Shown here one piece after another: positions 1-48,769 of a DNA stretch of 48,769 nt. The notes beneath the pieces were generated by a model. That model saw nothing but the letters and a program-made list of their open reading frames with translations, was not told the origin of the DNA and did not search any database. Source of the stretch: a virus; IMG/VR virus record IMGVR_UViG_3300027754_000143, positions 1 through 48,769 of that record; one strand, 5' to 3'. The position numbers were made by a program, and so were the translations under genes. Within the stretch, counting starts at the first letter, position 1. Every line of letters begins with the position of its first letter.

Positions 1-606
1 GACTTTGCAGTAGAGGATTCTGAATTCGTCCATCGCCGCTCCCAGCTTGGCCGTGTAGGCATCGCGGTAAACCGTCAGATGGAACGGGGCGAGCGTTGGG
101 AAGTAGCTGAAAAAATCCCAGCGGTCCAGTCCCGTCACATAGAGGGAGCAGTGGACCTGCTGCTTGTAGTCAGGCGGGAGTTCCCCTCCCAGCAGATACT
201 CGATGTGAGTCGTGCTCATCGGGCATTTGATTTCCAGGCCGTAATGGTAATTCCCCTCGTTGCCGCGCACCATACCGTCTGGAGAGCAGCCGATAAACCC
301 GTCATCGGTAGTGGCGAACCCCAGCTTCTCCACGGCTCGGCCCGTCAGCTTGGTGTAGGCTTCCCGCGCCTCCTCCTCACGCTCGTTGCCGTTGTCGGTG
401 TTGGCATTCCCGATCCATTTTACCGGATCAGGGTTTGAGGAAAACAGGCATTGGGTCGCAAGCTCGATGGCGTATTTGCGAGATGATGCGCTCAAGTCAC
501 CCTTGACGGCGGTGATGATCTTGGCCGCATTGGAGGCGGTCGGGCGAATCCGGCGCAAGGCTTCCCAATTTTCGGAGCCTTGAATGATGTCGGGGTAGGT
601 AATCAT
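1..606 (-). CDS. YqaJ-type viral recombinase/exonuclease, 3' end cut by window edge
   Basis: The first 202 codons of a protein whose end lies outside the window. It opens MITYPDIIQGSENWEALR, the usual start of lambda-exonuclease/YqaJ-fold nucleases, where a conserved 'W...R' region precedes 'ASNAAKIITA'. The metal-binding core follows: 'GNANTDNGNEREEEAREAY', then 'DGFIGCSPDGMV' and 'GLEIKCPM', matching the family's E, D and ExK catalytic pattern. Such 5'-3' exonucleases resect DNA ends so that a single-strand annealing protein can load. The ATG overlaps the stop of recT (ATGA), and GAGGAGG inside the recT end lies a few bases upstream, one of the few good Shine-Dalgarno sites here. The family call is firm; the role is inferred from family and neighbour. 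Confidence 0.88.
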   Translation of the reverse strand, partial: MITYPDIIQGSENWEALRRIRPTASNAAKIITAVKGDLSASSRKYAIELATQCLFSSNPDPVKWIGNANTDNGNEREEEAREAYTKLTGRAVEKLGFATTDDGFIGCSPDGMVRGNEGNYHYGLEIKCPMSTTHIEYLLGGELPPDYKQQVHCSLYVTGLDRWDFFSYFPTLAPFHLTVYRDAYTAKLGAAMDEFRILYCKV

Positions 607-1403
607 TTCGCCTCCTCCTCTCCCCATGACTGCTCGGGTGCTTCATCCATGTTGATTTCCTGCGAGGATTCCGCCTCAGACGGCAGTTTGAACGGGTCCA
701 GCGGCTCCACTCGGGCGGTGATAACACGCTCTTTCTTGATGTCCAGACGGTCATCGTCCTTTTCGAGAGCATCGCGGAACTCAGGGGAGAGCGTCAGTCG
801 CTTGCTGTGCCTGCGAATCACCGTTTTTTTGCACATTTCAGCGAAGTCAGTAACCCAAGGGCCGGAGTTTCCAGCACGGGAACGCTTACGGATTGCCTCG
901 CACTCCGCCAGGGTCATCACCTCGAAGTCTTTGGTTCCGTCCTGCATGACCACCCTGCTGTAAACGCATTCCACCTTGCCGCGATCCGTGCGCCAGTCGA
1001 TTGAGTGATTCACCACCCCGTCCGTCCACGAGAACGTGTCATGCTCGCAGACCGTCTCTGCGCTCCATGTGGCAACGTCACCGGAGCGTTTAGCGAGGGC
1101 AATCAACCCCTTGTAGTCGAGGATCAGGGTGCAATCTTTCCCATATGGGATGAGGTGGGCATTCCTTCCGTCAGGCTCAAGCCCAAGGGCGGAAAGGTCC
1201 AGCAGGCACCGGAACAGGCTGGCTTCCGTGCAGTCCATGAGCTTCGGCGTGCGAGTCAGGGCATTCAGGGCGATGCGAATCCAGCGGTCAGGCTGGAGGT
1301 GGGTAGGCAACGCGAGGGCGAGTTGTTCCTTGAATTTGTCCCCGGTGAGGAGGGCGCGGATTCCCTTTACGGGAGGTTCTGGTTTCGTGAGTTCTTGTGA
1401 CAT
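603..1403 (-). CDS. recT: RecT-family single-strand DNA annealing protein
   Basis: A 266-residue protein of normal RecT length. Visible family features are the N-terminal block with 'ALPTHLQPDRWIRIALNALT', the segment 'CTEASLFRCLLDLSALGLEP', then 'AHLIPYGKDCTLILDYKGLI' and 'LAKRSGDV', which are RecT hallmarks. The C-terminus is acidic and Glu-rich (DEAPEQSWGEEEAK), as is common in these proteins. RecT binds ssDNA exposed by its partner exonuclease and promotes annealing and strand invasion; the partner is encoded immediately downstream with an ATGA overlap. The start overlaps the upstream stop as TAATG. No Shine-Dalgarno is present; the bases before the start are an AC-rich CAACCCACACAACCC stretch. 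Confidence 0.93.
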   Translation of the reverse strand: MSQELTKPEPPVKGIRALLTGDKFKEQLALALPTHLQPDRWIRIALNALTRTPKLMDCTEASLFRCLLDLSALGLEPDGRNAHLIPYGKDCTLILDYKGLIALAKRSGDVATWSAETVCEHDTFSWTDGVVNHSIDWRTDRGKVECVYSRVVMQDGTKDFEVMTLAECEAIRKRSRAGNSGPWVTDFAEMCKKTVIRRHSKRLTLSPEFRDALEKDDDRLDIKKERVITARVEPLDPFKLPSEAESSQEINMDEAPEQSWGEEEAK

Positions 1404-1612
1404 TACGCTTGGGCTTGGGTTGTGTGGGTTGTGGTGAGGACGGGGGTGCCGTTGATGGGTTCGGGTTTGGGGTGCTCAAGGAAGCAGTTGATTACAAAGG
1501 TTTCCAGCCCCTTAAGGGAGTTGGTCTTGACGGTGATTGTCTTGAGGCGGGTGTCACCGATGTCATCGTCGATGATGGTGATGGATTGGACTTCAAACAG
1601 GTTCAGTTTCAT
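1403..1612 (-). CDS. hypothetical protein, 69 aa
   Basis: Not recognised. The ATG at 1612 (MKLNLFEVQSITIIDDD) is chosen over a longer alternative because it follows the AACCAACCC leader seen before other genes and gives only a 20-base overlap with the upstream gene. The protein is hydrophilic with alternating beta-like segments (FEVQSITIIDDD, LKTITVKTNS) and a Thr-rich tail; no membrane segment is seen. It is translationally linked to recT (TAATG), so it may be expressed with the recombination genes, but nothing in the sequence shows its function. Confidence 0.6.
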   Translation of the reverse strand: MKLNLFEVQSITIIDDDIGDTRLKTITVKTNSLKGLETFVINCFLEHPKPEPINGTPVLTTTHTTQAQA

Positions 1613-2078
1613 GGGTTGGTTTAATTGCGGTTTTGATAAGTTTGCGGATAGCCTCGATGTCGTCATTCCCCTGTGCCTGCGTGTAATTGCTCTCAACCCC
1701 CATAGCATCCAGTTCCTTGAATACTGACCGCCTTAACCCGTCGCTGAGTTTGTGATAGAGCACCCAATAGATATGTTCCGCGCTGCGAATGTCCTTGATC
1801 TTCTGTCTGATTTCGTCCCATACGCGCCATCCGTATTCCGGCATCGTTTCAAGTTGCTTGGCTTCGACGCGGCCCAGCAATTCCTGCCTGAGATTTGCAG
1901 CGTCACCCGGATACCAACCGTCTTCATCATCTCCGCAGATGTAGTCAATAGTGTGCCGGATTACTGCGTCATCGGTAGCGAAGGACTTTATCACTTGCTT
2001 CTTGGTTTCGTCGTCCGTCTCGCGGATGAGTTCGTAGATGTCGATCTTGATGTCGCCTTTTTCGAGTGTGATATTCAT
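1593..2078 (-). CDS. hypothetical protein, 161 aa
   Basis: Not recognised. MNITLEKGDIKIDIYELIRETDDETKK begins an acidic, mostly helical soluble protein with no cysteine cluster or membrane segment. The C-terminal half contains 'YWVLYHKLSDGLRRSVFKEL'. It heads a short run leading to recT and the exonuclease. The start is preceded by AAGAACCAACCC directly before ATG, almost the same leader as the next gene (AAACCAACCC before ATG), with no Shine-Dalgarno. The coding frame is supported by continuous reading and tight packing; function unknown. Confidence 0.65.
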   Translation of the reverse strand: MNITLEKGDIKIDIYELIRETDDETKKQVIKSFATDDAVIRHTIDYICGDDEDGWYPGDAANLRQELLGRVEAKQLETMPEYGWRVWDEIRQKIKDIRSAEHIYWVLYHKLSDGLRRSVFKELDAMGVESNYTQAQGNDDIEAIRKLIKTAIKPTHETEPV

Positions 2079-2098
2079 GGGTTGGTTCTTGGGTTAAA

Positions 2099-2153
2099 TT
2101 ATTAGCCTCCCTATTTTCGCACCGGGAGAGGCCAAACCGTCGTTGGCTAATAA
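2099..2153. repeat. nested inverted repeat between two small genes
   Basis: A perfect 9-base inverted repeat, TTATTAGCC (2099-2107) and GGCTAATAA (2145-2153), encloses a second one, GCCTCCC (2105-2111) against GGGAGAGGC (2124-2132, one bulged base). On the minus strand the inner stem is followed by TAATAATTT, so it could terminate or attenuate transcription between the genes ending at 2147 and starting at 2078. It could also bind a regulator. Confidence 0.5.
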
Positions 2154-2359
2154 ACGTCTAGCTTCGTTTGGAAAATTGGTTCGCGCAGCCTGCTCACAAT
2201 GGTCGTCAGGTGTGCGGCTACCACCATGCGCTCCTCTAGGCTGAGTTTGGAGCATTCGGAGAGAATACACCGGGAGCGCATAATCATCTTTTCGATCTTG
2301 GGCTGGCGACGGCGGATTTCGGCCTCGCGCTCTTTGATTCTGGATTGCTGGCGGGTCAT
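2147..2359 (-). CDS. small basic coiled-coil-like protein, 70 aa
   Basis: Not recognised. From ATG 2359 the protein is MTRQQSRIKEREAEIRRRQP..., strongly charged and helical over its first 30 residues, followed by 'LSLEERMVVAAHLTTIVSRL'. The start overlaps the previous stop as ATGA, which decides it over a longer upstream extension. It is one of five tiny overlapping genes downstream of the giant gene. Function unknown; a DNA- or protein-binding accessory is possible but not shown. Confidence 0.6.
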   Translation of the reverse strand: MTRQQSRIKEREAEIRRRQPKIEKMIMRSRCILSECSKLSLEERMVVAAHLTTIVSRLREPIFQTKLDVY

Positions 2360-2496
2360 TCTTCCTCCTCTACCTTGACGCCCGATTCGATGCCAAAATG
2401 GTCGTCCATGCACTCCTGAATGGCTTCTGTCACCTCTTGGAGGCACAGGTCAAAACTCGGAGGCTCGGGGACGGTTACGATGTATGTCCGCTTCAT
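2356..2496 (-). CDS. small acidic protein, 46 aa
   Basis: Not recognised. ATG 2496 (MKRTYIVTVPEPPSF) overlaps the upstream stop as ATGA, and its own stop overlaps the next start in the same way, which supports this short frame. The protein has a beta-like N-terminus and an acidic tail ending in EEEE. The GAGGGGCGCGAA before the ATG gives a weak purine-rich ribosome site. Confidence 0.55.
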   Translation of the reverse strand: MKRTYIVTVPEPPSFDLCLQEVTEAIQECMDDHFGIESGVKVEEEE

Positions 2497-2663
2497 TTCG
2501 CGCCCCTCCTCATTGCGGCAAGGTCTTCCGACACACGACGCTGGTTGGCGGCGAAACGGTCCAGCCTGCGGCGGGTCTGCCACATGGTTATCGTCTCGTA
2601 TGTGGCTACGGCGACGCCTAGAAGGACGCCTCCGATTGCTAGGATTGTCAGGATTTCAGTCAT
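2493..2663 (-). CDS. small single-span membrane protein, 56 aa
   Basis: The protein starts MTEILTILAIGGVLLGVAVA, one clear hydrophobic span at residues 3-20, followed by a basic, helical cytoplasmic-looking tail (QTRRRLDRFAANQRR). It overlaps both neighbours by ATGA. Topology is N-out/C-in by the positive-inside rule. The region before the start reads GAACCCAAAACCAAAAAGCAACC, an AC-rich leader without a Shine-Dalgarno. Role unknown; holin-like or membrane-anchor roles are both possible. Confidence 0.6.
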   Translation of the reverse strand: MTEILTILAIGGVLLGVAVATYETITMWQTRRRLDRFAANQRRVSEDLAAMRRGAK

Positions 2664-2830
2664 GGTTGCTTTTTGGTTTTGGGTTCAGTGAGTGAGATTT
2701 CAATGGAAACACCGTTGGCAAAACGGTGGACGATGTTTGCGCGTTGGTGCCACGCTTCGAGCCGCTCGGACTCGAAAATTTGGTCGCGGTGGCGCAACCG
2801 ACTCATGCAAAATTTGATGTATGCGATCAT
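2660..2830 (-). CDS. hypothetical protein, 56 aa
   Basis: Not recognised. ATG 2830 (MIAYIKFCMSRLRHRD) overlaps the upstream stop as ATGA and its own stop overlaps the next start, so the frame is well supported by packing. The protein is basic at the N-terminus and ends TEPKTKKQP. The middle, 'FANGVSIEISLTEP', looks like a beta hairpin. No function can be assigned. Confidence 0.55.
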   Translation of the reverse strand: MIAYIKFCMSRLRHRDQIFESERLEAWHQRANIVHRFANGVSIEISLTEPKTKKQP

Positions 2831-2895
2831 GGTTTGATGTGCGCGAAGATTACAAGGCAGACAAGGCAGAGCATGGCGATTTCGATTCCGTTCAT
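2827..2895 (-). CDS. possible tiny membrane peptide, 22 aa (longer TTG start at 3021 possible)
   Basis: ATG 2895 gives MNGIEIAMLCLVCLVIFAHIKP, almost entirely one hydrophobic span, ending in an ATGA overlap with the next gene. Reading further upstream to a TTG at 3021, five bases after the giant gene's stop, would give 64 residues with a Ser-rich segment. The sequence does not decide between them. The coding call rests mainly on the overlap and the clean hydrophobic span. Confidence 0.35.
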   Translation of the reverse strand: MNGIEIAMLCLVCLVIFAHIKP

Positions 2896-3025
2896 AATTT
2901 CGAGTATCCACCACCGCACAGGAATTGCAATATCTTTTTGGGTTGAGGAGGAAGAATCCTTGCTGCGACAAGGGGAAAACGTGGTTCCATCCTGTGTCAG
3001 ATACGATTTGGAACGCGCCAATCGC

Positions 3026-6000
3026 CTAGCGGACCATCAGTTCACGCTTAATGTCGATGGTAGCCTGCTTCTGCGCCTTAGCGTGATTCTCGCGGATTCG
3101 ATTCATGTCGGCAAGCGCATTGCCGGAAGGCTTGAATGTCCCCATGAGGGTGTTCATGTAGTCCTTAGCCTTCTCTGTCCGCTTGTCGCGCATCTCTCTG
3201 GAAAGCACCACCTTGTCACGGTCGCTTGTTGAAGGGATGTAGTTATCCGCCTTCTCAGGGATGAACATTTTCCAGTTGTCTCCCGGTGGCAATTTGCCCT
3301 CGTTGCGGAGTTTTTCGACGTTTTTATTCCACTCAACGGACGCCTTCACCCATTCAGGCACGCTACCGTCCTTGAGCTTGTTGTATCCTGGTGCCATCGC
3401 CTCAATGCTCAATCCGTCCTGCTTTGCGGCAACCGAATCACGGAAGCCCCAGCCCACCTTGATTTTATCCGCCAGCGTCTTCGCCTGGCGCTTGATTGGC
3501 TCTCCACGGTCGTCCTTGTCCCCGTAAGCGAATGCCGCCTCCACCAATTTATTCGTAAGAATGTTGGCCGCAATTCCAGAAATCTTATCTTCCGGCTTGC
3601 TGTATGGAGACGACAATCTTGACAGCGCATTGTAAACTGGCTCCCCATGTAGTAGCATGAATGGAGCCATGTAGGCCGAATCCATGTAAGCCTCTCTCAT
3701 GTCGCCAGTTTTCTCGTAGGTGGAGTCCATCAGCTTGCGGAGTTGAGCCACCTCACTAGCCATCAACATCAATGGATCATGGGCGAACTTGTGATCCAGC
3801 GTCACGCTTCTGTTCATCCCGAACAGTTTACCGATGTCAATATCTCCGTATTTCAGTGGTCCTTTCCTTCTTGTGTCATCTCCAGGAATGAATATCCCGC
3901 CGAATGCATCTGGCTTTGCCCATGCAGCCAAGAGCACACCTAGTCCCAGCATACCGTTGCGGGTTTGCTCCACGATCCACTCAACTTCATCTGGAGTGAT
4001 CTTGGCTTTCCCTTCCTTGAATCCCTTTAGCTTGCCTTGGAGTGCTTTAATCGCAAATGTCCCCGGCCCCGAGACTGATCCAACTCCATAGGAAAGCACC
4101 CGTGAAAGGATGTTGGTAGGCACCCTCTTAACGGGGATTATGATGTTAACTGTGTGGAGAAGGAATTTAGCCAACTCAGGAGACACTTTCTCCACATTGG
4201 CCGCTTGTCGCATTGCTTTCAGGGAGAGATTAGAAATGAGATTATCACCCATCATAATCTCTTTGTTCGCGTGGACGAGTGCTCGGACTCTGACCGCATA
4301 CTTGACGAGTTCATTGACCGACGGATGGTTTGCAGGATCGCCACTCTTTTCCGCCATTCTCTCCGCTGCCGCCCATTCCGCCGTCAGGGCTTTGCCGAAG
4401 TGAGCCATGCGTGGGCCTTCCTTCATTGTTGCGTGGGAAGCAGAAACGGAGGCCATCGTCATTTTCACAAAGTCACCAACCCCGGTCGGCTTGTGAAGGC
4501 CGCCATGAGGAATATATTTTTCGCCACCGTAAAGGGTATCCACCTCACCACCGCCCTTGGTGAATTTTTCTTTCACACTTTTCCGTGTAGGCTTGGTGAG
4601 AAGCCCTCCTGGAGTTAGTTCGCCACCAGCCTTGGCATTCCCCCGATACATGGCTGCTTCCGCCCCCCATGATGCGTGTCCCGAATGAGTCGCAATGTCG
4701 AGGAATTGCCCGAGTGCAGGCCATACCTTTGCCAGCAACCGCGCCCCAGCAACAGGAACGGTTCTCAGGTGAGAGCCGATAATCCCCGCTACACCGGCAC
4801 CGCTAAGGTGGGCAAAAACTCCGGGGCCACTCAGCACATTCGCCTTGGCGAGTTCCGAGCTGAATTCACCGAATTTGTCCAGTTTACTGCGTGATGCGTC
4901 CTCAAGATCAAGTTGCATCTTTTTCAGCGCAATCTCCGACTGCCGAACCTTTAATTGAGCCTCCTCTATTCTAGTATCCATGCCGACTTTTTCTTTCGCC
5001 GCAGCCTTTGCTTTGAGCGTATCAGTCATTTCCTTGATGGTGTCGGGATTGCCGTCCACAATAGCCTGGAGCTTTGCCTGATCGCCAGTCTTGGCTACCA
5101 GTGAGAGTAATTCAGCCAGTGATTCCTGCCCAGCTTCGATTTCAGCACGGGAAAGTGGCTTGCCCGCCGCCTTAGCCGCCTTGATGCGTTCCAGTTCTTT
5201 TGATAGGAGTGCCGTCCTTGCGTCCACCTTGGCAATGCTTGACGCTAGGCGGGCCTGTGCGGCCTTGATGCTCGCCTCGACAATGAATGGGTCCAGCTTG
5301 TCTTGAAGCTCGCGGACTTGCCTCTGAACGCGCTTATTCATCTCCCGCATTGAGACTTCCGCTGGGGTCATTGCCCTTGACTCCTTGCCCTGCCGATCAC
5401 TCTGTCCGGTTTCATCCATTTTGGCTACCCGCTTGGTGTATTGCTCACCCACCCGTTGCAGTTGCTTCAACCGCACTTCGTCACGGTGGGCGGTGTCGGC
5501 AGCACGCAGAGCGTCACGTTCCTTCGTAAGCGTGTCCAATTCAGTCCGTTTTGCCTCAATTTCCTTGGAAGTAGGCTTTTCTTTCGCGTCGGGACGTTCG
5601 GGCCAGATGTTGCCGGTTTCGATCTGTTTTTTAACCTTAGCAATCTCATTTTCGACAAAGGAGAGTGCTTTCTCGGAGCGGTTTGCAGCGATTACATCTT
5701 TGAAATTCTCCTCATATTCCTTCCTCTTGGCGTTCCGGCGTTCCAGAAGTGCTTTGTTCTCAGGGGAATACTCCCGCTTGCCGTCCTTGGATACCATCGG
5801 TTTCCCGTTGGCAATGGCTTCATCCATTTCCTCAATCTCGTTTAAGAGACGGGTGGCGATGGACTGCTCTACGCTACGGCCTGCGCCTTCCGCTGACCCT
5901 TTGTAGAGGTCTGGGTTCTCGCGGATCGTCTTCTTCGCCAACTTGATAAGCCTGCGAGTCTCGGGGTCCGGTGCCTTGCGCTCGATACCGCTGACTTGGT

Positions 6001-9000
6001 GGGCGCGTGCCTTCACTAAAATGTCATCCAGCTTAGAGAGTTCCCGCCCTTGTGCGGCCATATCCATCGCGTGCAGGAGGTCTGGGTCTTCCGTGAGAGG
6101 TTTACGCCTGCCGTAGCCGGAGAATGACTCCACAACATCCTGCCTGGAAACGTTTGGGAATACTTCCTTCACCTCCTCATGGAGTGCGTCAAATAACTCC
6201 TCGCGCCCTTTGATGCCGGAGCGGATCAGTTGAATCCCTACCTTTTTGGTATAGGTGTCTAGGTCGCGGATTTCCTTGCCTTCCCCAGCCTTTACCTTCA
6301 TGCGCTCGACGACGTTGGCAATGATCGCGGATGGCTCGTCGGTCTTTTTGATTCGTGCGGTGGCTTGCTTCTTAGCGGCGGGAGACTCATTGCCGCCTGT
6401 CTTTGCAATGGTATCGTCCAAATGGGCGTCCGTAGCCTCCCACAAACGGTCGATCACGGGGTCCAGATTCGCCTTTACCGCTTCCTCTCCAAAGCGTTTT
6501 ACAAAGCCATCCCTGATTTTGTCGATGGAATTTGCTCCCTCGGAGCGCAGAGCCGTAGCGTAATCAACAATAGCATCGTGAATCCCGCCGAATTGCTGAG
6601 ATTTAATGGATTTGTCTTTAGTCCCCCATAGAGAGTCGATAATGGACTCAGCCTTAGCTTTGAGCTTTGAATAACCTGACCTAATCCTGCTGATAAAGCT
6701 ATCCTCCTCCGGTGAAGTAGGAACCATCCCAGCCTTCTTAGCCTCCTCCAGACCGTCAGCGTGCGCTGTCTCCGCCGCCTTCGTAGAATCAAGCTTGTCC
6801 CGCTCGTCTTCTAGCTTCTGCTTCGCTTTAGACGCTTCCGCATGGCGTTTCGTTTCCTCGCCAACTTTCTTGATGATTTCCTTGTCCTTCGGGTCAGATG
6901 GGTCAAGTCTGCGCCTTATGCTCGCCTCGATCTTCCGAAGCATCGCCCCTTGCGAGTAATTAGCCTCAAATGCCTTGCGTCTGGCATTCAATGCTCGTCC
7001 CGCGTTGGAACCATGCCCGTAAAATGATGCGCTTTGGTTGCGGACTTGCTCATCCTCCAAGCGGTCAAGTTCGCGCTCGGCCTGCTTCACCGCTGGGGTA
7101 TTCTCCCCATTGCTATCCGCCAGAATGTCGTGATTCCGCGCCATCTCCTTCTGGATACGCTCGTAGTCAAGTCCAAGAATGAAATGCTCCTCGTCGGAAA
7201 CAGTGTCCTTGCCATACTCAAACTTCGATGCAAGCTCGACGCCTAGACGCGGGTTCGCCGCGAGTTTTGCCTTCGCTCTCGCTTCGACTTGATCCCACCC
7301 ACGGGGGGCACCCTTCTCGAAAGGTGGCTCCCCTGCGGCTTCGCGCCTTCTGTTGATGTCCTCTTGACGGTGACTTTCGCTGTTTTGGGGGTCGTTGCCC
7401 GCGACCGGCGCGGACCTGATCGGCTTGGAATCGCCTTCGTGGACGTAAAGCTCGCCGCGCTTGGCGTAGCCTTTCTCGGTAATGTTGTCGATAGCCTGCT
7501 GCCTAAGACTTCTAACATCGGGATTAGTTGAAGTGTCAGGCATACCATTTACCAATGCCTCGGAAATTGGAACCTTTTTGTAAGCGGCCTCAATGACAGC
7601 ACTCCACAAGTCGGGCTTGGCGGTTGACTCCATCGCCGCCTTCAATTCAGCCGTCCTTTTCTTAATCAAAGCGGCCTTACTCTTTGCTCCGTTTGTGAAA
7701 ACACTCGGCTCCTCCACGCCTCGTTTTGCCCAATCTAGATTCTGCTTTGCGTGGGCGATGAGTTTTTCTTTCTCATACGCAGCAAACTCATCCGGCGTCA
7801 TCTGCTCTGGCCTGCTCGCGTCTCGGGCGGGGGCTTGTTGAGAATCCTGCTCTGTTTTTTCAACAGGGGCGGGCGCGGGACTCTCGCTAGGCTCGGCCTG
7901 CTTCGGCTCAGGATTGTTAGGTAGGGCGTTTTTATCCGCAGGCTTACCGCTGCGCTTCTTAGCCTCCTTCACGAAGCGGGCCTTCGCCTCGGCCAAGCTG
8001 TTCGTATCGAGGGGGATTACCTCGGACTCGCCAAAGACAATGTAGGCATTACCCCGATTGTCCCTGCCGATTCGTCCCTCGACTCCAAACGCCTTTCCGT
8101 TCAGGTAAAGTCCCGCTCCACGCTGTTCTTTGTTCGATGAGACGGGCGTGAATGTTCCCCTCTCCTTCGGTTGAATCCCAATGGAAGCCTCCAGCTTGTC
8201 CGCTTCTTTCGTGGCCGCATCGGCCTTTTTGATTAACTCGCTATGCTTTGCTGATTCGGAGTTCTCCAACATCGGGGCGCGGTAGGTGCGAATGATATTG
8301 CCAGGATTCGTTTCGTGAATGTTGTTCCTGCCCTTGTTGGCAACGGCCCGGCCCTGTGTTGACTTGTTGTAATCGGAAGCCTCGCGACGAAAGCGTTTAG
8401 CATCTGCTCGCAACTCGGCAATTTGCGCCTGAATCGGATTGGCTTCCCTCTTCGCCGCCAGCTTCTCGCCCTTCATGGCGCGGATGGACTCAACGGACGG
8501 TGCCGCCACGGGGGACTGCTCCCCCGCAGCAGGGGACTGGCTTAACTCTTGATTTTGCTCTGATGCGCCTTCTTTTCCTCCTCGAATAGCCTCTCCCATT
8601 TTTCCGGTGTCGGGAATATCCCTAGATGGCTGAACGACATTGCTTTCTGTAATTCTGTTTGTTCCAGTATCTTTATTCCGTGGAGAGTCAGAATCTCCCT
8701 TAATGACATTTGGTTGTGATGTTTTGTTTCCATAATTTAACCACTCTCTTATAAATCTGATGTTGGCGTTACCACCAACTTTATTGTAAAGAGAAGGTAT
8801 TAGGTCAAATCCAAATTCCTGATCTTCTCCATTTAATATTTTCTTGATAACTGAGAGAACCCTTGAATCTTTCCGGTATAACTCTAAAATGTCTTTTTCC
8901 GGGAATCCTCTTTCTGCCGATTCATTGTAACGCTCCAGCGTGTTCCTCACATTTCCTTGGAGGCTCTGGACCATATCATAAGCAGAAATCCCGCTTTCGT

Positions 9001-12000
9001 CATTCGGATTGCCTGTTCGATATGCTGCATCTCTCGCAAAAATGTGAGATTTGACTGATGCCAGTATTTTATCTACTGCGGAATTGTAATCAGCCTTGGA
9101 ATGCCTCCCTATTTTGGGTGTTTTTGAAGTAGATGATTCCCCCTTCGGTGTTGGAACTTTCAATGGCTCCCTTGCGGGAGTTGTAGCGGCACCTGCGCCC
9201 AAGTCGGATCGCTCCGACGAAGGGGGAAATTTTTCTAGCAACTGCTCATTGCCGTCTTTCCCTTTGACGGTTTGCTCTTGGTTTTCGGTTTGGCCATTGG
9301 TATCGTTGGTTTGGGTTGCCTCAGTTTTGCCCGCTGGGGTTTCGGGTGATTGGTTTCTAATCCTATCGACAAGCCCGTGCGCCAGCATCGTCGGGATATT
9401 TCTGCCTCCATCTTTCTTCGCAAAACCCAGCTTGGTTAGTTTCTTAATCTCACCCTTTGTAGCACCGGAGTCCTCAAATGACGTTACGAATGAAAAAGAT
9501 GAATCATGGGTTGCCGCATTCGCCAGAAGAAGCACTTTTACGTCGTCTTGTAATCCCTGAGTTTCATTCGCGCTCGTTTTGACCGGATTTCTCGTTTTGG
9601 TCACTTTGAAGTCACGGCCAAATGGGATGCTTTTCGACATGCCCGTGTAGTCGGCAATGGCGTCCTCTTTTGAGTCAAACACGTTATGGCCAGACGGACC
9701 TTTAGAATCCACTCTCGTCGCCCTCCATTTCCCTTGTTCTGACGGGTCTTTCGTGATCAGCACCTTCATTCCTGGGAATGTTGGGCTTTCCATCTCAACA
9801 CCATCAAATCCTTCTGATTCGGCTACCGCTTTATCGTAACGCTCTTTGACTTCCCTTCCTGCACGACCGAAGTCGAAAGGTTCCTCTGTCGCTGTTTTGG
9901 TTGTGTTTTCCGCTTCTGGAGCGGGAGATTCTGCTTTTGGAGACAGCCAATCGTTAAAGGCGCTATCGACCGCTGCTGGGTTTTTGGCTGCAAAATCAAT
10001 AGCCTTGAGGCGATCCAGTTCACTGGAAATAGAATCCAGTTCTGGTGTCAGTTCGGTAATCTCCTGATCGGCATGACCGATACTGTCCCTCATCGCCTTG
10101 ATTCTCTTGGCGCGTTTCGCCTCGTTCAATTCACCAAGGTTCACGTCGTCCTCGCCGTAGAAATTCCCCGGCGTGTTATCCTGAATCGTTATTGTTCCTT
10201 CGGTCTTTTTATAGACCCTGTTCATCCATGAGGATATTGTTTTCTGGAGACGCTTCTTTTCTGCGACGGCGGATTCAATGGCGGAGCTAATCTTTTCGCG
10301 TCTCTTTTCGAGTTGCTCAATTTTTTGCTCTGTTGTAGGAGCGGGAGATTCTGCGGAAGGCTCGGTTAATTCAACGGTGTGCCGTCCCCCACCGTATTTG
10401 AAATTGAAAATAACATTATCAACTTTAATTGGGCGTGATTTCCCGTCGTAGTAATATATTGCATCTCCACCGTCGATGTATCCTGTTGGAATGCCGTCAG
10501 GATCTGATTCAAATATTTCAAATAATGTCTGTGGGTCAGAAAAATAACGCTCATCACTGTCCGCGTTTAACTGATTTTCTATCTCAGAAGCATCGCGCGG
10601 CGTCGCTATTTTGACTCGCTTTACAAGTTTAGAAGCGTCCTCGCTTTTTCTTGGCCTGTAACCAACTAATCCGTCGAACACAAAACCGTGTCGAGCATAC
10701 CATTCCACTAATTTCTTTTCCGATAAATGTATTCCAGACGCTTGAGCACCAGACGGATCAACTGTGAGAGATATTGACATATCACGATTATCCACCTCCA
10801 TTAAGATGCGCTTTAATTCGCGGCTGGCTGCGCCATTGTTACGATTACTCTCTTTGGGAACAGCGATAACCTCCAGAGAAACGTCACCTACAAACTGCTC
10901 GCCATTTATCTCTACTATATCCGCCTCATCGGACAGACTTACCTCAACACCACTCTCAGTCTCGTAATTTCCAGCAGCGTCACGCATAGCCCCTGATATT
11001 CTTCTCCCTTTTTGGTCGCTTGGAGCTAGAATATCCGATAACTTCACTGCTGACACTCTAGACTTTACTCGCGTTTCTTCTGCGGCAGGCTCGGCCACGT
11101 CGCCAGCCAGCTTGTCGGTTGCGGGTTGCTCATCGGTCGTTGCTCCTACTGGGTTTGCTTCATCAATCGCTTTCTGGAGGGCATCTTCAAAGGAAACCCG
11201 ATCTCTATCCATAATTTCTTGGATTCGGGACTTGTAAACAGCGACCCTTTTCTTCCCTGTTGGGACAGAAGCGGATTCATTCGGTGCTTGATCGCTACTA
11301 TTCTCCTGCACGATAAACTCGGCGGGTTTATCCTGCATCTTCGGTGTAGCTTCGGCTGGCTTCGGTGCTTCCGCCTTCGATTGCTTCTCTGCCCTCCAAT
11401 CATCCCATTTCTTGCTACCCCCCATAGTCGGCCCAATTCCTAATCCCATTGGCTTAGACGGAATGCCTCGGAATCTTCTGACGGCATCAATCATTACACC
11501 AACATCGTCTCGGTCCATCCCGGTGATCTTAACAACCTCGTTGATCTGAGCTTTTTTAGGGAGTCCACTGACTTCGAGGTTTTCGATGTAGTCCGCCAGC
11601 GAGCCATCGCCCTGCTTAATCGTTTCAGCCCCACTGTAAGCGGTCTTGTGCTGATTGTAATTAGCCACTATCCGATCAACACTAGGCAATCCACCGCCGA
11701 CCTCAGTATCTTCGTCCCATGCCTTTACTAGTTTTTCCGCCTCTTGATTGGGAAGTCCTGCCTTAACGAGTGCTTCAACAGATGGACGTTTAGCCGCTTG
11801 GTTGTTCTCCGTCGCGGGTGAAGGTTCGGGAGCAGGCACCTCCTCCGCCTTCTTCGGAACAGCAATATCGTCCAGTTCCTCAATCCGCGCCGTCACAGTA
11901 TCCACCATCTCCTGCACAACCGCGTCAAAATCAGGGTTCTTCCCGTTCATCATCCCCTTCAAATACTTAACAATCGCATGGAGCGCACTCTTAACCTTCT

Positions 12001-15000
12001 TCACTAGATCTGGGGTGTTATGCAGTTCTTCCTGCCGTAGTTCCTCGCCGTCCACCGTCCACTTCCCGCCCTTGATCTGAATCTTCCCGGCAATCAGAGC
12101 CGCCAGAAACTCATGCGTGACATCATCCCCCTCCGCCTTCGGGTAAAGTTGCTTCATCACCTCTGTCCACGCGGCGTCCTCAGACAGGTGTTTGGTGATT
12201 GAATCGAAAAGTTTCCTGCCTTCCGCCGTCTTTGAGAAATCTTCAACAATCTTGTGAATCCCCTCCTCGCGCATAACCAAATCCGCCCACTGCTTAGTCG
12301 ATGCTCCCTTTTTCAAGTTTTTCGCCGTATGCAAGATGTCTGGAATGGAAACGACTAGCTTCCCGCCATCAACTGAGAACCCAGCAGTCCCTTTAGGTTT
12401 CATCGTGAATACAGGCTTGGCATCGCCAAACGCAGGTTGGAACCTAGCAATAGCCTCGCGGACATGGCCAAGTGCCTCCGCAACGTCACCCTGCTCCTTG
12501 TCATCGAGGATGACGTCATCGTTATCCTGAATCTCGTTGATTGCCGTTTTAACGTCCTCGGGGTGCTCCACGGGAGCCTTTTCGGGCTTGGGTGCCTCCG
12601 CCTTGGGCTTAGGTGCCTCACTAGCAGGCTTCGCCGCCGCCTCATTCCCGTGAATCGCCCTCTGCGCCAACTCGCTCGTAGGGAGGATTTTCGACGTTTC
12701 TGGATAGAGTGCCGCGCCATCCTCGCCCTTGGCTTGGCTCACACGGTTCAAGAACTCCTGCCGCAAAACATGGGTTTCGCCAGACTTGTCAACAGCAGGC
12801 TCCACGCCTTCCGACTTAGCCAGCAACACGTCCTGCTCACCCTTGAGCAGTCCATCCCACCCGTGCTCCTGCATTTTAATCGCAGCCGCCAGTTTAGCAG
12901 CATTCTCAGGGTTCCGTGCCTTCTCTGCTTCCACCTCGGCCTTCGCCGCTTCGGGATCGCCATCATTCACCACTCCAGCCATCCGGTCCAGCGCATCGCT
13001 ACGGGAAAGCAAAGCATCATGCAGGTCAACCATCGCAGCGTCCTTAGCCTCACCATCAGGAGCCGTCTCCACCGCCTTGCGCTTTGCCGCAATATCCGCG
13101 TCAATACTCTCAAGCTCAGGGAACGCACCCGCATGTCCTTCATGCCCTGCAAGTAGTGCCTCTGTGGAAATGCTGCCGTGCAGTTTCTCCAGATCATCCA
13201 CCGCTGCCTTGATTTCGTCGGGAGTTTGCGGAGTGATAGGTTCATCCGGTGCAGTCGCGTCACCGCCCTTAGCCCCACCACCGTTGTCCTTGCGAAACTT
13301 GTCAATCGCCCGCCCCCGGTTCAATGACTCAACCATCCCAGGCAGAACACCCATCAATGCTCCCATCCCGGCAGATTCAATGGCGGAATGAACAATCTCC
13401 CCAACCGTGATGTTCGGGTTGTAGGTCGCCTTGGCAACCAACTCCTGTGACACCGTGAAAACAAACATTTCCGCCGCTTGGTCGATGATATGCGGAGCCA
13501 TGATCTTGCTCGTATCGGCAGACATGCGGAGGAATGCCTTCACGCCCTCCTTCATGGAGCCACTGTGAATCACGTCCATGATCGTTTTCTCGCCAGCTCC
13601 CGCCACAAAGTCCGCAGCCGTCATGTTCACGGCGTCCTTGGGCATGGAAATCATCTTCTTCATCAGGGACTCCTGCCCTTTCGGGAATGCCAGTGCCACG
13701 ATGCCTCCTAGAACGCCGGAGAGCATCGCCACATTTCGACCGCCAGCCGTGCCGATTGTTTCCGCTTTCGCCTTGATCTCATCCATCTCCTGCGGGGACA
13801 TCTTGGAAAGGTCTTTCCCGGCAAGCAAAGATTGCATGGCTTGTGCCGTGTATGCCGTAGTCGCAGAGTTCATCACGCTGCCAGCAGTCATCGACGCCAT
13901 CATGGAGAAGCTGGAAACCTTGTGGATAATCGGAACGTTCACGCCCGCCATTATCATTTTCATCAACGGGGCCGCATTGCGCGTTTCCATGAGTGTCTGG
14001 AATCCACGCCCCGCAGCCTGTGCCATCTTGGGAGCCATTCCCGACTCAACCATCGCCGCAGCATACTCCGCCGCCGTGCTGGCACCCTTGGCCGCAGCCG
14101 CCTCTCCCATAGCTGTGACGCGCCCCATGATCGGGAGTGCCTTAGCCGCAGCCACGCCCTCGCCAATGCCCGCCAGCCTTGCCCCCATGCCGACCAATGC
14201 CCCCACCTTCATAAAGGGAAGCATCTCCAAAGTCATCTTGGTGAGGTCTGCCGCCGCTGAGTTCATACCAGCAAGCTCTTGCGCCTCGCCCTCGTAGGCT
14301 CTCGACATCAGCTTTGCGCCAGATGCCATACTTTCGCCTAAACCTGGAATATCCGCCGTCGCCATGCTCGCAAGCCCCATCAGACCCGCGTCCACACCGC
14401 TCCCAGCAGTCTGGAATGCCTGCCACGCCTTTTCACGGGTGCCAGCAAAGGAACCCCACGCGCTAGGATTGAGCAGACGCGCAAACTTGTTGCCGTCCAA
14501 GCCTTCCTTCTGCCGGAAATGCTCAATCACGTCAGGGAAATACTCCGCAGAATGCTCCTGAGCGTAGGCTGGCCACGCATCAGGGAAAGATTTTGTCATC
14601 GCACGCACAATGTCGGCCTGATTCGCCGGATTCTTGCGCTCGTTGTAGAGAGAAATATCAAATGCTGCCTTGTCCGGTCCCGCTTTAGAATTGCTCTCGC
14701 TCGTCATTTTATCCGAATCCCACATCACTGAGGGATTGATGACATATTTTCCATTGCTTAACAGGTGGGAACGCCCGTCCTTGTAGATTCCTCGGAAGGA
14801 AGCCTTCTCGTAATCAGTCACAGACTTGTCCACAAGCTCATACGGAACTCCCGTCAGTTTAGCCCATTTCTCTTTCTCACCTTGGGAAATCTCCTCCTGC
14901 ACCTCAAGCGGTTTGCGGCTCCGCAGACTCTCTGCTTCCTTCTCGGCTGGCGTCATCTCAGACTCGGGCTTTAGCTTCTTCCGACGCGCAATCTCTCCGT

Positions 15001-16903
15001 TTGCCACCACCTCCTGCTTCCGCTGTAAATCGCTAGGCTCATCATTGGGTTCAGGCTGAACTTGATTCCACTGGTTCAAGGCATGGCCATGAGCGTCAAT
15101 CAGGTCAAAGACTTCACGCTGCTTTTGGTCGCCCTTGCCAATAGCTTCCGCCACCTTCTTGTCGGCAATGTCCGCGAGTTTTTGCTTCTCGTCATCGGGA
15201 AGCCCCGCAGAATCGCGCCGGAATGCCATCTTGATGTCGCGCACCTCGGGAGCAATCCCAGCATGGAACGGACTCTTGGTAAGTGCCTCAATCTGCGAAT
15301 CCTCACGCAGGATTTGCGCCCGCTCACTTGCCTGATTCACGACTTTCCCGCGACTCTCAATGTCCACGGCACGCTTCTGGATACCCGCCCGCTTCTGGTT
15401 ATACCAGCTATTGTAGGCAATCTCATCAGAAATAGTAGACACTCCCGCCTTTTTAGCCTCTGCCTCTTTCTCGAAGGCATCCCGGTCAGCCGCAAACTGC
15501 TTGGCGTCATCGTTGAGCTTGACCGTCTCACCTAAAAGGACGTGCGGTTCATTGGAAACTTCATTCACAGTGTCTTGCGACACAGGGGGACCCTTCGTGT
15601 CCACCTTCGGAACCATGCTGTTCGCCGCACTCTCCGTATCCATTAGTTCCTTCTGCAACCCATTCTTTCGGGCACCCCACGCCGCAACCCTGACCCCAAG
15701 ACTCGCCACCGCCTGTTCGTGCATGAACCGATCACGCTCATTCATCGGTTGTTGCCGCTGCGCCAGTAGCTTTTTGCGGTCATTCTCTAGTTTCTGCTGT
15801 TCTCCAGCAAGTTCTTTCTCGACTAGCGATGTATTCTTGAGCTTGTCCTCAACAATCTGGCTCTTAATCGCAGCCTGATCCTCGGGATTAACCTTCCCAA
15901 TCAGTTCGTTCCGATAGTCGGCGACAGACATTCCCTTAATCCGCGCTTGGTCCTTGGTAATTCCAGTAATTTGATCCTCGACATCCATTTGCTCCTTGGT
16001 CCGCTCTGCACGTCCCCTATCCTCATCGTTGAAGGGCGTGTAGCTCCCGTCTCGGACAGCCTTACGGTCCTTCCCGCCCAAAACATCGTAGGAATGCACA
16101 CGGCTGGACTCAAGTTCCCGCTTCTTGTCAGCAAGCTCAGTCAACGCCCGCTTCCTCTGCTGTGCAGAATACAAGTCGCCCACTCTCTTGTCGGGATGGA
16201 AAAGTGCTTGCTCCGGCTCAACCCGCGTCCAAGGAGATGCCTTGTTCTCAAAATAAACACCCGTGTCCTCTGGGTCATCCTTGTTGCTAACAACTTTGGC
16301 GTCCTTCTCAGGATTCAATACCTTTACACCGCCCGTTTCGTCAAGGACAGTCTGGTAAGGTCGCCCAGCCCCGTCATAACGGACCTCATCCTTAATGATA
16401 TTTCGGTCCTGCTCTCCAGTGAAAAGGTTTGTCTTCGGCGCAATGCCTCCACCATGAGTCGTAATCGTCTCCGCACCAGGATTCTGCACCCTCGCAATGT
16501 CCTTGGCCTGCCCCTTCGCATCAGCAATAGCCAAGTTAGCCTGCCTCACCCGCTCACGCTCCGCAGCATTATTCGCACGCAAAAGCTCCGCGTCCTTACT
16601 CCGCTGATAGGTCTGGCTTATCCGCTCATTCTGAGAATCCACCTTGCTGGGACCAAAAAACGAAGGAGGCGCCGTCCTCGGCATCACAGGTCCACGCCTG
16701 AAAACATTCGGAACAGGTGCCGCCTTCACCGCCTCCTGCTTGTATTGCGGCTCCCGCACCGGCATCCGCTCCGGACTGTAAACTTGCCTGTCAGGGAAAT
16801 CCTGCGCATCATAAGTTCCAACCCCACTAGAATCAAACTCTTGATCCTGTGTGTCCGGCTGGGAAATGTCATTCGGATCAATGATCGCTTGGAATTTGGC
16901 CAT
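3026..16903 (-). CDS. giant polyvalent internal virion/ejection protein, about 4,625 aa
   Basis: One uninterrupted frame. Start ATG 16903 (MAKFQAIIDPND) is preferred; ATG 16921 and TTG 16936 are alternatives. Order: charged coiled-coil N-terminus (to about 820); long Ala/Gly/Met-rich hydrophobic stretch (about 825-1190) able to insert in membranes; zincin-like helix MREEGIHKIVEDF (about 1545), where the usual HExxH first His is Glu; GNAT acetyltransferase-like segment (about 1990-2090; ASRELKRILMEV...EWYARHGFVFDGLVGYRP); several modules separated by Pro/Ala/Glu/Lys linkers (AEAPKPE, AESPAPE); long coiled coils (about 3300-4000); a C-terminal region resembling the large-polyvalent-protein domain LPD38 (IIPVKRVPTNILSRVLSYG). 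Known polyvalent phage proteins enter the cell with the DNA; that role is inferred. I found no T7/N4-type RNA polymerase motifs. Two segments are markedly A+T-rich, suggesting acquired modules. Confidence 0.85.
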   Translation of the reverse strand: MAKFQAIIDPNDISQPDTQDQEFDSSGVGTYDAQDFPDRQVYSPERMPVREPQYKQEAVKAAPVPNVFRRGPVMPRTAPPSFFGPSKVDSQNERISQTYQRSKDAELLRANNAAERERVRQANLAIADAKGQAKDIARVQNPGAETITTHGGGIAPKTNLFTGEQDRNIIKDEVRYDGAGRPYQTVLDETGGVKVLNPEKDAKVVSNKDDPEDTGVYFENKASPWTRVEPEQALFHPDKRVGDLYSAQQRKRALTELADKKRELESSRVHSYDVLGGKDRKAVRDGSYTPFNDEDRGRAERTKEQMDVEDQITGITKDQARIKGMSVADYRNELIGKVNPEDQAAIKSQIVEDKLKNTSLVEKELAGEQQKLENDRKKLLAQRQQPMNERDRFMHEQAVASLGVRVAAWGARKNGLQKELMDTESAANSMVPKVDTKGPPVSQDTVNEVSNEPHVLLGETVKLNDDAKQFAADRDAFEKEAEAKKAGVSTISDEIAYNSWYNQKRAGIQKRAVDIESRGKVVNQASERAQILREDSQIEALTKSPFHAGIAPEVRDIKMAFRRDSAGLPDDEKQKLADIADKKVAEAIGKGDQKQREVFDLIDAHGHALNQWNQVQPEPNDEPSDLQRKQEVVANGEIARRKKLKPESEMTPAEKEAESLRSRKPLEVQEEISQGEKEKWAKLTGVPYELVDKSVTDYEKASFRGIYKDGRSHLLSNGKYVINPSVMWDSDKMTSESNSKAGPDKAAFDISLYNERKNPANQADIVRAMTKSFPDAWPAYAQEHSAEYFPDVIEHFRQKEGLDGNKFARLLNPSAWGSFAGTREKAWQAFQTAGSGVDAGLMGLASMATADIPGLGESMASGAKLMSRAYEGEAQELAGMNSAAADLTKMTLEMLPFMKVGALVGMGARLAGIGEGVAAAKALPIMGRVTAMGEAAAAKGASTAAEYAAAMVESGMAPKMAQAAGRGFQTLMETRNAAPLMKMIMAGVNVPIIHKVSSFSMMASMTAGSVMNSATTAYTAQAMQSLLAGKDLSKMSPQEMDEIKAKAETIGTAGGRNVAMLSGVLGGIVALAFPKGQESLMKKMISMPKDAVNMTAADFVAGAGEKTIMDVIHSGSMKEGVKAFLRMSADTSKIMAPHIIDQAAEMFVFTVSQELVAKATYNPNITVGEIVHSAIESAGMGALMGVLPGMVESLNRGRAIDKFRKDNGGGAKGGDATAPDEPITPQTPDEIKAAVDDLEKLHGSISTEALLAGHEGHAGAFPELESIDADIAAKRKAVETAPDGEAKDAAMVDLHDALLSRSDALDRMAGVVNDGDPEAAKAEVEAEKARNPENAAKLAAAIKMQEHGWDGLLKGEQDVLLAKSEGVEPAVDKSGETHVLRQEFLNRVSQAKGEDGAALYPETSKILPTSELAQRAIHGNEAAAKPASEAPKPKAEAPKPEKAPVEHPEDVKTAINEIQDNDDVILDDKEQGDVAEALGHVREAIARFQPAFGDAKPVFTMKPKGTAGFSVDGGKLVVSIPDILHTAKNLKKGASTKQWADLVMREEGIHKIVEDFSKTAEGRKLFDSITKHLSEDAAWTEVMKQLYPKAEGDDVTHEFLAALIAGKIQIKGGKWTVDGEELRQEELHNTPDLVKKVKSALHAIVKYLKGMMNGKNPDFDAVVQEMVDTVTARIEELDDIAVPKKAEEVPAPEPSPATENNQAAKRPSVEALVKAGLPNQEAEKLVKAWDEDTEVGGGLPSVDRIVANYNQHKTAYSGAETIKQGDGSLADYIENLEVSGLPKKAQINEVVKITGMDRDDVGVMIDAVRRFRGIPSKPMGLGIGPTMGGSKKWDDWRAEKQSKAEAPKPAEATPKMQDKPAEFIVQENSSDQAPNESASVPTGKKRVAVYKSRIQEIMDRDRVSFEDALQKAIDEANPVGATTDEQPATDKLAGDVAEPAAEETRVKSRVSAVKLSDILAPSDQKGRRISGAMRDAAGNYETESGVEVSLSDEADIVEINGEQFVGDVSLEVIAVPKESNRNNGAASRELKRILMEVDNRDMSISLTVDPSGAQASGIHLSEKKLVEWYARHGFVFDGLVGYRPRKSEDASKLVKRVKIATPRDASEIENQLNADSDERYFSDPQTLFEIFESDPDGIPTGYIDGGDAIYYYDGKSRPIKVDNVIFNFKYGGGRHTVELTEPSAESPAPTTEQKIEQLEKRREKISSAIESAVAEKKRLQKTISSWMNRVYKKTEGTITIQDNTPGNFYGEDDVNLGELNEAKRAKRIKAMRDSIGHADQEITELTPELDSISSELDRLKAIDFAAKNPAAVDSAFNDWLSPKAESPAPEAENTTKTATEEPFDFGRAGREVKERYDKAVAESEGFDGVEMESPTFPGMKVLITKDPSEQGKWRATRVDSKGPSGHNVFDSKEDAIADYTGMSKSIPFGRDFKVTKTRNPVKTSANETQGLQDDVKVLLLANAATHDSSFSFVTSFEDSGATKGEIKKLTKLGFAKKDGGRNIPTMLAHGLVDRIRNQSPETPAGKTEATQTNDTNGQTENQEQTVKGKDGNEQLLEKFPPSSERSDLGAGAATTPAREPLKVPTPKGESSTSKTPKIGRHSKADYNSAVDKILASVKSHIFARDAAYRTGNPNDESGISAYDMVQSLQGNVRNTLERYNESAERGFPEKDILELYRKDSRVLSVIKKILNGEDQEFGFDLIPSLYNKVGGNANIRFIREWLNYGNKTSQPNVIKGDSDSPRNKDTGTNRITESNVVQPSRDIPDTGKMGEAIRGGKEGASEQNQELSQSPAAGEQSPVAAPSVESIRAMKGEKLAAKREANPIQAQIAELRADAKRFRREASDYNKSTQGRAVANKGRNNIHETNPGNIIRTYRAPMLENSESAKHSELIKKADAATKEADKLEASIGIQPKERGTFTPVSSNKEQRGAGLYLNGKAFGVEGRIGRDNRGNAYIVFGESEVIPLDTNSLAEAKARFVKEAKKRSGKPADKNALPNNPEPKQAEPSESPAPAPVEKTEQDSQQAPARDASRPEQMTPDEFAAYEKEKLIAHAKQNLDWAKRGVEEPSVFTNGAKSKAALIKKRTAELKAAMESTAKPDLWSAVIEAAYKKVPISEALVNGMPDTSTNPDVRSLRQQAIDNITEKGYAKRGELYVHEGDSKPIRSAPVAGNDPQNSESHRQEDINRRREAAGEPPFEKGAPRGWDQVEARAKAKLAANPRLGVELASKFEYGKDTVSDEEHFILGLDYERIQKEMARNHDILADSNGENTPAVKQAERELDRLEDEQVRNQSASFYGHGSNAGRALNARRKAFEANYSQGAMLRKIEASIRRRLDPSDPKDKEIIKKVGEETKRHAEASKAKQKLEDERDKLDSTKAAETAHADGLEEAKKAGMVPTSPEEDSFISRIRSGYSKLKAKAESIIDSLWGTKDKSIKSQQFGGIHDAIVDYATALRSEGANSIDKIRDGFVKRFGEEAVKANLDPVIDRLWEATDAHLDDTIAKTGGNESPAAKKQATARIKKTDEPSAIIANVVERMKVKAGEGKEIRDLDTYTKKVGIQLIRSGIKGREELFDALHEEVKEVFPNVSRQDVVESFSGYGRRKPLTEDPDLLHAMDMAAQGRELSKLDDILVKARAHQVSGIERKAPDPETRRLIKLAKKTIRENPDLYKGSAEGAGRSVEQSIATRLLNEIEEMDEAIANGKPMVSKDGKREYSPENKALLERRNAKRKEYEENFKDVIAANRSEKALSFVENEIAKVKKQIETGNIWPERPDAKEKPTSKEIEAKRTELDTLTKERDALRAADTAHRDEVRLKQLQRVGEQYTKRVAKMDETGQSDRQGKESRAMTPAEVSMREMNKRVQRQVRELQDKLDPFIVEASIKAAQARLASSIAKVDARTALLSKELERIKAAKAAGKPLSRAEIEAGQESLAELLSLVAKTGDQAKLQAIVDGNPDTIKEMTDTLKAKAAAKEKVGMDTRIEEAQLKVRQSEIALKKMQLDLEDASRSKLDKFGEFSSELAKANVLSGPGVFAHLSGAGVAGIIGSHLRTVPVAGARLLAKVWPALGQFLDIATHSGHASWGAEAAMYRGNAKAGGELTPGGLLTKPTRKSVKEKFTKGGGEVDTLYGGEKYIPHGGLHKPTGVGDFVKMTMASVSASHATMKEGPRMAHFGKALTAEWAAAERMAEKSGDPANHPSVNELVKYAVRVRALVHANKEIMMGDNLISNLSLKAMRQAANVEKVSPELAKFLLHTVNIIIPVKRVPTNILSRVLSYGVGSVSGPGTFAIKALQGKLKGFKEGKAKITPDEVEWIVEQTRNGMLGLGVLLAAWAKPDAFGGIFIPGDDTRRKGPLKYGDIDIGKLFGMNRSVTLDHKFAHDPLMLMASEVAQLRKLMDSTYEKTGDMREAYMDSAYMAPFMLLHGEPVYNALSRLSSPYSKPEDKISGIAANILTNKLVEAAFAYGDKDDRGEPIKRQAKTLADKIKVGWGFRDSVAAKQDGLSIEAMAPGYNKLKDGSVPEWVKASVEWNKNVEKLRNEGKLPPGDNWKMFIPEKADNYIPSTSDRDKVVLSREMRDKRTEKAKDYMNTLMGTFKPSGNALADMNRIRENHAKAQKQATIDIKRELMVR
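9918..9934. repeat. 17-base linker repeat, copy 1
   Basis: GGAGCGGGAGATTCTGC occurs here and again at 10338-10354, both inside the giant gene and both encoding the linker AESPAP on the minus strand. Identical DNA at module borders could guide recombination that swaps or duplicates the module between them. Confidence 0.75.
10338..10354. repeat. 17-base linker repeat, copy 2
   Basis: Exact second copy of the sequence at 9918-9934, encoding AESPAP in the giant protein. The segment between the copies encodes a coiled-coil module (QLEKRREKISSAIESA...). Just upstream in protein order lies the A+T-rich acetyltransferase-like module. Confidence 0.75.
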
Positions 16904-16980
16904 CTCGGAGTTTAACCGCATTCCCCACAACCGCAAGAGGATAAACGCTTGCCTTCACCCATTTCCCGAGTAGATTGATC

Positions 16981-17014
16981 GCGGCCCGAATGCTCAGTAA
17001 AGCATTCAGACCGC
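16981..17014. repeat. hairpin in the divergent region between giant gene and HNH gene
   Basis: GAATGCT (16988-16994) pairs perfectly with AGCATTC (17001-17007) around a six-base loop; an outer GCGG (16981-16984) can pair with CCGC (17011-17014). There is no T-run, so it is unlikely to be a terminator. Its place between two divergent genes suggests an operator or RNA leader structure. Confidence 0.5.
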
Positions 17015-17036
17015 TAACTCCAACCATACATGACCT

Positions 17037-17525
17037 ATGATTCAAGCTGCCAAACCAATACCCGTGCTCACAGACGAAAACAAACGGAATTTCCACAAGA
17101 AGATTTCCACTACCCCAACCGAAACAGGATGCCTTGAGTGGCTTGCATGGAAATTGCCGACAGGTTACGGGCAATTCGGCATCAAGGGGAAGTTGTTTTC
17201 CTCTCATCGCATCGCATATTTCCTTGCTACTGGAGTGGACCCTTACGAGCTTTGCGTGTGCCACACTTGCGACAACCCATCTTGCGTTAATTTTTTACAT
17301 TTGTTTCTCGGGACGCCAAAGGAAAACGTGCAGGATCGGGAGAAAAAAGGGCGCAACAAACCTCCATACGGAAACGCTCACGGCATGGCAAAACTCAAGG
17401 AGTCAGACATCCCCCTGATTCGTTCCGATCCACGAAAGTATCGCATCATTGCCGTCGATTACGGGGTAAACCCGTGTCAGATCGGAAGAATCAAACGAGG
17501 CCAAATCTGGAAACACGTTGCATGA
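17037..17525 (+). CDS. HNH endonuclease with C-terminal DNA-binding region, 162 aa
   Basis: The protein has the HNH_3-type core: 'GYGQFGIKGKLFSSHRIAYF', then 'CHTCDNPSCVNFLHLFLGT', in which His and two Cys pairs form the zinc-supported betabeta-alpha nuclease fold, followed by 'PKENVQDREKKGR'. The C-terminal part, 'AKLKESDIPLIRSDPRKYRIIA...GVNPCQIGRIKRGQIWKHV', matches the helix-turn-helix repeat often attached to homing HNH enzymes. It ends in an ATGA overlap with the large terminase. HNH proteins beside terminases can assist DNA packaging cleavage in some phages, but this one also looks like a free-standing homing enzyme. A paralogue lies at 47445-47930. Confidence 0.88.
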   Translation: MIQAAKPIPVLTDENKRNFHKKISTTPTETGCLEWLAWKLPTGYGQFGIKGKLFSSHRIAYFLATGVDPYELCVCHTCDNPSCVNFLHLFLGTPKENVQDREKKGRNKPPYGNAHGMAKLKESDIPLIRSDPRKYRIIAVDYGVNPCQIGRIKRGQIWKHVA

Positions 17526-19453
17526 AAGGACACCCGCTTACACCAGAACAGGAGAAAGAACAACGCCTATTGGAGTTGTCGCGGACGGTTGCCGTCAGGA
17601 ATTTTTTGAGTTGGTGGTGCGCCTACGGGACCATATTCACCAAAGATGGTCATGCGGAAGGCATGTCCGCGACTGGAACGATGTTGGCTCCAAACCCCAT
17701 GCAGCGAATAGTGGGCGAGGTCATAACTTGGTTCAAGGAAAGGCATCTCCCAGTCAGGATTATTTCTCTGAAACCACGGCAGCGTGGCTCCACGACAATT
17801 TTCATGGCTCTCGCTTATCATTTTATGTCATCTGCGCCCCCAGGAACCACTGGGCGCATAGTAGGCGGCACGGAAGAAGTTGTTAGGACTTTGTTCGAGA
17901 TGTTAGACAAGTATTCCAAGGGAGACACGTTTTTTCAGGATAATCCCAGCGAGATCATGCCTCGCGGATTGAGGGGACGGTGGGAAAACGGGAGTGAAGC
18001 CAAGGGCACCACACTTTCGGGAAAGTCGGGCGGAATTGGCTCGATGAACCCATTCTTGCTTGCCACGGAAGTAGCCCTATACGACAGTCCCGGTGATGAT
18101 AACATTCCAGATGCCGAGGAACGATTCAACAATCTAGCGAAAACCGTTCCTTACACAGAGGGCAGCATGATGATTCAAGAGAGCACGGCCCGTGGCCAGA
18201 CGGGGTTATTCTACCGAAATTACATGAGGGCGACACCTTGGGATCAGGTTAAGAAAGAGGGGAAGATTTCTAGCGATAACGCGACAATCTCACTTTTCTT
18301 CCCATTTTTTATATTCCCGACTTCTCTAGAGATTGGACCAGACATGAGCGAGGAAGTCGCAAAGGAGTTTATCGCCAACCTTGATCCTGATGAAGTCCAA
18401 TACCGAGCAAACGTCCTAGCTGACACTGGCTTTTTACTCAATGCTAATCACATGAAGTGGAGACGCTTTATGATGGAGAACTCCTGTGGTGGCGATCCTA
18501 CCATCTACGACCGAGATTTTCCGTATAGTGTCGCCACCGCCTTTACCAAGTCCGGCTCCCCCCGGTTCTCGAAAAAGTCCACGTCCATCCTGCGTCGCAA
18601 CGCGCTTGCGAATCAGACCTTGGAATACGGCAACCTAAATATGCAGGGCAATAACCCATTTTCGCGGAAGGACGTGGTGACGTTTGACCGTGTGCATTCT
18701 GCGAATGACGCGAACTGGCATATTTACGAGCACCCGTTGGCTGGTTGCCGGTATTACGTTGTGGACGATCCTAGTTTGGGCAAGATACCTACGGGGGGGA
18801 AAGACCCTGATAACAGTGGTATCGGCGTTTTCCGTGCTGGGTATCGGGATGATATGGGTATCTGGAGGCCGATGAAGCTGGTGGCTGCGGCTGCGAACTC
18901 GAACGGGAAGAAACTGTATTGTTTGTGGCCACCTGAGACAGCGGAGCGTGAGCTTTGGAAGGCGAGTAAGTATTACGGTGGGACGAACATGGTGCCGGTA
19001 GTTGTTGAGACTCCGATTGATGCTGGGATTAACAGGACGCTCAAGGATAAGGGGTGTCCTCTCTACGTCCAGCGGAAGGCTAATGCTATCGAGGAGGTGG
19101 AGGAAACGACCTATGGTTTTCGCCAGACGGTATCCACGAAGGCTGAAATCCTTGCGCTGCTAGAGCAAAAGATGCTGGAGAACTTCCGCGCTGACGATGG
19201 CGGAATCCTGGACGGTGGCGGAATCGACATTCCCGACCTATGGACAATTGACGAGATTGAGGGCATGGTCCGCAAGCCAGACGGTAGCGTTGCGGCTGGT
19301 AGGGGACATGACGATAGGGCAATGTGCGTTGCCATTGCTTGCGCTGTGGAGAAATGTGCTCAAGCGCATGTTCCTCCAGCTCGCATAGTCGATAAGTGGG
19401 AAAGATTAGATCGGGCGCAGAATCAAAGCCATAGAAGGGGCCAGTTTTGGTAG
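17522..19453 (+). CDS. terL: terminase large subunit (packaging ATPase/nuclease)
   Basis: A 643-residue protein. The ATPase domain carries a Walker A-like 'SLKPRQRGSTT', a Walker B-type segment 'NPFLLATEVALYD' (as in 'hhxSEva') and the coupling motif 'MMIQESTARGQ'. The RNase H-like nuclease domain contains acidic motifs in 'YYVVDDPSLG' and the late 'GRGHDDRAMCVAIACAV', typical of TerL. It pumps DNA into the procapsid through the portal and cuts it. The ATG at 17522 overlaps the HNH stop (ATGA), so the in-frame GTG at 17474 is not used here. No small terminase subunit is recognisable in the window. It converges with the next gene across 25 bases. Confidence 0.94.
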   Translation: MKGHPLTPEQEKEQRLLELSRTVAVRNFLSWWCAYGTIFTKDGHAEGMSATGTMLAPNPMQRIVGEVITWFKERHLPVRIISLKPRQRGSTTIFMALAYHFMSSAPPGTTGRIVGGTEEVVRTLFEMLDKYSKGDTFFQDNPSEIMPRGLRGRWENGSEAKGTTLSGKSGGIGSMNPFLLATEVALYDSPGDDNIPDAEERFNNLAKTVPYTEGSMMIQESTARGQTGLFYRNYMRATPWDQVKKEGKISSDNATISLFFPFFIFPTSLEIGPDMSEEVAKEFIANLDPDEVQYRANVLADTGFLLNANHMKWRRFMMENSCGGDPTIYDRDFPYSVATAFTKSGSPRFSKKSTSILRRNALANQTLEYGNLNMQGNNPFSRKDVVTFDRVHSANDANWHIYEHPLAGCRYYVVDDPSLGKIPTGGKDPDNSGIGVFRAGYRDDMGIWRPMKLVAAAANSNGKKLYCLWPPETAERELWKASKYYGGTNMVPVVVETPIDAGINRTLKDKGCPLYVQRKANAIEEVEETTYGFRQTVSTKAEILALLEQKMLENFRADDGGILDGGGIDIPDLWTIDEIEGMVRKPDGSVAAGRGHDDRAMCVAIACAVEKCAQAHVPPARIVDKWERLDRAQNQSHRRGQFW

Positions 19454-19478
19454 GTTTGTTCCCGTATTGGGAACTGGA

Positions 19479-20708
19479 TCAAACTAGCCCCTTGAGCATG
19501 TCTGAGAGGGGATTTTTCTTGCGCTTGTTGGCGATGTTGCCGACTACGGTCTGGTTGTTGGGTCTGGCGGGCTTCTGGAGCACGGGCGGGGTTGGTGAGC
19601 CTAAAGGAGAGATTCCGCGAGTTCTTGGGTTTTGGGAGACTTTGACTGGATCGAACGGGTTTGACGGGGTGGTGAGGGGGCTTTTCTTGGTGCGGTTGTC
19701 GGTTGTGAACCCAAAGGGAGACGGCGCAGGCTCTGATGGGGTGGGAGCCTGCCCTTTCGGATACAATGACTGGCGTTGAGCCTCGCGCTTTGCGTTCTCT
19801 GCGAAACCCGGTTGGAGACTTGGTGCGAGTCCGGGGATGACGGGGATGCGTTTAGGGAGAAGGCGGTCCTCTGCCCCAGCAATATCCTCGGTGGTTTTTG
19901 GGGCGAAGTCTTGAAACCCCGCGATTGCTTGGCGTTTGCGGTCTAAGAGCGTTGGAGGTGGAGCGGCGGCGGTTTGCGGCCTTGCAAGTGCGGGATAGGG
20001 GTTGGGAGCGGCTGGAGCCAGAGGATCGGGGTTCACGGGCGCGGGGGCGGGTGCCGCTGCGGTGGTGGATTGCGGTTTGGCGAGCACGGGGGGCGCGGCG
20101 GGTGCGGGAGCCGCCGATACTGGAGGTGCCTGATAGTTCGGCGCACCGGGGGGAGCCATACCTACGGGCTTCGCTGGTTCCGCAGGACGTGCGATCATCG
20201 GGGGGATGGCTGGCTTGGCGGTCTGCCCAACGGGGGTGTTGAGGATGTCGGGCATCGCTGGAGCGGTGGTGGTCGCCGCAGCTTTGTCTGCCGCCGCCTT
20301 GTCCGCAGCGGCCTTTGCTTCTTTGTCCGCAGCAGCCTTGTCGAAAAGAGCCTTGTCCGGTTTAGACATAACGCTTGCGTCTCCTGTGAACTTCACGTTT
20401 CGCTGGGCTTGGTTGATCCCGTTAACGGCATCGTAACGGGAAGGCCCATTTGCGTGTAGCCAGTCGATTCCGCTCTCCTGCGAGAGTCCGCCTGTCCGAA
20501 GACCGCCTCCCGGCCCGCTGCCGCTTCCATCTGTGTTCTGCCGCGCCCTCAGACGGCCATAGACTTCATTTTGTGTGAGTCCTGAGAACTCACCGCCCCC
20601 TGCGACCCATTGGGATGATCTTTTTCCTCTGCCGGGACGCATGAGGACACCTTTCATCGCTTCTTGCGTTTGCTGGTCGAGGTCTTGATTTGGATCGAGT
20701 AGTGCCAT
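19479..20708 (-). CDS. Pro/Ala-rich low-complexity protein, 409 aa
   Basis: Not assignable to a family. The protein starts MALLDPNQDLDQQTQEAMKG, has a Lys/Ala heptad-like stretch (DKAAADKEAKAAADKAAADK, about residues 122-145), then about 130 residues of Pro/Ala-rich repeats such as AAPAPAAPPVLAKPQ and PAPAPVNPDPLAPAAP, and ends with a basic tail (NKRKKNPLSDMLKGLV). The composition suggests an extended, flexible virion or linker protein. It is preceded by a sigma70-like promoter (20738-20765) with a short leader lacking a Shine-Dalgarno. Orientation is opposite to the terminase. Confidence 0.7.
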   Translation of the reverse strand: MALLDPNQDLDQQTQEAMKGVLMRPGRGKRSSQWVAGGGEFSGLTQNEVYGRLRARQNTDGSGSGPGGGLRTGGLSQESGIDWLHANGPSRYDAVNGINQAQRNVKFTGDASVMSKPDKALFDKAAADKEAKAAADKAAADKAAATTTAPAMPDILNTPVGQTAKPAIPPMIARPAEPAKPVGMAPPGAPNYQAPPVSAAPAPAAPPVLAKPQSTTAAAPAPAPVNPDPLAPAAPNPYPALARPQTAAAPPPTLLDRKRQAIAGFQDFAPKTTEDIAGAEDRLLPKRIPVIPGLAPSLQPGFAENAKREAQRQSLYPKGQAPTPSEPAPSPFGFTTDNRTKKSPLTTPSNPFDPVKVSQNPRTRGISPLGSPTPPVLQKPARPNNQTVVGNIANKRKKNPLSDMLKGLV

Positions 20709-20737
20709 AGTATGGAAATTTTAGTTGAGATTTCAAT

Positions 20738-20765
20738 AAGATACGACGGATTTTGGCGATTGCAA
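20738..20765 (-). promoter_or_regulatory. sigma70-like promoter for the Pro/Ala-rich gene
   Basis: On the minus strand TTGCAA (20760-20765) and TATCTT (20738-20743) are separated by 16 bases. The predicted start lies about 20-25 bases before ATG 20708. The leader is A/T-rich and has no Shine-Dalgarno. Confidence 0.5.
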
Positions 20766-20865
20766 GATTTCACGGTTGACTTTTGAACGCACTTGTGGGA
20801 TTCTTGAATATCAAAGAAAAAGTCCTGTGCTAGGGAGTGATCTTGACCCATAGACTAATTCTTTG

Positions 20866-20896
20866 AGGCCGACTTCCTAGCAGAGTCGGCCTTTTC
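20866..20896 (+). terminator. intrinsic-terminator-like hairpin
   Basis: AGGCCGACT (20866-20874) and AGTCGGCCT (20884-20892) form a perfect 9-base stem with a nine-base loop, followed by TTTCTTTG. The T-run places it on the plus strand. No plus-strand gene ends just before it, so it may terminate a small RNA or read-through transcription. Confidence 0.55.
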
Positions 20897-21139
20897 TTTG
20901 TCTCCGTTCCAGAGATCGAGATAGTGTCGGGCTGGGGCGGGTTGGCACCGGAGGAGGGACATCCCGAGGTTGAGCCGACAAACGACATTTTCAATAACTC
21001 AGCTTGGCCGGTGGCCAGGGGGTAATGAAGGCGTCCGGTGTTTAACTTCCTCCGTTTCTGGAGGCAAATGGCTGACCGGAAAAACGACCTTCTGCGAAGC
21101 GCGGCTCCTTCCTATACGGAAGTTTCTCTTTCTTCGTCT

Positions 21140-21181
21140 CCCTACCTTTACTAGTTCCTTACGGGACTGGTGGGGGTAGGG
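21140..21181. repeat. two-part hairpin upstream of the RNase H-like gene
   Basis: Outer stem CCCTACC (21140-21146) with GGTAGGG (21175-21181); inner stem AGTTCC (21153-21158) with GGGACT (21163-21168, one G-T pair) around loop TTAC. It lies about 65 bases before ATG 21247, so it may shape the leader of that gene or belong to a separate RNA. Confidence 0.5.
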
Positions 21182-21246
21182 GGTCGCTTCTCTAAGCCCC
21201 AAGCCTGCCAGAAGTTTACTCTCTCAGATACTACCTAAACCAACTT

Positions 21247-21654
21247 ATGAATGAACCAAAAACAGTAAAAATCGTTTTCGATGGCGGAACTCCCTGCAAC
21301 GTCCCTTCTCGCGGCTACGGCGAAGGCTACGGCAGTTTCACCCTGAACGGTCAACGGCCTTGGCGGCTGCAATTCGGAGAACCGATGTCAGCGAACGCCG
21401 CAGAAATCAGAACGCTTATTTGCGCAATCCGCGTCGTTCTTCTAGTGGAGAGCAATCCCCATAACGTGATTCTAGAAATTACTGGTGATTCTCAAATTGC
21501 GCTTGGTCGGTGCCACAAGGGGCGCAAACCTCCAAAGGGAAGCGGTCCTTTTGTTCGTGCCTGCGAAGAACTACTGATCGTCTGTTCGCAATTCCACAAA
21601 GTCCGCACCAAATGGCACAAGCGCGACCGATCTGTTGAGCTTTTCGGTCACTAG
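21247..21654 (+). CDS. ribonuclease H-like protein, 135 aa
   Basis: The protein has the RNase HI layout: first strand 'KIVFDGGT' with the first catalytic Asp, then 'GYGSFTLNG', the helix Glu in 'SANAAEIRTLICAIR', the Asp in 'LEITGDSQIALGR', and a final 'WHKRDRSVELFGH' where the usual last Asp region reads Glu. It would cut the RNA strand of RNA-DNA hybrids, for example during primer removal; the fold is also used by other nucleases. Length is typical of a minimal RNase HI. It stands alone on the plus strand, followed by a probable terminator. AAACCAACTT precedes the ATG, with no Shine-Dalgarno. Confidence 0.78.
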   Translation: MNEPKTVKIVFDGGTPCNVPSRGYGEGYGSFTLNGQRPWRLQFGEPMSANAAEIRTLICAIRVVLLVESNPHNVILEITGDSQIALGRCHKGRKPPKGSGPFVRACEELLIVCSQFHKVRTKWHKRDRSVELFGH

Positions 21655-21657
21655 CAG

Positions 21658-21683
21658 CAAAAACGGACGCAATTCGTCCTTTT
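21658..21683. terminator. probable bidirectional terminator between convergent genes
   Basis: GGACG (21665-21669) and CGTCC (21675-21679) form a short stem flanked by AAAAA on one side and TTTT on the other, so it could act in both directions. It lies just after the RNase H-like stop at 21654. Confidence 0.5.
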
Positions 21684-21703
21684 CTGCATATTACGCCGCA
21701 TCG

Positions 21704-21740
21704 TTTTACTGAAAACACACGTTTTGCTGGGTCAGTAAAA
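21704..21740. repeat. inverted repeat TTTTACTGA/TCAGTAAAA
   Basis: A perfect 9-base inverted repeat, 21704-21712 against 21732-21740, around a 19-base spacer in the convergent gap. It lacks the 3' T-run of a terminator on either strand. The shorter AGTAAAA recurs at 21752, so a protein-binding site is possible. Confidence 0.45.
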
Positions 21741-21758
21741 ACAAGGTTTTGAGTAAAA

Positions 21759-22004
21759 TCATCGCTTCTTCACCACCCGATAAGCCGGGGTGAACCTATT
21801 ACCCCGTTTTTTCCAGACCTGCTCTACCTCGCCGGACGCGATCCTTGGTTGCATCTTCCGCCTAATAGCCTCGGGACTTAGTCCGATTTTCAGTCCAATT
21901 TCCTCCAATGTTTCAGCCGATTCGTCGATGGTCTTGGGGCTAAACAACGACGAGACGAGCATTTGAGCGAGTTCGTTTGTGGTCGGGTTTGTTTTCTTTT
22001 TCAT
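21759..22004 (-). CDS. small winged-helix/HTH-like DNA-binding protein, 81 aa
   Basis: ATG 22004 (MKKKTNPTTNELAQML) overlaps the phosphoesterase stop as ATGA, which decides it over the in-frame ATG at 22019. The middle 'ETLEEIGLKIGLSPEAIRRKMQPRIASGEVEQV' has the helix-turn-helix-wing pattern of MarR/winged-helix regulators (LSPEAIRRKM as recognition helix), and 'RGNRFTPAYRVVKK' could form the wing. It probably binds DNA as a phage regulator; the specific family is not identified. It is the last gene of its minus-strand run. Confidence 0.6.
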   Translation of the reverse strand: MKKKTNPTTNELAQMLVSSLFSPKTIDESAETLEEIGLKIGLSPEAIRRKMQPRIASGEVEQVWKKRGNRFTPAYRVVKKR

Positions 22005-22735
22005 ACTGGGAGTCGCCATTCTTTTTCGGTTTGTGGTTGTTCGTGGAGCCAGACCATTGTGCGGTCATCGCAGTATTCGCCCCAGCAGAAGCCTCCAGCC
22101 CATGCGTGGGTGGCTCTGCGAGCGTTGGCGTAGTCCATGTTCGGAATATTGGACAGAGTGCCTACGGAGTAGCCTGTGGGGTTATCTGAGCGGCGACCTT
22201 TTGCCATGCCTGGACGGTGCGTGTGCGCGAAGATGACGTTGCCCTCGGTTTCTGCCATGTCGCGGCAGGAGTTCTCGTTGAAAATGAACCCGTGCATGAG
22301 CTTGTAGTTCCCGATCATGCGAAAGTCGCGGATTGACCAACCCTCGACGTATTCGGCCTTGAGTGCCTTCATCTGCTTCTGGAGGCGCGACACGATATTC
22401 ATGGCGCAGTCAGCAACAATGGCGTTGCGATCATTTTGGAGGTTCCACAATCGAATTTCGTGATTGCCGTTCAGGACGATGGTTGGTCTGAGTTGCTGGA
22501 GGAACTTGCAGCCAGCGTCGATGTCTGGCCCGACTGGCTCGGATTCGTCGCTACCACCTCGGGCACCCTTTCGGAACGCCGCTGTGTCCACGAAGTCGCC
22601 CAAGTGGACAACCGTGGTCGGCTTCCATGCGTCTCGGAACTTAACAACCGCAGCAGCCGCTACGGGATCAATGTGATTGCCGTGGGAGCACCCGACAGCG
22701 AGAAACCGTTTCCATTTGCGGGTAATATTTGCCAT
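22001..22735 (-). CDS. calcineurin-like metallophosphoesterase, 244 aa
   Basis: Metal-binding motifs appear in order: 'VHLGDFVD' (GDxxD), 'VLNGNHEIRL' (GNHE), 'LMHGFIF' (single His) and 'VIFAHTHRPGM' (the GHxH-type motif). The first motif, normally DxH, reads 'VGCSHGNH', so the first Asp is Cys, which may weaken the first metal site. Phage members of the superfamily hydrolyse phosphoesters of nucleic acids, nucleotides or proteins (lambda phosphatase is an example); the substrate cannot be told here. It overlaps the small HTH gene downstream and starts three bases after the zincin gene. Confidence 0.83.
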   Translation of the reverse strand: MANITRKWKRFLAVGCSHGNHIDPVAAAAVVKFRDAWKPTTVVHLGDFVDTAAFRKGARGGSDESEPVGPDIDAGCKFLQQLRPTIVLNGNHEIRLWNLQNDRNAIVADCAMNIVSRLQKQMKALKAEYVEGWSIRDFRMIGNYKLMHGFIFNENSCRDMAETEGNVIFAHTHRPGMAKGRRSDNPTGYSVGTLSNIPNMDYANARRATHAWAGGFCWGEYCDDRTMVWLHEQPQTEKEWRLPV

Positions 22736-22738
22736 AGA

Positions 22739-23011
22739 TTAAATTTCGTTCAAGCCCTTGTCGTTTGGTTCGATGATCCTGACGTTGTGCTTGTGGAGAA
22801 AGTCGGCTAGTTTCTTGGCGTTACTGGTTACTGTTTTCTCTGGGAGTGATGGGTCGAGGTGATGCAGATACTCATGCACCAAAACCTCAATCCGCGCCTT
22901 CCCTTTAGTTCTTGGGTCGATTTCTATTTCGTCTAGGGAATACATTCCCCAAGCCTTTTCGCGTCCCAGCTTTTTGATAACCACTTTTGGATGCTTGAAT
23001 TTTGAGGGCAT
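22739..23011 (-). CDS. small zincin-like metallopeptidase domain, 90 aa
   Basis: A 90-residue protein with a clear HExxH helix, 'IEVLVHEYLHHLDPSLP', preceded by an edge-strand region 'MYSLDEIEIDPRTKGKA'. This layout is like short SprT/putative metallopeptidase proteins found in phages. A third zinc ligand is not obvious. It could process a protein during assembly or lysis, or be a structural zinc protein. It lies between the DPBB-like gene and the phosphoesterase in a tight minus-strand run. Confidence 0.65.
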   Translation of the reverse strand: MPSKFKHPKVVIKKLGREKAWGMYSLDEIEIDPRTKGKARIEVLVHEYLHHLDPSLPEKTVTSNAKKLADFLHKHNVRIIEPNDKGLNEI

Positions 23012-23026
23012 GGTTATTGAAGTATC

Positions 23027-23515
23027 TCACGCCCAAGCCCACTCCGCTCTAACCATGAATGGAGGTCGCAACCCGTGGGCTTGGGCGAACCCTGGATTCA
23101 GGTCAATCCCTGCTCCGTTTTTGATGTTCTTGCTCCACGGCATCGTATCCCCCAGCGTCCCAATGATGATTTTGCCGTTGATACGCACCGCTACGGGGCG
23201 CAGGGCGGCGTTCTTAGCTGTGCCCCATCGCTCCAGCCAAATGTCACGCGGAAGGGCGCAGTAGCACTTGTCGGTGCGCCAGCAGGGTGCCTCCATGAAG
23301 AAGCCGATACCATTGTCACCGACCTTAAAGCATTCGGCGTCCGTCTTGCCTTTTGCCTTGCACGCCTTGAACGATGCGACGTCCTTTTCGTCGGCAAAGC
23401 TGGAGGCGTTGACGGTATGCCAGACGTAGCGTTTTCCTGAGAGATTATCAATCGCAGGGATTGCCGGTGCGGGTTTCGGTGCGAACCATGACTTAAATAT
23501 AGAGAACAGGCTCAT
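23027..23515 (-). CDS. cysteine-containing protein with possible double-psi beta-barrel (RlpA-like) C-terminus, 162 aa
   Basis: The N-terminus MSLFSIFKSWFAPKPAPAIP is amphipathic then Pro/Ala-rich. A five-Cys segment follows (FKACKAKGKTDAECFK, APCWRTDKCYCALPRD). The last 60 residues, 'RPVAVRINGKIIIGTLGD' then 'GIDLNPGFAQAHGLRPPFMV', resemble the double-psi beta-barrel of RlpA-type transglycosylases (VRINDRGP...IDLSRAAA), but the catalytic Asp arrangement is not clear. Because it lies next to probable lysis genes, a cell-wall role is attractive. It is the nearest thing to an endolysin candidate here. Family call tentative. Confidence 0.45.
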   Translation of the reverse strand: MSLFSIFKSWFAPKPAPAIPAIDNLSGKRYVWHTVNASSFADEKDVASFKACKAKGKTDAECFKVGDNGIGFFMEAPCWRTDKCYCALPRDIWLERWGTAKNAALRPVAVRINGKIIIGTLGDTMPWSKNIKNGAGIDLNPGFAQAHGLRPPFMVRAEWAWA

Positions 23516-23517
23516 AA

Positions 23518-23757
23518 TTATGGGATTTTGGCTGAGTGGGCTTCCAGATACCGGATAATGTCGCCAACCGTGTGAAAGTGGTCGAACGTCTTATCTGAAA
23601 TGGTGATGTCGTAAATTTCCTCAATGGAGTTGTGGAGTTCTGCAAAGTCAACGATGTCCATTTCCAGATCATCGCGCAGCTTGGAATGGTGGTAAGCTCC
23701 CCCGCCCAGCGTTCCGATGGTTCTGAGTATCTTTCGGAGCGCGTAGAGATGCGTCAT
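23518..23757 (-). CDS. acyl-carrier-protein-like protein lacking the phosphopantetheine serine, 79 aa
   Basis: ATG 23757 (MTHLYALRKILRTIG) overlaps the upstream stop as ATGA. The segment 'LRDDLEMDIVDFAELHNSIE' followed by 'EIYDITISDKTFDHFHTVGD' and 'IIRYLEA' aligns along the whole helix II-IV region of bacterial ACP (DLGADSLDTVELVMALEE...TVQAAIDYI). The DSL motif that carries 4'-phosphopantetheine reads DIV here, so the serine is Ile and the protein cannot be loaded in the usual way. It may act as a docking or decoy protein or as a structural adaptor. The fold call is strong; the role is unknown. Confidence 0.7.
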   Translation of the reverse strand: MTHLYALRKILRTIGTLGGGAYHHSKLRDDLEMDIVDFAELHNSIEEIYDITISDKTFDHFHTVGDIIRYLEAHSAKIP

Positions 23758-23873
23758 TGATTTAGCCTGAGTTCGTTGGTTGCGATAACTTCGACCATGC
23801 AGAGTGCGGTGGCTATGAAGGCGATGCAGACTGCGAGGAACAGGATGAAGGCAATGTGCTCGAGGCGGCTCAT
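23754..23873 (-). CDS. tiny single-span membrane protein, 39 aa
   Basis: The frame is MSRLEHIAFILFLAVCIAFI then ATALCMVEVIATNELRLNQ, one long hydrophobic span at residues 7-27 with a short polar end. It overlaps both neighbours by ATGA: the lipoprotein gene before it and the carrier-like gene after it. Size and position among lipoproteins suggest a lysis accessory (holin/antiholin-like), but there is no family signature. Confidence 0.6.
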   Translation of the reverse strand: MSRLEHIAFILFLAVCIAFIATALCMVEVIATNELRLNQ

Positions 23874-24109
23874 TTTGTGGGGATGATTGGAAGCGGGTCA
23901 TGCTTGTTGATCGGAATGTTGACCGTTGGATAGGCAGGGTCGCCCCAAAGCGTTGCTCCAACGGTTACGCCACGAAGCGCAAGGTTCATTGTGATGGATG
24001 GGCCGACATAGACGCATCTGCCTCCGATTGAACCGTCCAGATTAGGCGGGGGACATTTGCACGAACTGAAGAAGATCAGGGTGAGTAGGAACAGGCAGAT
24101 GGTTTTCAT
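23870..24109 (-). CDS. small lipoprotein, 79 aa
   Basis: The N-terminus MKTICLFLLTLIFFSSCKCP is a type II signal peptide with a lipobox-like FSSC, so Cys17 should be lipidated. The mature part is short and Pro-rich (CPPPNLDGSIGGRCVYVGPS, and a tail HDPLPIIPTK). Outer-membrane spanin subunits (Rz1-like) are short Pro-rich lipoproteins, and this gene sits next to another lipoprotein and downstream of a membrane/coiled-coil gene. That makes an o-spanin role plausible but unproven. The leader before the ATG is CCAACCACACAA, with no Shine-Dalgarno. Confidence 0.7.
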   Translation of the reverse strand: MKTICLFLLTLIFFSSCKCPPPNLDGSIGGRCVYVGPSITMNLALRGVTVGATLWGDPAYPTVNIPINKHDPLPIIPTK

Positions 24110-24270
24110 TTGTGTGGTTGGCTGGCTTTTTTGGCGTAATATTCGAGCATTGCGTCGGTATTGTCGAGATTCTGGTTAATCATCCCTGCTTGGATGGAGT
24201 CGCGGATATGCTGGCAGCTTGTGAGCAGGAGAATGATGGCGCAGATTGTGATGGCGATGAGAAATTTCAC
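24106..24270 (-). CDS. small lipoprotein, 54 aa (GTG start)
   Basis: A GTG at 24270 overlaps the upstream stop as GTGA and gives a protein starting MKFLIAITICAIILLLTSCQ, a clean lipoprotein signal with lipobox LTSC at residues 16-19. The mature 36 residues are polar and helical (IRDSIQAGMINQNLDNTDAM). The stop overlaps the next lipoprotein start (ATGA). Two lipoproteins in tandem are unusual; one may be the outer-membrane half of a spanin pair. Confidence 0.68.
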   Translation of the reverse strand: MKFLIAITICAIILLLTSCQHIRDSIQAGMINQNLDNTDAMLEYYAKKASQPHK

Positions 24271-24914
24271 AGCAGGTTTGCCCTCACATGGTTGGCCCGT
24301 TGCTCGTCGCGGAATGCAATGGCTAGGAGCTTGGTATCGTAGTAGGTCAAGGTTGGCTCACCGTTGTCCTTGTCCCATGACTCCACGGCGAATCCGGTTG
24401 GCATGACGATTGGCTTCTTGGCCATGCTCGCTCGTAGGTCTAGGAGTGCCTGTTCGTCGTCGGACGGTGACGTGGGCTTGGCGATGAAAGAGTTGAATGC
24501 TGTCTCGTCGCTTTCCTTGATTGGAATTGCCTGCTTGAGCAAAGCGTCGAACATGGCAGACCTGCTAGGCAGATTGGAATCGAATGGGATCGCGGGCTGA
24601 TCGCGGATGGGTTCCTGTTCTTCGGAGAGTTTCTGGAGCGATTCCAGATTCGTGAATCCGAGACGCTTGCCGACGTAGGAAACGACGAAATCCAAAGCAC
24701 CAAGGACTAAAGCCGACAACCCAATGCCGATAGCCTCGTTCGCGCTAGGCGTGTTCCCAAGATGAGCAGCAATCATCCCAATAATAGGAGCAGTCACAAC
24801 ACCGACCTTCAAGAGCACTTTGCGAGAGTATTTCCCCCACATCCACCCAACGAAGCGGTGCATCGCGTTCGGCTCTGCGTAGGGTAGTCCGGTCTTTGGG
24901 TCGTTGACTCGCAT
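24267..24914 (-). CDS. two-span membrane protein with soluble C-terminal half, 215 aa
   Basis: ATG 24914 starts MRVNDPKTGLPYAEPNAM. Two hydrophobic spans follow, VLLKVGVVTAPIIGMIAAHL (about 34-53) and AIGIGLSALVLGALDFVVSY (about 61-80), then about 130 polar residues ending HVRANLL. The two-span hairpin resembles some holins, though the long tail is atypical. A near-consensus promoter (24921-24950) ends six bases before this ATG, so the mRNA may be leaderless. A longer upstream frame would start before the promoter and is rejected. It leads the run of lipoprotein and membrane genes. Confidence 0.65.
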   Translation of the reverse strand: MRVNDPKTGLPYAEPNAMHRFVGWMWGKYSRKVLLKVGVVTAPIIGMIAAHLGNTPSANEAIGIGLSALVLGALDFVVSYVGKRLGFTNLESLQKLSEEQEPIRDQPAIPFDSNLPSRSAMFDALLKQAIPIKESDETAFNSFIAKPTSPSDDEQALLDLRASMAKKPIVMPTGFAVESWDKDNGEPTLTYYDTKLLAIAFRDEQRANHVRANLL

Positions 24915-24920
24915 GGCCGC

Positions 24921-24950
24921 AGTATAATCCGATTCTATTCTACTTGTCAA
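24921..24950 (-). promoter_or_regulatory. near-consensus sigma70 promoter with -10 box six bases from ATG
   Basis: On the minus strand TTGACA (24945-24950) and TATACT (24921-24926) are 18 bases apart. Only GCGGCC separates the -10 box from ATG 24914, so the transcript should begin at or within a base or two of the start codon. The -35 box overlaps the last codons of the upstream gene. Confidence 0.75.
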
Positions 24951-25203
24951 GTTTTCTATCAATCCGCTCCACGACCGCCTTGATGGCATCGATCTTCTGC
25001 GCGTTCACTGTATCGTTGTGCTCCAAGACGCGGATGGACGCGCCGTGCTCCTCAATAACGGATTTGTGCGCATCCACATCATAGCGCATTCGGATTATGA
25101 ATATCCCGCCAATCACTAAACCGCTCAGGATGGCGACGATCCATTTCACGATGATCTCAGTCGATTTGAGGCGGGAGTTGATGTCGGCCGAGGTGCGCTC
25201 CAT
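24940..25203 (-). CDS. membrane-anchored coiled-coil protein, i-spanin/holin-like, 87 aa
   Basis: ATG 25203 starts MERTSADINSRLKSTEIIVK. One span, WIVAILSGLVIGGIFIIRM (about 21-39), is followed by a 45-residue heptad-like helix (VIEEHGASIRVLEHNDTVNA...VVERIDRKLDK). A short cytoplasmic end, one span and a periplasmic coiled coil is the topology of inner-membrane spanins, and small lipoproteins lie downstream. XhlA-type haemolysin/holin accessories also have a coiled coil and a span, in the opposite order. Assignment is by topology and context only. Confidence 0.6.
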   Translation of the reverse strand: MERTSADINSRLKSTEIIVKWIVAILSGLVIGGIFIIRMRYDVDAHKSVIEEHGASIRVLEHNDTVNAQKIDAIKAVVERIDRKLDK

Positions 25204-25207
25204 AATG

Positions 25208-25636
25208 TTATGTGAGCGTGACCGTGCCGTTGGCGTTGATCGTGTAGGCGGCTGGCGGAATGAATGTGGATGTCGGCATCTTGGCGAGCACTGCGATGGA
25301 TAGCGCGTGGTCTGGATGGGTGAGAATCCAAGTCGGAGCATCGGCCAGCAGCGCGGTGAGTTCAGCCTGTGTGGCTCCAGACGCGATGAACGCACCGCGC
25401 GCGAATGACCGCAGGAGATGCGTTACGGTGTCCCTGTGCTGACTGAACGCCATCGCTGCGAAATTGCCCATGCGGTCCAGTTTTGACTGCACCGAGTCGA
25501 TGTCAGACCAGAGCAAATCGAATGTTTGCGTGGCGGCGTCTGCATACATTGCGAGTCCCCGGCTGGCGATGTCGCCCATAAGGGCAACGGAGGATTCACC
25601 GGCGAGGGGTGCGGATTTGTTTGTGAGAAATTCCAT
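25208..25636 (-). CDS. hypothetical protein, probably virion-associated, 142 aa
   Basis: Not recognised. MEFLTNKSAPLAGESSVALM begins a mostly helical protein (DLLWSDIDSVQSKLDRMGNF, ALSIAVLAKM) that ends in a short beta tail 'AAYTINANGTVTLT' typical of phage baseplate or fibre-associated proteins. It lies immediately downstream of the fibre-like genes. The leader CTCAACCCCTAAAGACC precedes ATG, with no Shine-Dalgarno. Confidence 0.55.
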   Translation of the reverse strand: MEFLTNKSAPLAGESSVALMGDIASRGLAMYADAATQTFDLLWSDIDSVQSKLDRMGNFAAMAFSQHRDTVTHLLRSFARGAFIASGATQAELTALLADAPTWILTHPDHALSIAVLAKMPTSTFIPPAAYTINANGTVTLT

Positions 25637-25654
25637 GGTCTTTAGGGGTTGAGA

Positions 25655-26548
25655 TTAAGCGGCGACAGCTCCGTAGATTCCGATGATGCACCAGCCGACG
25701 CCGGTGATGAATTGCAAGGTAACGGAGTCGCCGAGATTCGTGAAAGTGATCGTCGTATAGGTGCTAGGTTTGGTCGTCGGGGTGAGAACGCCACTACCTC
25801 CGTCGCTGGTATGGATGATGGTCTTGATCTGGCCATTAGCTCCGTCGGCAAGCGTAATGGCCTGGGCCGCGCCCGTTGAGATGTAGCCGGTGGTCCCCGT
25901 GGAAATGCTGATCGCGCCCGCTCCGGTGAGGGTGTTGGGGGTGGTGATGAGTGTGCCGCCGAACGTCCCGTTTCCGCCAACAAAAACATTTCTTGGCCTC
26001 GTCGCCCCGGTCGCGCCTATGTCGTAGGCGTTATCTGCCATTGCCACAAAATGACCATTTGAGTCAGCCGCCCAGCGACTCGTGCCTGATGTCATCAAAA
26101 AGACACTGGCCCCGCCCAACGTCCCTATATACAAAGCGCGATTTGTTCCGGTGCCCCCTTTGGATGTAACCACAGCGAGCGTATTGGCCCCGACAGCAGT
26201 AGAGCCGAGTTCTAGACGCTCATAGTTTGTCGTCCCTGCGTTAGTTGTATTATAAACCCGGAAGGCTTGCGCGCTGGTGTCATTCCGTTGCTCAATCAAA
26301 TTTGTGCCCCCGCTTAAGATGCCTGATGTTCCTAGCGTCAGCGCACCCGAAGCAGAAAGCGTCGTAAACGCCCCCGTCCCCGGTGTAGTCGCGCCGATTG
26401 CGCCGGGAGATGCTAGATTGACGCCGCCATTCTCAGAAATGTAAGCGAGAAGGACATTACGAATAGTCTCCGTAGAGGTGGGGGCACCGACGGCGGATGT
26501 AGACGCCGCTTGAGATGCTGCGAGTTGTTGTTGGGTGGTGATAGCCAT
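25655..26548 (-). CDS. tail-fibre-like protein A, 297 aa
   Basis: The N-terminal region (residues 1-45) ends with RNVLLAYISEN, shared with the protein at 27029-27727, and probably anchors both to the virion. The middle and C-terminus are Gly/Thr/Ala-rich beta structure (GTGAFTTLSASGALTLGTSG, AYDIGATGATRPRNVFVGGN) of the kind seen in phage fibre shafts, and 'GATRPRNVFVGG' recurs in many fibre proteins. The tail end 'NLGDSVTLQFITGVGWCIIG' resembles a receptor-facing beta domain. Likely role: adsorption. No intramolecular chaperone or hydrolase motif is seen. Confidence 0.75.
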   Translation of the reverse strand: MAITTQQQLAASQAASTSAVGAPTSTETIRNVLLAYISENGGVNLASPGAIGATTPGTGAFTTLSASGALTLGTSGILSGGTNLIEQRNDTSAQAFRVYNTTNAGTTNYERLELGSTAVGANTLAVVTSKGGTGTNRALYIGTLGGASVFLMTSGTSRWAADSNGHFVAMADNAYDIGATGATRPRNVFVGGNGTFGGTLITTPNTLTGAGAISISTGTTGYISTGAAQAITLADGANGQIKTIIHTSDGGSGVLTPTTKPSTYTTITFTNLGDSVTLQFITGVGWCIIGIYGAVAA

Positions 26549-26552
26549 GATG

Positions 26553-26786
26553 TTAGAGCAATGCCCAGGAGGCTGTTAGGACAAGGTGGGGTTTAGTTGC
26601 GGTGTAGAGGTCAACTTTCGATGCAATGCTGGCAGCGGCGTCATTGGCACGGTCAAGGATGAAGGCATCTGTTGATCCGGCAATCTTGGCTAGCATGAAG
26701 CACTCCTGCTGATTATGGTTGCCCGTGATGGGGACTCCTTTCAGGTAGGCTATGCAGGAGGCAAGCTGGTTAGCGGTGATGGCCAT
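26553..26786 (-). CDS. small virion-associated paralogue 1, 77 aa
   Basis: The segment QQECFMLAKIAGSTDAFILD and the C-terminus HLVLTASWALL closely match the neighbour at 26788-27018 (HAECLMLAKIAGSTNAFVLR; HLILTAYWAAL). Gene duplication is clear from the proteins. It lies between two fibre-like genes that are also related to each other, so the two small genes may each serve one fibre, for example as a chaperone or adaptor. Function unknown. Confidence 0.65.
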   Translation of the reverse strand: MAITANQLASCIAYLKGVPITGNHNQQECFMLAKIAGSTDAFILDRANDAAASIASKVDLYTATKPHLVLTASWALL

Positions 26787-26787
26787 C

Positions 26788-27018
26788 TTATAGAGCTGCC
26801 CAATAGGCGGTTAGGATTAGATGTGCTGCTGAATTTGATGCTTTTGCCCGTGCAGTTGCTTCATTCGCGGCTTCGGCTGCCTTTCTTAAGACAAAAGCGT
26901 TCGTTGAGCCTGCAATCTTCGCAAGCATGAGGCATTCCGCATGAACAGGATCGCCAGTAAACGGTCTGCTTGCTAGCAGGCTTTCAATTTCTGTAAATCT
27001 GGAGGTGGAAAGTGGCAT
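26788..27018 (-). CDS. small virion-associated paralogue 2, 76 aa
   Basis: Starts MPLSTSRFTEIESLLASRPF; shares the ECLMLAKIAGSTNAF core and the HLILTAYWAAL C-terminus with the gene at 26553-26786. Helical and Ala-rich in between (AAEAANEATARAKASNSAA). No known family recognised. It follows fibre-like protein B on the transcript and precedes its paralogue and fibre-like protein A, forming a fibre/small/small/fibre arrangement. Confidence 0.65.
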   Translation of the reverse strand: MPLSTSRFTEIESLLASRPFTGDPVHAECLMLAKIAGSTNAFVLRKAAEAANEATARAKASNSAAHLILTAYWAAL

Positions 27019-27028
27019 TGGAACTATT

Positions 27029-27727
27029 TTAGGCTACGGTTACGCCAGAGGCATTTGCGTTAAGGAGGTCAAAATCTACCAAGCATGTGTGGTTCGTGGC
27101 CGATCCTGCTGATCTTGAAACGGATACTTGCAGTGAAAATGTCTGACTTGCTGAGTTTGCTCCCGTCATTGATGTTAGGCTTGCCGTCATGCTTAATGTT
27201 GCAGCCCCCGCCACCGATGCAGTAGCCGAACCATAGGTGCTGCTCGCGGTCACAACGGTTGCCAATCCCGCCGTCCTGCTGACAACAACTCTTATCACTT
27301 GACCTGTCTGGCTTTCATTGGCTCCTACTGCACCACCAGCCCCGCACATTGCCAGTAGTTTGACTTCAAAAAAGGCTGCATGGGCTGCATTTGGGACGGT
27401 AAATGTGAGAACCGTTCCTGCTACCGCATTAGTCAGTCCCGTAACCAGCTTGATACCGCGTGTCCCGGTAGATGCTCCTCCAGCCGACGCCACTCCAGCC
27501 GATACAACAGGACTAGTGGCAGGCAGGTAATCTGTATTGGAAGTGGCAACGCTAGCTACGCCAGACGTAACCTTTACCATCCCAGTCCCGAGAGATGACA
27601 AAGGATTCAAATTCTCAGAAATATACGCCAGAAGAACATTCCGTATCGAGTCCATGCCGTTCGGTCCACCAGGCATACTGGTGGCCGCATTTACGGCGTC
27701 TTGGCGCTGATTAGTGGACACGGCCAT
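27029..27727 (-). CDS. tail-fibre-like protein B, 232 aa
   Basis: The N-terminus MAVSTNQRQDAVNAATSM and the later 'SIRNVLLAYISEN' correspond to those of the fibre-like protein at 25655-26548, but the rest differs. It continues with Ala/Ser/Thr/Val-rich beta structure (SSLGTGMVKVTSGVASVATS; GTVLTFTVPNAAHAAFFEVK; SQTFSLQVSVSRSAGSATNH). This looks like a second virion appendage using the same anchor. The start overlaps the upstream stop as TAATG. Confidence 0.7.
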   Translation of the reverse strand: MAVSTNQRQDAVNAATSMPGGPNGMDSIRNVLLAYISENLNPLSSLGTGMVKVTSGVASVATSNTDYLPATSPVVSAGVASAGGASTGTRGIKLVTGLTNAVAGTVLTFTVPNAAHAAFFEVKLLAMCGAGGAVGANESQTGQVIRVVVSRTAGLATVVTASSTYGSATASVAGAATLSMTASLTSMTGANSASQTFSLQVSVSRSAGSATNHTCLVDFDLLNANASGVTVA

Positions 27728-28095
27728 TAGTAGGGTTGGATGGAGATTGGGATACTGATGGAAAAGGAGATTGTCGGACGGACAATGGTGGTGGAAATGG
27801 TATCGCCGCCTTGCTCTAGGTGGGTGCCGATGGTTTTCTGCTGAATGTTTGTTTGGATGGACCTTGCTAGCGTCTTGGATGACGTGGATTCCTTTTGTGA
27901 TGTCTGCGCGGTCTGGGTGTAGCCTACCTTGGTTTGAACTGCATCTGGATAAACACCGATTGGAACCATAGCAATTGGAATTACGTCGGTAGGCGCGGTG
28001 GTGCTTCCAATGATGGTCGTATCTGGAATGTCCTTCTCGATTTCGGCAAGAAAGACTTCGGGATCGGTGATTGTTTCTGGAATGGTAGCGTTCAT
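27727..28095 (-). CDS. hypothetical virion-associated protein, 122 aa
   Basis: Not recognised. Starts MNATIPETITDPEVFLAEIE; Thr/Ile/Ser-rich beta-type composition (PDTTIIGSTTAPTDVIPIAM) with a C-terminus of alternating Ile/Ser (ISFSISIPISIQPY). It overlaps the previous stop as TAATG and the next start by one base. Its place between connector-like and fibre-like genes suggests a tail component. Confidence 0.55.
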   Translation of the reverse strand: MNATIPETITDPEVFLAEIEKDIPDTTIIGSTTAPTDVIPIAMVPIGVYPDAVQTKVGYTQTAQTSQKESTSSKTLARSIQTNIQQKTIGTHLEQGGDTISTTIVRPTISFSISIPISIQPY

Positions 28096-28433
28096 TAGCG
28101 TCCTAGTTGTCCGTAAGTATTTTCCAGTGAGAGGGTTACTCCATTCACGCCGTTGACAATGCCGCCGTCATCAACCTGCTCGTTGTAGTTATGCGTGCCA
28201 ACCTGCGTTACCTGCTTAGGACTGGTCGTTGTCACCAGTTTGTTGTTCAGCATCTCGTTCTTCGCCACTTGCTGAGTCACATCTCCGTTAAAGATGATTT
28301 CCCCCGAGATTTGCAGGGTGGTTTCGCTACTCTGGACCACCAATCCGCAGGTCTTCCCGTCCTTGATCCCACTGGAGAGATTTGTAAGGAGTTGCGCCAC
28401 ACTGGAGGCTAGGGAATCAATATGAATAGCCAT
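28095..28433 (-). CDS. hypothetical virion-associated protein, 112 aa
   Basis: Not recognised. Starts MAIHIDSLASSVAQLLTNLS with an amphipathic helix, then beta segments (KTCGLVVQSSETTLQISGEI) and a Gly/Val/Asn-rich end (DDGGIVNGVNGVTLSLENTY). A possible promoter (28440-28468) again places the -10 box six bases before ATG 28433. The gene lies just after the connector gene, so a small tail protein is likely. Confidence 0.55.
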   Translation of the reverse strand: MAIHIDSLASSVAQLLTNLSSGIKDGKTCGLVVQSSETTLQISGEIIFNGDVTQQVAKNEMLNNKLVTTTSPKQVTQVGTHNYNEQVDDGGIVNGVNGVTLSLENTYGQLGR

Positions 28434-28439
28434 AGTTCT

Positions 28440-28468
28440 ACGTTACCACCCTTTCGGGGTTCTTGCAA
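28440..28468 (-). promoter_or_regulatory. possible promoter, -10 box six bases from ATG
   Basis: On the minus strand TTGCAA (28463-28468) and TAACGT (28440-28445) are 17 bases apart, with AGAACT between the -10 box and ATG 28433. The -10 box keeps only the key T, A and final T. Spacing to the ATG matches the stronger cases at 24921 and 38549. Confidence 0.4.
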
Positions 28469-29330
28469 AGGATTTACCGCCCGCATCTGGACGGGTGGGT
28501 TCACGGGAAAGTCGCTCCCGTGCTCTGTCTGCCGCGCCCCGTGCCTTGTTCGGATCGCCGGTGAAAATGTTGAGGTAGGAAAGCTCCTCCTCCGCTAGGG
28601 CCAGCAATTCCCCTTGGAATGCGCCGAGAATAGAAAGCGATGGGCTGGGAGTCTCCACCCCAGTAGTTTCGCTGATATTTTGGAACGTGTCCGAAAGCGT
28701 GATCGTGGCAGGGGCAAACTCCACACGGTAGGAAATCCTGGTAGCGGTGGACGGCATCGGCCACACCCGCAGGTAGAGACTCACCTCGTTGAGCGTGTAA
28801 ATCGCGGCGTCATCGTTGTCGGCCCTTCCCTGCGCGTCCACAGTCTCGATACGGTAGCAGGATGGAACGCCCGTGGTAGCGGCAGTTTCGTCAATCGTGT
28901 TGTCCCATGCGTAAAGCGGACACGGGTTGCCGACAACGTAAATGGAGTTCACTGTCTTTACGCGGTCACTGAGCCGCACAACGTCCCCATAGACAAGGTG
29001 GCTCGTTCCGGCTGCGGTGTAGAGAAGGGACGCCCCAGCCCCAGCCCCGTCGCTGTCGTTACGGTAGCGATTGAGGCTAGTATCACCTGATACCATGACG
29101 GATCGCCCAGCGGTGGTCGTAGGGAGTGCGGACGACGAGTAGGTAGTCGGAGCGGCGAGCGTTGCCCCGTCTGTTCCCTGCTTCAAATGGACCGGGAGCC
29201 ACTGGTGTAATTCGCCCAACGCATTATTCGTGCAGTCGATTAACGATTGCTTATCGCTCACAGATAATTCCCTGAAATCGGGAACTTCTAGGGATCGGCA
29301 GGCGCGGTTCAAGAATTGGGTGACGTTCAT
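28443..29330 (-). CDS. putative head-tail connector/adaptor protein, 295 aa
   Basis: Starts MNVTQFLNRACRSLEVPDFR, then a helical segment 'KQSLIDCTNNALGELHQWLP', a beta-rich middle with 'VYGDVVRLSDRVKTVNSIYV' and 'SLYLRVWPMPSTATRISYRV', and a helical C-terminus 'GELLALAEEELSYLNIFTGD'. This order resembles podovirus adaptor proteins (T7 gp11/P22 gp4 type), which ring the portal and start the tail. The similarity is in pattern, not in a diagnostic motif. It overlaps the next gene's stop as ATGA. Confidence 0.55.
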   Translation of the reverse strand: MNVTQFLNRACRSLEVPDFRELSVSDKQSLIDCTNNALGELHQWLPVHLKQGTDGATLAAPTTYSSSALPTTTAGRSVMVSGDTSLNRYRNDSDGAGAGASLLYTAAGTSHLVYGDVVRLSDRVKTVNSIYVVGNPCPLYAWDNTIDETAATTGVPSCYRIETVDAQGRADNDDAAIYTLNEVSLYLRVWPMPSTATRISYRVEFAPATITLSDTFQNISETTGVETPSPSLSILGAFQGELLALAEEELSYLNIFTGDPNKARGAADRARERLSREPTRPDAGGKSFARTPKGW

Positions 29331-31537
29331 GGCTTGCGTTCCCTTTCTGGCTTAGACGAGAGCGCAGGATTTTGCGGGTCAGCCATTGTAAATCGAGTCC
29401 TCGCGGCGGCAGCAGCGGCTTGATACATCGGGAAGGAATCGCGCCTGCTCGCAAACGTCGAGGCACTGGCAGCTTCCCTGATAAGCGGGAGCAGTAGGCT
29501 CTCCGCATACTGGTGAGGGATCGGGATCACGGTTCCGGCAAGGCAATCTGCGGCGGTGTAGCGCAAGGCTTCACGCTCAACGTCCATCCGCAGAATCGCG
29601 GAGGCGATGGAGGCGGAGACGTAAACTCTCACACGCGAACGATCACCGGTTGCCTGGAATGCGCGTTCAATAAAATAACCGTAAATAGTCGTTTTTCCTC
29701 CAGTATTGTAGTAGGAGGCAAAGTTGAGAAGCTGTGACTTGGTGGTAACCCCGATGATCTGCCTGCGGATAGCGACACTACCGACACTGGAGGTCGTCTT
29801 GAGGAGCACCGGACCAACGACGTTCTGCACGTTGTCCGGCAGGGTGTAGTAGTAAAGCCCATTGTTGGAATCAGTAGTCCCGGCACTAACGTCAATCGTC
29901 TCCCTGCTCAAATACTGCAATTCCTTTGCATTAAGGATAATCTCCTGCATACACCCGTTGAGGATGTCCAGTGCCGCCGACCCGCGAGCCGTGTAGGCCG
30001 TGTCGCAGGAGTCCGAGCAGCCTGATCCCCACACGGAATAGATGGCGGAAAGTGCCTGCTTGACGGTGAACCCTGCGTCTGCGGTGGTGAGCCTGAGCGT
30101 TCCTTTGACTCCCGACTTGCAGAGTGCCCTTGAGAGCGTGACAGGGACATTCATCTTGCCGCGAGCGATAAGCCCGATCTTGCCGTAGATTGAGCCGAGC
30201 GAAACGCTATCTGCAATACCAAGGGGTCCGACGCTGCCGCGCACTCCGACTTGCGCTTGGCCCTTTAGGAAGGCGTATCCGAAGTAATTGGATGAGACGG
30301 AGACTGTGCCGCCCACAGGGTAGATAGCTGGCCAATAAGAGTTGGATGAACCCGTGACGGTGCCTCCGGCGTTGTTCGCGTAAATGCCGGAACCCGTATT
30401 CCCGTAGAAGTTTCCAACGCCCGCGATTACTCCCGTGCTGTTCCCGCTGCTTTTGTAAATACGGCAATCATTTGAATTAACGATACCAGTGTTGTAGGAA
30501 GTCGCATCGAAAGTGACTAGATCGGCTGTAATCGTCCCGTCATTGTAAGACGCGTCAAAGATTACACTGTCGCAGGTCATTACCCCAGCCGATCCATTGT
30601 AGGACGTTCCGTAGAATGCCGCCGTCGAAGTGGTTACATACAAGGAATTATAAGAAGCACCGCCGAAATTGGCGAGTCCTGGGCCTGTTACTGTCCCTAG
30701 ATTGCTTGATGCAATGAAATTGGCGGAATCCGTAACTGTAATAAGGCTCGTCGCCCCCGCTGTTCCTGACCCAAAAAACGTCACGGTTTGGCACGTTAAT
30801 TTCCCGGCGCAAGTGTTGGAACCGAGGAACATCACAAACGAAGATGCTCCTTCAATGATTCCAGAGCTTGAAACGCTTGCGGTCGAAAGGAATGTGCAAC
30901 TGCCCGTGACGGTTCCACCGAGGATGCTAGCATTGTTGAAAGCGCACTGACCAACGATAACGCTCGTCGATGTTTGTGATGCGCTAGTATTGAAAGTTGC
31001 CGCGCCAGTAACAGCACCGGCGCATGTCGATGACGCATTAAATGTAGGGTTCCCGTTGATTGTCGCACCTGCCTTGTGCGATGCTGTCGAATTAAATGAG
31101 CAAGTCCCTTCAATAACACCGCCGCTCTCATTTGTGCTCGCATTATTGAACGTGGCAGGGCCAGTCACCGTCCCGTAGTTTTTTGCGGACGTGTTGAAAA
31201 TGCAAGCCCCGACGACATTGGCACCCAAGACGTTCTCAGCGTTCGAGTTGAATACAGTCGGCCCCGTCACTACTCCGAGAGCACCATTCTTTGCGGTCCC
31301 CGCGAATGTCGCTGACGCAGTAACCGTCACTTTCACAATTAACGTGAAGTTTGTGATCGTCAAGTTGGCGACTGTAACTGTGTGTCCTGACTGCGTGACA
31401 TTCCCGGTCAGAATCACCGTATCACCAACCGCTGGAAAAGATACAGCAGGCGTTCCCCCTGCGGAAACCGTCCACCAGTTACCGAGGGTTGTCCACAGCG
31501 CGTCCGTCGTCGCATTGTCGTAGTAAAATGTTGCCAT
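29327..31537 (-). CDS. beta-helix repeat protein fused to a connector-like C-terminal domain, 736 aa
   Basis: Residues about 1-460 are short beta repeats of roughly 18-25 residues with recurring cores such as 'GTVTGPATFNNAS', 'GVIEGTCSFNSTAS' and 'GTVTGSCTFLSTAS', the pattern of a right-handed or pectate-lyase-like beta-helix; the opening is MATFYYDNATTDALWTTLGN. Residues about 490-736 are different: helix 'AALDILNGCMQEIILNAKEL', beta section 'YYYTLPDNVQNVVGPVLLKT', and a helical end 'AESLLLPLIREAASASTFAS'. This part resembles the connector-like neighbour at 28443-29330. The fusion could place a spike-like helix on the tail collar. No catalytic residues for a glycanase were recognised. Confidence 0.65.
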   Translation of the reverse strand: MATFYYDNATTDALWTTLGNWWTVSAGGTPAVSFPAVGDTVILTGNVTQSGHTVTVANLTITNFTLIVKVTVTASATFAGTAKNGALGVVTGPTVFNSNAENVLGANVVGACIFNTSAKNYGTVTGPATFNNASTNESGGVIEGTCSFNSTASHKAGATINGNPTFNASSTCAGAVTGAATFNTSASQTSTSVIVGQCAFNNASILGGTVTGSCTFLSTASVSSSGIIEGASSFVMFLGSNTCAGKLTCQTVTFFGSGTAGATSLITVTDSANFIASSNLGTVTGPGLANFGGASYNSLYVTTSTAAFYGTSYNGSAGVMTCDSVIFDASYNDGTITADLVTFDATSYNTGIVNSNDCRIYKSSGNSTGVIAGVGNFYGNTGSGIYANNAGGTVTGSSNSYWPAIYPVGGTVSVSSNYFGYAFLKGQAQVGVRGSVGPLGIADSVSLGSIYGKIGLIARGKMNVPVTLSRALCKSGVKGTLRLTTADAGFTVKQALSAIYSVWGSGCSDSCDTAYTARGSAALDILNGCMQEIILNAKELQYLSRETIDVSAGTTDSNNGLYYYTLPDNVQNVVGPVLLKTTSSVGSVAIRRQIIGVTTKSQLLNFASYYNTGGKTTIYGYFIERAFQATGDRSRVRVYVSASIASAILRMDVEREALRYTAADCLAGTVIPIPHQYAESLLLPLIREAASASTFASRRDSFPMYQAAAAAARTRFTMADPQNPALSSKPERERKP

Positions 31538-31546
31538 TTTGTGCTT

Positions 31547-32005
31547 TCATGAACCGAGGTAGCCGTAGCGGATCACTATCCCATCTGCCCCAGCCGCGAT
31601 GATAGGCGCGTTCCCCGAGGTTACGTTCACCGAAGTCGTAAGCTCGCACACGTCGAGAAGGTTCCCGCTGGACGATGCGGAGAATACCCCCACATGGGTG
31701 ATGATGCCCCAGTCTGCGCTGGGAGTTGCGAAAGTGAGTGCAGCCACCAAGGTAATGGTGGTTGCAGAGTTGGAAGTTGATGCGGTATTCCAGTCGCTTG
31801 TCGCTAGGACTTTGCGGGAATAGTTGCTGCCAGAGACTTCAGAACCAGGGGACACGCCGTCGAGGGAAGGTGTTGCCTTGAGCAAGCCTAGATAAAGGAT
31901 CGGGCCAGAACTCCAACTAGCGGTGCCTGTGCCAACCGCGAAGGACGTTCCCTTGTATTTGAAATTCAGCATCTGTTCGGCGTGCGAACTGGTAGGGGAA
32001 TTCAT
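31547..32005 (-). CDS. phage virion structural protein (tail/decoration type), 152 aa
   Basis: The features 'GPILYLGLLKATPSLDGVSP', 'SEVSGSNYSRKVL', 'ALTFATPSADWGIITHVGVF' and 'SSSGNLLDVCEL' follow the pattern of a common phage structural family in which a 'YLGL' strand is followed by 'EVSGxxYxR', 'xFxxAxxxWGxxTHVGxF' and 'GNLL'. Members occur among virion genes and are often labelled tail or decoration proteins; the exact site is not known. It lies directly downstream of the capsid gene. Confidence 0.65.
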   Translation of the reverse strand: MNSPTSSHAEQMLNFKYKGTSFAVGTGTASWSSGPILYLGLLKATPSLDGVSPGSEVSGSNYSRKVLATSDWNTASTSNSATTITLVAALTFATPSADWGIITHVGVFSASSSGNLLDVCELTTSVNVTSGNAPIIAAGADGIVIRYGYLGS

Positions 32006-32057
32006 GGAGGAAAAGTGAGTTGAAAATTAGTTAAAAAATCAGAAATATCAGAAAATG

Positions 32058-32097
32058 AACCGCCGGGGGCAGGAGCGGACTGCCACCCCCAGCGGTT
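32058..32097 (-). terminator. strong hairpin after the capsid gene
   Basis: AACCGC (32058-32063) pairs with GCGGTT (32092-32097); inside, GGGGGCAG-type and CTGCCACCCCC sequences extend the stem around a short loop. On the minus strand it is followed by CATTTTC. It probably reduces transcription from the abundant capsid message into downstream genes. The 32006-32057 part of this gap is A+T-rich and may hold a weak promoter for the gene at 32005. Confidence 0.55.
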
Positions 32098-32115
32098 TGA
32101 ATCAAGCCACTCCTA

Positions 32116-33726
32116 CTAGGTCACAGTAGGCAACTGCGCAGTCGGGATTTTCACCGCATGGCAGATGACACCGACGCTAGGGGTTCGATTGGCGCGGTCC
32201 TTGCGGAGTTGCGTCCCGAAATAGGACCGGATGTAGGTCCGCTTCATAAAGCCATCTTCCTCGCTTTCCATGCCACGGCGCATTTTGGTGATACCGTAAG
32301 GACGGAGCACACCGCCAGCACCATAGACAGGGGTGAATGCCAGAGGCACACCCTTGACGTTGCACTGGTAGACCATCGCGCCGACAGGGTGGCTGTAAGC
32401 GATGTTCCAGGTAGTGCCGACGCCAGTGTAGGTAGTCGAGATACCGCCAGTTCCGAGGGTTGAGCCACCGATGAAGCCAGTTCCAAAGGACGTTGCGGCA
32501 ACGAAGCCAGAAACAGTTCCCGCGCTGGAAAAGAGACGCCCAGCACAGACGATCTTGTTGCCGTCATTGCCGACGTTGATGGCCGTGCCTGCACCCGCTG
32601 TTCCACCGCCTCCGGTGTAAACGTAGAAACCCACGCCGTTATTGACGTGCGTTCCTGCATTGGGAGGATTCACGATCATCAGGTATTTCGCACCTGAGAA
32701 GTCAGTTCCACCAACGAAGTTGTTGGCAGTCAGGACTTCACCAGTCACACCCGCGAGCCAGCTATAAGCATAGCCGAGGAAGTGCTTGGCGTAGAGCTTG
32801 GTCGTGTCGTTGGTGGAATTGTCAGCCCCACCGAGATAGACGGTCACTGCGGCCGTGCCAGCTGCGATGGCTGTGCCCAGGGAACCCATAGGCATCCGTG
32901 GGGAGCCGATAGGACCGTTGCCGTCATGGTTCACAACTTTGTAAGGACGCACGATCTGGTCATCCAGCGTGGCGATTTCACCTTTGAGCAGGTAGTCGAT
33001 GCCGGTATTGGTCGCCTTGAGCAACGTCTGGTAGTCCGAGGACATTTTCAGAGTCGTGCAGACTTCCGTCACAGGGCCGAACGTCCACTTGTAGATGGGC
33101 TGTTTGCCGATCATGCCGACGCGGGCAGGATTGCCGCCGATTGTCGCCAGCGTGCCGGAAACCATCATCATGTTGTTGATGTCCAGAATGTCACTGGAAA
33201 CGAGAGTGTCGATGGTCTTGCTGTTGGCCAAGAACTGCGAGGATGTGTGGGTCAGGTCACGGATACGCATGTCAATCGTCTCGGTCTTGAGACGGGCAAG
33301 CCATGCACCCAGCTTTTGAGGGTCGCCATTTTCGATTTCAGCGCGGAGGGCATTGTCCTCAGTCGTAAACTCGTTGGCAGCGGTGGCATTACGATAGACG
33401 TTGACGTAAGCGGAGTATTCTTGAAAGGCGTTTTTCTCGAAGTCGGCGAGGGCGGTAAAGAGCGACTCACCGCGCTTGCCTTCACCGTAGTAGCCGGTGG
33501 CATTGCGGAAGTTGACCTTGTGCCCTTTACCGGCAGAGGTTTCGCTCTTGGTAACGACGATACCGTCTGGACCGGAGGGGTCATCGACGGAAGTTTCAGC
33601 GGAGGCAAAATAATCGACGGTTTCGCCGGAACGCTTACACAGATAGTCCCAGATGGCCGCTGTGGACAAAGCATTGTCCGTGCGGATAGTGGAATTAGTT
33701 GTTGGGGAACCTAAGTTATTATACAT
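32116..33726 (-). CDS. major capsid protein, N4 gp56 family
   Basis: A 536-residue protein following the N4-gp56 coat pattern: N-terminal arm, E-loop-like region 'GKGHKVNFRNATGYYGEG', 'KLGAWLARLKTETIDMRIRD', 'TEVCTTLKMSSDYQTLLKAT' and a conserved end 'KRTYIRSYFGTQLRKDRANR' followed by 'PSVGVICHAVKIP'. The HK97-fold coat builds the icosahedral shell. The N4-gp56 family usually occurs in podoviruses and some other phages. The gene lies next to a scaffold-like gene and is preceded by a long inverted repeat and a CAACCCACAAACTGAT leader. A large Gly/Thr-rich insertion (about residues 360-430) may be a surface domain. Confidence 0.88.
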   Translation of the reverse strand: MYNNLGSPTTNSTIRTDNALSTAAIWDYLCKRSGETVDYFASAETSVDDPSGPDGIVVTKSETSAGKGHKVNFRNATGYYGEGKRGESLFTALADFEKNAFQEYSAYVNVYRNATAANEFTTEDNALRAEIENGDPQKLGAWLARLKTETIDMRIRDLTHTSSQFLANSKTIDTLVSSDILDINNMMMVSGTLATIGGNPARVGMIGKQPIYKWTFGPVTEVCTTLKMSSDYQTLLKATNTGIDYLLKGEIATLDDQIVRPYKVVNHDGNGPIGSPRMPMGSLGTAIAAGTAAVTVYLGGADNSTNDTTKLYAKHFLGYAYSWLAGVTGEVLTANNFVGGTDFSGAKYLMIVNPPNAGTHVNNGVGFYVYTGGGGTAGAGTAINVGNDGNKIVCAGRLFSSAGTVSGFVAATSFGTGFIGGSTLGTGGISTTYTGVGTTWNIAYSHPVGAMVYQCNVKGVPLAFTPVYGAGGVLRPYGITKMRRGMESEEDGFMKRTYIRSYFGTQLRKDRANRTPSVGVICHAVKIPTAQLPTVT

Positions 33727-33797
33727 ATCAGTTTGTGGGTTGTGGGCTGTTTTGGCCCGTTGTTGTTGACGTTTTTACCCGCCAACCCACAAATCTG
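33727..33797. repeat. long inverted repeat in the capsid-gene leader
   Basis: TTTGTGGGTTG (33732-33742) and CAACCCACAAA (33783-33793) are perfect 11-base inverted copies; the flanking ATCAG and CTGAT extend the pairing to 16 positions with one bulge. Inside, GGGC and GCCC (33744-33747 and 33755-33758) form a small stem. The repeat fills the gap between the scaffold stop and the capsid start, so it may control capsid translation or RNA processing. Confidence 0.6.
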
Positions 33798-33809
33798 ATT
33801 GCATTCTCG

Positions 33810-34802
33810 TCAGCCTTTACCCAGGGTTTGTCGAATCAGAATGTTCAGTTCGGCTGGAGAAAGATTGTCCAAGTCTGCCTCAGTCATGGTTTTGACGGGC
33901 GGAGTCCCCCTTGTGGGGAGAGGTTGGGGTGGAGCCGCTGGTGTTCTGCCGGATGGTTTGGGCATTGCAACTTTGGCTGCGGAGGTCGTTTTTGCTTCGC
34001 CGGGAAGGCTAGGCGGAACGAGAAGTGCGTTTCCTGTCATTTGCGCAAGGACTAGTGCGAAGTCCTCTTGGTAGATGACGGGGTTGTTTGAGGCTTCAAG
34101 TGAGGCGCGGATTGCTTCGGCTCGCTTGGAGAACTCAGATTTAGGGTCTGAAAGGGATGGATACATCGACAGCGCGGATTGCACGGACTCTTGATATTTC
34201 GTCTCGGCTTGCTGCTCTTGCGTCCTTTGGGCCTCGATGGCCTTCAATTTCGCGTCGAACATCAATTCGGTGCGTTTCTCGTTGAGTTTTGCACGCTCAC
34301 GTTTCAGAAGTTTTGCCTTGTCACTGTCCACCAAGTCGGTTGCGTCCACGATTTCGTCCTCAAGTTCCTCCAGTCTGGCGGCGACTGCCTCCATTTCGGA
34401 CGGTTCTTGGGACTGTGTGGGTGCTTCCTCGGTGACGGGAGTTGCCTTGGTCGGTTCGATTCCGTAGGCAATTCTTGCAGCTTCCTCCGGTGAAACACCA
34501 GATTTACGCAAGGTTGCGAATTTGAAATCATCTCCTTTGAGCCGGATTTGCTTCCCTTTCGTGGGGGTAACGTCCTCCGTCTCAGGCTCATCCTCGTCCT
34601 CTTGGGCGGGTTCCTCTGCTTCGGGAGTTTCCTCCGCTTGCTGGACCTGTTGGGCATCTTCGACTTCCTCTTGCGAGGGCGGATCGAGTAGCGTTCTGGT
34701 GAGTGCGGCAATCTGAGCGTCAGTTAAGGCGTCGAGTTGCTGCTCCGGTGTTTGGGTTGAAGGGATTGACTCCGCTTCCGCCTCGGGGTTTGTGGTTTCC
34801 AT
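33810..34802 (-). CDS. putative scaffolding protein, 330 aa
   Basis: An acidic, highly helical protein directly upstream of the coat gene, the typical site of scaffolding proteins. ATG 34802 starts METTNPEAEAESIPSTQTPE; a very acidic N-terminal half (EEPAQEDEDEPETEDV) is followed by coiled coil (VAARLEELEDEIVDATDL; KLNEKRTELMFDAKLKAIEA) and a C-terminal segment 'MTEADLDNLSPAELNILIRQ' with basic end, like the coat-binding C-terminus of scaffolds. A GTG at 34859 would lie upstream of the promoter's transcription start and is rejected. Role inferred from composition and position. Confidence 0.75.
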   Translation of the reverse strand: METTNPEAEAESIPSTQTPEQQLDALTDAQIAALTRTLLDPPSQEEVEDAQQVQQAEETPEAEEPAQEDEDEPETEDVTPTKGKQIRLKGDDFKFATLRKSGVSPEEAARIAYGIEPTKATPVTEEAPTQSQEPSEMEAVAARLEELEDEIVDATDLVDSDKAKLLKRERAKLNEKRTELMFDAKLKAIEAQRTQEQQAETKYQESVQSALSMYPSLSDPKSEFSKRAEAIRASLEASNNPVIYQEDFALVLAQMTGNALLVPPSLPGEAKTTSAAKVAMPKPSGRTPAAPPQPLPTRGTPPVKTMTEADLDNLSPAELNILIRQTLGKG

Positions 34803-34850
34803 AAAATCTTGAGGATGTTCGGCTTGACGCCAGAAGTTCCTCTGAGTGGA

Positions 34851-34878
34851 AGTATCCACGGATAATTTACAATGTCAA
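34851..34878 (-). promoter_or_regulatory. sigma70-like promoter for scaffold/capsid operon
   Basis: On the minus strand TTGACA (34873-34878) and GATACT (34851-34856) are 16 bases apart. The predicted RNA starts near 34845, about 40 bases before ATG 34802. Being upstream of the scaffold, it probably drives the whole minus-strand structural run. Confidence 0.65.
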
Positions 34879-34886
34879 CATGATAA

Positions 34887-34902
34887 TGAGACTCACGTCT
34901 CA
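34887..34902. repeat. palindrome between divergent promoters
   Basis: TGAGAC and GTCTCA form a perfect 6-base inverted repeat around TCAC. It lies between the -35 boxes of the two divergent promoters, a typical place for a regulator binding site. Confidence 0.5.
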
Positions 34903-34910
34903 ATAAGGCG

Positions 34911-34938
34911 TTGCGAAGGGGGAAAATGCTGTTACACT
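34911..34938 (+). promoter_or_regulatory. sigma70-like promoter with -10 box seven bases from ATG
   Basis: TTGCGA (34911-34916) and TACACT (34933-34938) are 16 bases apart. ATG 34946 begins eight bases after the -10 box ends, so the mRNA would begin at or one base before the start codon (leaderless). It drives the unknown genes and portal on the plus strand. Confidence 0.6.
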
Positions 34939-34945
34939 AGGCGAA

Positions 34946-35593
34946 ATGGCATACTTTCCGCCCCTAAAGAACAACCCGATTTCGTCGCTGACCCGCATTC
35001 AAGGCGAATCACCCACCCCGAAAGATCGGAGGGAACGCCGTGCCGTAGCTGAGTCTCATTCTACCACGAACGCAATTGCTGAGTTCCTGAGCGGGTTCCG
35101 TCCTGCAAAATTCATCGGGACAGATGGGCACACCTACGAAACGGAATCCAAGCGAGTGATGGATAGCGCGGCAGGACGTGGACCCTGGTCAATCTCGTTT
35201 GCAAACAAGGGAATCAATATCGCGGTTCCCGTGTGCGTTTTCTCAATCCTCAATGGACTTCCCCAGCCTCCATTCAAGATTAACGGAAAAGCGGTGGACT
35301 ACTCAGACCCTACCGCGAACTTCCTCCCGCTCAATCAGTCCATCACAGAGCATTTCCTTTACCTGAAATGCACCGTTGTCGATACCGATCCGTCTGCCAT
35401 TAACACCACGGCAGTTGATATTGTCGAAGGATTGGAACCTGTGAGCAACCCCAACCTCCCCACTTTCCGGTATATCCCTATCGCCGTTGTCGATACCGCG
35501 ATCTTATCCACCACAGTCTCGCTCTCACCCTACGGAATCCGAACAATCCGCGTGGGAGACAGGCGCAACACGGAAAATATGTGGTGGTATTGA
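34946..35593 (+). CDS. hypothetical protein, 215 aa
   Basis: Not recognised. MAYFPPLKNNPISSLTRIQG begins a soluble, beta-rich protein with 'GPWSISFANKGINIAVPVCV', 'HFLYLKCTVVDTDPSAINTT' and 'FRYIPIAVVDTAILSTTVSL'. The composition is like a virion or head-completion protein. It is first in the plus-strand run that includes the portal, and its ATG coincides with the predicted transcription start. No catalytic motif is visible. Confidence 0.6.
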   Translation: MAYFPPLKNNPISSLTRIQGESPTPKDRRERRAVAESHSTTNAIAEFLSGFRPAKFIGTDGHTYETESKRVMDSAAGRGPWSISFANKGINIAVPVCVFSILNGLPQPPFKINGKAVDYSDPTANFLPLNQSITEHFLYLKCTVVDTDPSAINTTAVDIVEGLEPVSNPNLPTFRYIPIAVVDTAILSTTVSLSPYGIRTIRVGDRRNTENMWWY

Positions 35594-35596
35594 GCC

Positions 35597-36226
35597 ATGG
35601 CAGGACTATCTCCAACTGGACGCCAGACGTTTATACCTCCCGGTCAAGGCATCATGCTTTGGACTCGGATCAAAAGCGTGTCGCTGGCGATGTCGTGGGA
35701 TGAAACCCGCACAAATTACTATTCAGGCGGAGAGACAGCGATAGAAACCGTGACTGGTTCATATTCAGGAACGACGAACAATCGAATTGTCGCAGGACAA
35801 ACTCCAGACGCAGGCAACTCGGATTTCTTCTACTTTACGGCACCCATGGCTCTAGGGCCGATGATGGCAGCCTCTCCATCTTTTGGTTTTCAAGCCTCTT
35901 TCCTCGGAAGCGGCTCCCAGCACATCTCGCGTTCAGTGGACGGTGGCGATCCAGAATTATCCGATACCACAGTCCTTGAGTATGGGGCGTGTTCATTTGT
36001 CCGCTCCGGTCTTATCGGAGATTCCGGCCAGCCAACAAGCGCCAGCGTCCTTTGGACTATCTCCGCTGGCGTGAATGGAGCGGCGTTTCCCCCTAATAGT
36101 CTAGTAATCTCATGGGATAACTTTGATGAAGGCGGGGTTTGGACTCATTCTTGGGACGAAACTGAGATTGGGGAATCCAATCGAACTGAACTCACTGGCA
36201 CCTTTATCATCAACCTCATCACCTAA
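35597..36226 (+). CDS. hypothetical protein, 209 aa, probably virion-associated
   Basis: Not recognised. MAGLSPTGRQTFIPPGQGIM begins a Gly/Ser/Thr-rich beta protein (VTGSYSGTTNNRIVAGQTPD; TISAGVNGAAFPPNSLVISW) ending TGTFIINLIT. It starts three bases after the upstream stop and overlaps the portal start as TAATG, so it is made together with the portal. A minor head or neck protein is a reasonable guess. Confidence 0.6.
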   Translation: MAGLSPTGRQTFIPPGQGIMLWTRIKSVSLAMSWDETRTNYYSGGETAIETVTGSYSGTTNNRIVAGQTPDAGNSDFFYFTAPMALGPMMAASPSFGFQASFLGSGSQHISRSVDGGDPELSDTTVLEYGACSFVRSGLIGDSGQPTSASVLWTISAGVNGAAFPPNSLVISWDNFDEGGVWTHSWDETEIGESNRTELTGTFIINLIT

Positions 36227-38541
36227 TGCACGACACATCTCCATCATCTAAATTCGTCAAGAACCTCAAGTCTGCCGCCGGTGAACCAGTCGCCTCCGAG
36301 GAAAAGGAATACGCCCCCGTTGCCACCCGTGAGTGCGTCGTATTCCCGTCCATCCTCTCCGACCAGATGAAGGAAGACGAAATCAAGCTTATGGTGGACT
36401 ACGCCATCAATAACCTGGATTCCGCAGAGCGGGCGATGGGACGCACCGTGACAGGATCGGGCGGGGATGGAAGCGTTTGGTGGGCTGGCAATAACGCGGA
36501 GTTCAAGGATTTCAACGACGACCTCAATCCGGCTCGCTCATTTCTCGGAAAGCGTGAGCTTTTCGACCTCACCTACCACAACCGCGTGGAATGGCGTGCA
36601 TTTGTGCTTGGGAACCTCTTTGCCGAGTCCAACCGCACTCTGCCCATCGCCCGCCGTGGAACGCGCCAGATGGCAGCTAGAGCGGTGAGAAACTACTTCT
36701 CCGTGGACCCGTGGGTGAAGGCTACCGGAACCAACAAACCGGACGGTGCGCTTTCAATGGACGAGAACATTGCCATCGCCGGAGAAAAGTTCTTCCGGTT
36801 CAAGGCGCAGGAGGCAGGCTTGAAGGCAGTTTTCCAACGTGCAGTCGAACGCGCCTTTGTCGTTGGCGAGTGTGTGCTCAAGACACGTCACACCACCAAG
36901 TTTAACTATTACCGCACGTCCATGTCCATCCTCGTTGACGAGCAGGGCAAGGTTGTCCTCGGGAAGGACGGGGATTACATTGTGGAGGGCAAGGACAGCT
37001 TCTCGCGGCAAGAGATACAACCGGAGCAGGTTGAACCCGTGGAGGGCGCAGACGAGGCTGCTATGCACGAAGGAGAGGTGTCTGAGGTCGATCCGAACGC
37101 TCCGTTGTTCCTTGACCGTGACGGGGTGACTCCAATCCCTCCCAATTCCATGTTTGAATGGCGGGAGAACCTCCTCCGCAAGCACACAACCTACAATGGA
37201 CCCACTACCGAAATTGTCCCCACCCGCGATTTCATCTGTATGCCGAACGAGAAGGACGTTCACGATGCCCCGTTCATTGCTCATTTGCTCTCCATCTCCC
37301 CGTTTGACGTTGTGAATACATTCGGGCAGGAAATCCTCAACGATGCCAAGACGCCTGCGGAACGGATTGCCACAACCACGCGGTTCATCCAGCTTCTCTC
37401 AGATATGGACTCAGACGGCACAAATGCCAAGACGGCTGGTGATCTGGCGCGGCCAGAGCTTTCCGAGTCTGCTGCCATGATTAACCACGCTGACTTTGGC
37501 CCGTCCCGCTCAGAAGTGGCTGAGTGCTACATGGAATACGACGCTGACGGTGACGGCACCCCAGAACAGATATTCCTCGCCATCGACCGCGTGCGACGGA
37601 AACTCATCTACTGCAACTACCTCCAGAACGTCACTGCTGACGGGGAACGTCCATTCAACGTGCTCACCGTCAACCGCGTCCACAACCGCTGGTTCGGTAT
37701 CGGAATGCTAGAGCAAATGGAACACCTCCAGCAGTCCATCGACCTTTGGCTCAATCGCGCATCGTTCTCGTCGTCATCCTCGGGCTGCACGCCGTTCTTC
37801 AACCAAGATAACGTCTATGAGGGCGACCAGTATGCCGGAAGTGGAATGCACCTCCCGTTCAACACCGGACAGGTATTCCACTTAAAGCCAGGAAAGAAAG
37901 CCGAAGAAACGCTCACCTACGTCACGGTCCCCGAGGTCAAAATGCGCGAGTTCCTTGAGTTCATGTCGCTCAACATGCAGATGGCGTCGAATGAGGCGGC
38001 AATCCTCGGGACGAACGACATGCAGGCCGCAGGGCTTGATTCTAGCCAACTGGCGACTGGAATCCGAGACGCTAGTGCCAAGGGCGACGAGATGTTCGGA
38101 CTTGTCACCTCGCACCTAGACGGAGACATTGAGCGTGCTGTCCAACGCTGGGCTGGCATTCTGTTCACGAACATGGACGACGAGGAGGAGTTTTCCTACG
38201 GTGAAGGTGACACGCGAATGCTGGACGTGATTAAGAAAACGGACATCCGGCGGATACGTTATCACTTTGCGCTCACGCTAATTGGAGGAAAAAATGAGCA
38301 AGTTGTGCAGGCGATGCAAGTTGCACTTCCTCAAACGATGGCATGGGGCCAGCAATCCAGCGCGATGATGGCGGCAAGCCTTCCATTCATGGACGCGCAA
38401 CTCCGCGCCCTGCAAATCCCGAACGCTCGGTCTGTCCTTGAAGCAATGGTTGCGGCCAAACAACAGGAGGAGGGGATGATGCAGGCTCAAGCAGCAGCGG
38501 AGGCACAAGCGCAAGCTGGTCCTACGAAGCCAACATTGTGA
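36226..38541 (+). CDS. portal protein, 771 aa
   Basis: Large podovirus-type portal. The central helical region contains 'LFDLTYHNRVEWRAFVLGNL' and 'KFFRFKAQEAGLKAVFQRAV', followed by 'HNRWFGIGMLEQMEHLQQSI' then 'DLWLNRASF', a conserved portal-stem signature (order: contacts, 'R..G....E....Q..ID.WLN'), and the late 'IRYHFALTLIGGKNEQVVQA'. The C-terminus is a Gln/Ala-rich helix (EEGMMQAQAAAEAQAQAGPT), like portal barrels. It forms the ring at one head vertex through which TerL packs DNA. It is on the opposite strand from scaffold and capsid, which is unusual. Confidence 0.85.
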   Translation: MHDTSPSSKFVKNLKSAAGEPVASEEKEYAPVATRECVVFPSILSDQMKEDEIKLMVDYAINNLDSAERAMGRTVTGSGGDGSVWWAGNNAEFKDFNDDLNPARSFLGKRELFDLTYHNRVEWRAFVLGNLFAESNRTLPIARRGTRQMAARAVRNYFSVDPWVKATGTNKPDGALSMDENIAIAGEKFFRFKAQEAGLKAVFQRAVERAFVVGECVLKTRHTTKFNYYRTSMSILVDEQGKVVLGKDGDYIVEGKDSFSRQEIQPEQVEPVEGADEAAMHEGEVSEVDPNAPLFLDRDGVTPIPPNSMFEWRENLLRKHTTYNGPTTEIVPTRDFICMPNEKDVHDAPFIAHLLSISPFDVVNTFGQEILNDAKTPAERIATTTRFIQLLSDMDSDGTNAKTAGDLARPELSESAAMINHADFGPSRSEVAECYMEYDADGDGTPEQIFLAIDRVRRKLIYCNYLQNVTADGERPFNVLTVNRVHNRWFGIGMLEQMEHLQQSIDLWLNRASFSSSSSGCTPFFNQDNVYEGDQYAGSGMHLPFNTGQVFHLKPGKKAEETLTYVTVPEVKMREFLEFMSLNMQMASNEAAILGTNDMQAAGLDSSQLATGIRDASAKGDEMFGLVTSHLDGDIERAVQRWAGILFTNMDDEEEFSYGEGDTRMLDVIKKTDIRRIRYHFALTLIGGKNEQVVQAMQVALPQTMAWGQQSSAMMAASLPFMDAQLRALQIPNARSVLEAMVAAKQQEEGMMQAQAAAEAQAQAGPTKPTL

Positions 38542-38548
38542 GAATAAC

Positions 38549-38576
38549 TTGACGAAATGTGGCGAGAGCGTAGATT
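38549..38576 (+). promoter_or_regulatory. sigma70-like promoter with -10 box six bases from ATG
   Basis: TTGACG (38549-38554) and TAGATT (38571-38576) are 16 bases apart. CCCGCC separates the -10 box from ATG 38583, so the message should start at the start codon or one base away. It probably drives the DUF3310 and sugar genes. Confidence 0.65.
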
Positions 38577-38582
38577 CCCGCC

Positions 38583-38843
38583 ATGAACCCGCCAGAAACC
38601 AAACCATTCACCTTCCAAGTTAGCGGCGACCACTACAAGTCGTTCGCCATCCAGCCCACCGAATACATCCACCGCAACGGCTTAGGCTTCTGCGAGGGGA
38701 ATGTGATTAAGTATGTCACCCGTCACGACAAAAAGGACGGAAAGCGGGACTTGGAAAAGGCGATTCACTACCTCCAACTGCTGATCGAGATGGAGTATCC
38801 AGCATTGCCGGAAGTCATCAATCCTGAAACGACACCAGAATGA
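38583..38843 (+). CDS. DUF3310 protein (T7 gp1.7-like nucleotide kinase family), 86 aa
   Basis: The full family pattern is visible: 'FQVSGDHYKSFAIQPTEYIH' then 'RNGLGFCEGNVIKYVTRHDK' and 'KRDLEKAIHYLQLLIEMEY'. DUF3310 is widespread in phages; T7 gp1.7, a distant member, phosphorylates dTMP/dGMP, but short members like this one may lack that activity. The gene overlaps the methyltransferase by ATGA and is the first of the plus-strand sugar run, with a predicted leaderless start. Confidence 0.88.
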   Translation: MNPPETKPFTFQVSGDHYKSFAIQPTEYIHRNGLGFCEGNVIKYVTRHDKKDGKRDLEKAIHYLQLLIEMEYPALPEVINPETTPE

Positions 38844-39553
38844 ACCTGAAACTAATCGACGGGACCACCCACGAACTCCAGCTTACCACGCCGGAGATTC
38901 AATCCCACTTCGCAGCCCCCAACAACTGCACGCGGGAAATCCTCCACCAGTTCAACGATCTGGACTACTACCAGCGGTTCCTTTCCAAGGACGACAAGGC
39001 AATTCTCGACTTCGGCTCAAATATCGGGCTGTTCGCTATCCACGTCTCGCCTTGGGCGGAAAAGATTGTCGGCTACGAGCCAACGCCTTCGCACTACGCT
39101 TTGAATCGCCAACTCACATGGAACTTCCCGAATATTGAGATTATCAATGCCGCAGTCGGCCCTCACACCGGAGAAATCGACTTCTTCTTTGAGCCGCACA
39201 ACACGACAATGAACTCAATGGTGCCTCGCACGGGACAGAAAACCACAGTCCCGTCCTTCTCCATTCCTGATATTCTCGCGGTTTACGATACCGTGGACTT
39301 CATCAAGATGGACATTGAAGGCTCCGAGATTTGGGCATTGACCGAGGAAGCCATTGAAGCCATTGCCAAGAAGGTGAAGAAACTCCTAATCGAGTTCCAC
39401 CACACGCAATACGGAACGGAAGTCCAGCATCGGGCGCAGTTCAGGTTCCGGTTTGAAGATGCCGGTATGAAGTGCGAAGAGTTCAATAATGACGGGCTTT
39501 TTTGCTCGACGAACGACAAGCTCTCCCATGAGGAGGGCGAAATAAAGCCATGA
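38840..39553 (+). CDS. FkbM-family SAM-dependent methyltransferase, 237 aa
   Basis: SAM-binding motif I 'AILDFGSNIGLFAIHV' (DxGxNxG), 'IVGYEPTPSHYALN' where Glu contacts the SAM ribose, 'IEIINAAVGPHTG' and the family hallmark 'VDFIKMDIEGSEIWAL' are all present. FkbM-type enzymes O-methylate sugars, polyketides and other hydroxyl groups. The glycosyltransferase, epimerase and transketolase genes that follow point to sugar methylation. It overlaps both neighbours by ATGA. Length is normal for the family. Confidence 0.9.
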   Translation: MNLKLIDGTTHELQLTTPEIQSHFAAPNNCTREILHQFNDLDYYQRFLSKDDKAILDFGSNIGLFAIHVSPWAEKIVGYEPTPSHYALNRQLTWNFPNIEIINAAVGPHTGEIDFFFEPHNTTMNSMVPRTGQKTTVPSFSIPDILAVYDTVDFIKMDIEGSEIWALTEEAIEAIAKKVKKLLIEFHHTQYGTEVQHRAQFRFRFEDAGMKCEEFNNDGLFCSTNDKLSHEEGEIKP

Positions 39554-40251
39554 CAACACCCAAGACTCCACCGCCCGACTCATTAGGAGCAGAGTCTTGT
39601 TTAGTCATCTTCCGAATTATGAGAAATGTAAACTGCCCCAAGACAAAAATCTTTGTCCGCTGCGATGCGTTCGGAGGTTCCGCCTATGAATTTGAACCAG
39701 CATGGCTCATATCAGTGCGAGCGATGCGTAACCGTCCCTTGTGTTTTCAGGTGTGGGTGAAGAAATACGCCGCCTGCTTCGACAAGGTGCCGCCCCATTG
39801 CATCTATTGGTATCAGCCGGAGGATGACCAAAAAGCCCTGCCTCTGCACAAAATACAGATGTGGGAGTGCCTGTCAGGATCAATCGAGGCATGGCGCAAG
39901 GATCAGCTCAACGATGTGCCAGTGCTGGTCAACCTCGGGAAAGGCATGAAGCCGATCAGCGGACACTACTGGTTCACGTTGGACTTTCTGCCCGAAGGTC
40001 AAGCACAAGGCATTCTTGACGTTGGCGACTCGGAACTGCTTGAAGAACACAAGGAGGGCAATGTGCTTCGCCTCGAAAACGGGCAAATCGCAATCTATCC
40101 GAACAATAGAATCAAGTGGCTCCCTGTTTCGCTCACCGGTCCAGATGCTGCCGCCACCATACCCGATTGGGATGTTGCGACCAACGCCCAATGGGATGAA
40201 TGGTGGGCGGATTCGGATGAAATCCTTGGAGATGCGAAATGGGCATATTAA
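39550..40251 (+). CDS. hypothetical protein in sugar cluster, 233 aa
   Basis: Not recognised. MTTPKTPPPDSLGAESCLVI then 'VRCDAFGGSAYEFEPAWLIS', aromatic-rich middle (QVWVKKYAACFDKVPPHCIY), 'GHYWFTLDFLPEGQAQGILD' and an acidic Trp-rich end (DEWWADSDEILGDAKW). Cysteines are scattered, not zinc-like. A downstream Met (residue 24) could be the start, but the ATGA overlap with the methyltransferase supports this one. It may be a cluster-specific enzyme or acceptor. Confidence 0.55.
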   Translation: MTTPKTPPPDSLGAESCLVIFRIMRNVNCPKTKIFVRCDAFGGSAYEFEPAWLISVRAMRNRPLCFQVWVKKYAACFDKVPPHCIYWYQPEDDQKALPLHKIQMWECLSGSIEAWRKDQLNDVPVLVNLGKGMKPISGHYWFTLDFLPEGQAQGILDVGDSELLEEHKEGNVLRLENGQIAIYPNNRIKWLPVSLTGPDAAATIPDWDVATNAQWDEWWADSDEILGDAKWAY

Positions 40252-40318
40252 GGCTAACAAGGAATATACCGACCAGAATTCGGAATAATGCGGAAAAACC
40301 TCGCGCAAACCAGAAAAT

Positions 40319-40939
40319 ATGCCAATCCTAACCACCTCCTACTTCGAGAACTACCAGCCGCTTGCCGACTTGGTGCTCCCCAACCTGCAAGCCTACTGTG
40401 ACCGCCACGGCTACGGTCTGAGAACGCAGATTTCCGACGATACCAGGAACTACGGGTTCCAGAAGATCGAGCAAATGCGCGATGCCTTGCCTGACACCGA
40501 CATGGTGCTCTGCTGCGACATTGACATTCTCATCACCAACTTCAATCACAAGATCCAGGACTTCACCGATCCTGAGAATGACGCCTACTTTGTGCTCGAC
40601 CGCTACGGATTGAACTCGGGAATCTCCATCTGGTGCAACCGTCCAACCGCCTACGAATACATCGACGCCGTAATGGCGACGGAAAAGCTCGGGTGCCCAC
40701 ACGAACAAGCCGCCATCACAAGCATGATCCGCGACTGGAAACGCTCCAAGCTCCTTCCCCACCCCAGCATCAACTCCTACCTCTACCGGGAGTATGGCGA
40801 AAACCGCCCACAGTCTGAGGGGCAATGGTTCAAGGGCGACTTTCTCTTGCACCTTCCCGGTTTACCGCTTAAAAGGAGACTGGAGATTGTCACGCGGAAA
40901 CTTGCGAACGACGTTATCACCGAAGAACAAATCCAATGA
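40319..40939 (+). CDS. nucleotide-sugar glycosyltransferase (GT-A, GT34-like), 206 aa
   Basis: The N-terminus 'PILTTSYFENYQPLADLVLP' then 'QAYCDRHGYGL', the DxD-type metal site 'DMVLCCDIDILITN', 'DAYFVLDRYGLNSGISIWCN', the 'HEQAAITSMI' motif and the end 'GDFLLHLPGL' follow the galactosyl/mannosyltransferase GT34 layout. It would transfer a sugar from a nucleotide donor to a glycan or protein acceptor in the cytoplasm. Acceptor and sugar are unknown. It overlaps the epimerase gene by ATGA; AAACCAGAAAAT precedes its ATG after a 67-base gap that may hold a promoter. Confidence 0.8.
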   Translation: MPILTTSYFENYQPLADLVLPNLQAYCDRHGYGLRTQISDDTRNYGFQKIEQMRDALPDTDMVLCCDIDILITNFNHKIQDFTDPENDAYFVLDRYGLNSGISIWCNRPTAYEYIDAVMATEKLGCPHEQAAITSMIRDWKRSKLLPHPSINSYLYREYGENRPQSEGQWFKGDFLLHLPGLPLKRRLEIVTRKLANDVITEEQIQ

Positions 40940-41781
40940 AACAATCCTACGTCCAGAATATCATCTCCCGGTGCGAAACCGTCCTGTCACGCATGGAAGG
41001 CAAGCGCGTGTTCGTCGCTGGAGGCACGGGCTTCTACGGCTCATGGCTGGTGAACGTGCTGGAGGAGGCGGGAATCGAGGTAGAATGGGGGGCGCGGAGC
41101 AACGGTTGGAACATTCTTGACCCGTCCACGTTCACTGAGTTCCAGAGGAATGCCGATTACGTCATCAATGCGGCTGGGAAGTCGGACTATCTTGGCAACC
41201 ACAATGTAATGGCGAAAGGTCCGGTGAATCTATTCGACGCGATGGAATATGGTTTCGGGATGATGCTCCAAATTAGTAGTGGTGCCGCCCCGCATTGCAG
41301 GACACCCTACGCCATTGCCAAGAATGAAGCTGAAATCTCGCTACTAGGAAAGGTCAAGATCATCCGACCTTACGCCACGGTAGGACCAGGAATGGGCATC
41401 GACCGCACGTTCGCCATCTCCACCTTCATTCGCCAAGCCCTCGCGGGGGAACCCCTCCACGTCGCGCCGGGAATCACCCGCTCGTTCTGCCACATCACGG
41501 ACATGATCGTGCAGATGCTCCACGTCCTTGTCGCTGGGGACTATCTACCCTACGATGCTGGGTCAGACGACGCGATTACGATGGAGGAAGCGGCACGGGC
41601 AATCTCGCCCAATGTGTTCACCTCGGATCAGAAGTTCCAGAGCAACGCCAACTGCGATTACTACGTCCCGAATCTCGGGCGGATGATAAACAGATTCCGC
41701 TCCACCTTCGCTCTGAATCTTCAATACTCCAGCACCTCCGCTATCGCTGACACTTACGAATACTACAAGGAGACAAAATGA
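40936..41781 (+). CDS. NAD-dependent sugar epimerase/dehydratase (extended SDR), 281 aa
   Basis: The Rossmann motif 'KRVFVAGGTGFYGSWLVNVL' and the active-site series 'LQISSGAAPHCRTPYAIAKN' (Ser, Tyr and Lys of the SDR triad) are intact; 'IRPYATVGPGMGIDRTFAIS' and 'HVAPGITRSFCHITDMIVQM' match later family positions. The N-terminal extension before the Rossmann strand (QNIISRCETVLSRMEGK) resembles one subgroup of nucleotide-sugar epimerases/dehydratases. It probably modifies an NDP-sugar for the neighbouring glycosyltransferase. It overlaps both neighbours by ATGA. Confidence 0.88.
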   Translation: MKQSYVQNIISRCETVLSRMEGKRVFVAGGTGFYGSWLVNVLEEAGIEVEWGARSNGWNILDPSTFTEFQRNADYVINAAGKSDYLGNHNVMAKGPVNLFDAMEYGFGMMLQISSGAAPHCRTPYAIAKNEAEISLLGKVKIIRPYATVGPGMGIDRTFAISTFIRQALAGEPLHVAPGITRSFCHITDMIVQMLHVLVAGDYLPYDAGSDDAITMEEAARAISPNVFTSDQKFQSNANCDYYVPNLGRMINRFRSTFALNLQYSSTSAIADTYEYYKETK

Positions 41782-42392
41782 ACAAACTTAGAAAGCGAAT
41801 CCTCGAACTCGCCTACAAAAACAAGCTATCCCACATCGGTAGTGCGCTTTCGTGCGTGGGAATCCTCGACGAGATTTACGCGGAACGGAAGCCTAACGAT
41901 CCCGTGGTGCTCTCCTGCGGTCACGCTGGACTCGCGCTTTACTGCGTGCTGGAGAAATATGACGGACAATGCGCTCAAGAGCTAATTGACTTCTGCGGGG
42001 TCCACCCAAAGCGTTCGGAACGTAGTGGCATCTGGCTATCCACCGGAAGCCTCGGCCAGGGAATCACCGTCGCCGTAGGCATGGCACTCGCAAGCCCCGA
42101 AAAGACCGTTTACTGCGTCATCAGCGACGGGGAATGCGCGGAAGGCTCGGTTTACGAAGCTCTGCTGTTCATTTCACGGAACAAAGTCCCTAACCTCAAG
42201 GTTTACTTGAACTACAACGGCTATTCTGCGCTCGGCGCGGTGCGTTGGCTGCCAGACATTGCCGTGGACCGCGCCACCCCATACTTTTTCGACATTCGCG
42301 ACCTTAAAATCCCGTTCCTAACCGGCCTAGACGCCCACTACTACACCATGACCGACGCCGATTGGGATTGGGTCCAACAAAACATGCCATGA
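41778..42392 (+). CDS. transketolase N-terminal (ThDP pyrophosphate-binding) subunit, 204 aa
   Basis: The pyrophosphate domain alone: 'LAYKNKLSHIGSALSCVGIL', 'VVLSCGHAGLALYCVLEKY', 'IWLSTGSLGQGITVAVGMAL' and the ThDP/metal motif 'CVISDGECAEGSVYEALLFI' (GDGE-type, here SDGE). Full transketolases are about 650 residues; this matches one domain and its partner follows with an ATGA overlap. A heterodimer should rebuild the two-carbon transfer site at the subunit interface. Split transketolases are known in bacteria and archaea; in a phage sugar cluster it probably extends or branches a sugar. Confidence 0.85.
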   Translation: MNKLRKRILELAYKNKLSHIGSALSCVGILDEIYAERKPNDPVVLSCGHAGLALYCVLEKYDGQCAQELIDFCGVHPKRSERSGIWLSTGSLGQGITVAVGMALASPEKTVYCVISDGECAEGSVYEALLFISRNKVPNLKVYLNYNGYSALGAVRWLPDIAVDRATPYFFDIRDLKIPFLTGLDAHYYTMTDADWDWVQQNMP

Positions 42393-42865
42393 GACGAGAC
42401 TTCCACCCGCTGCTACTAGCCCAAATGCGGAATCACCCGCAGATCAGGCTCATCACTGCCGACCTCGGCTACAAAATGTGGGACAACATCGCCGCCGAGT
42501 TCCCTGACCGCTTCATTAACTGCGGGGCATCAGAACAACTCATGCTCGGCATCGGCGTAGGCATGGCCCTAGAGGGACTCATCCCCGTCTGTTACAGCAT
42601 TGCCCCATTCCTGCTCAAGCGTCCCTACGAGTGGATTGACAACTATTTGGAGCACGAACGGATTCCCGTGAAACTGCTCGGCGGTGGACGCGGCACTGAC
42701 TACGCTCACGACGGCTACTCCCACGACGCCTCGAAAGACCTGAAAATCCTCGACACATGCCCGAACATTGCTAGGTTCATCCCTGAATCAGTGGCTCAAC
42801 TGCCGGAAATGGTCCACGCTTGGCTTCACCACACGGGACCAGCATACTTGAATCTGAAACGATGA
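42389..42865 (+). CDS. transketolase central (ThDP pyrimidine-binding) subunit, 158 aa
   Basis: ATG 42389 overlaps the previous stop (ATGA). 'IRLITADLGYKMWDNIAAEF' and 'RFINCGASEQLMLGIGVGMA' contain the conserved Glu that activates ThDP; 'VCYSIAPFLLKRPYEWIDNY' and 'GGGRGTDYAHDGYSHDASKD' match the substrate-contact region. The usual third (C-terminal) transketolase domain is absent, so the pair is a minimal two-domain enzyme. It would pair with the upstream subunit. Confidence 0.85.
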   Translation: MRRDFHPLLLAQMRNHPQIRLITADLGYKMWDNIAAEFPDRFINCGASEQLMLGIGVGMALEGLIPVCYSIAPFLLKRPYEWIDNYLEHERIPVKLLGGGRGTDYAHDGYSHDASKDLKILDTCPNIARFIPESVAQLPEMVHAWLHHTGPAYLNLKR

Positions 42866-43251
42866 TGGAACCACCCTACTTCCCGCCTCTAGTCTCCACT
42901 TGCCATTTTATGAGACTCACGCATGATGGCATCTGCTCCAAATGCGGGGTGCCTTCTGACTCAGCACCTCCATACTTTTGCTACTTATGCGGCAAATGGG
43001 GATACCATGCCAGCGAAAATTGCGAGAAGCACACCACAAAACCCATGAACGTCCCGCCTTCCATCTCTGCCTGCTGTTTCGCCCCGCTTACCGTGGAAGG
43101 CAAAGGCGCAACTCACTGGTATGCCTGCTCAAAATGCAAGCAACCAGCAGACCCAACCCCGCAATACTTTTGCTCATGGTGCGGACAATACGGCGACCAC
43201 GCCAGCGCAAACTGCGAGAAACTCAAAGGAAAGATCGCCAATGCCAGATAA
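42862..43251 (+). CDS. duplicated zinc-knuckle-like protein, 129 aa
   Basis: ATG 42862 overlaps the transketolase stop. Two similar halves each carry a CxxC pair (GICSKCG; YACSKCK) followed by Cx2Cx5Hx4C (CYLCGKWGYHASENC at about 43-57 and CSWCGQYGDHASANC at about 107-121). The second pattern resembles the retroviral/CCHC zinc knuckle but with five rather than four residues before His. Such knuckles often bind single-stranded nucleic acid or protein. Halves are internal duplicates of about 60 residues. Function unknown; its overlap with the sugar genes makes co-expression likely. Confidence 0.65.
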   Translation: MMEPPYFPPLVSTCHFMRLTHDGICSKCGVPSDSAPPYFCYLCGKWGYHASENCEKHTTKPMNVPPSISACCFAPLTVEGKGATHWYACSKCKQPADPTPQYFCSWCGQYGDHASANCEKLKGKIANAR

Positions 43252-43462
43252 GAAAAAGAAGCCCAGCGTCAAAAAGGTCATGGAGAAATCCGTGTCCGAT
43301 CACCTCGACATGAAAAAGTCGGGCGACGCCATCGACAGGGCATTCGACCGCCTAGCTCGCCCAACCCTTACCGCCTCGCAATTCACCAACGGGAACAAGC
43401 GGCTGGCGACCCACAAGCGCATCTGGAAACTCGAACACGAAGGGGACTCGGACGCATGGTAG
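43241..43462 (+). CDS. small basic protein, 73 aa
   Basis: Not recognised. ATG 43241 (MPDKKKKPSVKKVMEKSVSD) overlaps the previous gene by 11 bases. The protein is Lys-rich at the start and helical (SGDAIDRAFDRLARPTLTAS), ending LEHEGDSDAW. It could bind nucleic acid. Small-gene run between the zinc protein and the convergent border at 44.1 kb. Confidence 0.55.
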   Translation: MPDKKKKPSVKKVMEKSVSDHLDMKKSGDAIDRAFDRLARPTLTASQFTNGNKRLATHKRIWKLEHEGDSDAW

Positions 43463-43665
43463 TAACTCTCGACCATAACGGCAACGCCGTGTGCGAATCC
43501 TGCGGGAAGGCATTCATCGACCACCTCGGGCTTATAGGCACCTGTGCGGAGGTCCAGCGGCTAAGGAAGATCATCGGAACCGCTCTCGCTATCTACAAAA
43601 CCGAAAAATCGTCTCTCCGCGCCTGTATCCAGATGGCGGAGCAACTCAACAAGGCAAACCTATGA
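43456..43665 (+). CDS. small CxxC protein, 69 aa
   Basis: Not recognised. MVVTLDHNGNAVCESCGKAF has one CxxC knuckle, followed by 'DHLGLIGTCAEVQRLRKIIG' and a helical end. One zinc ligand set is incomplete on its own, so a dimer or a His contribution (IDHLG) would be needed. It overlaps both neighbours by a few bases. Confidence 0.55.
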   Translation: MVVTLDHNGNAVCESCGKAFIDHLGLIGTCAEVQRLRKIIGTALAIYKTEKSSLRACIQMAEQLNKANL

Positions 43666-43865
43666 CCGTCACCGTCCCAGCCTACGCGCAAAAATGCGAC
43701 ACTTGCGGCACTCCCGAGTCCTACGTTGTAGAAATTCACTACAAGCTCACCGTCACCAGCGACTCAGCGGTGTATTTCAACAGCATTCGCATCTGCCGGG
43801 ATTGTGTCCTGCACCTGCTGGAGAAGCTCAACGAGGCTCGGCCTAAAGACCATCTAATCCCATGA
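43662..43865 (+). CDS. small zinc-ribbon-like protein, 67 aa
   Basis: ATG 43662 overlaps the previous stop (ATGA). Two CxxC pairs, 'KCDTCGTPES' and 'RICRDCVLHL', flank a beta region (EIHYKLTVTSDSAVYFNSIR), a zinc-ribbon arrangement. No known family recognised; nucleic acid or protein contact is plausible. It overlaps the next gene by ATGA. Confidence 0.6.
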   Translation: MTVTVPAYAQKCDTCGTPESYVVEIHYKLTVTSDSAVYFNSIRICRDCVLHLLEKLNEARPKDHLIP

Positions 43866-44116
43866 ACACACCAAACGAATCAGTCGAAAAAGCACTGGAG
43901 ACGCTAATCAGTCACGTCTACGGAAATCCCACCGGTTCCTGCACCTCCGCCCACTACAAGGCATCGCGGGACCGCCTGCACGGGAAACTTACGGAGGCGA
44001 TGAAGATACTTGCAGAAATTGCAAGCTCGGAGTCTAAGTCGGAAATGTATTCCGATTTCATCAAGTTTAGGTGCAAGGAATTGCTCGATTGGTGGAACCC
44101 ACCTACTGACCATTAG
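43862..44116 (+). CDS. hypothetical helical protein, 84 aa
   Basis: Not recognised. MNTPNESVEKALETLISHVY begins a helical protein (KLTEAMKILAEIASSESKSE) ending 'ELLDWWNPPTDH'. Its last 14 bases overlap the tail of the convergent minus-strand gene, so the two transcripts are complementary there. Confidence 0.55.
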   Translation: MNTPNESVEKALETLISHVYGNPTGSCTSAHYKASRDRLHGKLTEAMKILAEIASSESKSEMYSDFIKFRCKELLDWWNPPTDH

Positions 44117-44372
44117 GATCAACGTATTCAGGCCACTCCCGACCGCGCCCAAACGGCTCGCTCACCTCACCGGCATCACGTCTGGCCTTGGGAATGTCCA
44201 ACTTCGCCTTCCAGTGATTGCCGTGCTCATCCTCACCTTCATGGAACGGCGTCAGGATAAGCGGTAGCCACTCCTTGCCACCTTTCCCGATGTAAAACTC
44301 TCCGTATTCCAGCACGTTGCGCAACGCCTCAACGTCCAGGTTCACTGAAATCTTCCGACGACGCCCGCTCAC
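44103..44372 (-). CDS. hypothetical protein, 89 aa (GTG start)
   Basis: Not recognised. GTG 44372 gives MSGRRRKISVNLDVEALRNV; it overlaps the upstream stop as GTGA and is preceded by GGAGGAGCGGGA, a good Shine-Dalgarno, which supports GTG. The protein has 'LPLILTPFHEGEDEHGNHWK' and a basic N-terminus. It may bind nucleic acid, but nothing is diagnostic. It converges with the plus-strand gene ending at 44116. Confidence 0.6.
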   Translation of the reverse strand: MSGRRRKISVNLDVEALRNVLEYGEFYIGKGGKEWLPLILTPFHEGEDEHGNHWKAKLDIPKARRDAGEVSEPFGRGREWPEYVDPNGQ

Positions 44373-44626
44373 TCCCGCTCCTCCAGTTCAGGAGGATCGG
44401 TGCATGGCTGCTCAATCTCCACAGCAGAAAGTTCCTCCGCCATCTCACGCTCAAGTCGCTCCCGGTCTGCCTCGTCCATGCTGTCGTTCATCGCTTCAAT
44501 CGTCCCAACAATGGCACCAGCATAACGCTCCTCATTGAGAGACACGTCCCCTTGAGTCCACTCGTCAGTCTCAATCGAAATTGATCCGTCTTGTAGCTCC
44601 GTGATTGTGATTTCGAGTTTCATCAT
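44369..44626 (-). CDS. acidic hypothetical protein, 85 aa
   Basis: Not recognised. ATG 44626 (MMKLEITITELQDGSISIET) overlaps the previous stop as ATGA, which fixes the start. A beta-like N-terminus is followed by a strongly acidic helical half (DEADRERLEREMAEELSAVE). Such small acidic proteins in phages can be inhibitors or DNA mimics, but this is only a possibility. Confidence 0.55.
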   Translation of the reverse strand: MMKLEITITELQDGSISIETDEWTQGDVSLNEERYAGAIVGTIEAMNDSMDEADRERLEREMAEELSAVEIEQPCTDPPELEERE

Positions 44627-44946
44627 GGCGTTGTTCCTTCCGGTTCGGTGAAATAGTTGTCTGGTATCCGCTCCCAAAGCTCAGGGTGCTCCTGCAATAA
44701 CGTCTGTTCACACTGCTCCACGAATACAATCTGCTGGTCCCGTGTCGCATCAACGATCATCTTCAAGCACTTCCGGCAAATGACGTAAAGGCAGATAAAT
44801 GGTGCTTCCATTCCTCCCTCGGGAACCGATTTCCGGTCATACCAAAGGCACTTGACCCCACCGGCGCGATGCTTCCCGCACATCGGGCAGTCAAATTCTG
44901 CGATGCTGCCGTTGACCGGATTGCTATTCAGTTCTTCCTGTGTCAT
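44623..44946 (-). CDS. small zinc-finger-like protein, 107 aa
   Basis: Two cysteine pairs, 'FDCPMCGKHRAGG' and 'VICRKCLKMIV', with an intervening Cys (VKCLWYDRK) form a probable zinc ribbon; a helical acidic tail follows (VFVEQCEQTLLQEHPELWER). ATG 44946 lies 23 bases inside the GT9 gene, so translation is coupled. Family not recognised. Confidence 0.6.
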   Translation of the reverse strand: MTQEELNSNPVNGSIAEFDCPMCGKHRAGGVKCLWYDRKSVPEGGMEAPFICLYVICRKCLKMIVDATRDQQIVFVEQCEQTLLQEHPELWERIPDNYFTEPEGTTP

Positions 44947-46117
44947 TTGCTTGGGTTTCTGGTTCGGGTTCAGCCTCGTCCTGCACCTCTGCAGTCGGAA
45001 TCATCGGGGGATTGTCCTTCGAGAAGCCCAGCTTCATAGGCTTGGATGCCCGTAGCTTCTCCGGTAGCATCTCGACAAGCCGAGCAACCACCCTCTCAGC
45101 GGAAATAGTCGCCAACACATCGCACTTGCCGGACTGGTTGCATGGACCGTGAGGCGGAAATGGCCCAATCCCCGCTCCGTGCCACGAACATGGCGCACAT
45201 GGCCCGTGACCATTCAAAACCTGCACAGATGGCGCGTAGGCCGTCCGCAATTTCCACGGGTAGGAACCGTAAAGCCCTAGCGCAGGAATGTTCAACGCCC
45301 CCGCAACGTGCAAAAGAGCGGAATCTGGTGCCAGAACCACGTCGCATGTGGACATAATCGCACACGACCCTCTGAAAGTAGGAGCAGGTTCAAAGGCGTA
45401 AACACACGTCACCTCGGGCATGTCACACTCAATCTCATCCGGCCTCCCAAACAAAAAGACTTCATACCCTTTCTGGACAAGCAAGCCCATCACATGCGAC
45501 AACTGCTCCGGTGGATACGAACGTGCAGGGGCAGATGCCCTCGCCTGGATACCAATCCGCGCACGATCCGTCCTCGGAAAGCACGCATTCGCCGCCCCAA
45601 ACTCCTCTGGACCCATCATGTAGTCCATTCTCCGGTCCTGATCGACCAATGCCTTCACGTCCCCAAAGATGCACCGCGCAAGCTGATCCACAGCATGGGT
45701 GGTAAACCCGTCATCGTTGTTCTCAATCGAGTTCTCCAGCCAAATCAACCGCTTCCCATCGACAATCGCCACAGGAAACGGGTAGGCAATCAGCGCATCA
45801 ATGTAAGGCAGGTTCTCCAAGGCAGAATTATACGGCTGCAACTGAAGGCTGGCCTGCGTAATCTTGCAATCAGGCTCCCGTCGCTTCAATTCACGAAATG
45901 ATGGAGTCAAAAAAAGCATGTCTCCGTAACCTCCCGCCCGCATCACCAGAATATCCTTGGATTCAGGGTCGCCCAACGTAGCAGGGTCAACCCACTCCGC
46001 CCTCGTAAATGGACTCTGGTTCATAACCATCCCGGCATTCTCGTCAGTCAGGTAATACGGCACTCGGGCAATCATCCCAAGTGCAGGAAAGTCGGTTTCA
46101 GTCGTTACTTTGTGCAT
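44924..46117 (-). CDS. glycosyltransferase family 9 (heptosyltransferase-like), 397 aa
   Basis: The N-terminal Rossmann motif 'DILVMRAGGYGDMLFLTPSF' (family: xxRxGxxGDxxxTxPxxxxL) and the nucleotide-sugar site 'DVVLAPDSALLHVAGALNIP' then 'ALGLYGSYPWKLR' are typical of GT9, the ADP-heptose:LPS heptosyltransferases and relatives. The C-terminal half has extra Cys (HGPCAPCSWHGAGIG; GPCNQSGKCDVL) that may bind a metal. It would add a sugar to a surface glycan or a virion protein and may work with the plus-strand sugar genes. The leader contains AACCTGAAAC, as do two genes upstream. Confidence 0.85.
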   Translation of the reverse strand: MHKVTTETDFPALGMIARVPYYLTDENAGMVMNQSPFTRAEWVDPATLGDPESKDILVMRAGGYGDMLFLTPSFRELKRREPDCKITQASLQLQPYNSALENLPYIDALIAYPFPVAIVDGKRLIWLENSIENNDDGFTTHAVDQLARCIFGDVKALVDQDRRMDYMMGPEEFGAANACFPRTDRARIGIQARASAPARSYPPEQLSHVMGLLVQKGYEVFLFGRPDEIECDMPEVTCVYAFEPAPTFRGSCAIMSTCDVVLAPDSALLHVAGALNIPALGLYGSYPWKLRTAYAPSVQVLNGHGPCAPCSWHGAGIGPFPPHGPCNQSGKCDVLATISAERVVARLVEMLPEKLRASKPMKLGFSKDNPPMIPTAEVQDEAEPEPETQANDTGRTE

Positions 46118-46154
46118 ACGTTCGTTGTTTCAGGTTTGTTGAAGGTAAATTAGC

Positions 46155-46188
46155 GGCAGACTTTTAACCCTATGAACCCCGGTCTGCC
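46155..46188. repeat. inverted repeat GGCAGAC/GTCTGCC
   Basis: A perfect 7-base inverted repeat (46155-46161 and 46182-46188) with a 20-base loop in the 110-base gap between GT9 and the gene at 46228. On the minus strand it could form a leader or weak terminator; no strong T-run follows. Confidence 0.4.
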
Positions 46189-46227
46189 AGCGGGTAATCT
46201 CAACCATGAGAAATTTGTGGAAGGTTT

Positions 46228-46533
46228 TCATTCGACAGGGATAGACTTCCGGCTCGACTCAAGCATCCGCTCCACCATCGGACACCGAATCGCGTCCTCG
46301 CTCACCAAGTTGTCAAGCATGTGCAACTGCGCCCGTATCCCCGCAAGCTGCGCCGAGTCCAATCCGTCCGGTATCAACGGGTAAAATGCCATCGCCTGCC
46401 TCAACTCCGTGCGCTTCTTGTCCATCTCCCCAAGGAACCACCTCCAATGGATATTGTCCCGCAGCCCGCTCGCGTGCGCAAACTGGTGCCGGTGGAAACT
46501 GATGAACTCAAGGTCTTTGGTCGTGTCGCTCAT
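46228..46533 (-). CDS. hypothetical protein, 101 aa
   Basis: Not recognised. MSDTTKDLEFISFHRHQFAH begins a soluble helical protein with 'RWFLGEMDKKRTELRQAMAF', 'LAGIRAQLHMLDNLVSEDAI' and a basic end. It is preceded by a 61-base gap without a clear promoter. Its position among small minus-strand genes suggests an accessory role. Confidence 0.55.
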   Translation of the reverse strand: MSDTTKDLEFISFHRHQFAHASGLRDNIHWRWFLGEMDKKRTELRQAMAFYPLIPDGLDSAQLAGIRAQLHMLDNLVSEDAIRCPMVERMLESSRKSIPVE

Positions 46534-46594
46534 AGTGTCAAAATTGATAGGTAGCTCAGTGGGACGCAGGGCGGTCCTTGGCTGTGACCCTTCA

Positions 46595-46801
46595 TCACCA
46601 CTCGCGCCCCCCCGCGTAGTTCATCCAGTCCCACTGCCGCACCAGCCACCGCCGTATCGGCGTCTTCACCCGCAAAAGGGCCAACAGCGGGTTCACGCAC
46701 CACGTCACCAAGATCAAAATCAAGAGCAGCACACATCGAAGCACCCACCACGCGCTCACCACGCTTTCCAGCAGTCGCTTCATTCTTCGTTTCAGGTTCA
46801 T
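46595..46801 (-). CDS. small basic membrane protein, 68 aa
   Basis: ATG 46801 (MNLKRRMKRLLESVVSAWWV) lies one base after the upstream stop. A long span, 'LRCVLLLILILVTWCVNPLL' (about residues 21-40), is flanked by Arg/Lys-rich ends (RVKTPIRRWLVRQWDWMNY). An overlapping frame from 46805 (MNEPETKNEATAG) has no such features. The CAACCCACACCCC leader precedes it, with AACCTGAAAC just inside. Confidence 0.55.
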   Translation of the reverse strand: MNLKRRMKRLLESVVSAWWVLRCVLLLILILVTWCVNPLLALLRVKTPIRRWLVRQWDWMNYAGGREW

Positions 46802-47149
46802 TCATTGGGGTGTGGGTTGTGGTTCAAATTCGCGCTTCAACCGCTCGTATTGGTGTCGGCGGTAGTTGATTGCCTGTTGGGATTTATCCTCCTTCATTTG
46901 CTGGCCTTCTTCCTTTGTCGCAACGCCAGCCACGACAAAATAATCAGGGTTGTCGCAATGCTTGCGCAACAAATCCTCGAAATCGCCATCAAAGGTCGTG
47001 ATCCACCGGCTATCCTCATCATCACAATAATGCACATACAGCACAGCAAACTCATCCCCGAATATTAAAGCGTAGGATGATTCAGATAGCCTCCCGAATC
47101 CGGTCAGGGGCTTCCCTTTGCATTCCTCAAGTGGGATTAGTTGTTTCAT
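46802..47149 (-). CDS. hypothetical protein, 115 aa
   Basis: Not recognised. MKQLIPLEECKGKPLTGFGR begins a small beta-rich domain (ESSYALIFGDEFAVLYVHYC, DSRWITTFDGDFEDLLRKHC), followed by a charged helix (EEGQQMKEDKSQQAINYRRH). The acidic patch DDEDS and the two Cys do not form a known motif. The leader contains GAACCTGAAAC before ATG. Confidence 0.6.
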   Translation of the reverse strand: MKQLIPLEECKGKPLTGFGRLSESSYALIFGDEFAVLYVHYCDDEDSRWITTFDGDFEDLLRKHCDNPDYFVVAGVATKEEGQQMKEDKSQQAINYRRHQYERLKREFEPQPTPQ

Positions 47150-47444
47150 CAGTTTCAGGTTCTAGGTTGCTCGCTCGCCCCCGCCCGACAATGCTAAAGC
47201 CGGACGGGGGACAGACTCACGGCAGGATTGCTTATTCAGGGCACCCAAGATTACCACGCCACCCCATCCCTGTCAACTCTTTCAGCAAATTCGCCTTATT
47301 GAGAATGCACCAACGCCGATTTCTCGGTTCAAATCCATCTTATTGAGAACAAAACCCTTGATTCGCACCGCAAATCATGCTAATTTGGCGGTAGCTGGCA
47401 CCCACGCAAGGGCACCAGCCACCTAAAATCAACCCATCATTACC
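47150..47444. other. divergent intergenic region with direct repeat and promoter
   Basis: No gene seen. The 11-base direct repeat CTTATTGAGAA occurs at 47295-47305 and 47339-47349, and a sigma70-like promoter follows. The repeat copies lie just upstream of the promoter, so they may be regulator sites controlling the HNH gene or the divergent minus-strand genes. Confidence 0.5.
47358..47386 (+). promoter_or_regulatory. sigma70-like promoter for second HNH gene
   Basis: TTGATT (47358-47363) and TAATTT (47381-47386) are 17 bases apart. The leader of about 50 bases ends AAAATCAACCCATCATTACC before ATG 47445 and has no Shine-Dalgarno. Confidence 0.55.
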
Positions 47445-47930
47445 ATGAGCCAATCCTTCAGACCAATATCTCCACTTTCGGAAAAAGACAAGCAGCGTTT
47501 CTTCGCCAAGGTCAAACACGACGATTCCGGCTGCCATCTCTGGACAGCATCTACGTTCTACCACGGCTACGGAAAGTTCAGGCTCAAGGACAAGATCATG
47601 CTCCCTCACAGGGTAGCCTTCGCCATCTACTACGAACAAGACCCGGGGGAATCGCTAGTCATGCACTCCTGCGACAATCCAATTTGCGTGAATCCTGAGC
47701 ACCTAAGCCTCGGCTCCAATCAAGATAATATGGACGATATGGTTCGGAAAAAACGCCACCCGCACGGGGAATCATTCCACAGCGCCAAACTCAAAGAGGA
47801 AGATGTCATTCAAATCAGAGCGGCCACGTTGGTTCATGGTTCCTTAGCAGCATTAGCTCGCATCTTTTCGGTCGACCCCACAACAATCAAGGCCGTGATA
47901 TCTAGAGAATCATGGAAACACATCGCATGA
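47445..47930 (+). CDS. HNH endonuclease paralogue, 161 aa
   Basis: The same layout as the protein at 17037-17525: 'GYGKFRLKDKIMLPHRVAFA', 'MHSCDNPICVNPEHLSLGSN' with the HNH Cys/His set, 'QDNMDDMVRKKRHPHGESFH', then the C-terminal 'AKLKEEDVIQIRAATLVHGS' with an HTH-like end 'IFSVDPTTIKAVISRESWKH'. The nuclease core is complete. Free-standing HNH genes of this type are often homing endonucleases that spread between phages. It sits next to a gene-free, structured stretch. Confidence 0.88.
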   Translation: MSQSFRPISPLSEKDKQRFFAKVKHDDSGCHLWTASTFYHGYGKFRLKDKIMLPHRVAFAIYYEQDPGESLVMHSCDNPICVNPEHLSLGSNQDNMDDMVRKKRHPHGESFHSAKLKEEDVIQIRAATLVHGSLAALARIFSVDPTTIKAVISRESWKHIA

Positions 47931-48052
47931 AATACCACCCCGTCATACCCAAGCCAAAGAAGAAAATCACCATCAATCGCTCAAAACCAAAGGAACCAGT
48001 GCGCACCATCTGGAAGCCGCACCGCCCACCCTTGACTTCCTCCCAATCTTAG
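47927..48052 (+). CDS. small basic ORF after HNH gene, 41 aa
   Basis: ATG 47927 overlaps the HNH stop (ATGA). The product, MKYHPVIPKPKKKITINRSK then PKEPVRTIWKPHRPPLTSSQS, is Lys/Arg/Pro-rich and probably extended. The overlap supports translation; it may bind DNA with the HNH enzyme, or be a chance frame. Confidence 0.4.
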   Translation: MKYHPVIPKPKKKITINRSKPKEPVRTIWKPHRPPLTSSQS

Positions 48053-48769
48053 GCCATAATCCCACCCAGTTGAGAGCAGAGGCAATAGCCTCACCCCGCG
48101 CTCTCCCAGACAAGCGTCGATGAACAATCCGCCCCTCTTTGAAGCTCCTAGGTGATAGGGCGAAGGACTCGTCTCCCCAGCAACCGTCCCTTTCGAGTGC
48201 GCCATTCACAACCGACCCGTAGGGGGAACCATTTAAGGAGGGGGACAAACTATGCCCGCGAAGCGCCGACTACACAGTCTCCAACCGGAGAACCATGCCC
48301 AAGTCTGGAAATTTTCACAATATATTTTTTGATGGACCTCTTTTAGGCAAAACAAGCACCCCCCCACCCCGACCCCCTTCACCATTTGCCAAAGTTACCG
48401 AGACTTGTCTCTTTCCCCGCGCGAGTGGCGGCGGAACCGCAGCGGGTGTGGGGTCTCCACCGGATCGCGCCCGCCCCACCCGGCCCGCCCCGCCCCCATG
48501 ACGCGCCCCCCATCGCGCCTAGTTTCGGCTGGACTAGTGACCTAGCAGTGACCATGCAAGGCGCGCCTGCATAGCGATAGCTGGCGGATTCGCGTAACGT
48601 GTTGACGCTTAGGGTATAGAGTGCGCTGTCTGGTTGCGCTTACTGCTGATTGCTAATCAACCGCTCGCAGGTCTGGTGCTGTCGGGGCGTATAGCGTAGT
48701 GCAGGCCGCCCGCTTGCTACTGCCAGCCGGTGCCGGTGCGTCGGGCACATAGTCCGCGATCTCATCGCC
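48053..48769. other. gene-free, G+C-rich right-end region with palindromes
   Basis: No supported gene. From about 48355 the sequence becomes C-tract-rich (CCCCCCACCCCGACCCCC), then dominated by G and C near 48440-48520. The palindrome AGGCGCGCCT lies at 48559-48568, flanked by ATGC and GCAT with one extra A. GTATAG occurs twice (48614-48619 and 48689-48694), and GTGACC is directly repeated near 48537 and 48548. Composition differs from the rest, so this may be a genome end, a replication or packaging region, or an assembly join. Confidence 0.5.
48072..48105. repeat. nested hairpin downstream of second HNH gene
   Basis: GAGAGC (48072-48077) pairs with GCTCTC (48100-48105), and inside it GAGGC (48079-48083) pairs with GCCTC (48088-48092) around AATA. 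The two-step stem lies 20 bases after the small basic ORF. It lacks a T-run and looks more like an RNA or protein-binding structure than a terminator. Confidence 0.5.

Follow-up and report, generated by a model that had tools for sequence, protein, structure and literature searches.

What a virus might do with a transketolase that stops short of its third domain, encoded by two genes that lie among glycan genes, is the question raised by this locus. The transketolase-like group of enzymes has been described as three-domain, comprising PP, Pyr and TKC (PMC7661550). The DNA analyzed here, called the window throughout, is positions 1 to 48,769 of the IMG/VR virus record IMGVR_UViG_3300027754_000143. 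The genes concerned are the following:

38583..38843, + strand: DUF3310 protein (PF11753, E 6e-12), ATGA-coupled to the FkbM gene
38840..39553, + strand: FkbM-family SAM methyltransferase (TIGR01444, 68.5 bits, cut-off 37.7; Pfam E 1e-10)
39550..40251, + strand: PHROG 3704 protein, the 'unknown' gene (PHROG E 1.4e-35)
40319..40939, + strand: GT34-like glycosyltransferase (Pfam 23.4 bits, barely above the cut-off of 23)
40936..41781, + strand: extended SDR (PF01370, E 5e-13)
41778..42392, + strand: TKN, the PP subunit, binding the diphosphate of ThDP (204 aa; Transketolase_N, E 7e-10)
42389..42865, + strand: PYR, the pyrimidine-binding subunit (158 aa; Transket_pyr, E 5e-20)
42862..43251, + strand: small CxxC-repeat protein, zinc-ribbon-like by its translation, ATGA-coupled to PYR
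44924..46117, - strand: GT9-family, heptosyltransferase-like glycosyltransferase (PF01075, E 2e-15)

A sugar cassette shared with a related contig

An earlier note had described six genes at 38840-42865, mostly joined by ATGA overlaps, as a glycan cassette, and coordinates and family scans agree with this layout. ATGA overlaps occur at the junctions DUF3310/FkbM, FkbM/PHROG 3704, GT34/SDR, SDR/TKN and TKN/PYR, and 67 bases lie between the PHROG 3704 and GT34 genes. TTG 42362 was considered as the start of PYR and replaced by ATG 42389, which overlaps the stop codon of TKN through an ATGA. By family assignment, the FkbM protein is a candidate sugar O-methyltransferase; the DUF3310 protein probably stands outside the sugar cassette.

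The order FkbM-GT34-SDR-TKN-PYR was found again in L003, a related 43-kb contig whose genes are 67-96% identical to those of the window at the protein level. Comparison of the two gave dN/dS values of 0.05-0.26 for FkbM, GT34, SDR, TKN and PYR, indicating purifying selection. Because the gene order is repeated under such selection, the cassette is more than a chance arrangement. The GT34-like copy of the window is 91% identical in L003, and a relative of it in L017 matches the Pfam family with an E-value of 8.5e-18. The GT9 protein has 94% amino acid identity in L003 (dN/dS 0.085); its gene lies on the opposite strand to the cassette, and it is a possible partner in the sugar pathway.

The PHROG 3704 gene has no match in L003 and is absent from the other loci examined. 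We rejected its product as a cassette member, since it is not conserved in the cassette, and regard the gene as an insertion. It belongs to a cyanophage/pelagiphage family with 110 phage records, mostly from cyanophages, whose deposited names disagree ('ferredoxin', 'PurM', hypothetical). Looking for the gene set elsewhere, as the note had proposed, thus recovered FkbM-GT34-SDR-TKN-PYR with the 'unknown' gene missing: the idea of a glycan cassette stood, since further phages and bacterial glycan loci also carry one, and that of a six-gene unit did not. The label 'epimerase/dehydratase' for the SDR could likewise be kept only in its first half. A motif comparison found SSGA...YxxxK present and the DE motif of 4,6-dehydratases absent; the SDR is therefore a reductase/epimerase candidate, not a dehydratase.

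The third domain is missing throughout one clade

The suggestion that the split transketolase lacks its third domain proved right. PYR stops exactly at the Pyr domain border (Transket_pyr 9-167 of 167, with numbering from TTG 42362), its alignment to the C chain of the Carboxydothermus hydrogenoformans split transketolase spans just residues 36-193 of 341, and a domain test of transketolase membership found TKC absent from the pair. To place this architecture, we scanned viral sequences with the single subunits, which returned several contigs, and by alignment obtained 315 viral stretches with a relative; 80 of these 315 and 43 bacterial genome loci were taken into the analysis. In close relatives, the Pyr protein measures 156-186 aa with TKN directly upstream, compared with 290-330 aa in ordinary split transketolases. 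The Pyr domain is followed by 0-2 residues in 85 of 86 relatives and by 13 in one, as opposed to 134-156 in the 15 other transketolases.

In a tree of 101 sequences, all 86 two-domain rows formed one clade (100/98), apart from the 15 three-domain rows. We also collected the best-scoring three-domain split transketolases from 300 genomes of the order of G038, a Nitrosomonadaceae MAG, and from 287 genomes of the phylum Patescibacteria; all keep about 150 residues beyond the Pyr domain. A second tree, to which six of these were added, required a single change of architecture in 100% of 200 bootstrap trees, with the proviso that sampling used two-domain queries and rare exceptions to the match between clade and architecture could escape. 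The absence of TKC is thus not accidental: it is a domain loss common to one clade. The clade of two-domain, two-gene transketolases has members in phages and in certain bacteria (Patescibacteria and Omnitrophota), and their genes lie in sugar-nucleotide loci. Within the literature collection searched, no relevant work was found on a two-domain or TKC-less transketolase, on a transketolase with CDP-glucose or O-antigen, or on a phage transketolase accompanied by glycan genes.

Active-site residues are invariant and point to a transketolase-type donor

The closest characterized system, the C. hydrogenoformans split transketolase, is active only with both chains, which form an alpha2beta2 assembly with ThDP between the PP and Pyr domains, and, free of a PP-Pyr linker, it accepts bulkier acceptors (PMC7661550). 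It was also the best PDB match of the phage pair by both sequence and fold (TKN to 6yak, PYR to 6yaj), and the AlphaFold (AF2) models were confident (pLDDT 92.5 for TKN and 96.3 for PYR). Like it, the phage pair carries PP and Pyr on two linker-free chains, and the two systems agree in their ThDP and main donor residues. The C chain of C. hydrogenoformans, however, includes a TKC domain (residues 164-312, PMC7661550), whereas the phage PYR ends at the Pyr border; the phage TKN is also shorter (204 aa compared with 282 in the matched 6yak chain), and its context is one of glycan genes.

Across 58 diverse pairs, TKN H19, H49, H76, G90, D117, G118 and N147 and PYR E49 and H112 were invariant. By alignment, TKN D117 and N147 are the Asp and Asn of the ThDP/metal motif DG...N and PYR E49 is the catalytic Glu, and so the ThDP sites that the earlier note had read from the letters are indeed kept (D117, G118, N147, E49). 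The alignments further equate TKN H49, H76 and G90 and PYR H112 with H66, H100, G114 and H473 of the E. coli enzyme (EcTK), whose residue roles are known and whose H100 is a Phe in DXS (PMC7661550). As read from the alignments, EcTK S385 and H461 are apparently replaced, and the equivalents of R358 and R520 are kept; at the arginine positions of the 58 pairs, R2 is invariant and position 158 is R or K in 58/58.

These residues bear on two other readings of the pair. One takes it for what is left of a three-domain split transketolase after loss of activity, in keeping with the lost TKC and the short TKN. We regard this as extremely improbable in view of the invariant active site in 58 pairs, the low dN/dS and the single clade with one and the same border. 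The other takes the pair for a DXS- or YerE-like enzyme that uses pyruvate as donor and adds an acetyl branch. YerE, a pyruvate user, works in the same kind of locus (PMC12247030), and DXS has the same fold as the Pyr subunit. However, the invariance of TKN H76, the residue that is Phe in DXS, favors a transketolase-type donor over pyruvate, and both subunits have a split transketolase as their best match, which makes a pyruvate-dependent pair decidedly unlikely. DXS and decarboxylase-type assignments were rejected on the same two grounds.

Many viral relatives of the pair lie near probable deoxy-sugar genes

Clustering at 80% identity gave 57 representatives, 20 bacterial and 37 viral; the viral ones derive from the 80 of 315 matches analyzed, which is the scope of all viral counts below. 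A reductase/epimerase-type SDR lies near the pair in 36/37 viral loci, a 4,6-dehydratase-type SDR in 20/37, an FkbM gene in 13/37 and a GT34 gene in 6/37. SDR genes fill 50 of the 112 slots adjoining the pair (28/56 upstream, 22/56 downstream) and few of the slots 4-6 genes away. Thirteen of the 37 loci encode a DegT enzyme in which His replaces the PLP Lys (motif AHH or ASH), and 12 of these 13 also encode a 4,6-dehydratase. Two DegT proteins exceed the RfbH equivalog cut-off of 423 (L058, 456.8; L004, 465.9). The DegT of L020 (369 bits) and a shorter group of about 380 aa with the same His score below it; a 3-dehydrase role for these is deduced from the active-site His. Among the bacterial representatives, an SDR is present in 17/20, a DPM1-like GT2 in 16/20 and a dehydratase in 0/20, and a methyltransferase is often nearby.

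Carbon-metabolism genes do occur in phages, and the pair might accordingly be a general metabolic transketolase, an auxiliary metabolic gene that drives the pentose phosphate pathway to supply nucleotides, with glycan neighbors by coincidence. The SDR, however, is nearly always adjacent, and glycan enzymes surround the pair in distant phages and bacteria. Moreover, the Omnitrophota genome G039 carries ordinary split transketolases and one full-length TK/DXS-like gene in addition to the two-domain pair, which gives the pair the look of a specialized enzyme. Given these ordinary enzymes and the glycan neighbors, we consider a general metabolic role very improbable.

A further possibility is that the pair is a true transketolase acting on sugar phosphates. 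Its product would be a ketose phosphate of C7 or longer, which, once activated as a nucleotide sugar of the heptose type, would be the substrate transferred by the GT9 enzyme present in the window. In some phage loci, TKN-PYR-SDR is followed by an rfaE-domain-I-like kinase, an rfaE-domain-II-like nucleotidyltransferase, a HAD protein and a cupin, and a GmhA-like isomerase lies near the three-domain relatives L144 and L145 (in L145 as judged by sequence). Such heptose-type genes are nevertheless rarer (nucleotidyltransferase, rfaE2-like, in 5/37 and kinase in 2/37 viral loci) than DegT (13) or 4,6-dehydratase (20) genes, and none was seen among the annotated genes of the window. Sedoheptulose 7-phosphate, in addition, is normally made by the hosts' own transketolase. 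We therefore think a heptose pathway fairly unlikely.

Three-domain relatives occur in complete rfbF-rfbG-rfbH loci

Two loci, L142 (from the order of G038) and L148 (Patescibacteria), contain three-domain split transketolases within complete CDP-3,6-dideoxyhexose loci. Scores for L142 and L148 were 497 and 468 for RfbG (cut-off 278), 734 and 671 for RfbH (cut-off 423) and 469 and 277 for RfbF (cut-off 300). The genes rfbF, rfbG and rfbH encode glucose-1-phosphate cytidylyltransferase, CDP-glucose 4,6-dehydratase and RfbH, and their products make CDP-3,6-dideoxy-4-keto-glucose, an established pathway. In yersiniose biosynthesis, YerE joins CDP-3,6-dideoxy-4-keto-D-glucose with pyruvate to form a C2 branch (PMC12247030). 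A split transketolase standing where yersiniose loci have YerE suggests that this keto sugar receives a hydroxyacetyl branch; these loci thus point to a concrete acceptor. L142 and L148 formed a group of their own within the three-domain part of the second tree (95/82); they can therefore be called relatives of the two-domain clade but not its proven sisters. The 4,6-dehydratase and the 3-dehydrase occur together in 12/37 viral loci and in these two three-domain loci; neither is found in the window.

A proposed role in sugar branching

Gene order, clade-wide domain loss, invariant catalytic residues, predicted folds and a recurrent sugar context were computed here, and on sequence comparison the branching of a keto sugar appears to be the best-supported function of the pair. 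We infer its activity, keto-sugar acceptor, product and target as follows. TKN and PYR would together form a ThDP- and metal-dependent carboligase of the transketolase type that works without TKC. With a ketose phosphate or a comparable compound as donor, it would transfer a two-carbon (glycolaldehyde/hydroxyacetyl) unit to a deoxy nucleotide sugar at its keto carbon, yielding a branched sugar. The adjacent SDR may reduce the resulting ketone, or may prepare the keto acceptor. The FkbM protein would O-methylate the branched sugar, and the GT34-like enzyme, perhaps together with GT9, would move it onto a virion or host glycan. We give this model of a two-subunit carboligase followed by reduction, methylation and transfer an even chance of being correct. 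The guess at a branched sugar in the earlier note gains comparative support from the neighboring 4,6-dehydratases, RfbH-type 3-dehydrases and reductase SDRs and from the rfbF-rfbG-rfbH loci.

Several observations speak against branching. A 4,6-dehydratase is missing from 17 of the 37 viral loci and the His-type DegT from 24, a heptose-type kinase or nucleotidyltransferase is found in some loci instead, which fits a C7-sugar role, and the bacterial members have no dehydratase. A scan of the window record detected a single epimerase-family gene, of the reductase type, and zero DegT proteins, hence no dehydratase and no 3-dehydrase; the L003 record resembles it in this content. It follows that the keto acceptor in the window would come from the host or from missing sequence, or that the sugar is a different one; under the branching model it would be host-supplied.

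The proposed function resembles that of YerE, as both would be ThDP carboligases for a keto-deoxy nucleotide sugar and many viral relatives have 4,6-dehydratase and 3-dehydrase neighbors. The likeness is one of function only: YerE is a member of the decarboxylase superfamily (PMC12247030), whereas the phage pair is of the transketolase type with a transketolase-type donor site. Split-gene transketolases have been proposed for miharamycin, amipurimycin and 13 Streptomycete clusters, and ketone-accepting transketolases in general have been proposed with none proven in vitro (PMC12247030). The split-gene enzymes, too, are proposed to give a keto sugar a hydroxyacetyl branch, but in actinobacterial secondary metabolites, unlike the surface glycan envisaged for the phages. 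Pelagimyophages carry LPS-related genes (rfaE, glycosyltransferases) that are thought to change the host O-chain; they share with the window the combination of sugar-nucleotide and glycosyltransferase genes, and transketolase is not mentioned for them (PMC7029224).

The absent TKC and linker could suit a bulky NDP-sugar. In its widest form, which we hold to be plausible though somewhat more likely to fail than to hold, the proposal is that phages encode an undescribed two-domain class of transketolase, a ketone-accepting C2 carboligase acting on NDP-linked keto-deoxy sugars, in which loss of TKC and linker opened the active site to the bulky NDP-sugar, and which builds, for the surface glycans of virion or host, branched sugars not previously known in viruses. 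A TKC-less clade with an intact active site and many members in phages would be a natural minimal form of the enzyme. Viruses may be equipping a glycan coat with unusual branched sugars; if they do, these sugars could be a tool in defense, exclusion of co-infection or receptor change.

Viral setting of the cassette

A family scan identified an SU10-type portal gene just upstream of the cassette in the window, with no relative in the phage collection searched. A simple check of the first bases found no exact end repeat in the window, and a promoter and terminator scan did no better than chance. Among the viral records with the pair, a T4-type portal was found in two, a T4-type capsid in two and a terminase in 2/10. 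In L015, the gene for a major head protein lies close to the cassette, and the remaining records are viral by IMG/VR's classification. A tblastn search with TKN and PYR against 50,697 phage records found no relative in an isolated phage; the best identities were about 39% (over a short stretch), 36% (TKN) and 32% (PYR), and the matches included human-faecal, Listeria and Acinetobacter 'phage' entries.

Relatives of the split transketolase pair in bacterial bins and other sugar loci

Three short contigs from bacterial metagenome-assembled genomes carry phage-type versions of the TKN/PYR transketolase pair. Two of them (L095 and L096, Planctomycetaceae TMED10) share their cassette with viral contigs, L059 and L068 among others, and may be of phage origin and have been placed in a bacterial bin. 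For the third (L090, Nitrosomonadaceae), we found 88% amino acid identity in PYR; this contig hints at the host of the window phage, although the match at the DNA level is confined to the PYR stretch.

Three-domain split transketolase genes lie within complete CDP-3,6-dideoxyhexose loci in L142, from a genome of the same order as the Nitrosomonadaceae genome G038, and in L148, from a Patescibacteria genome. In L144 and L145, split transketolases are adjoined by SDRs and a GmhA-like sedoheptulose-7-phosphate isomerase, neighbours that represent a putative second sugar route for these enzymes.

The DegT genes of five loci with relatives of the pair (L050, L023, L075, L083 and L087) form a group of about 380 aa, for example:

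L050:7301-8440, DegT gene

In this group, SFYASH replaces the PLP-lysine motif and scores fall below the RfbH cut-off, and it is possibly a separate phage 3-dehydrase subfamily.

Other genes of the window

A single open reading frame of 4636 aa (3026-16936, minus strand) occupies more than a quarter of the record, and a Pfam search with it returned no match at E 0.01. Two smaller genes were noted:

39550-40251, plus strand, PHROG 3704 member
42862-43251, plus strand, small CxxC-repeat protein, ATGA-coupled to PYR

The names deposited for cyanophage PHROG 3704 proteins ('ferredoxin', 'PurM' and 'transcriptional regulator') are mutually inconsistent and look like misannotations. A protein resembling the CxxC-repeat protein also follows PYR in the related 43-kb contig L003.
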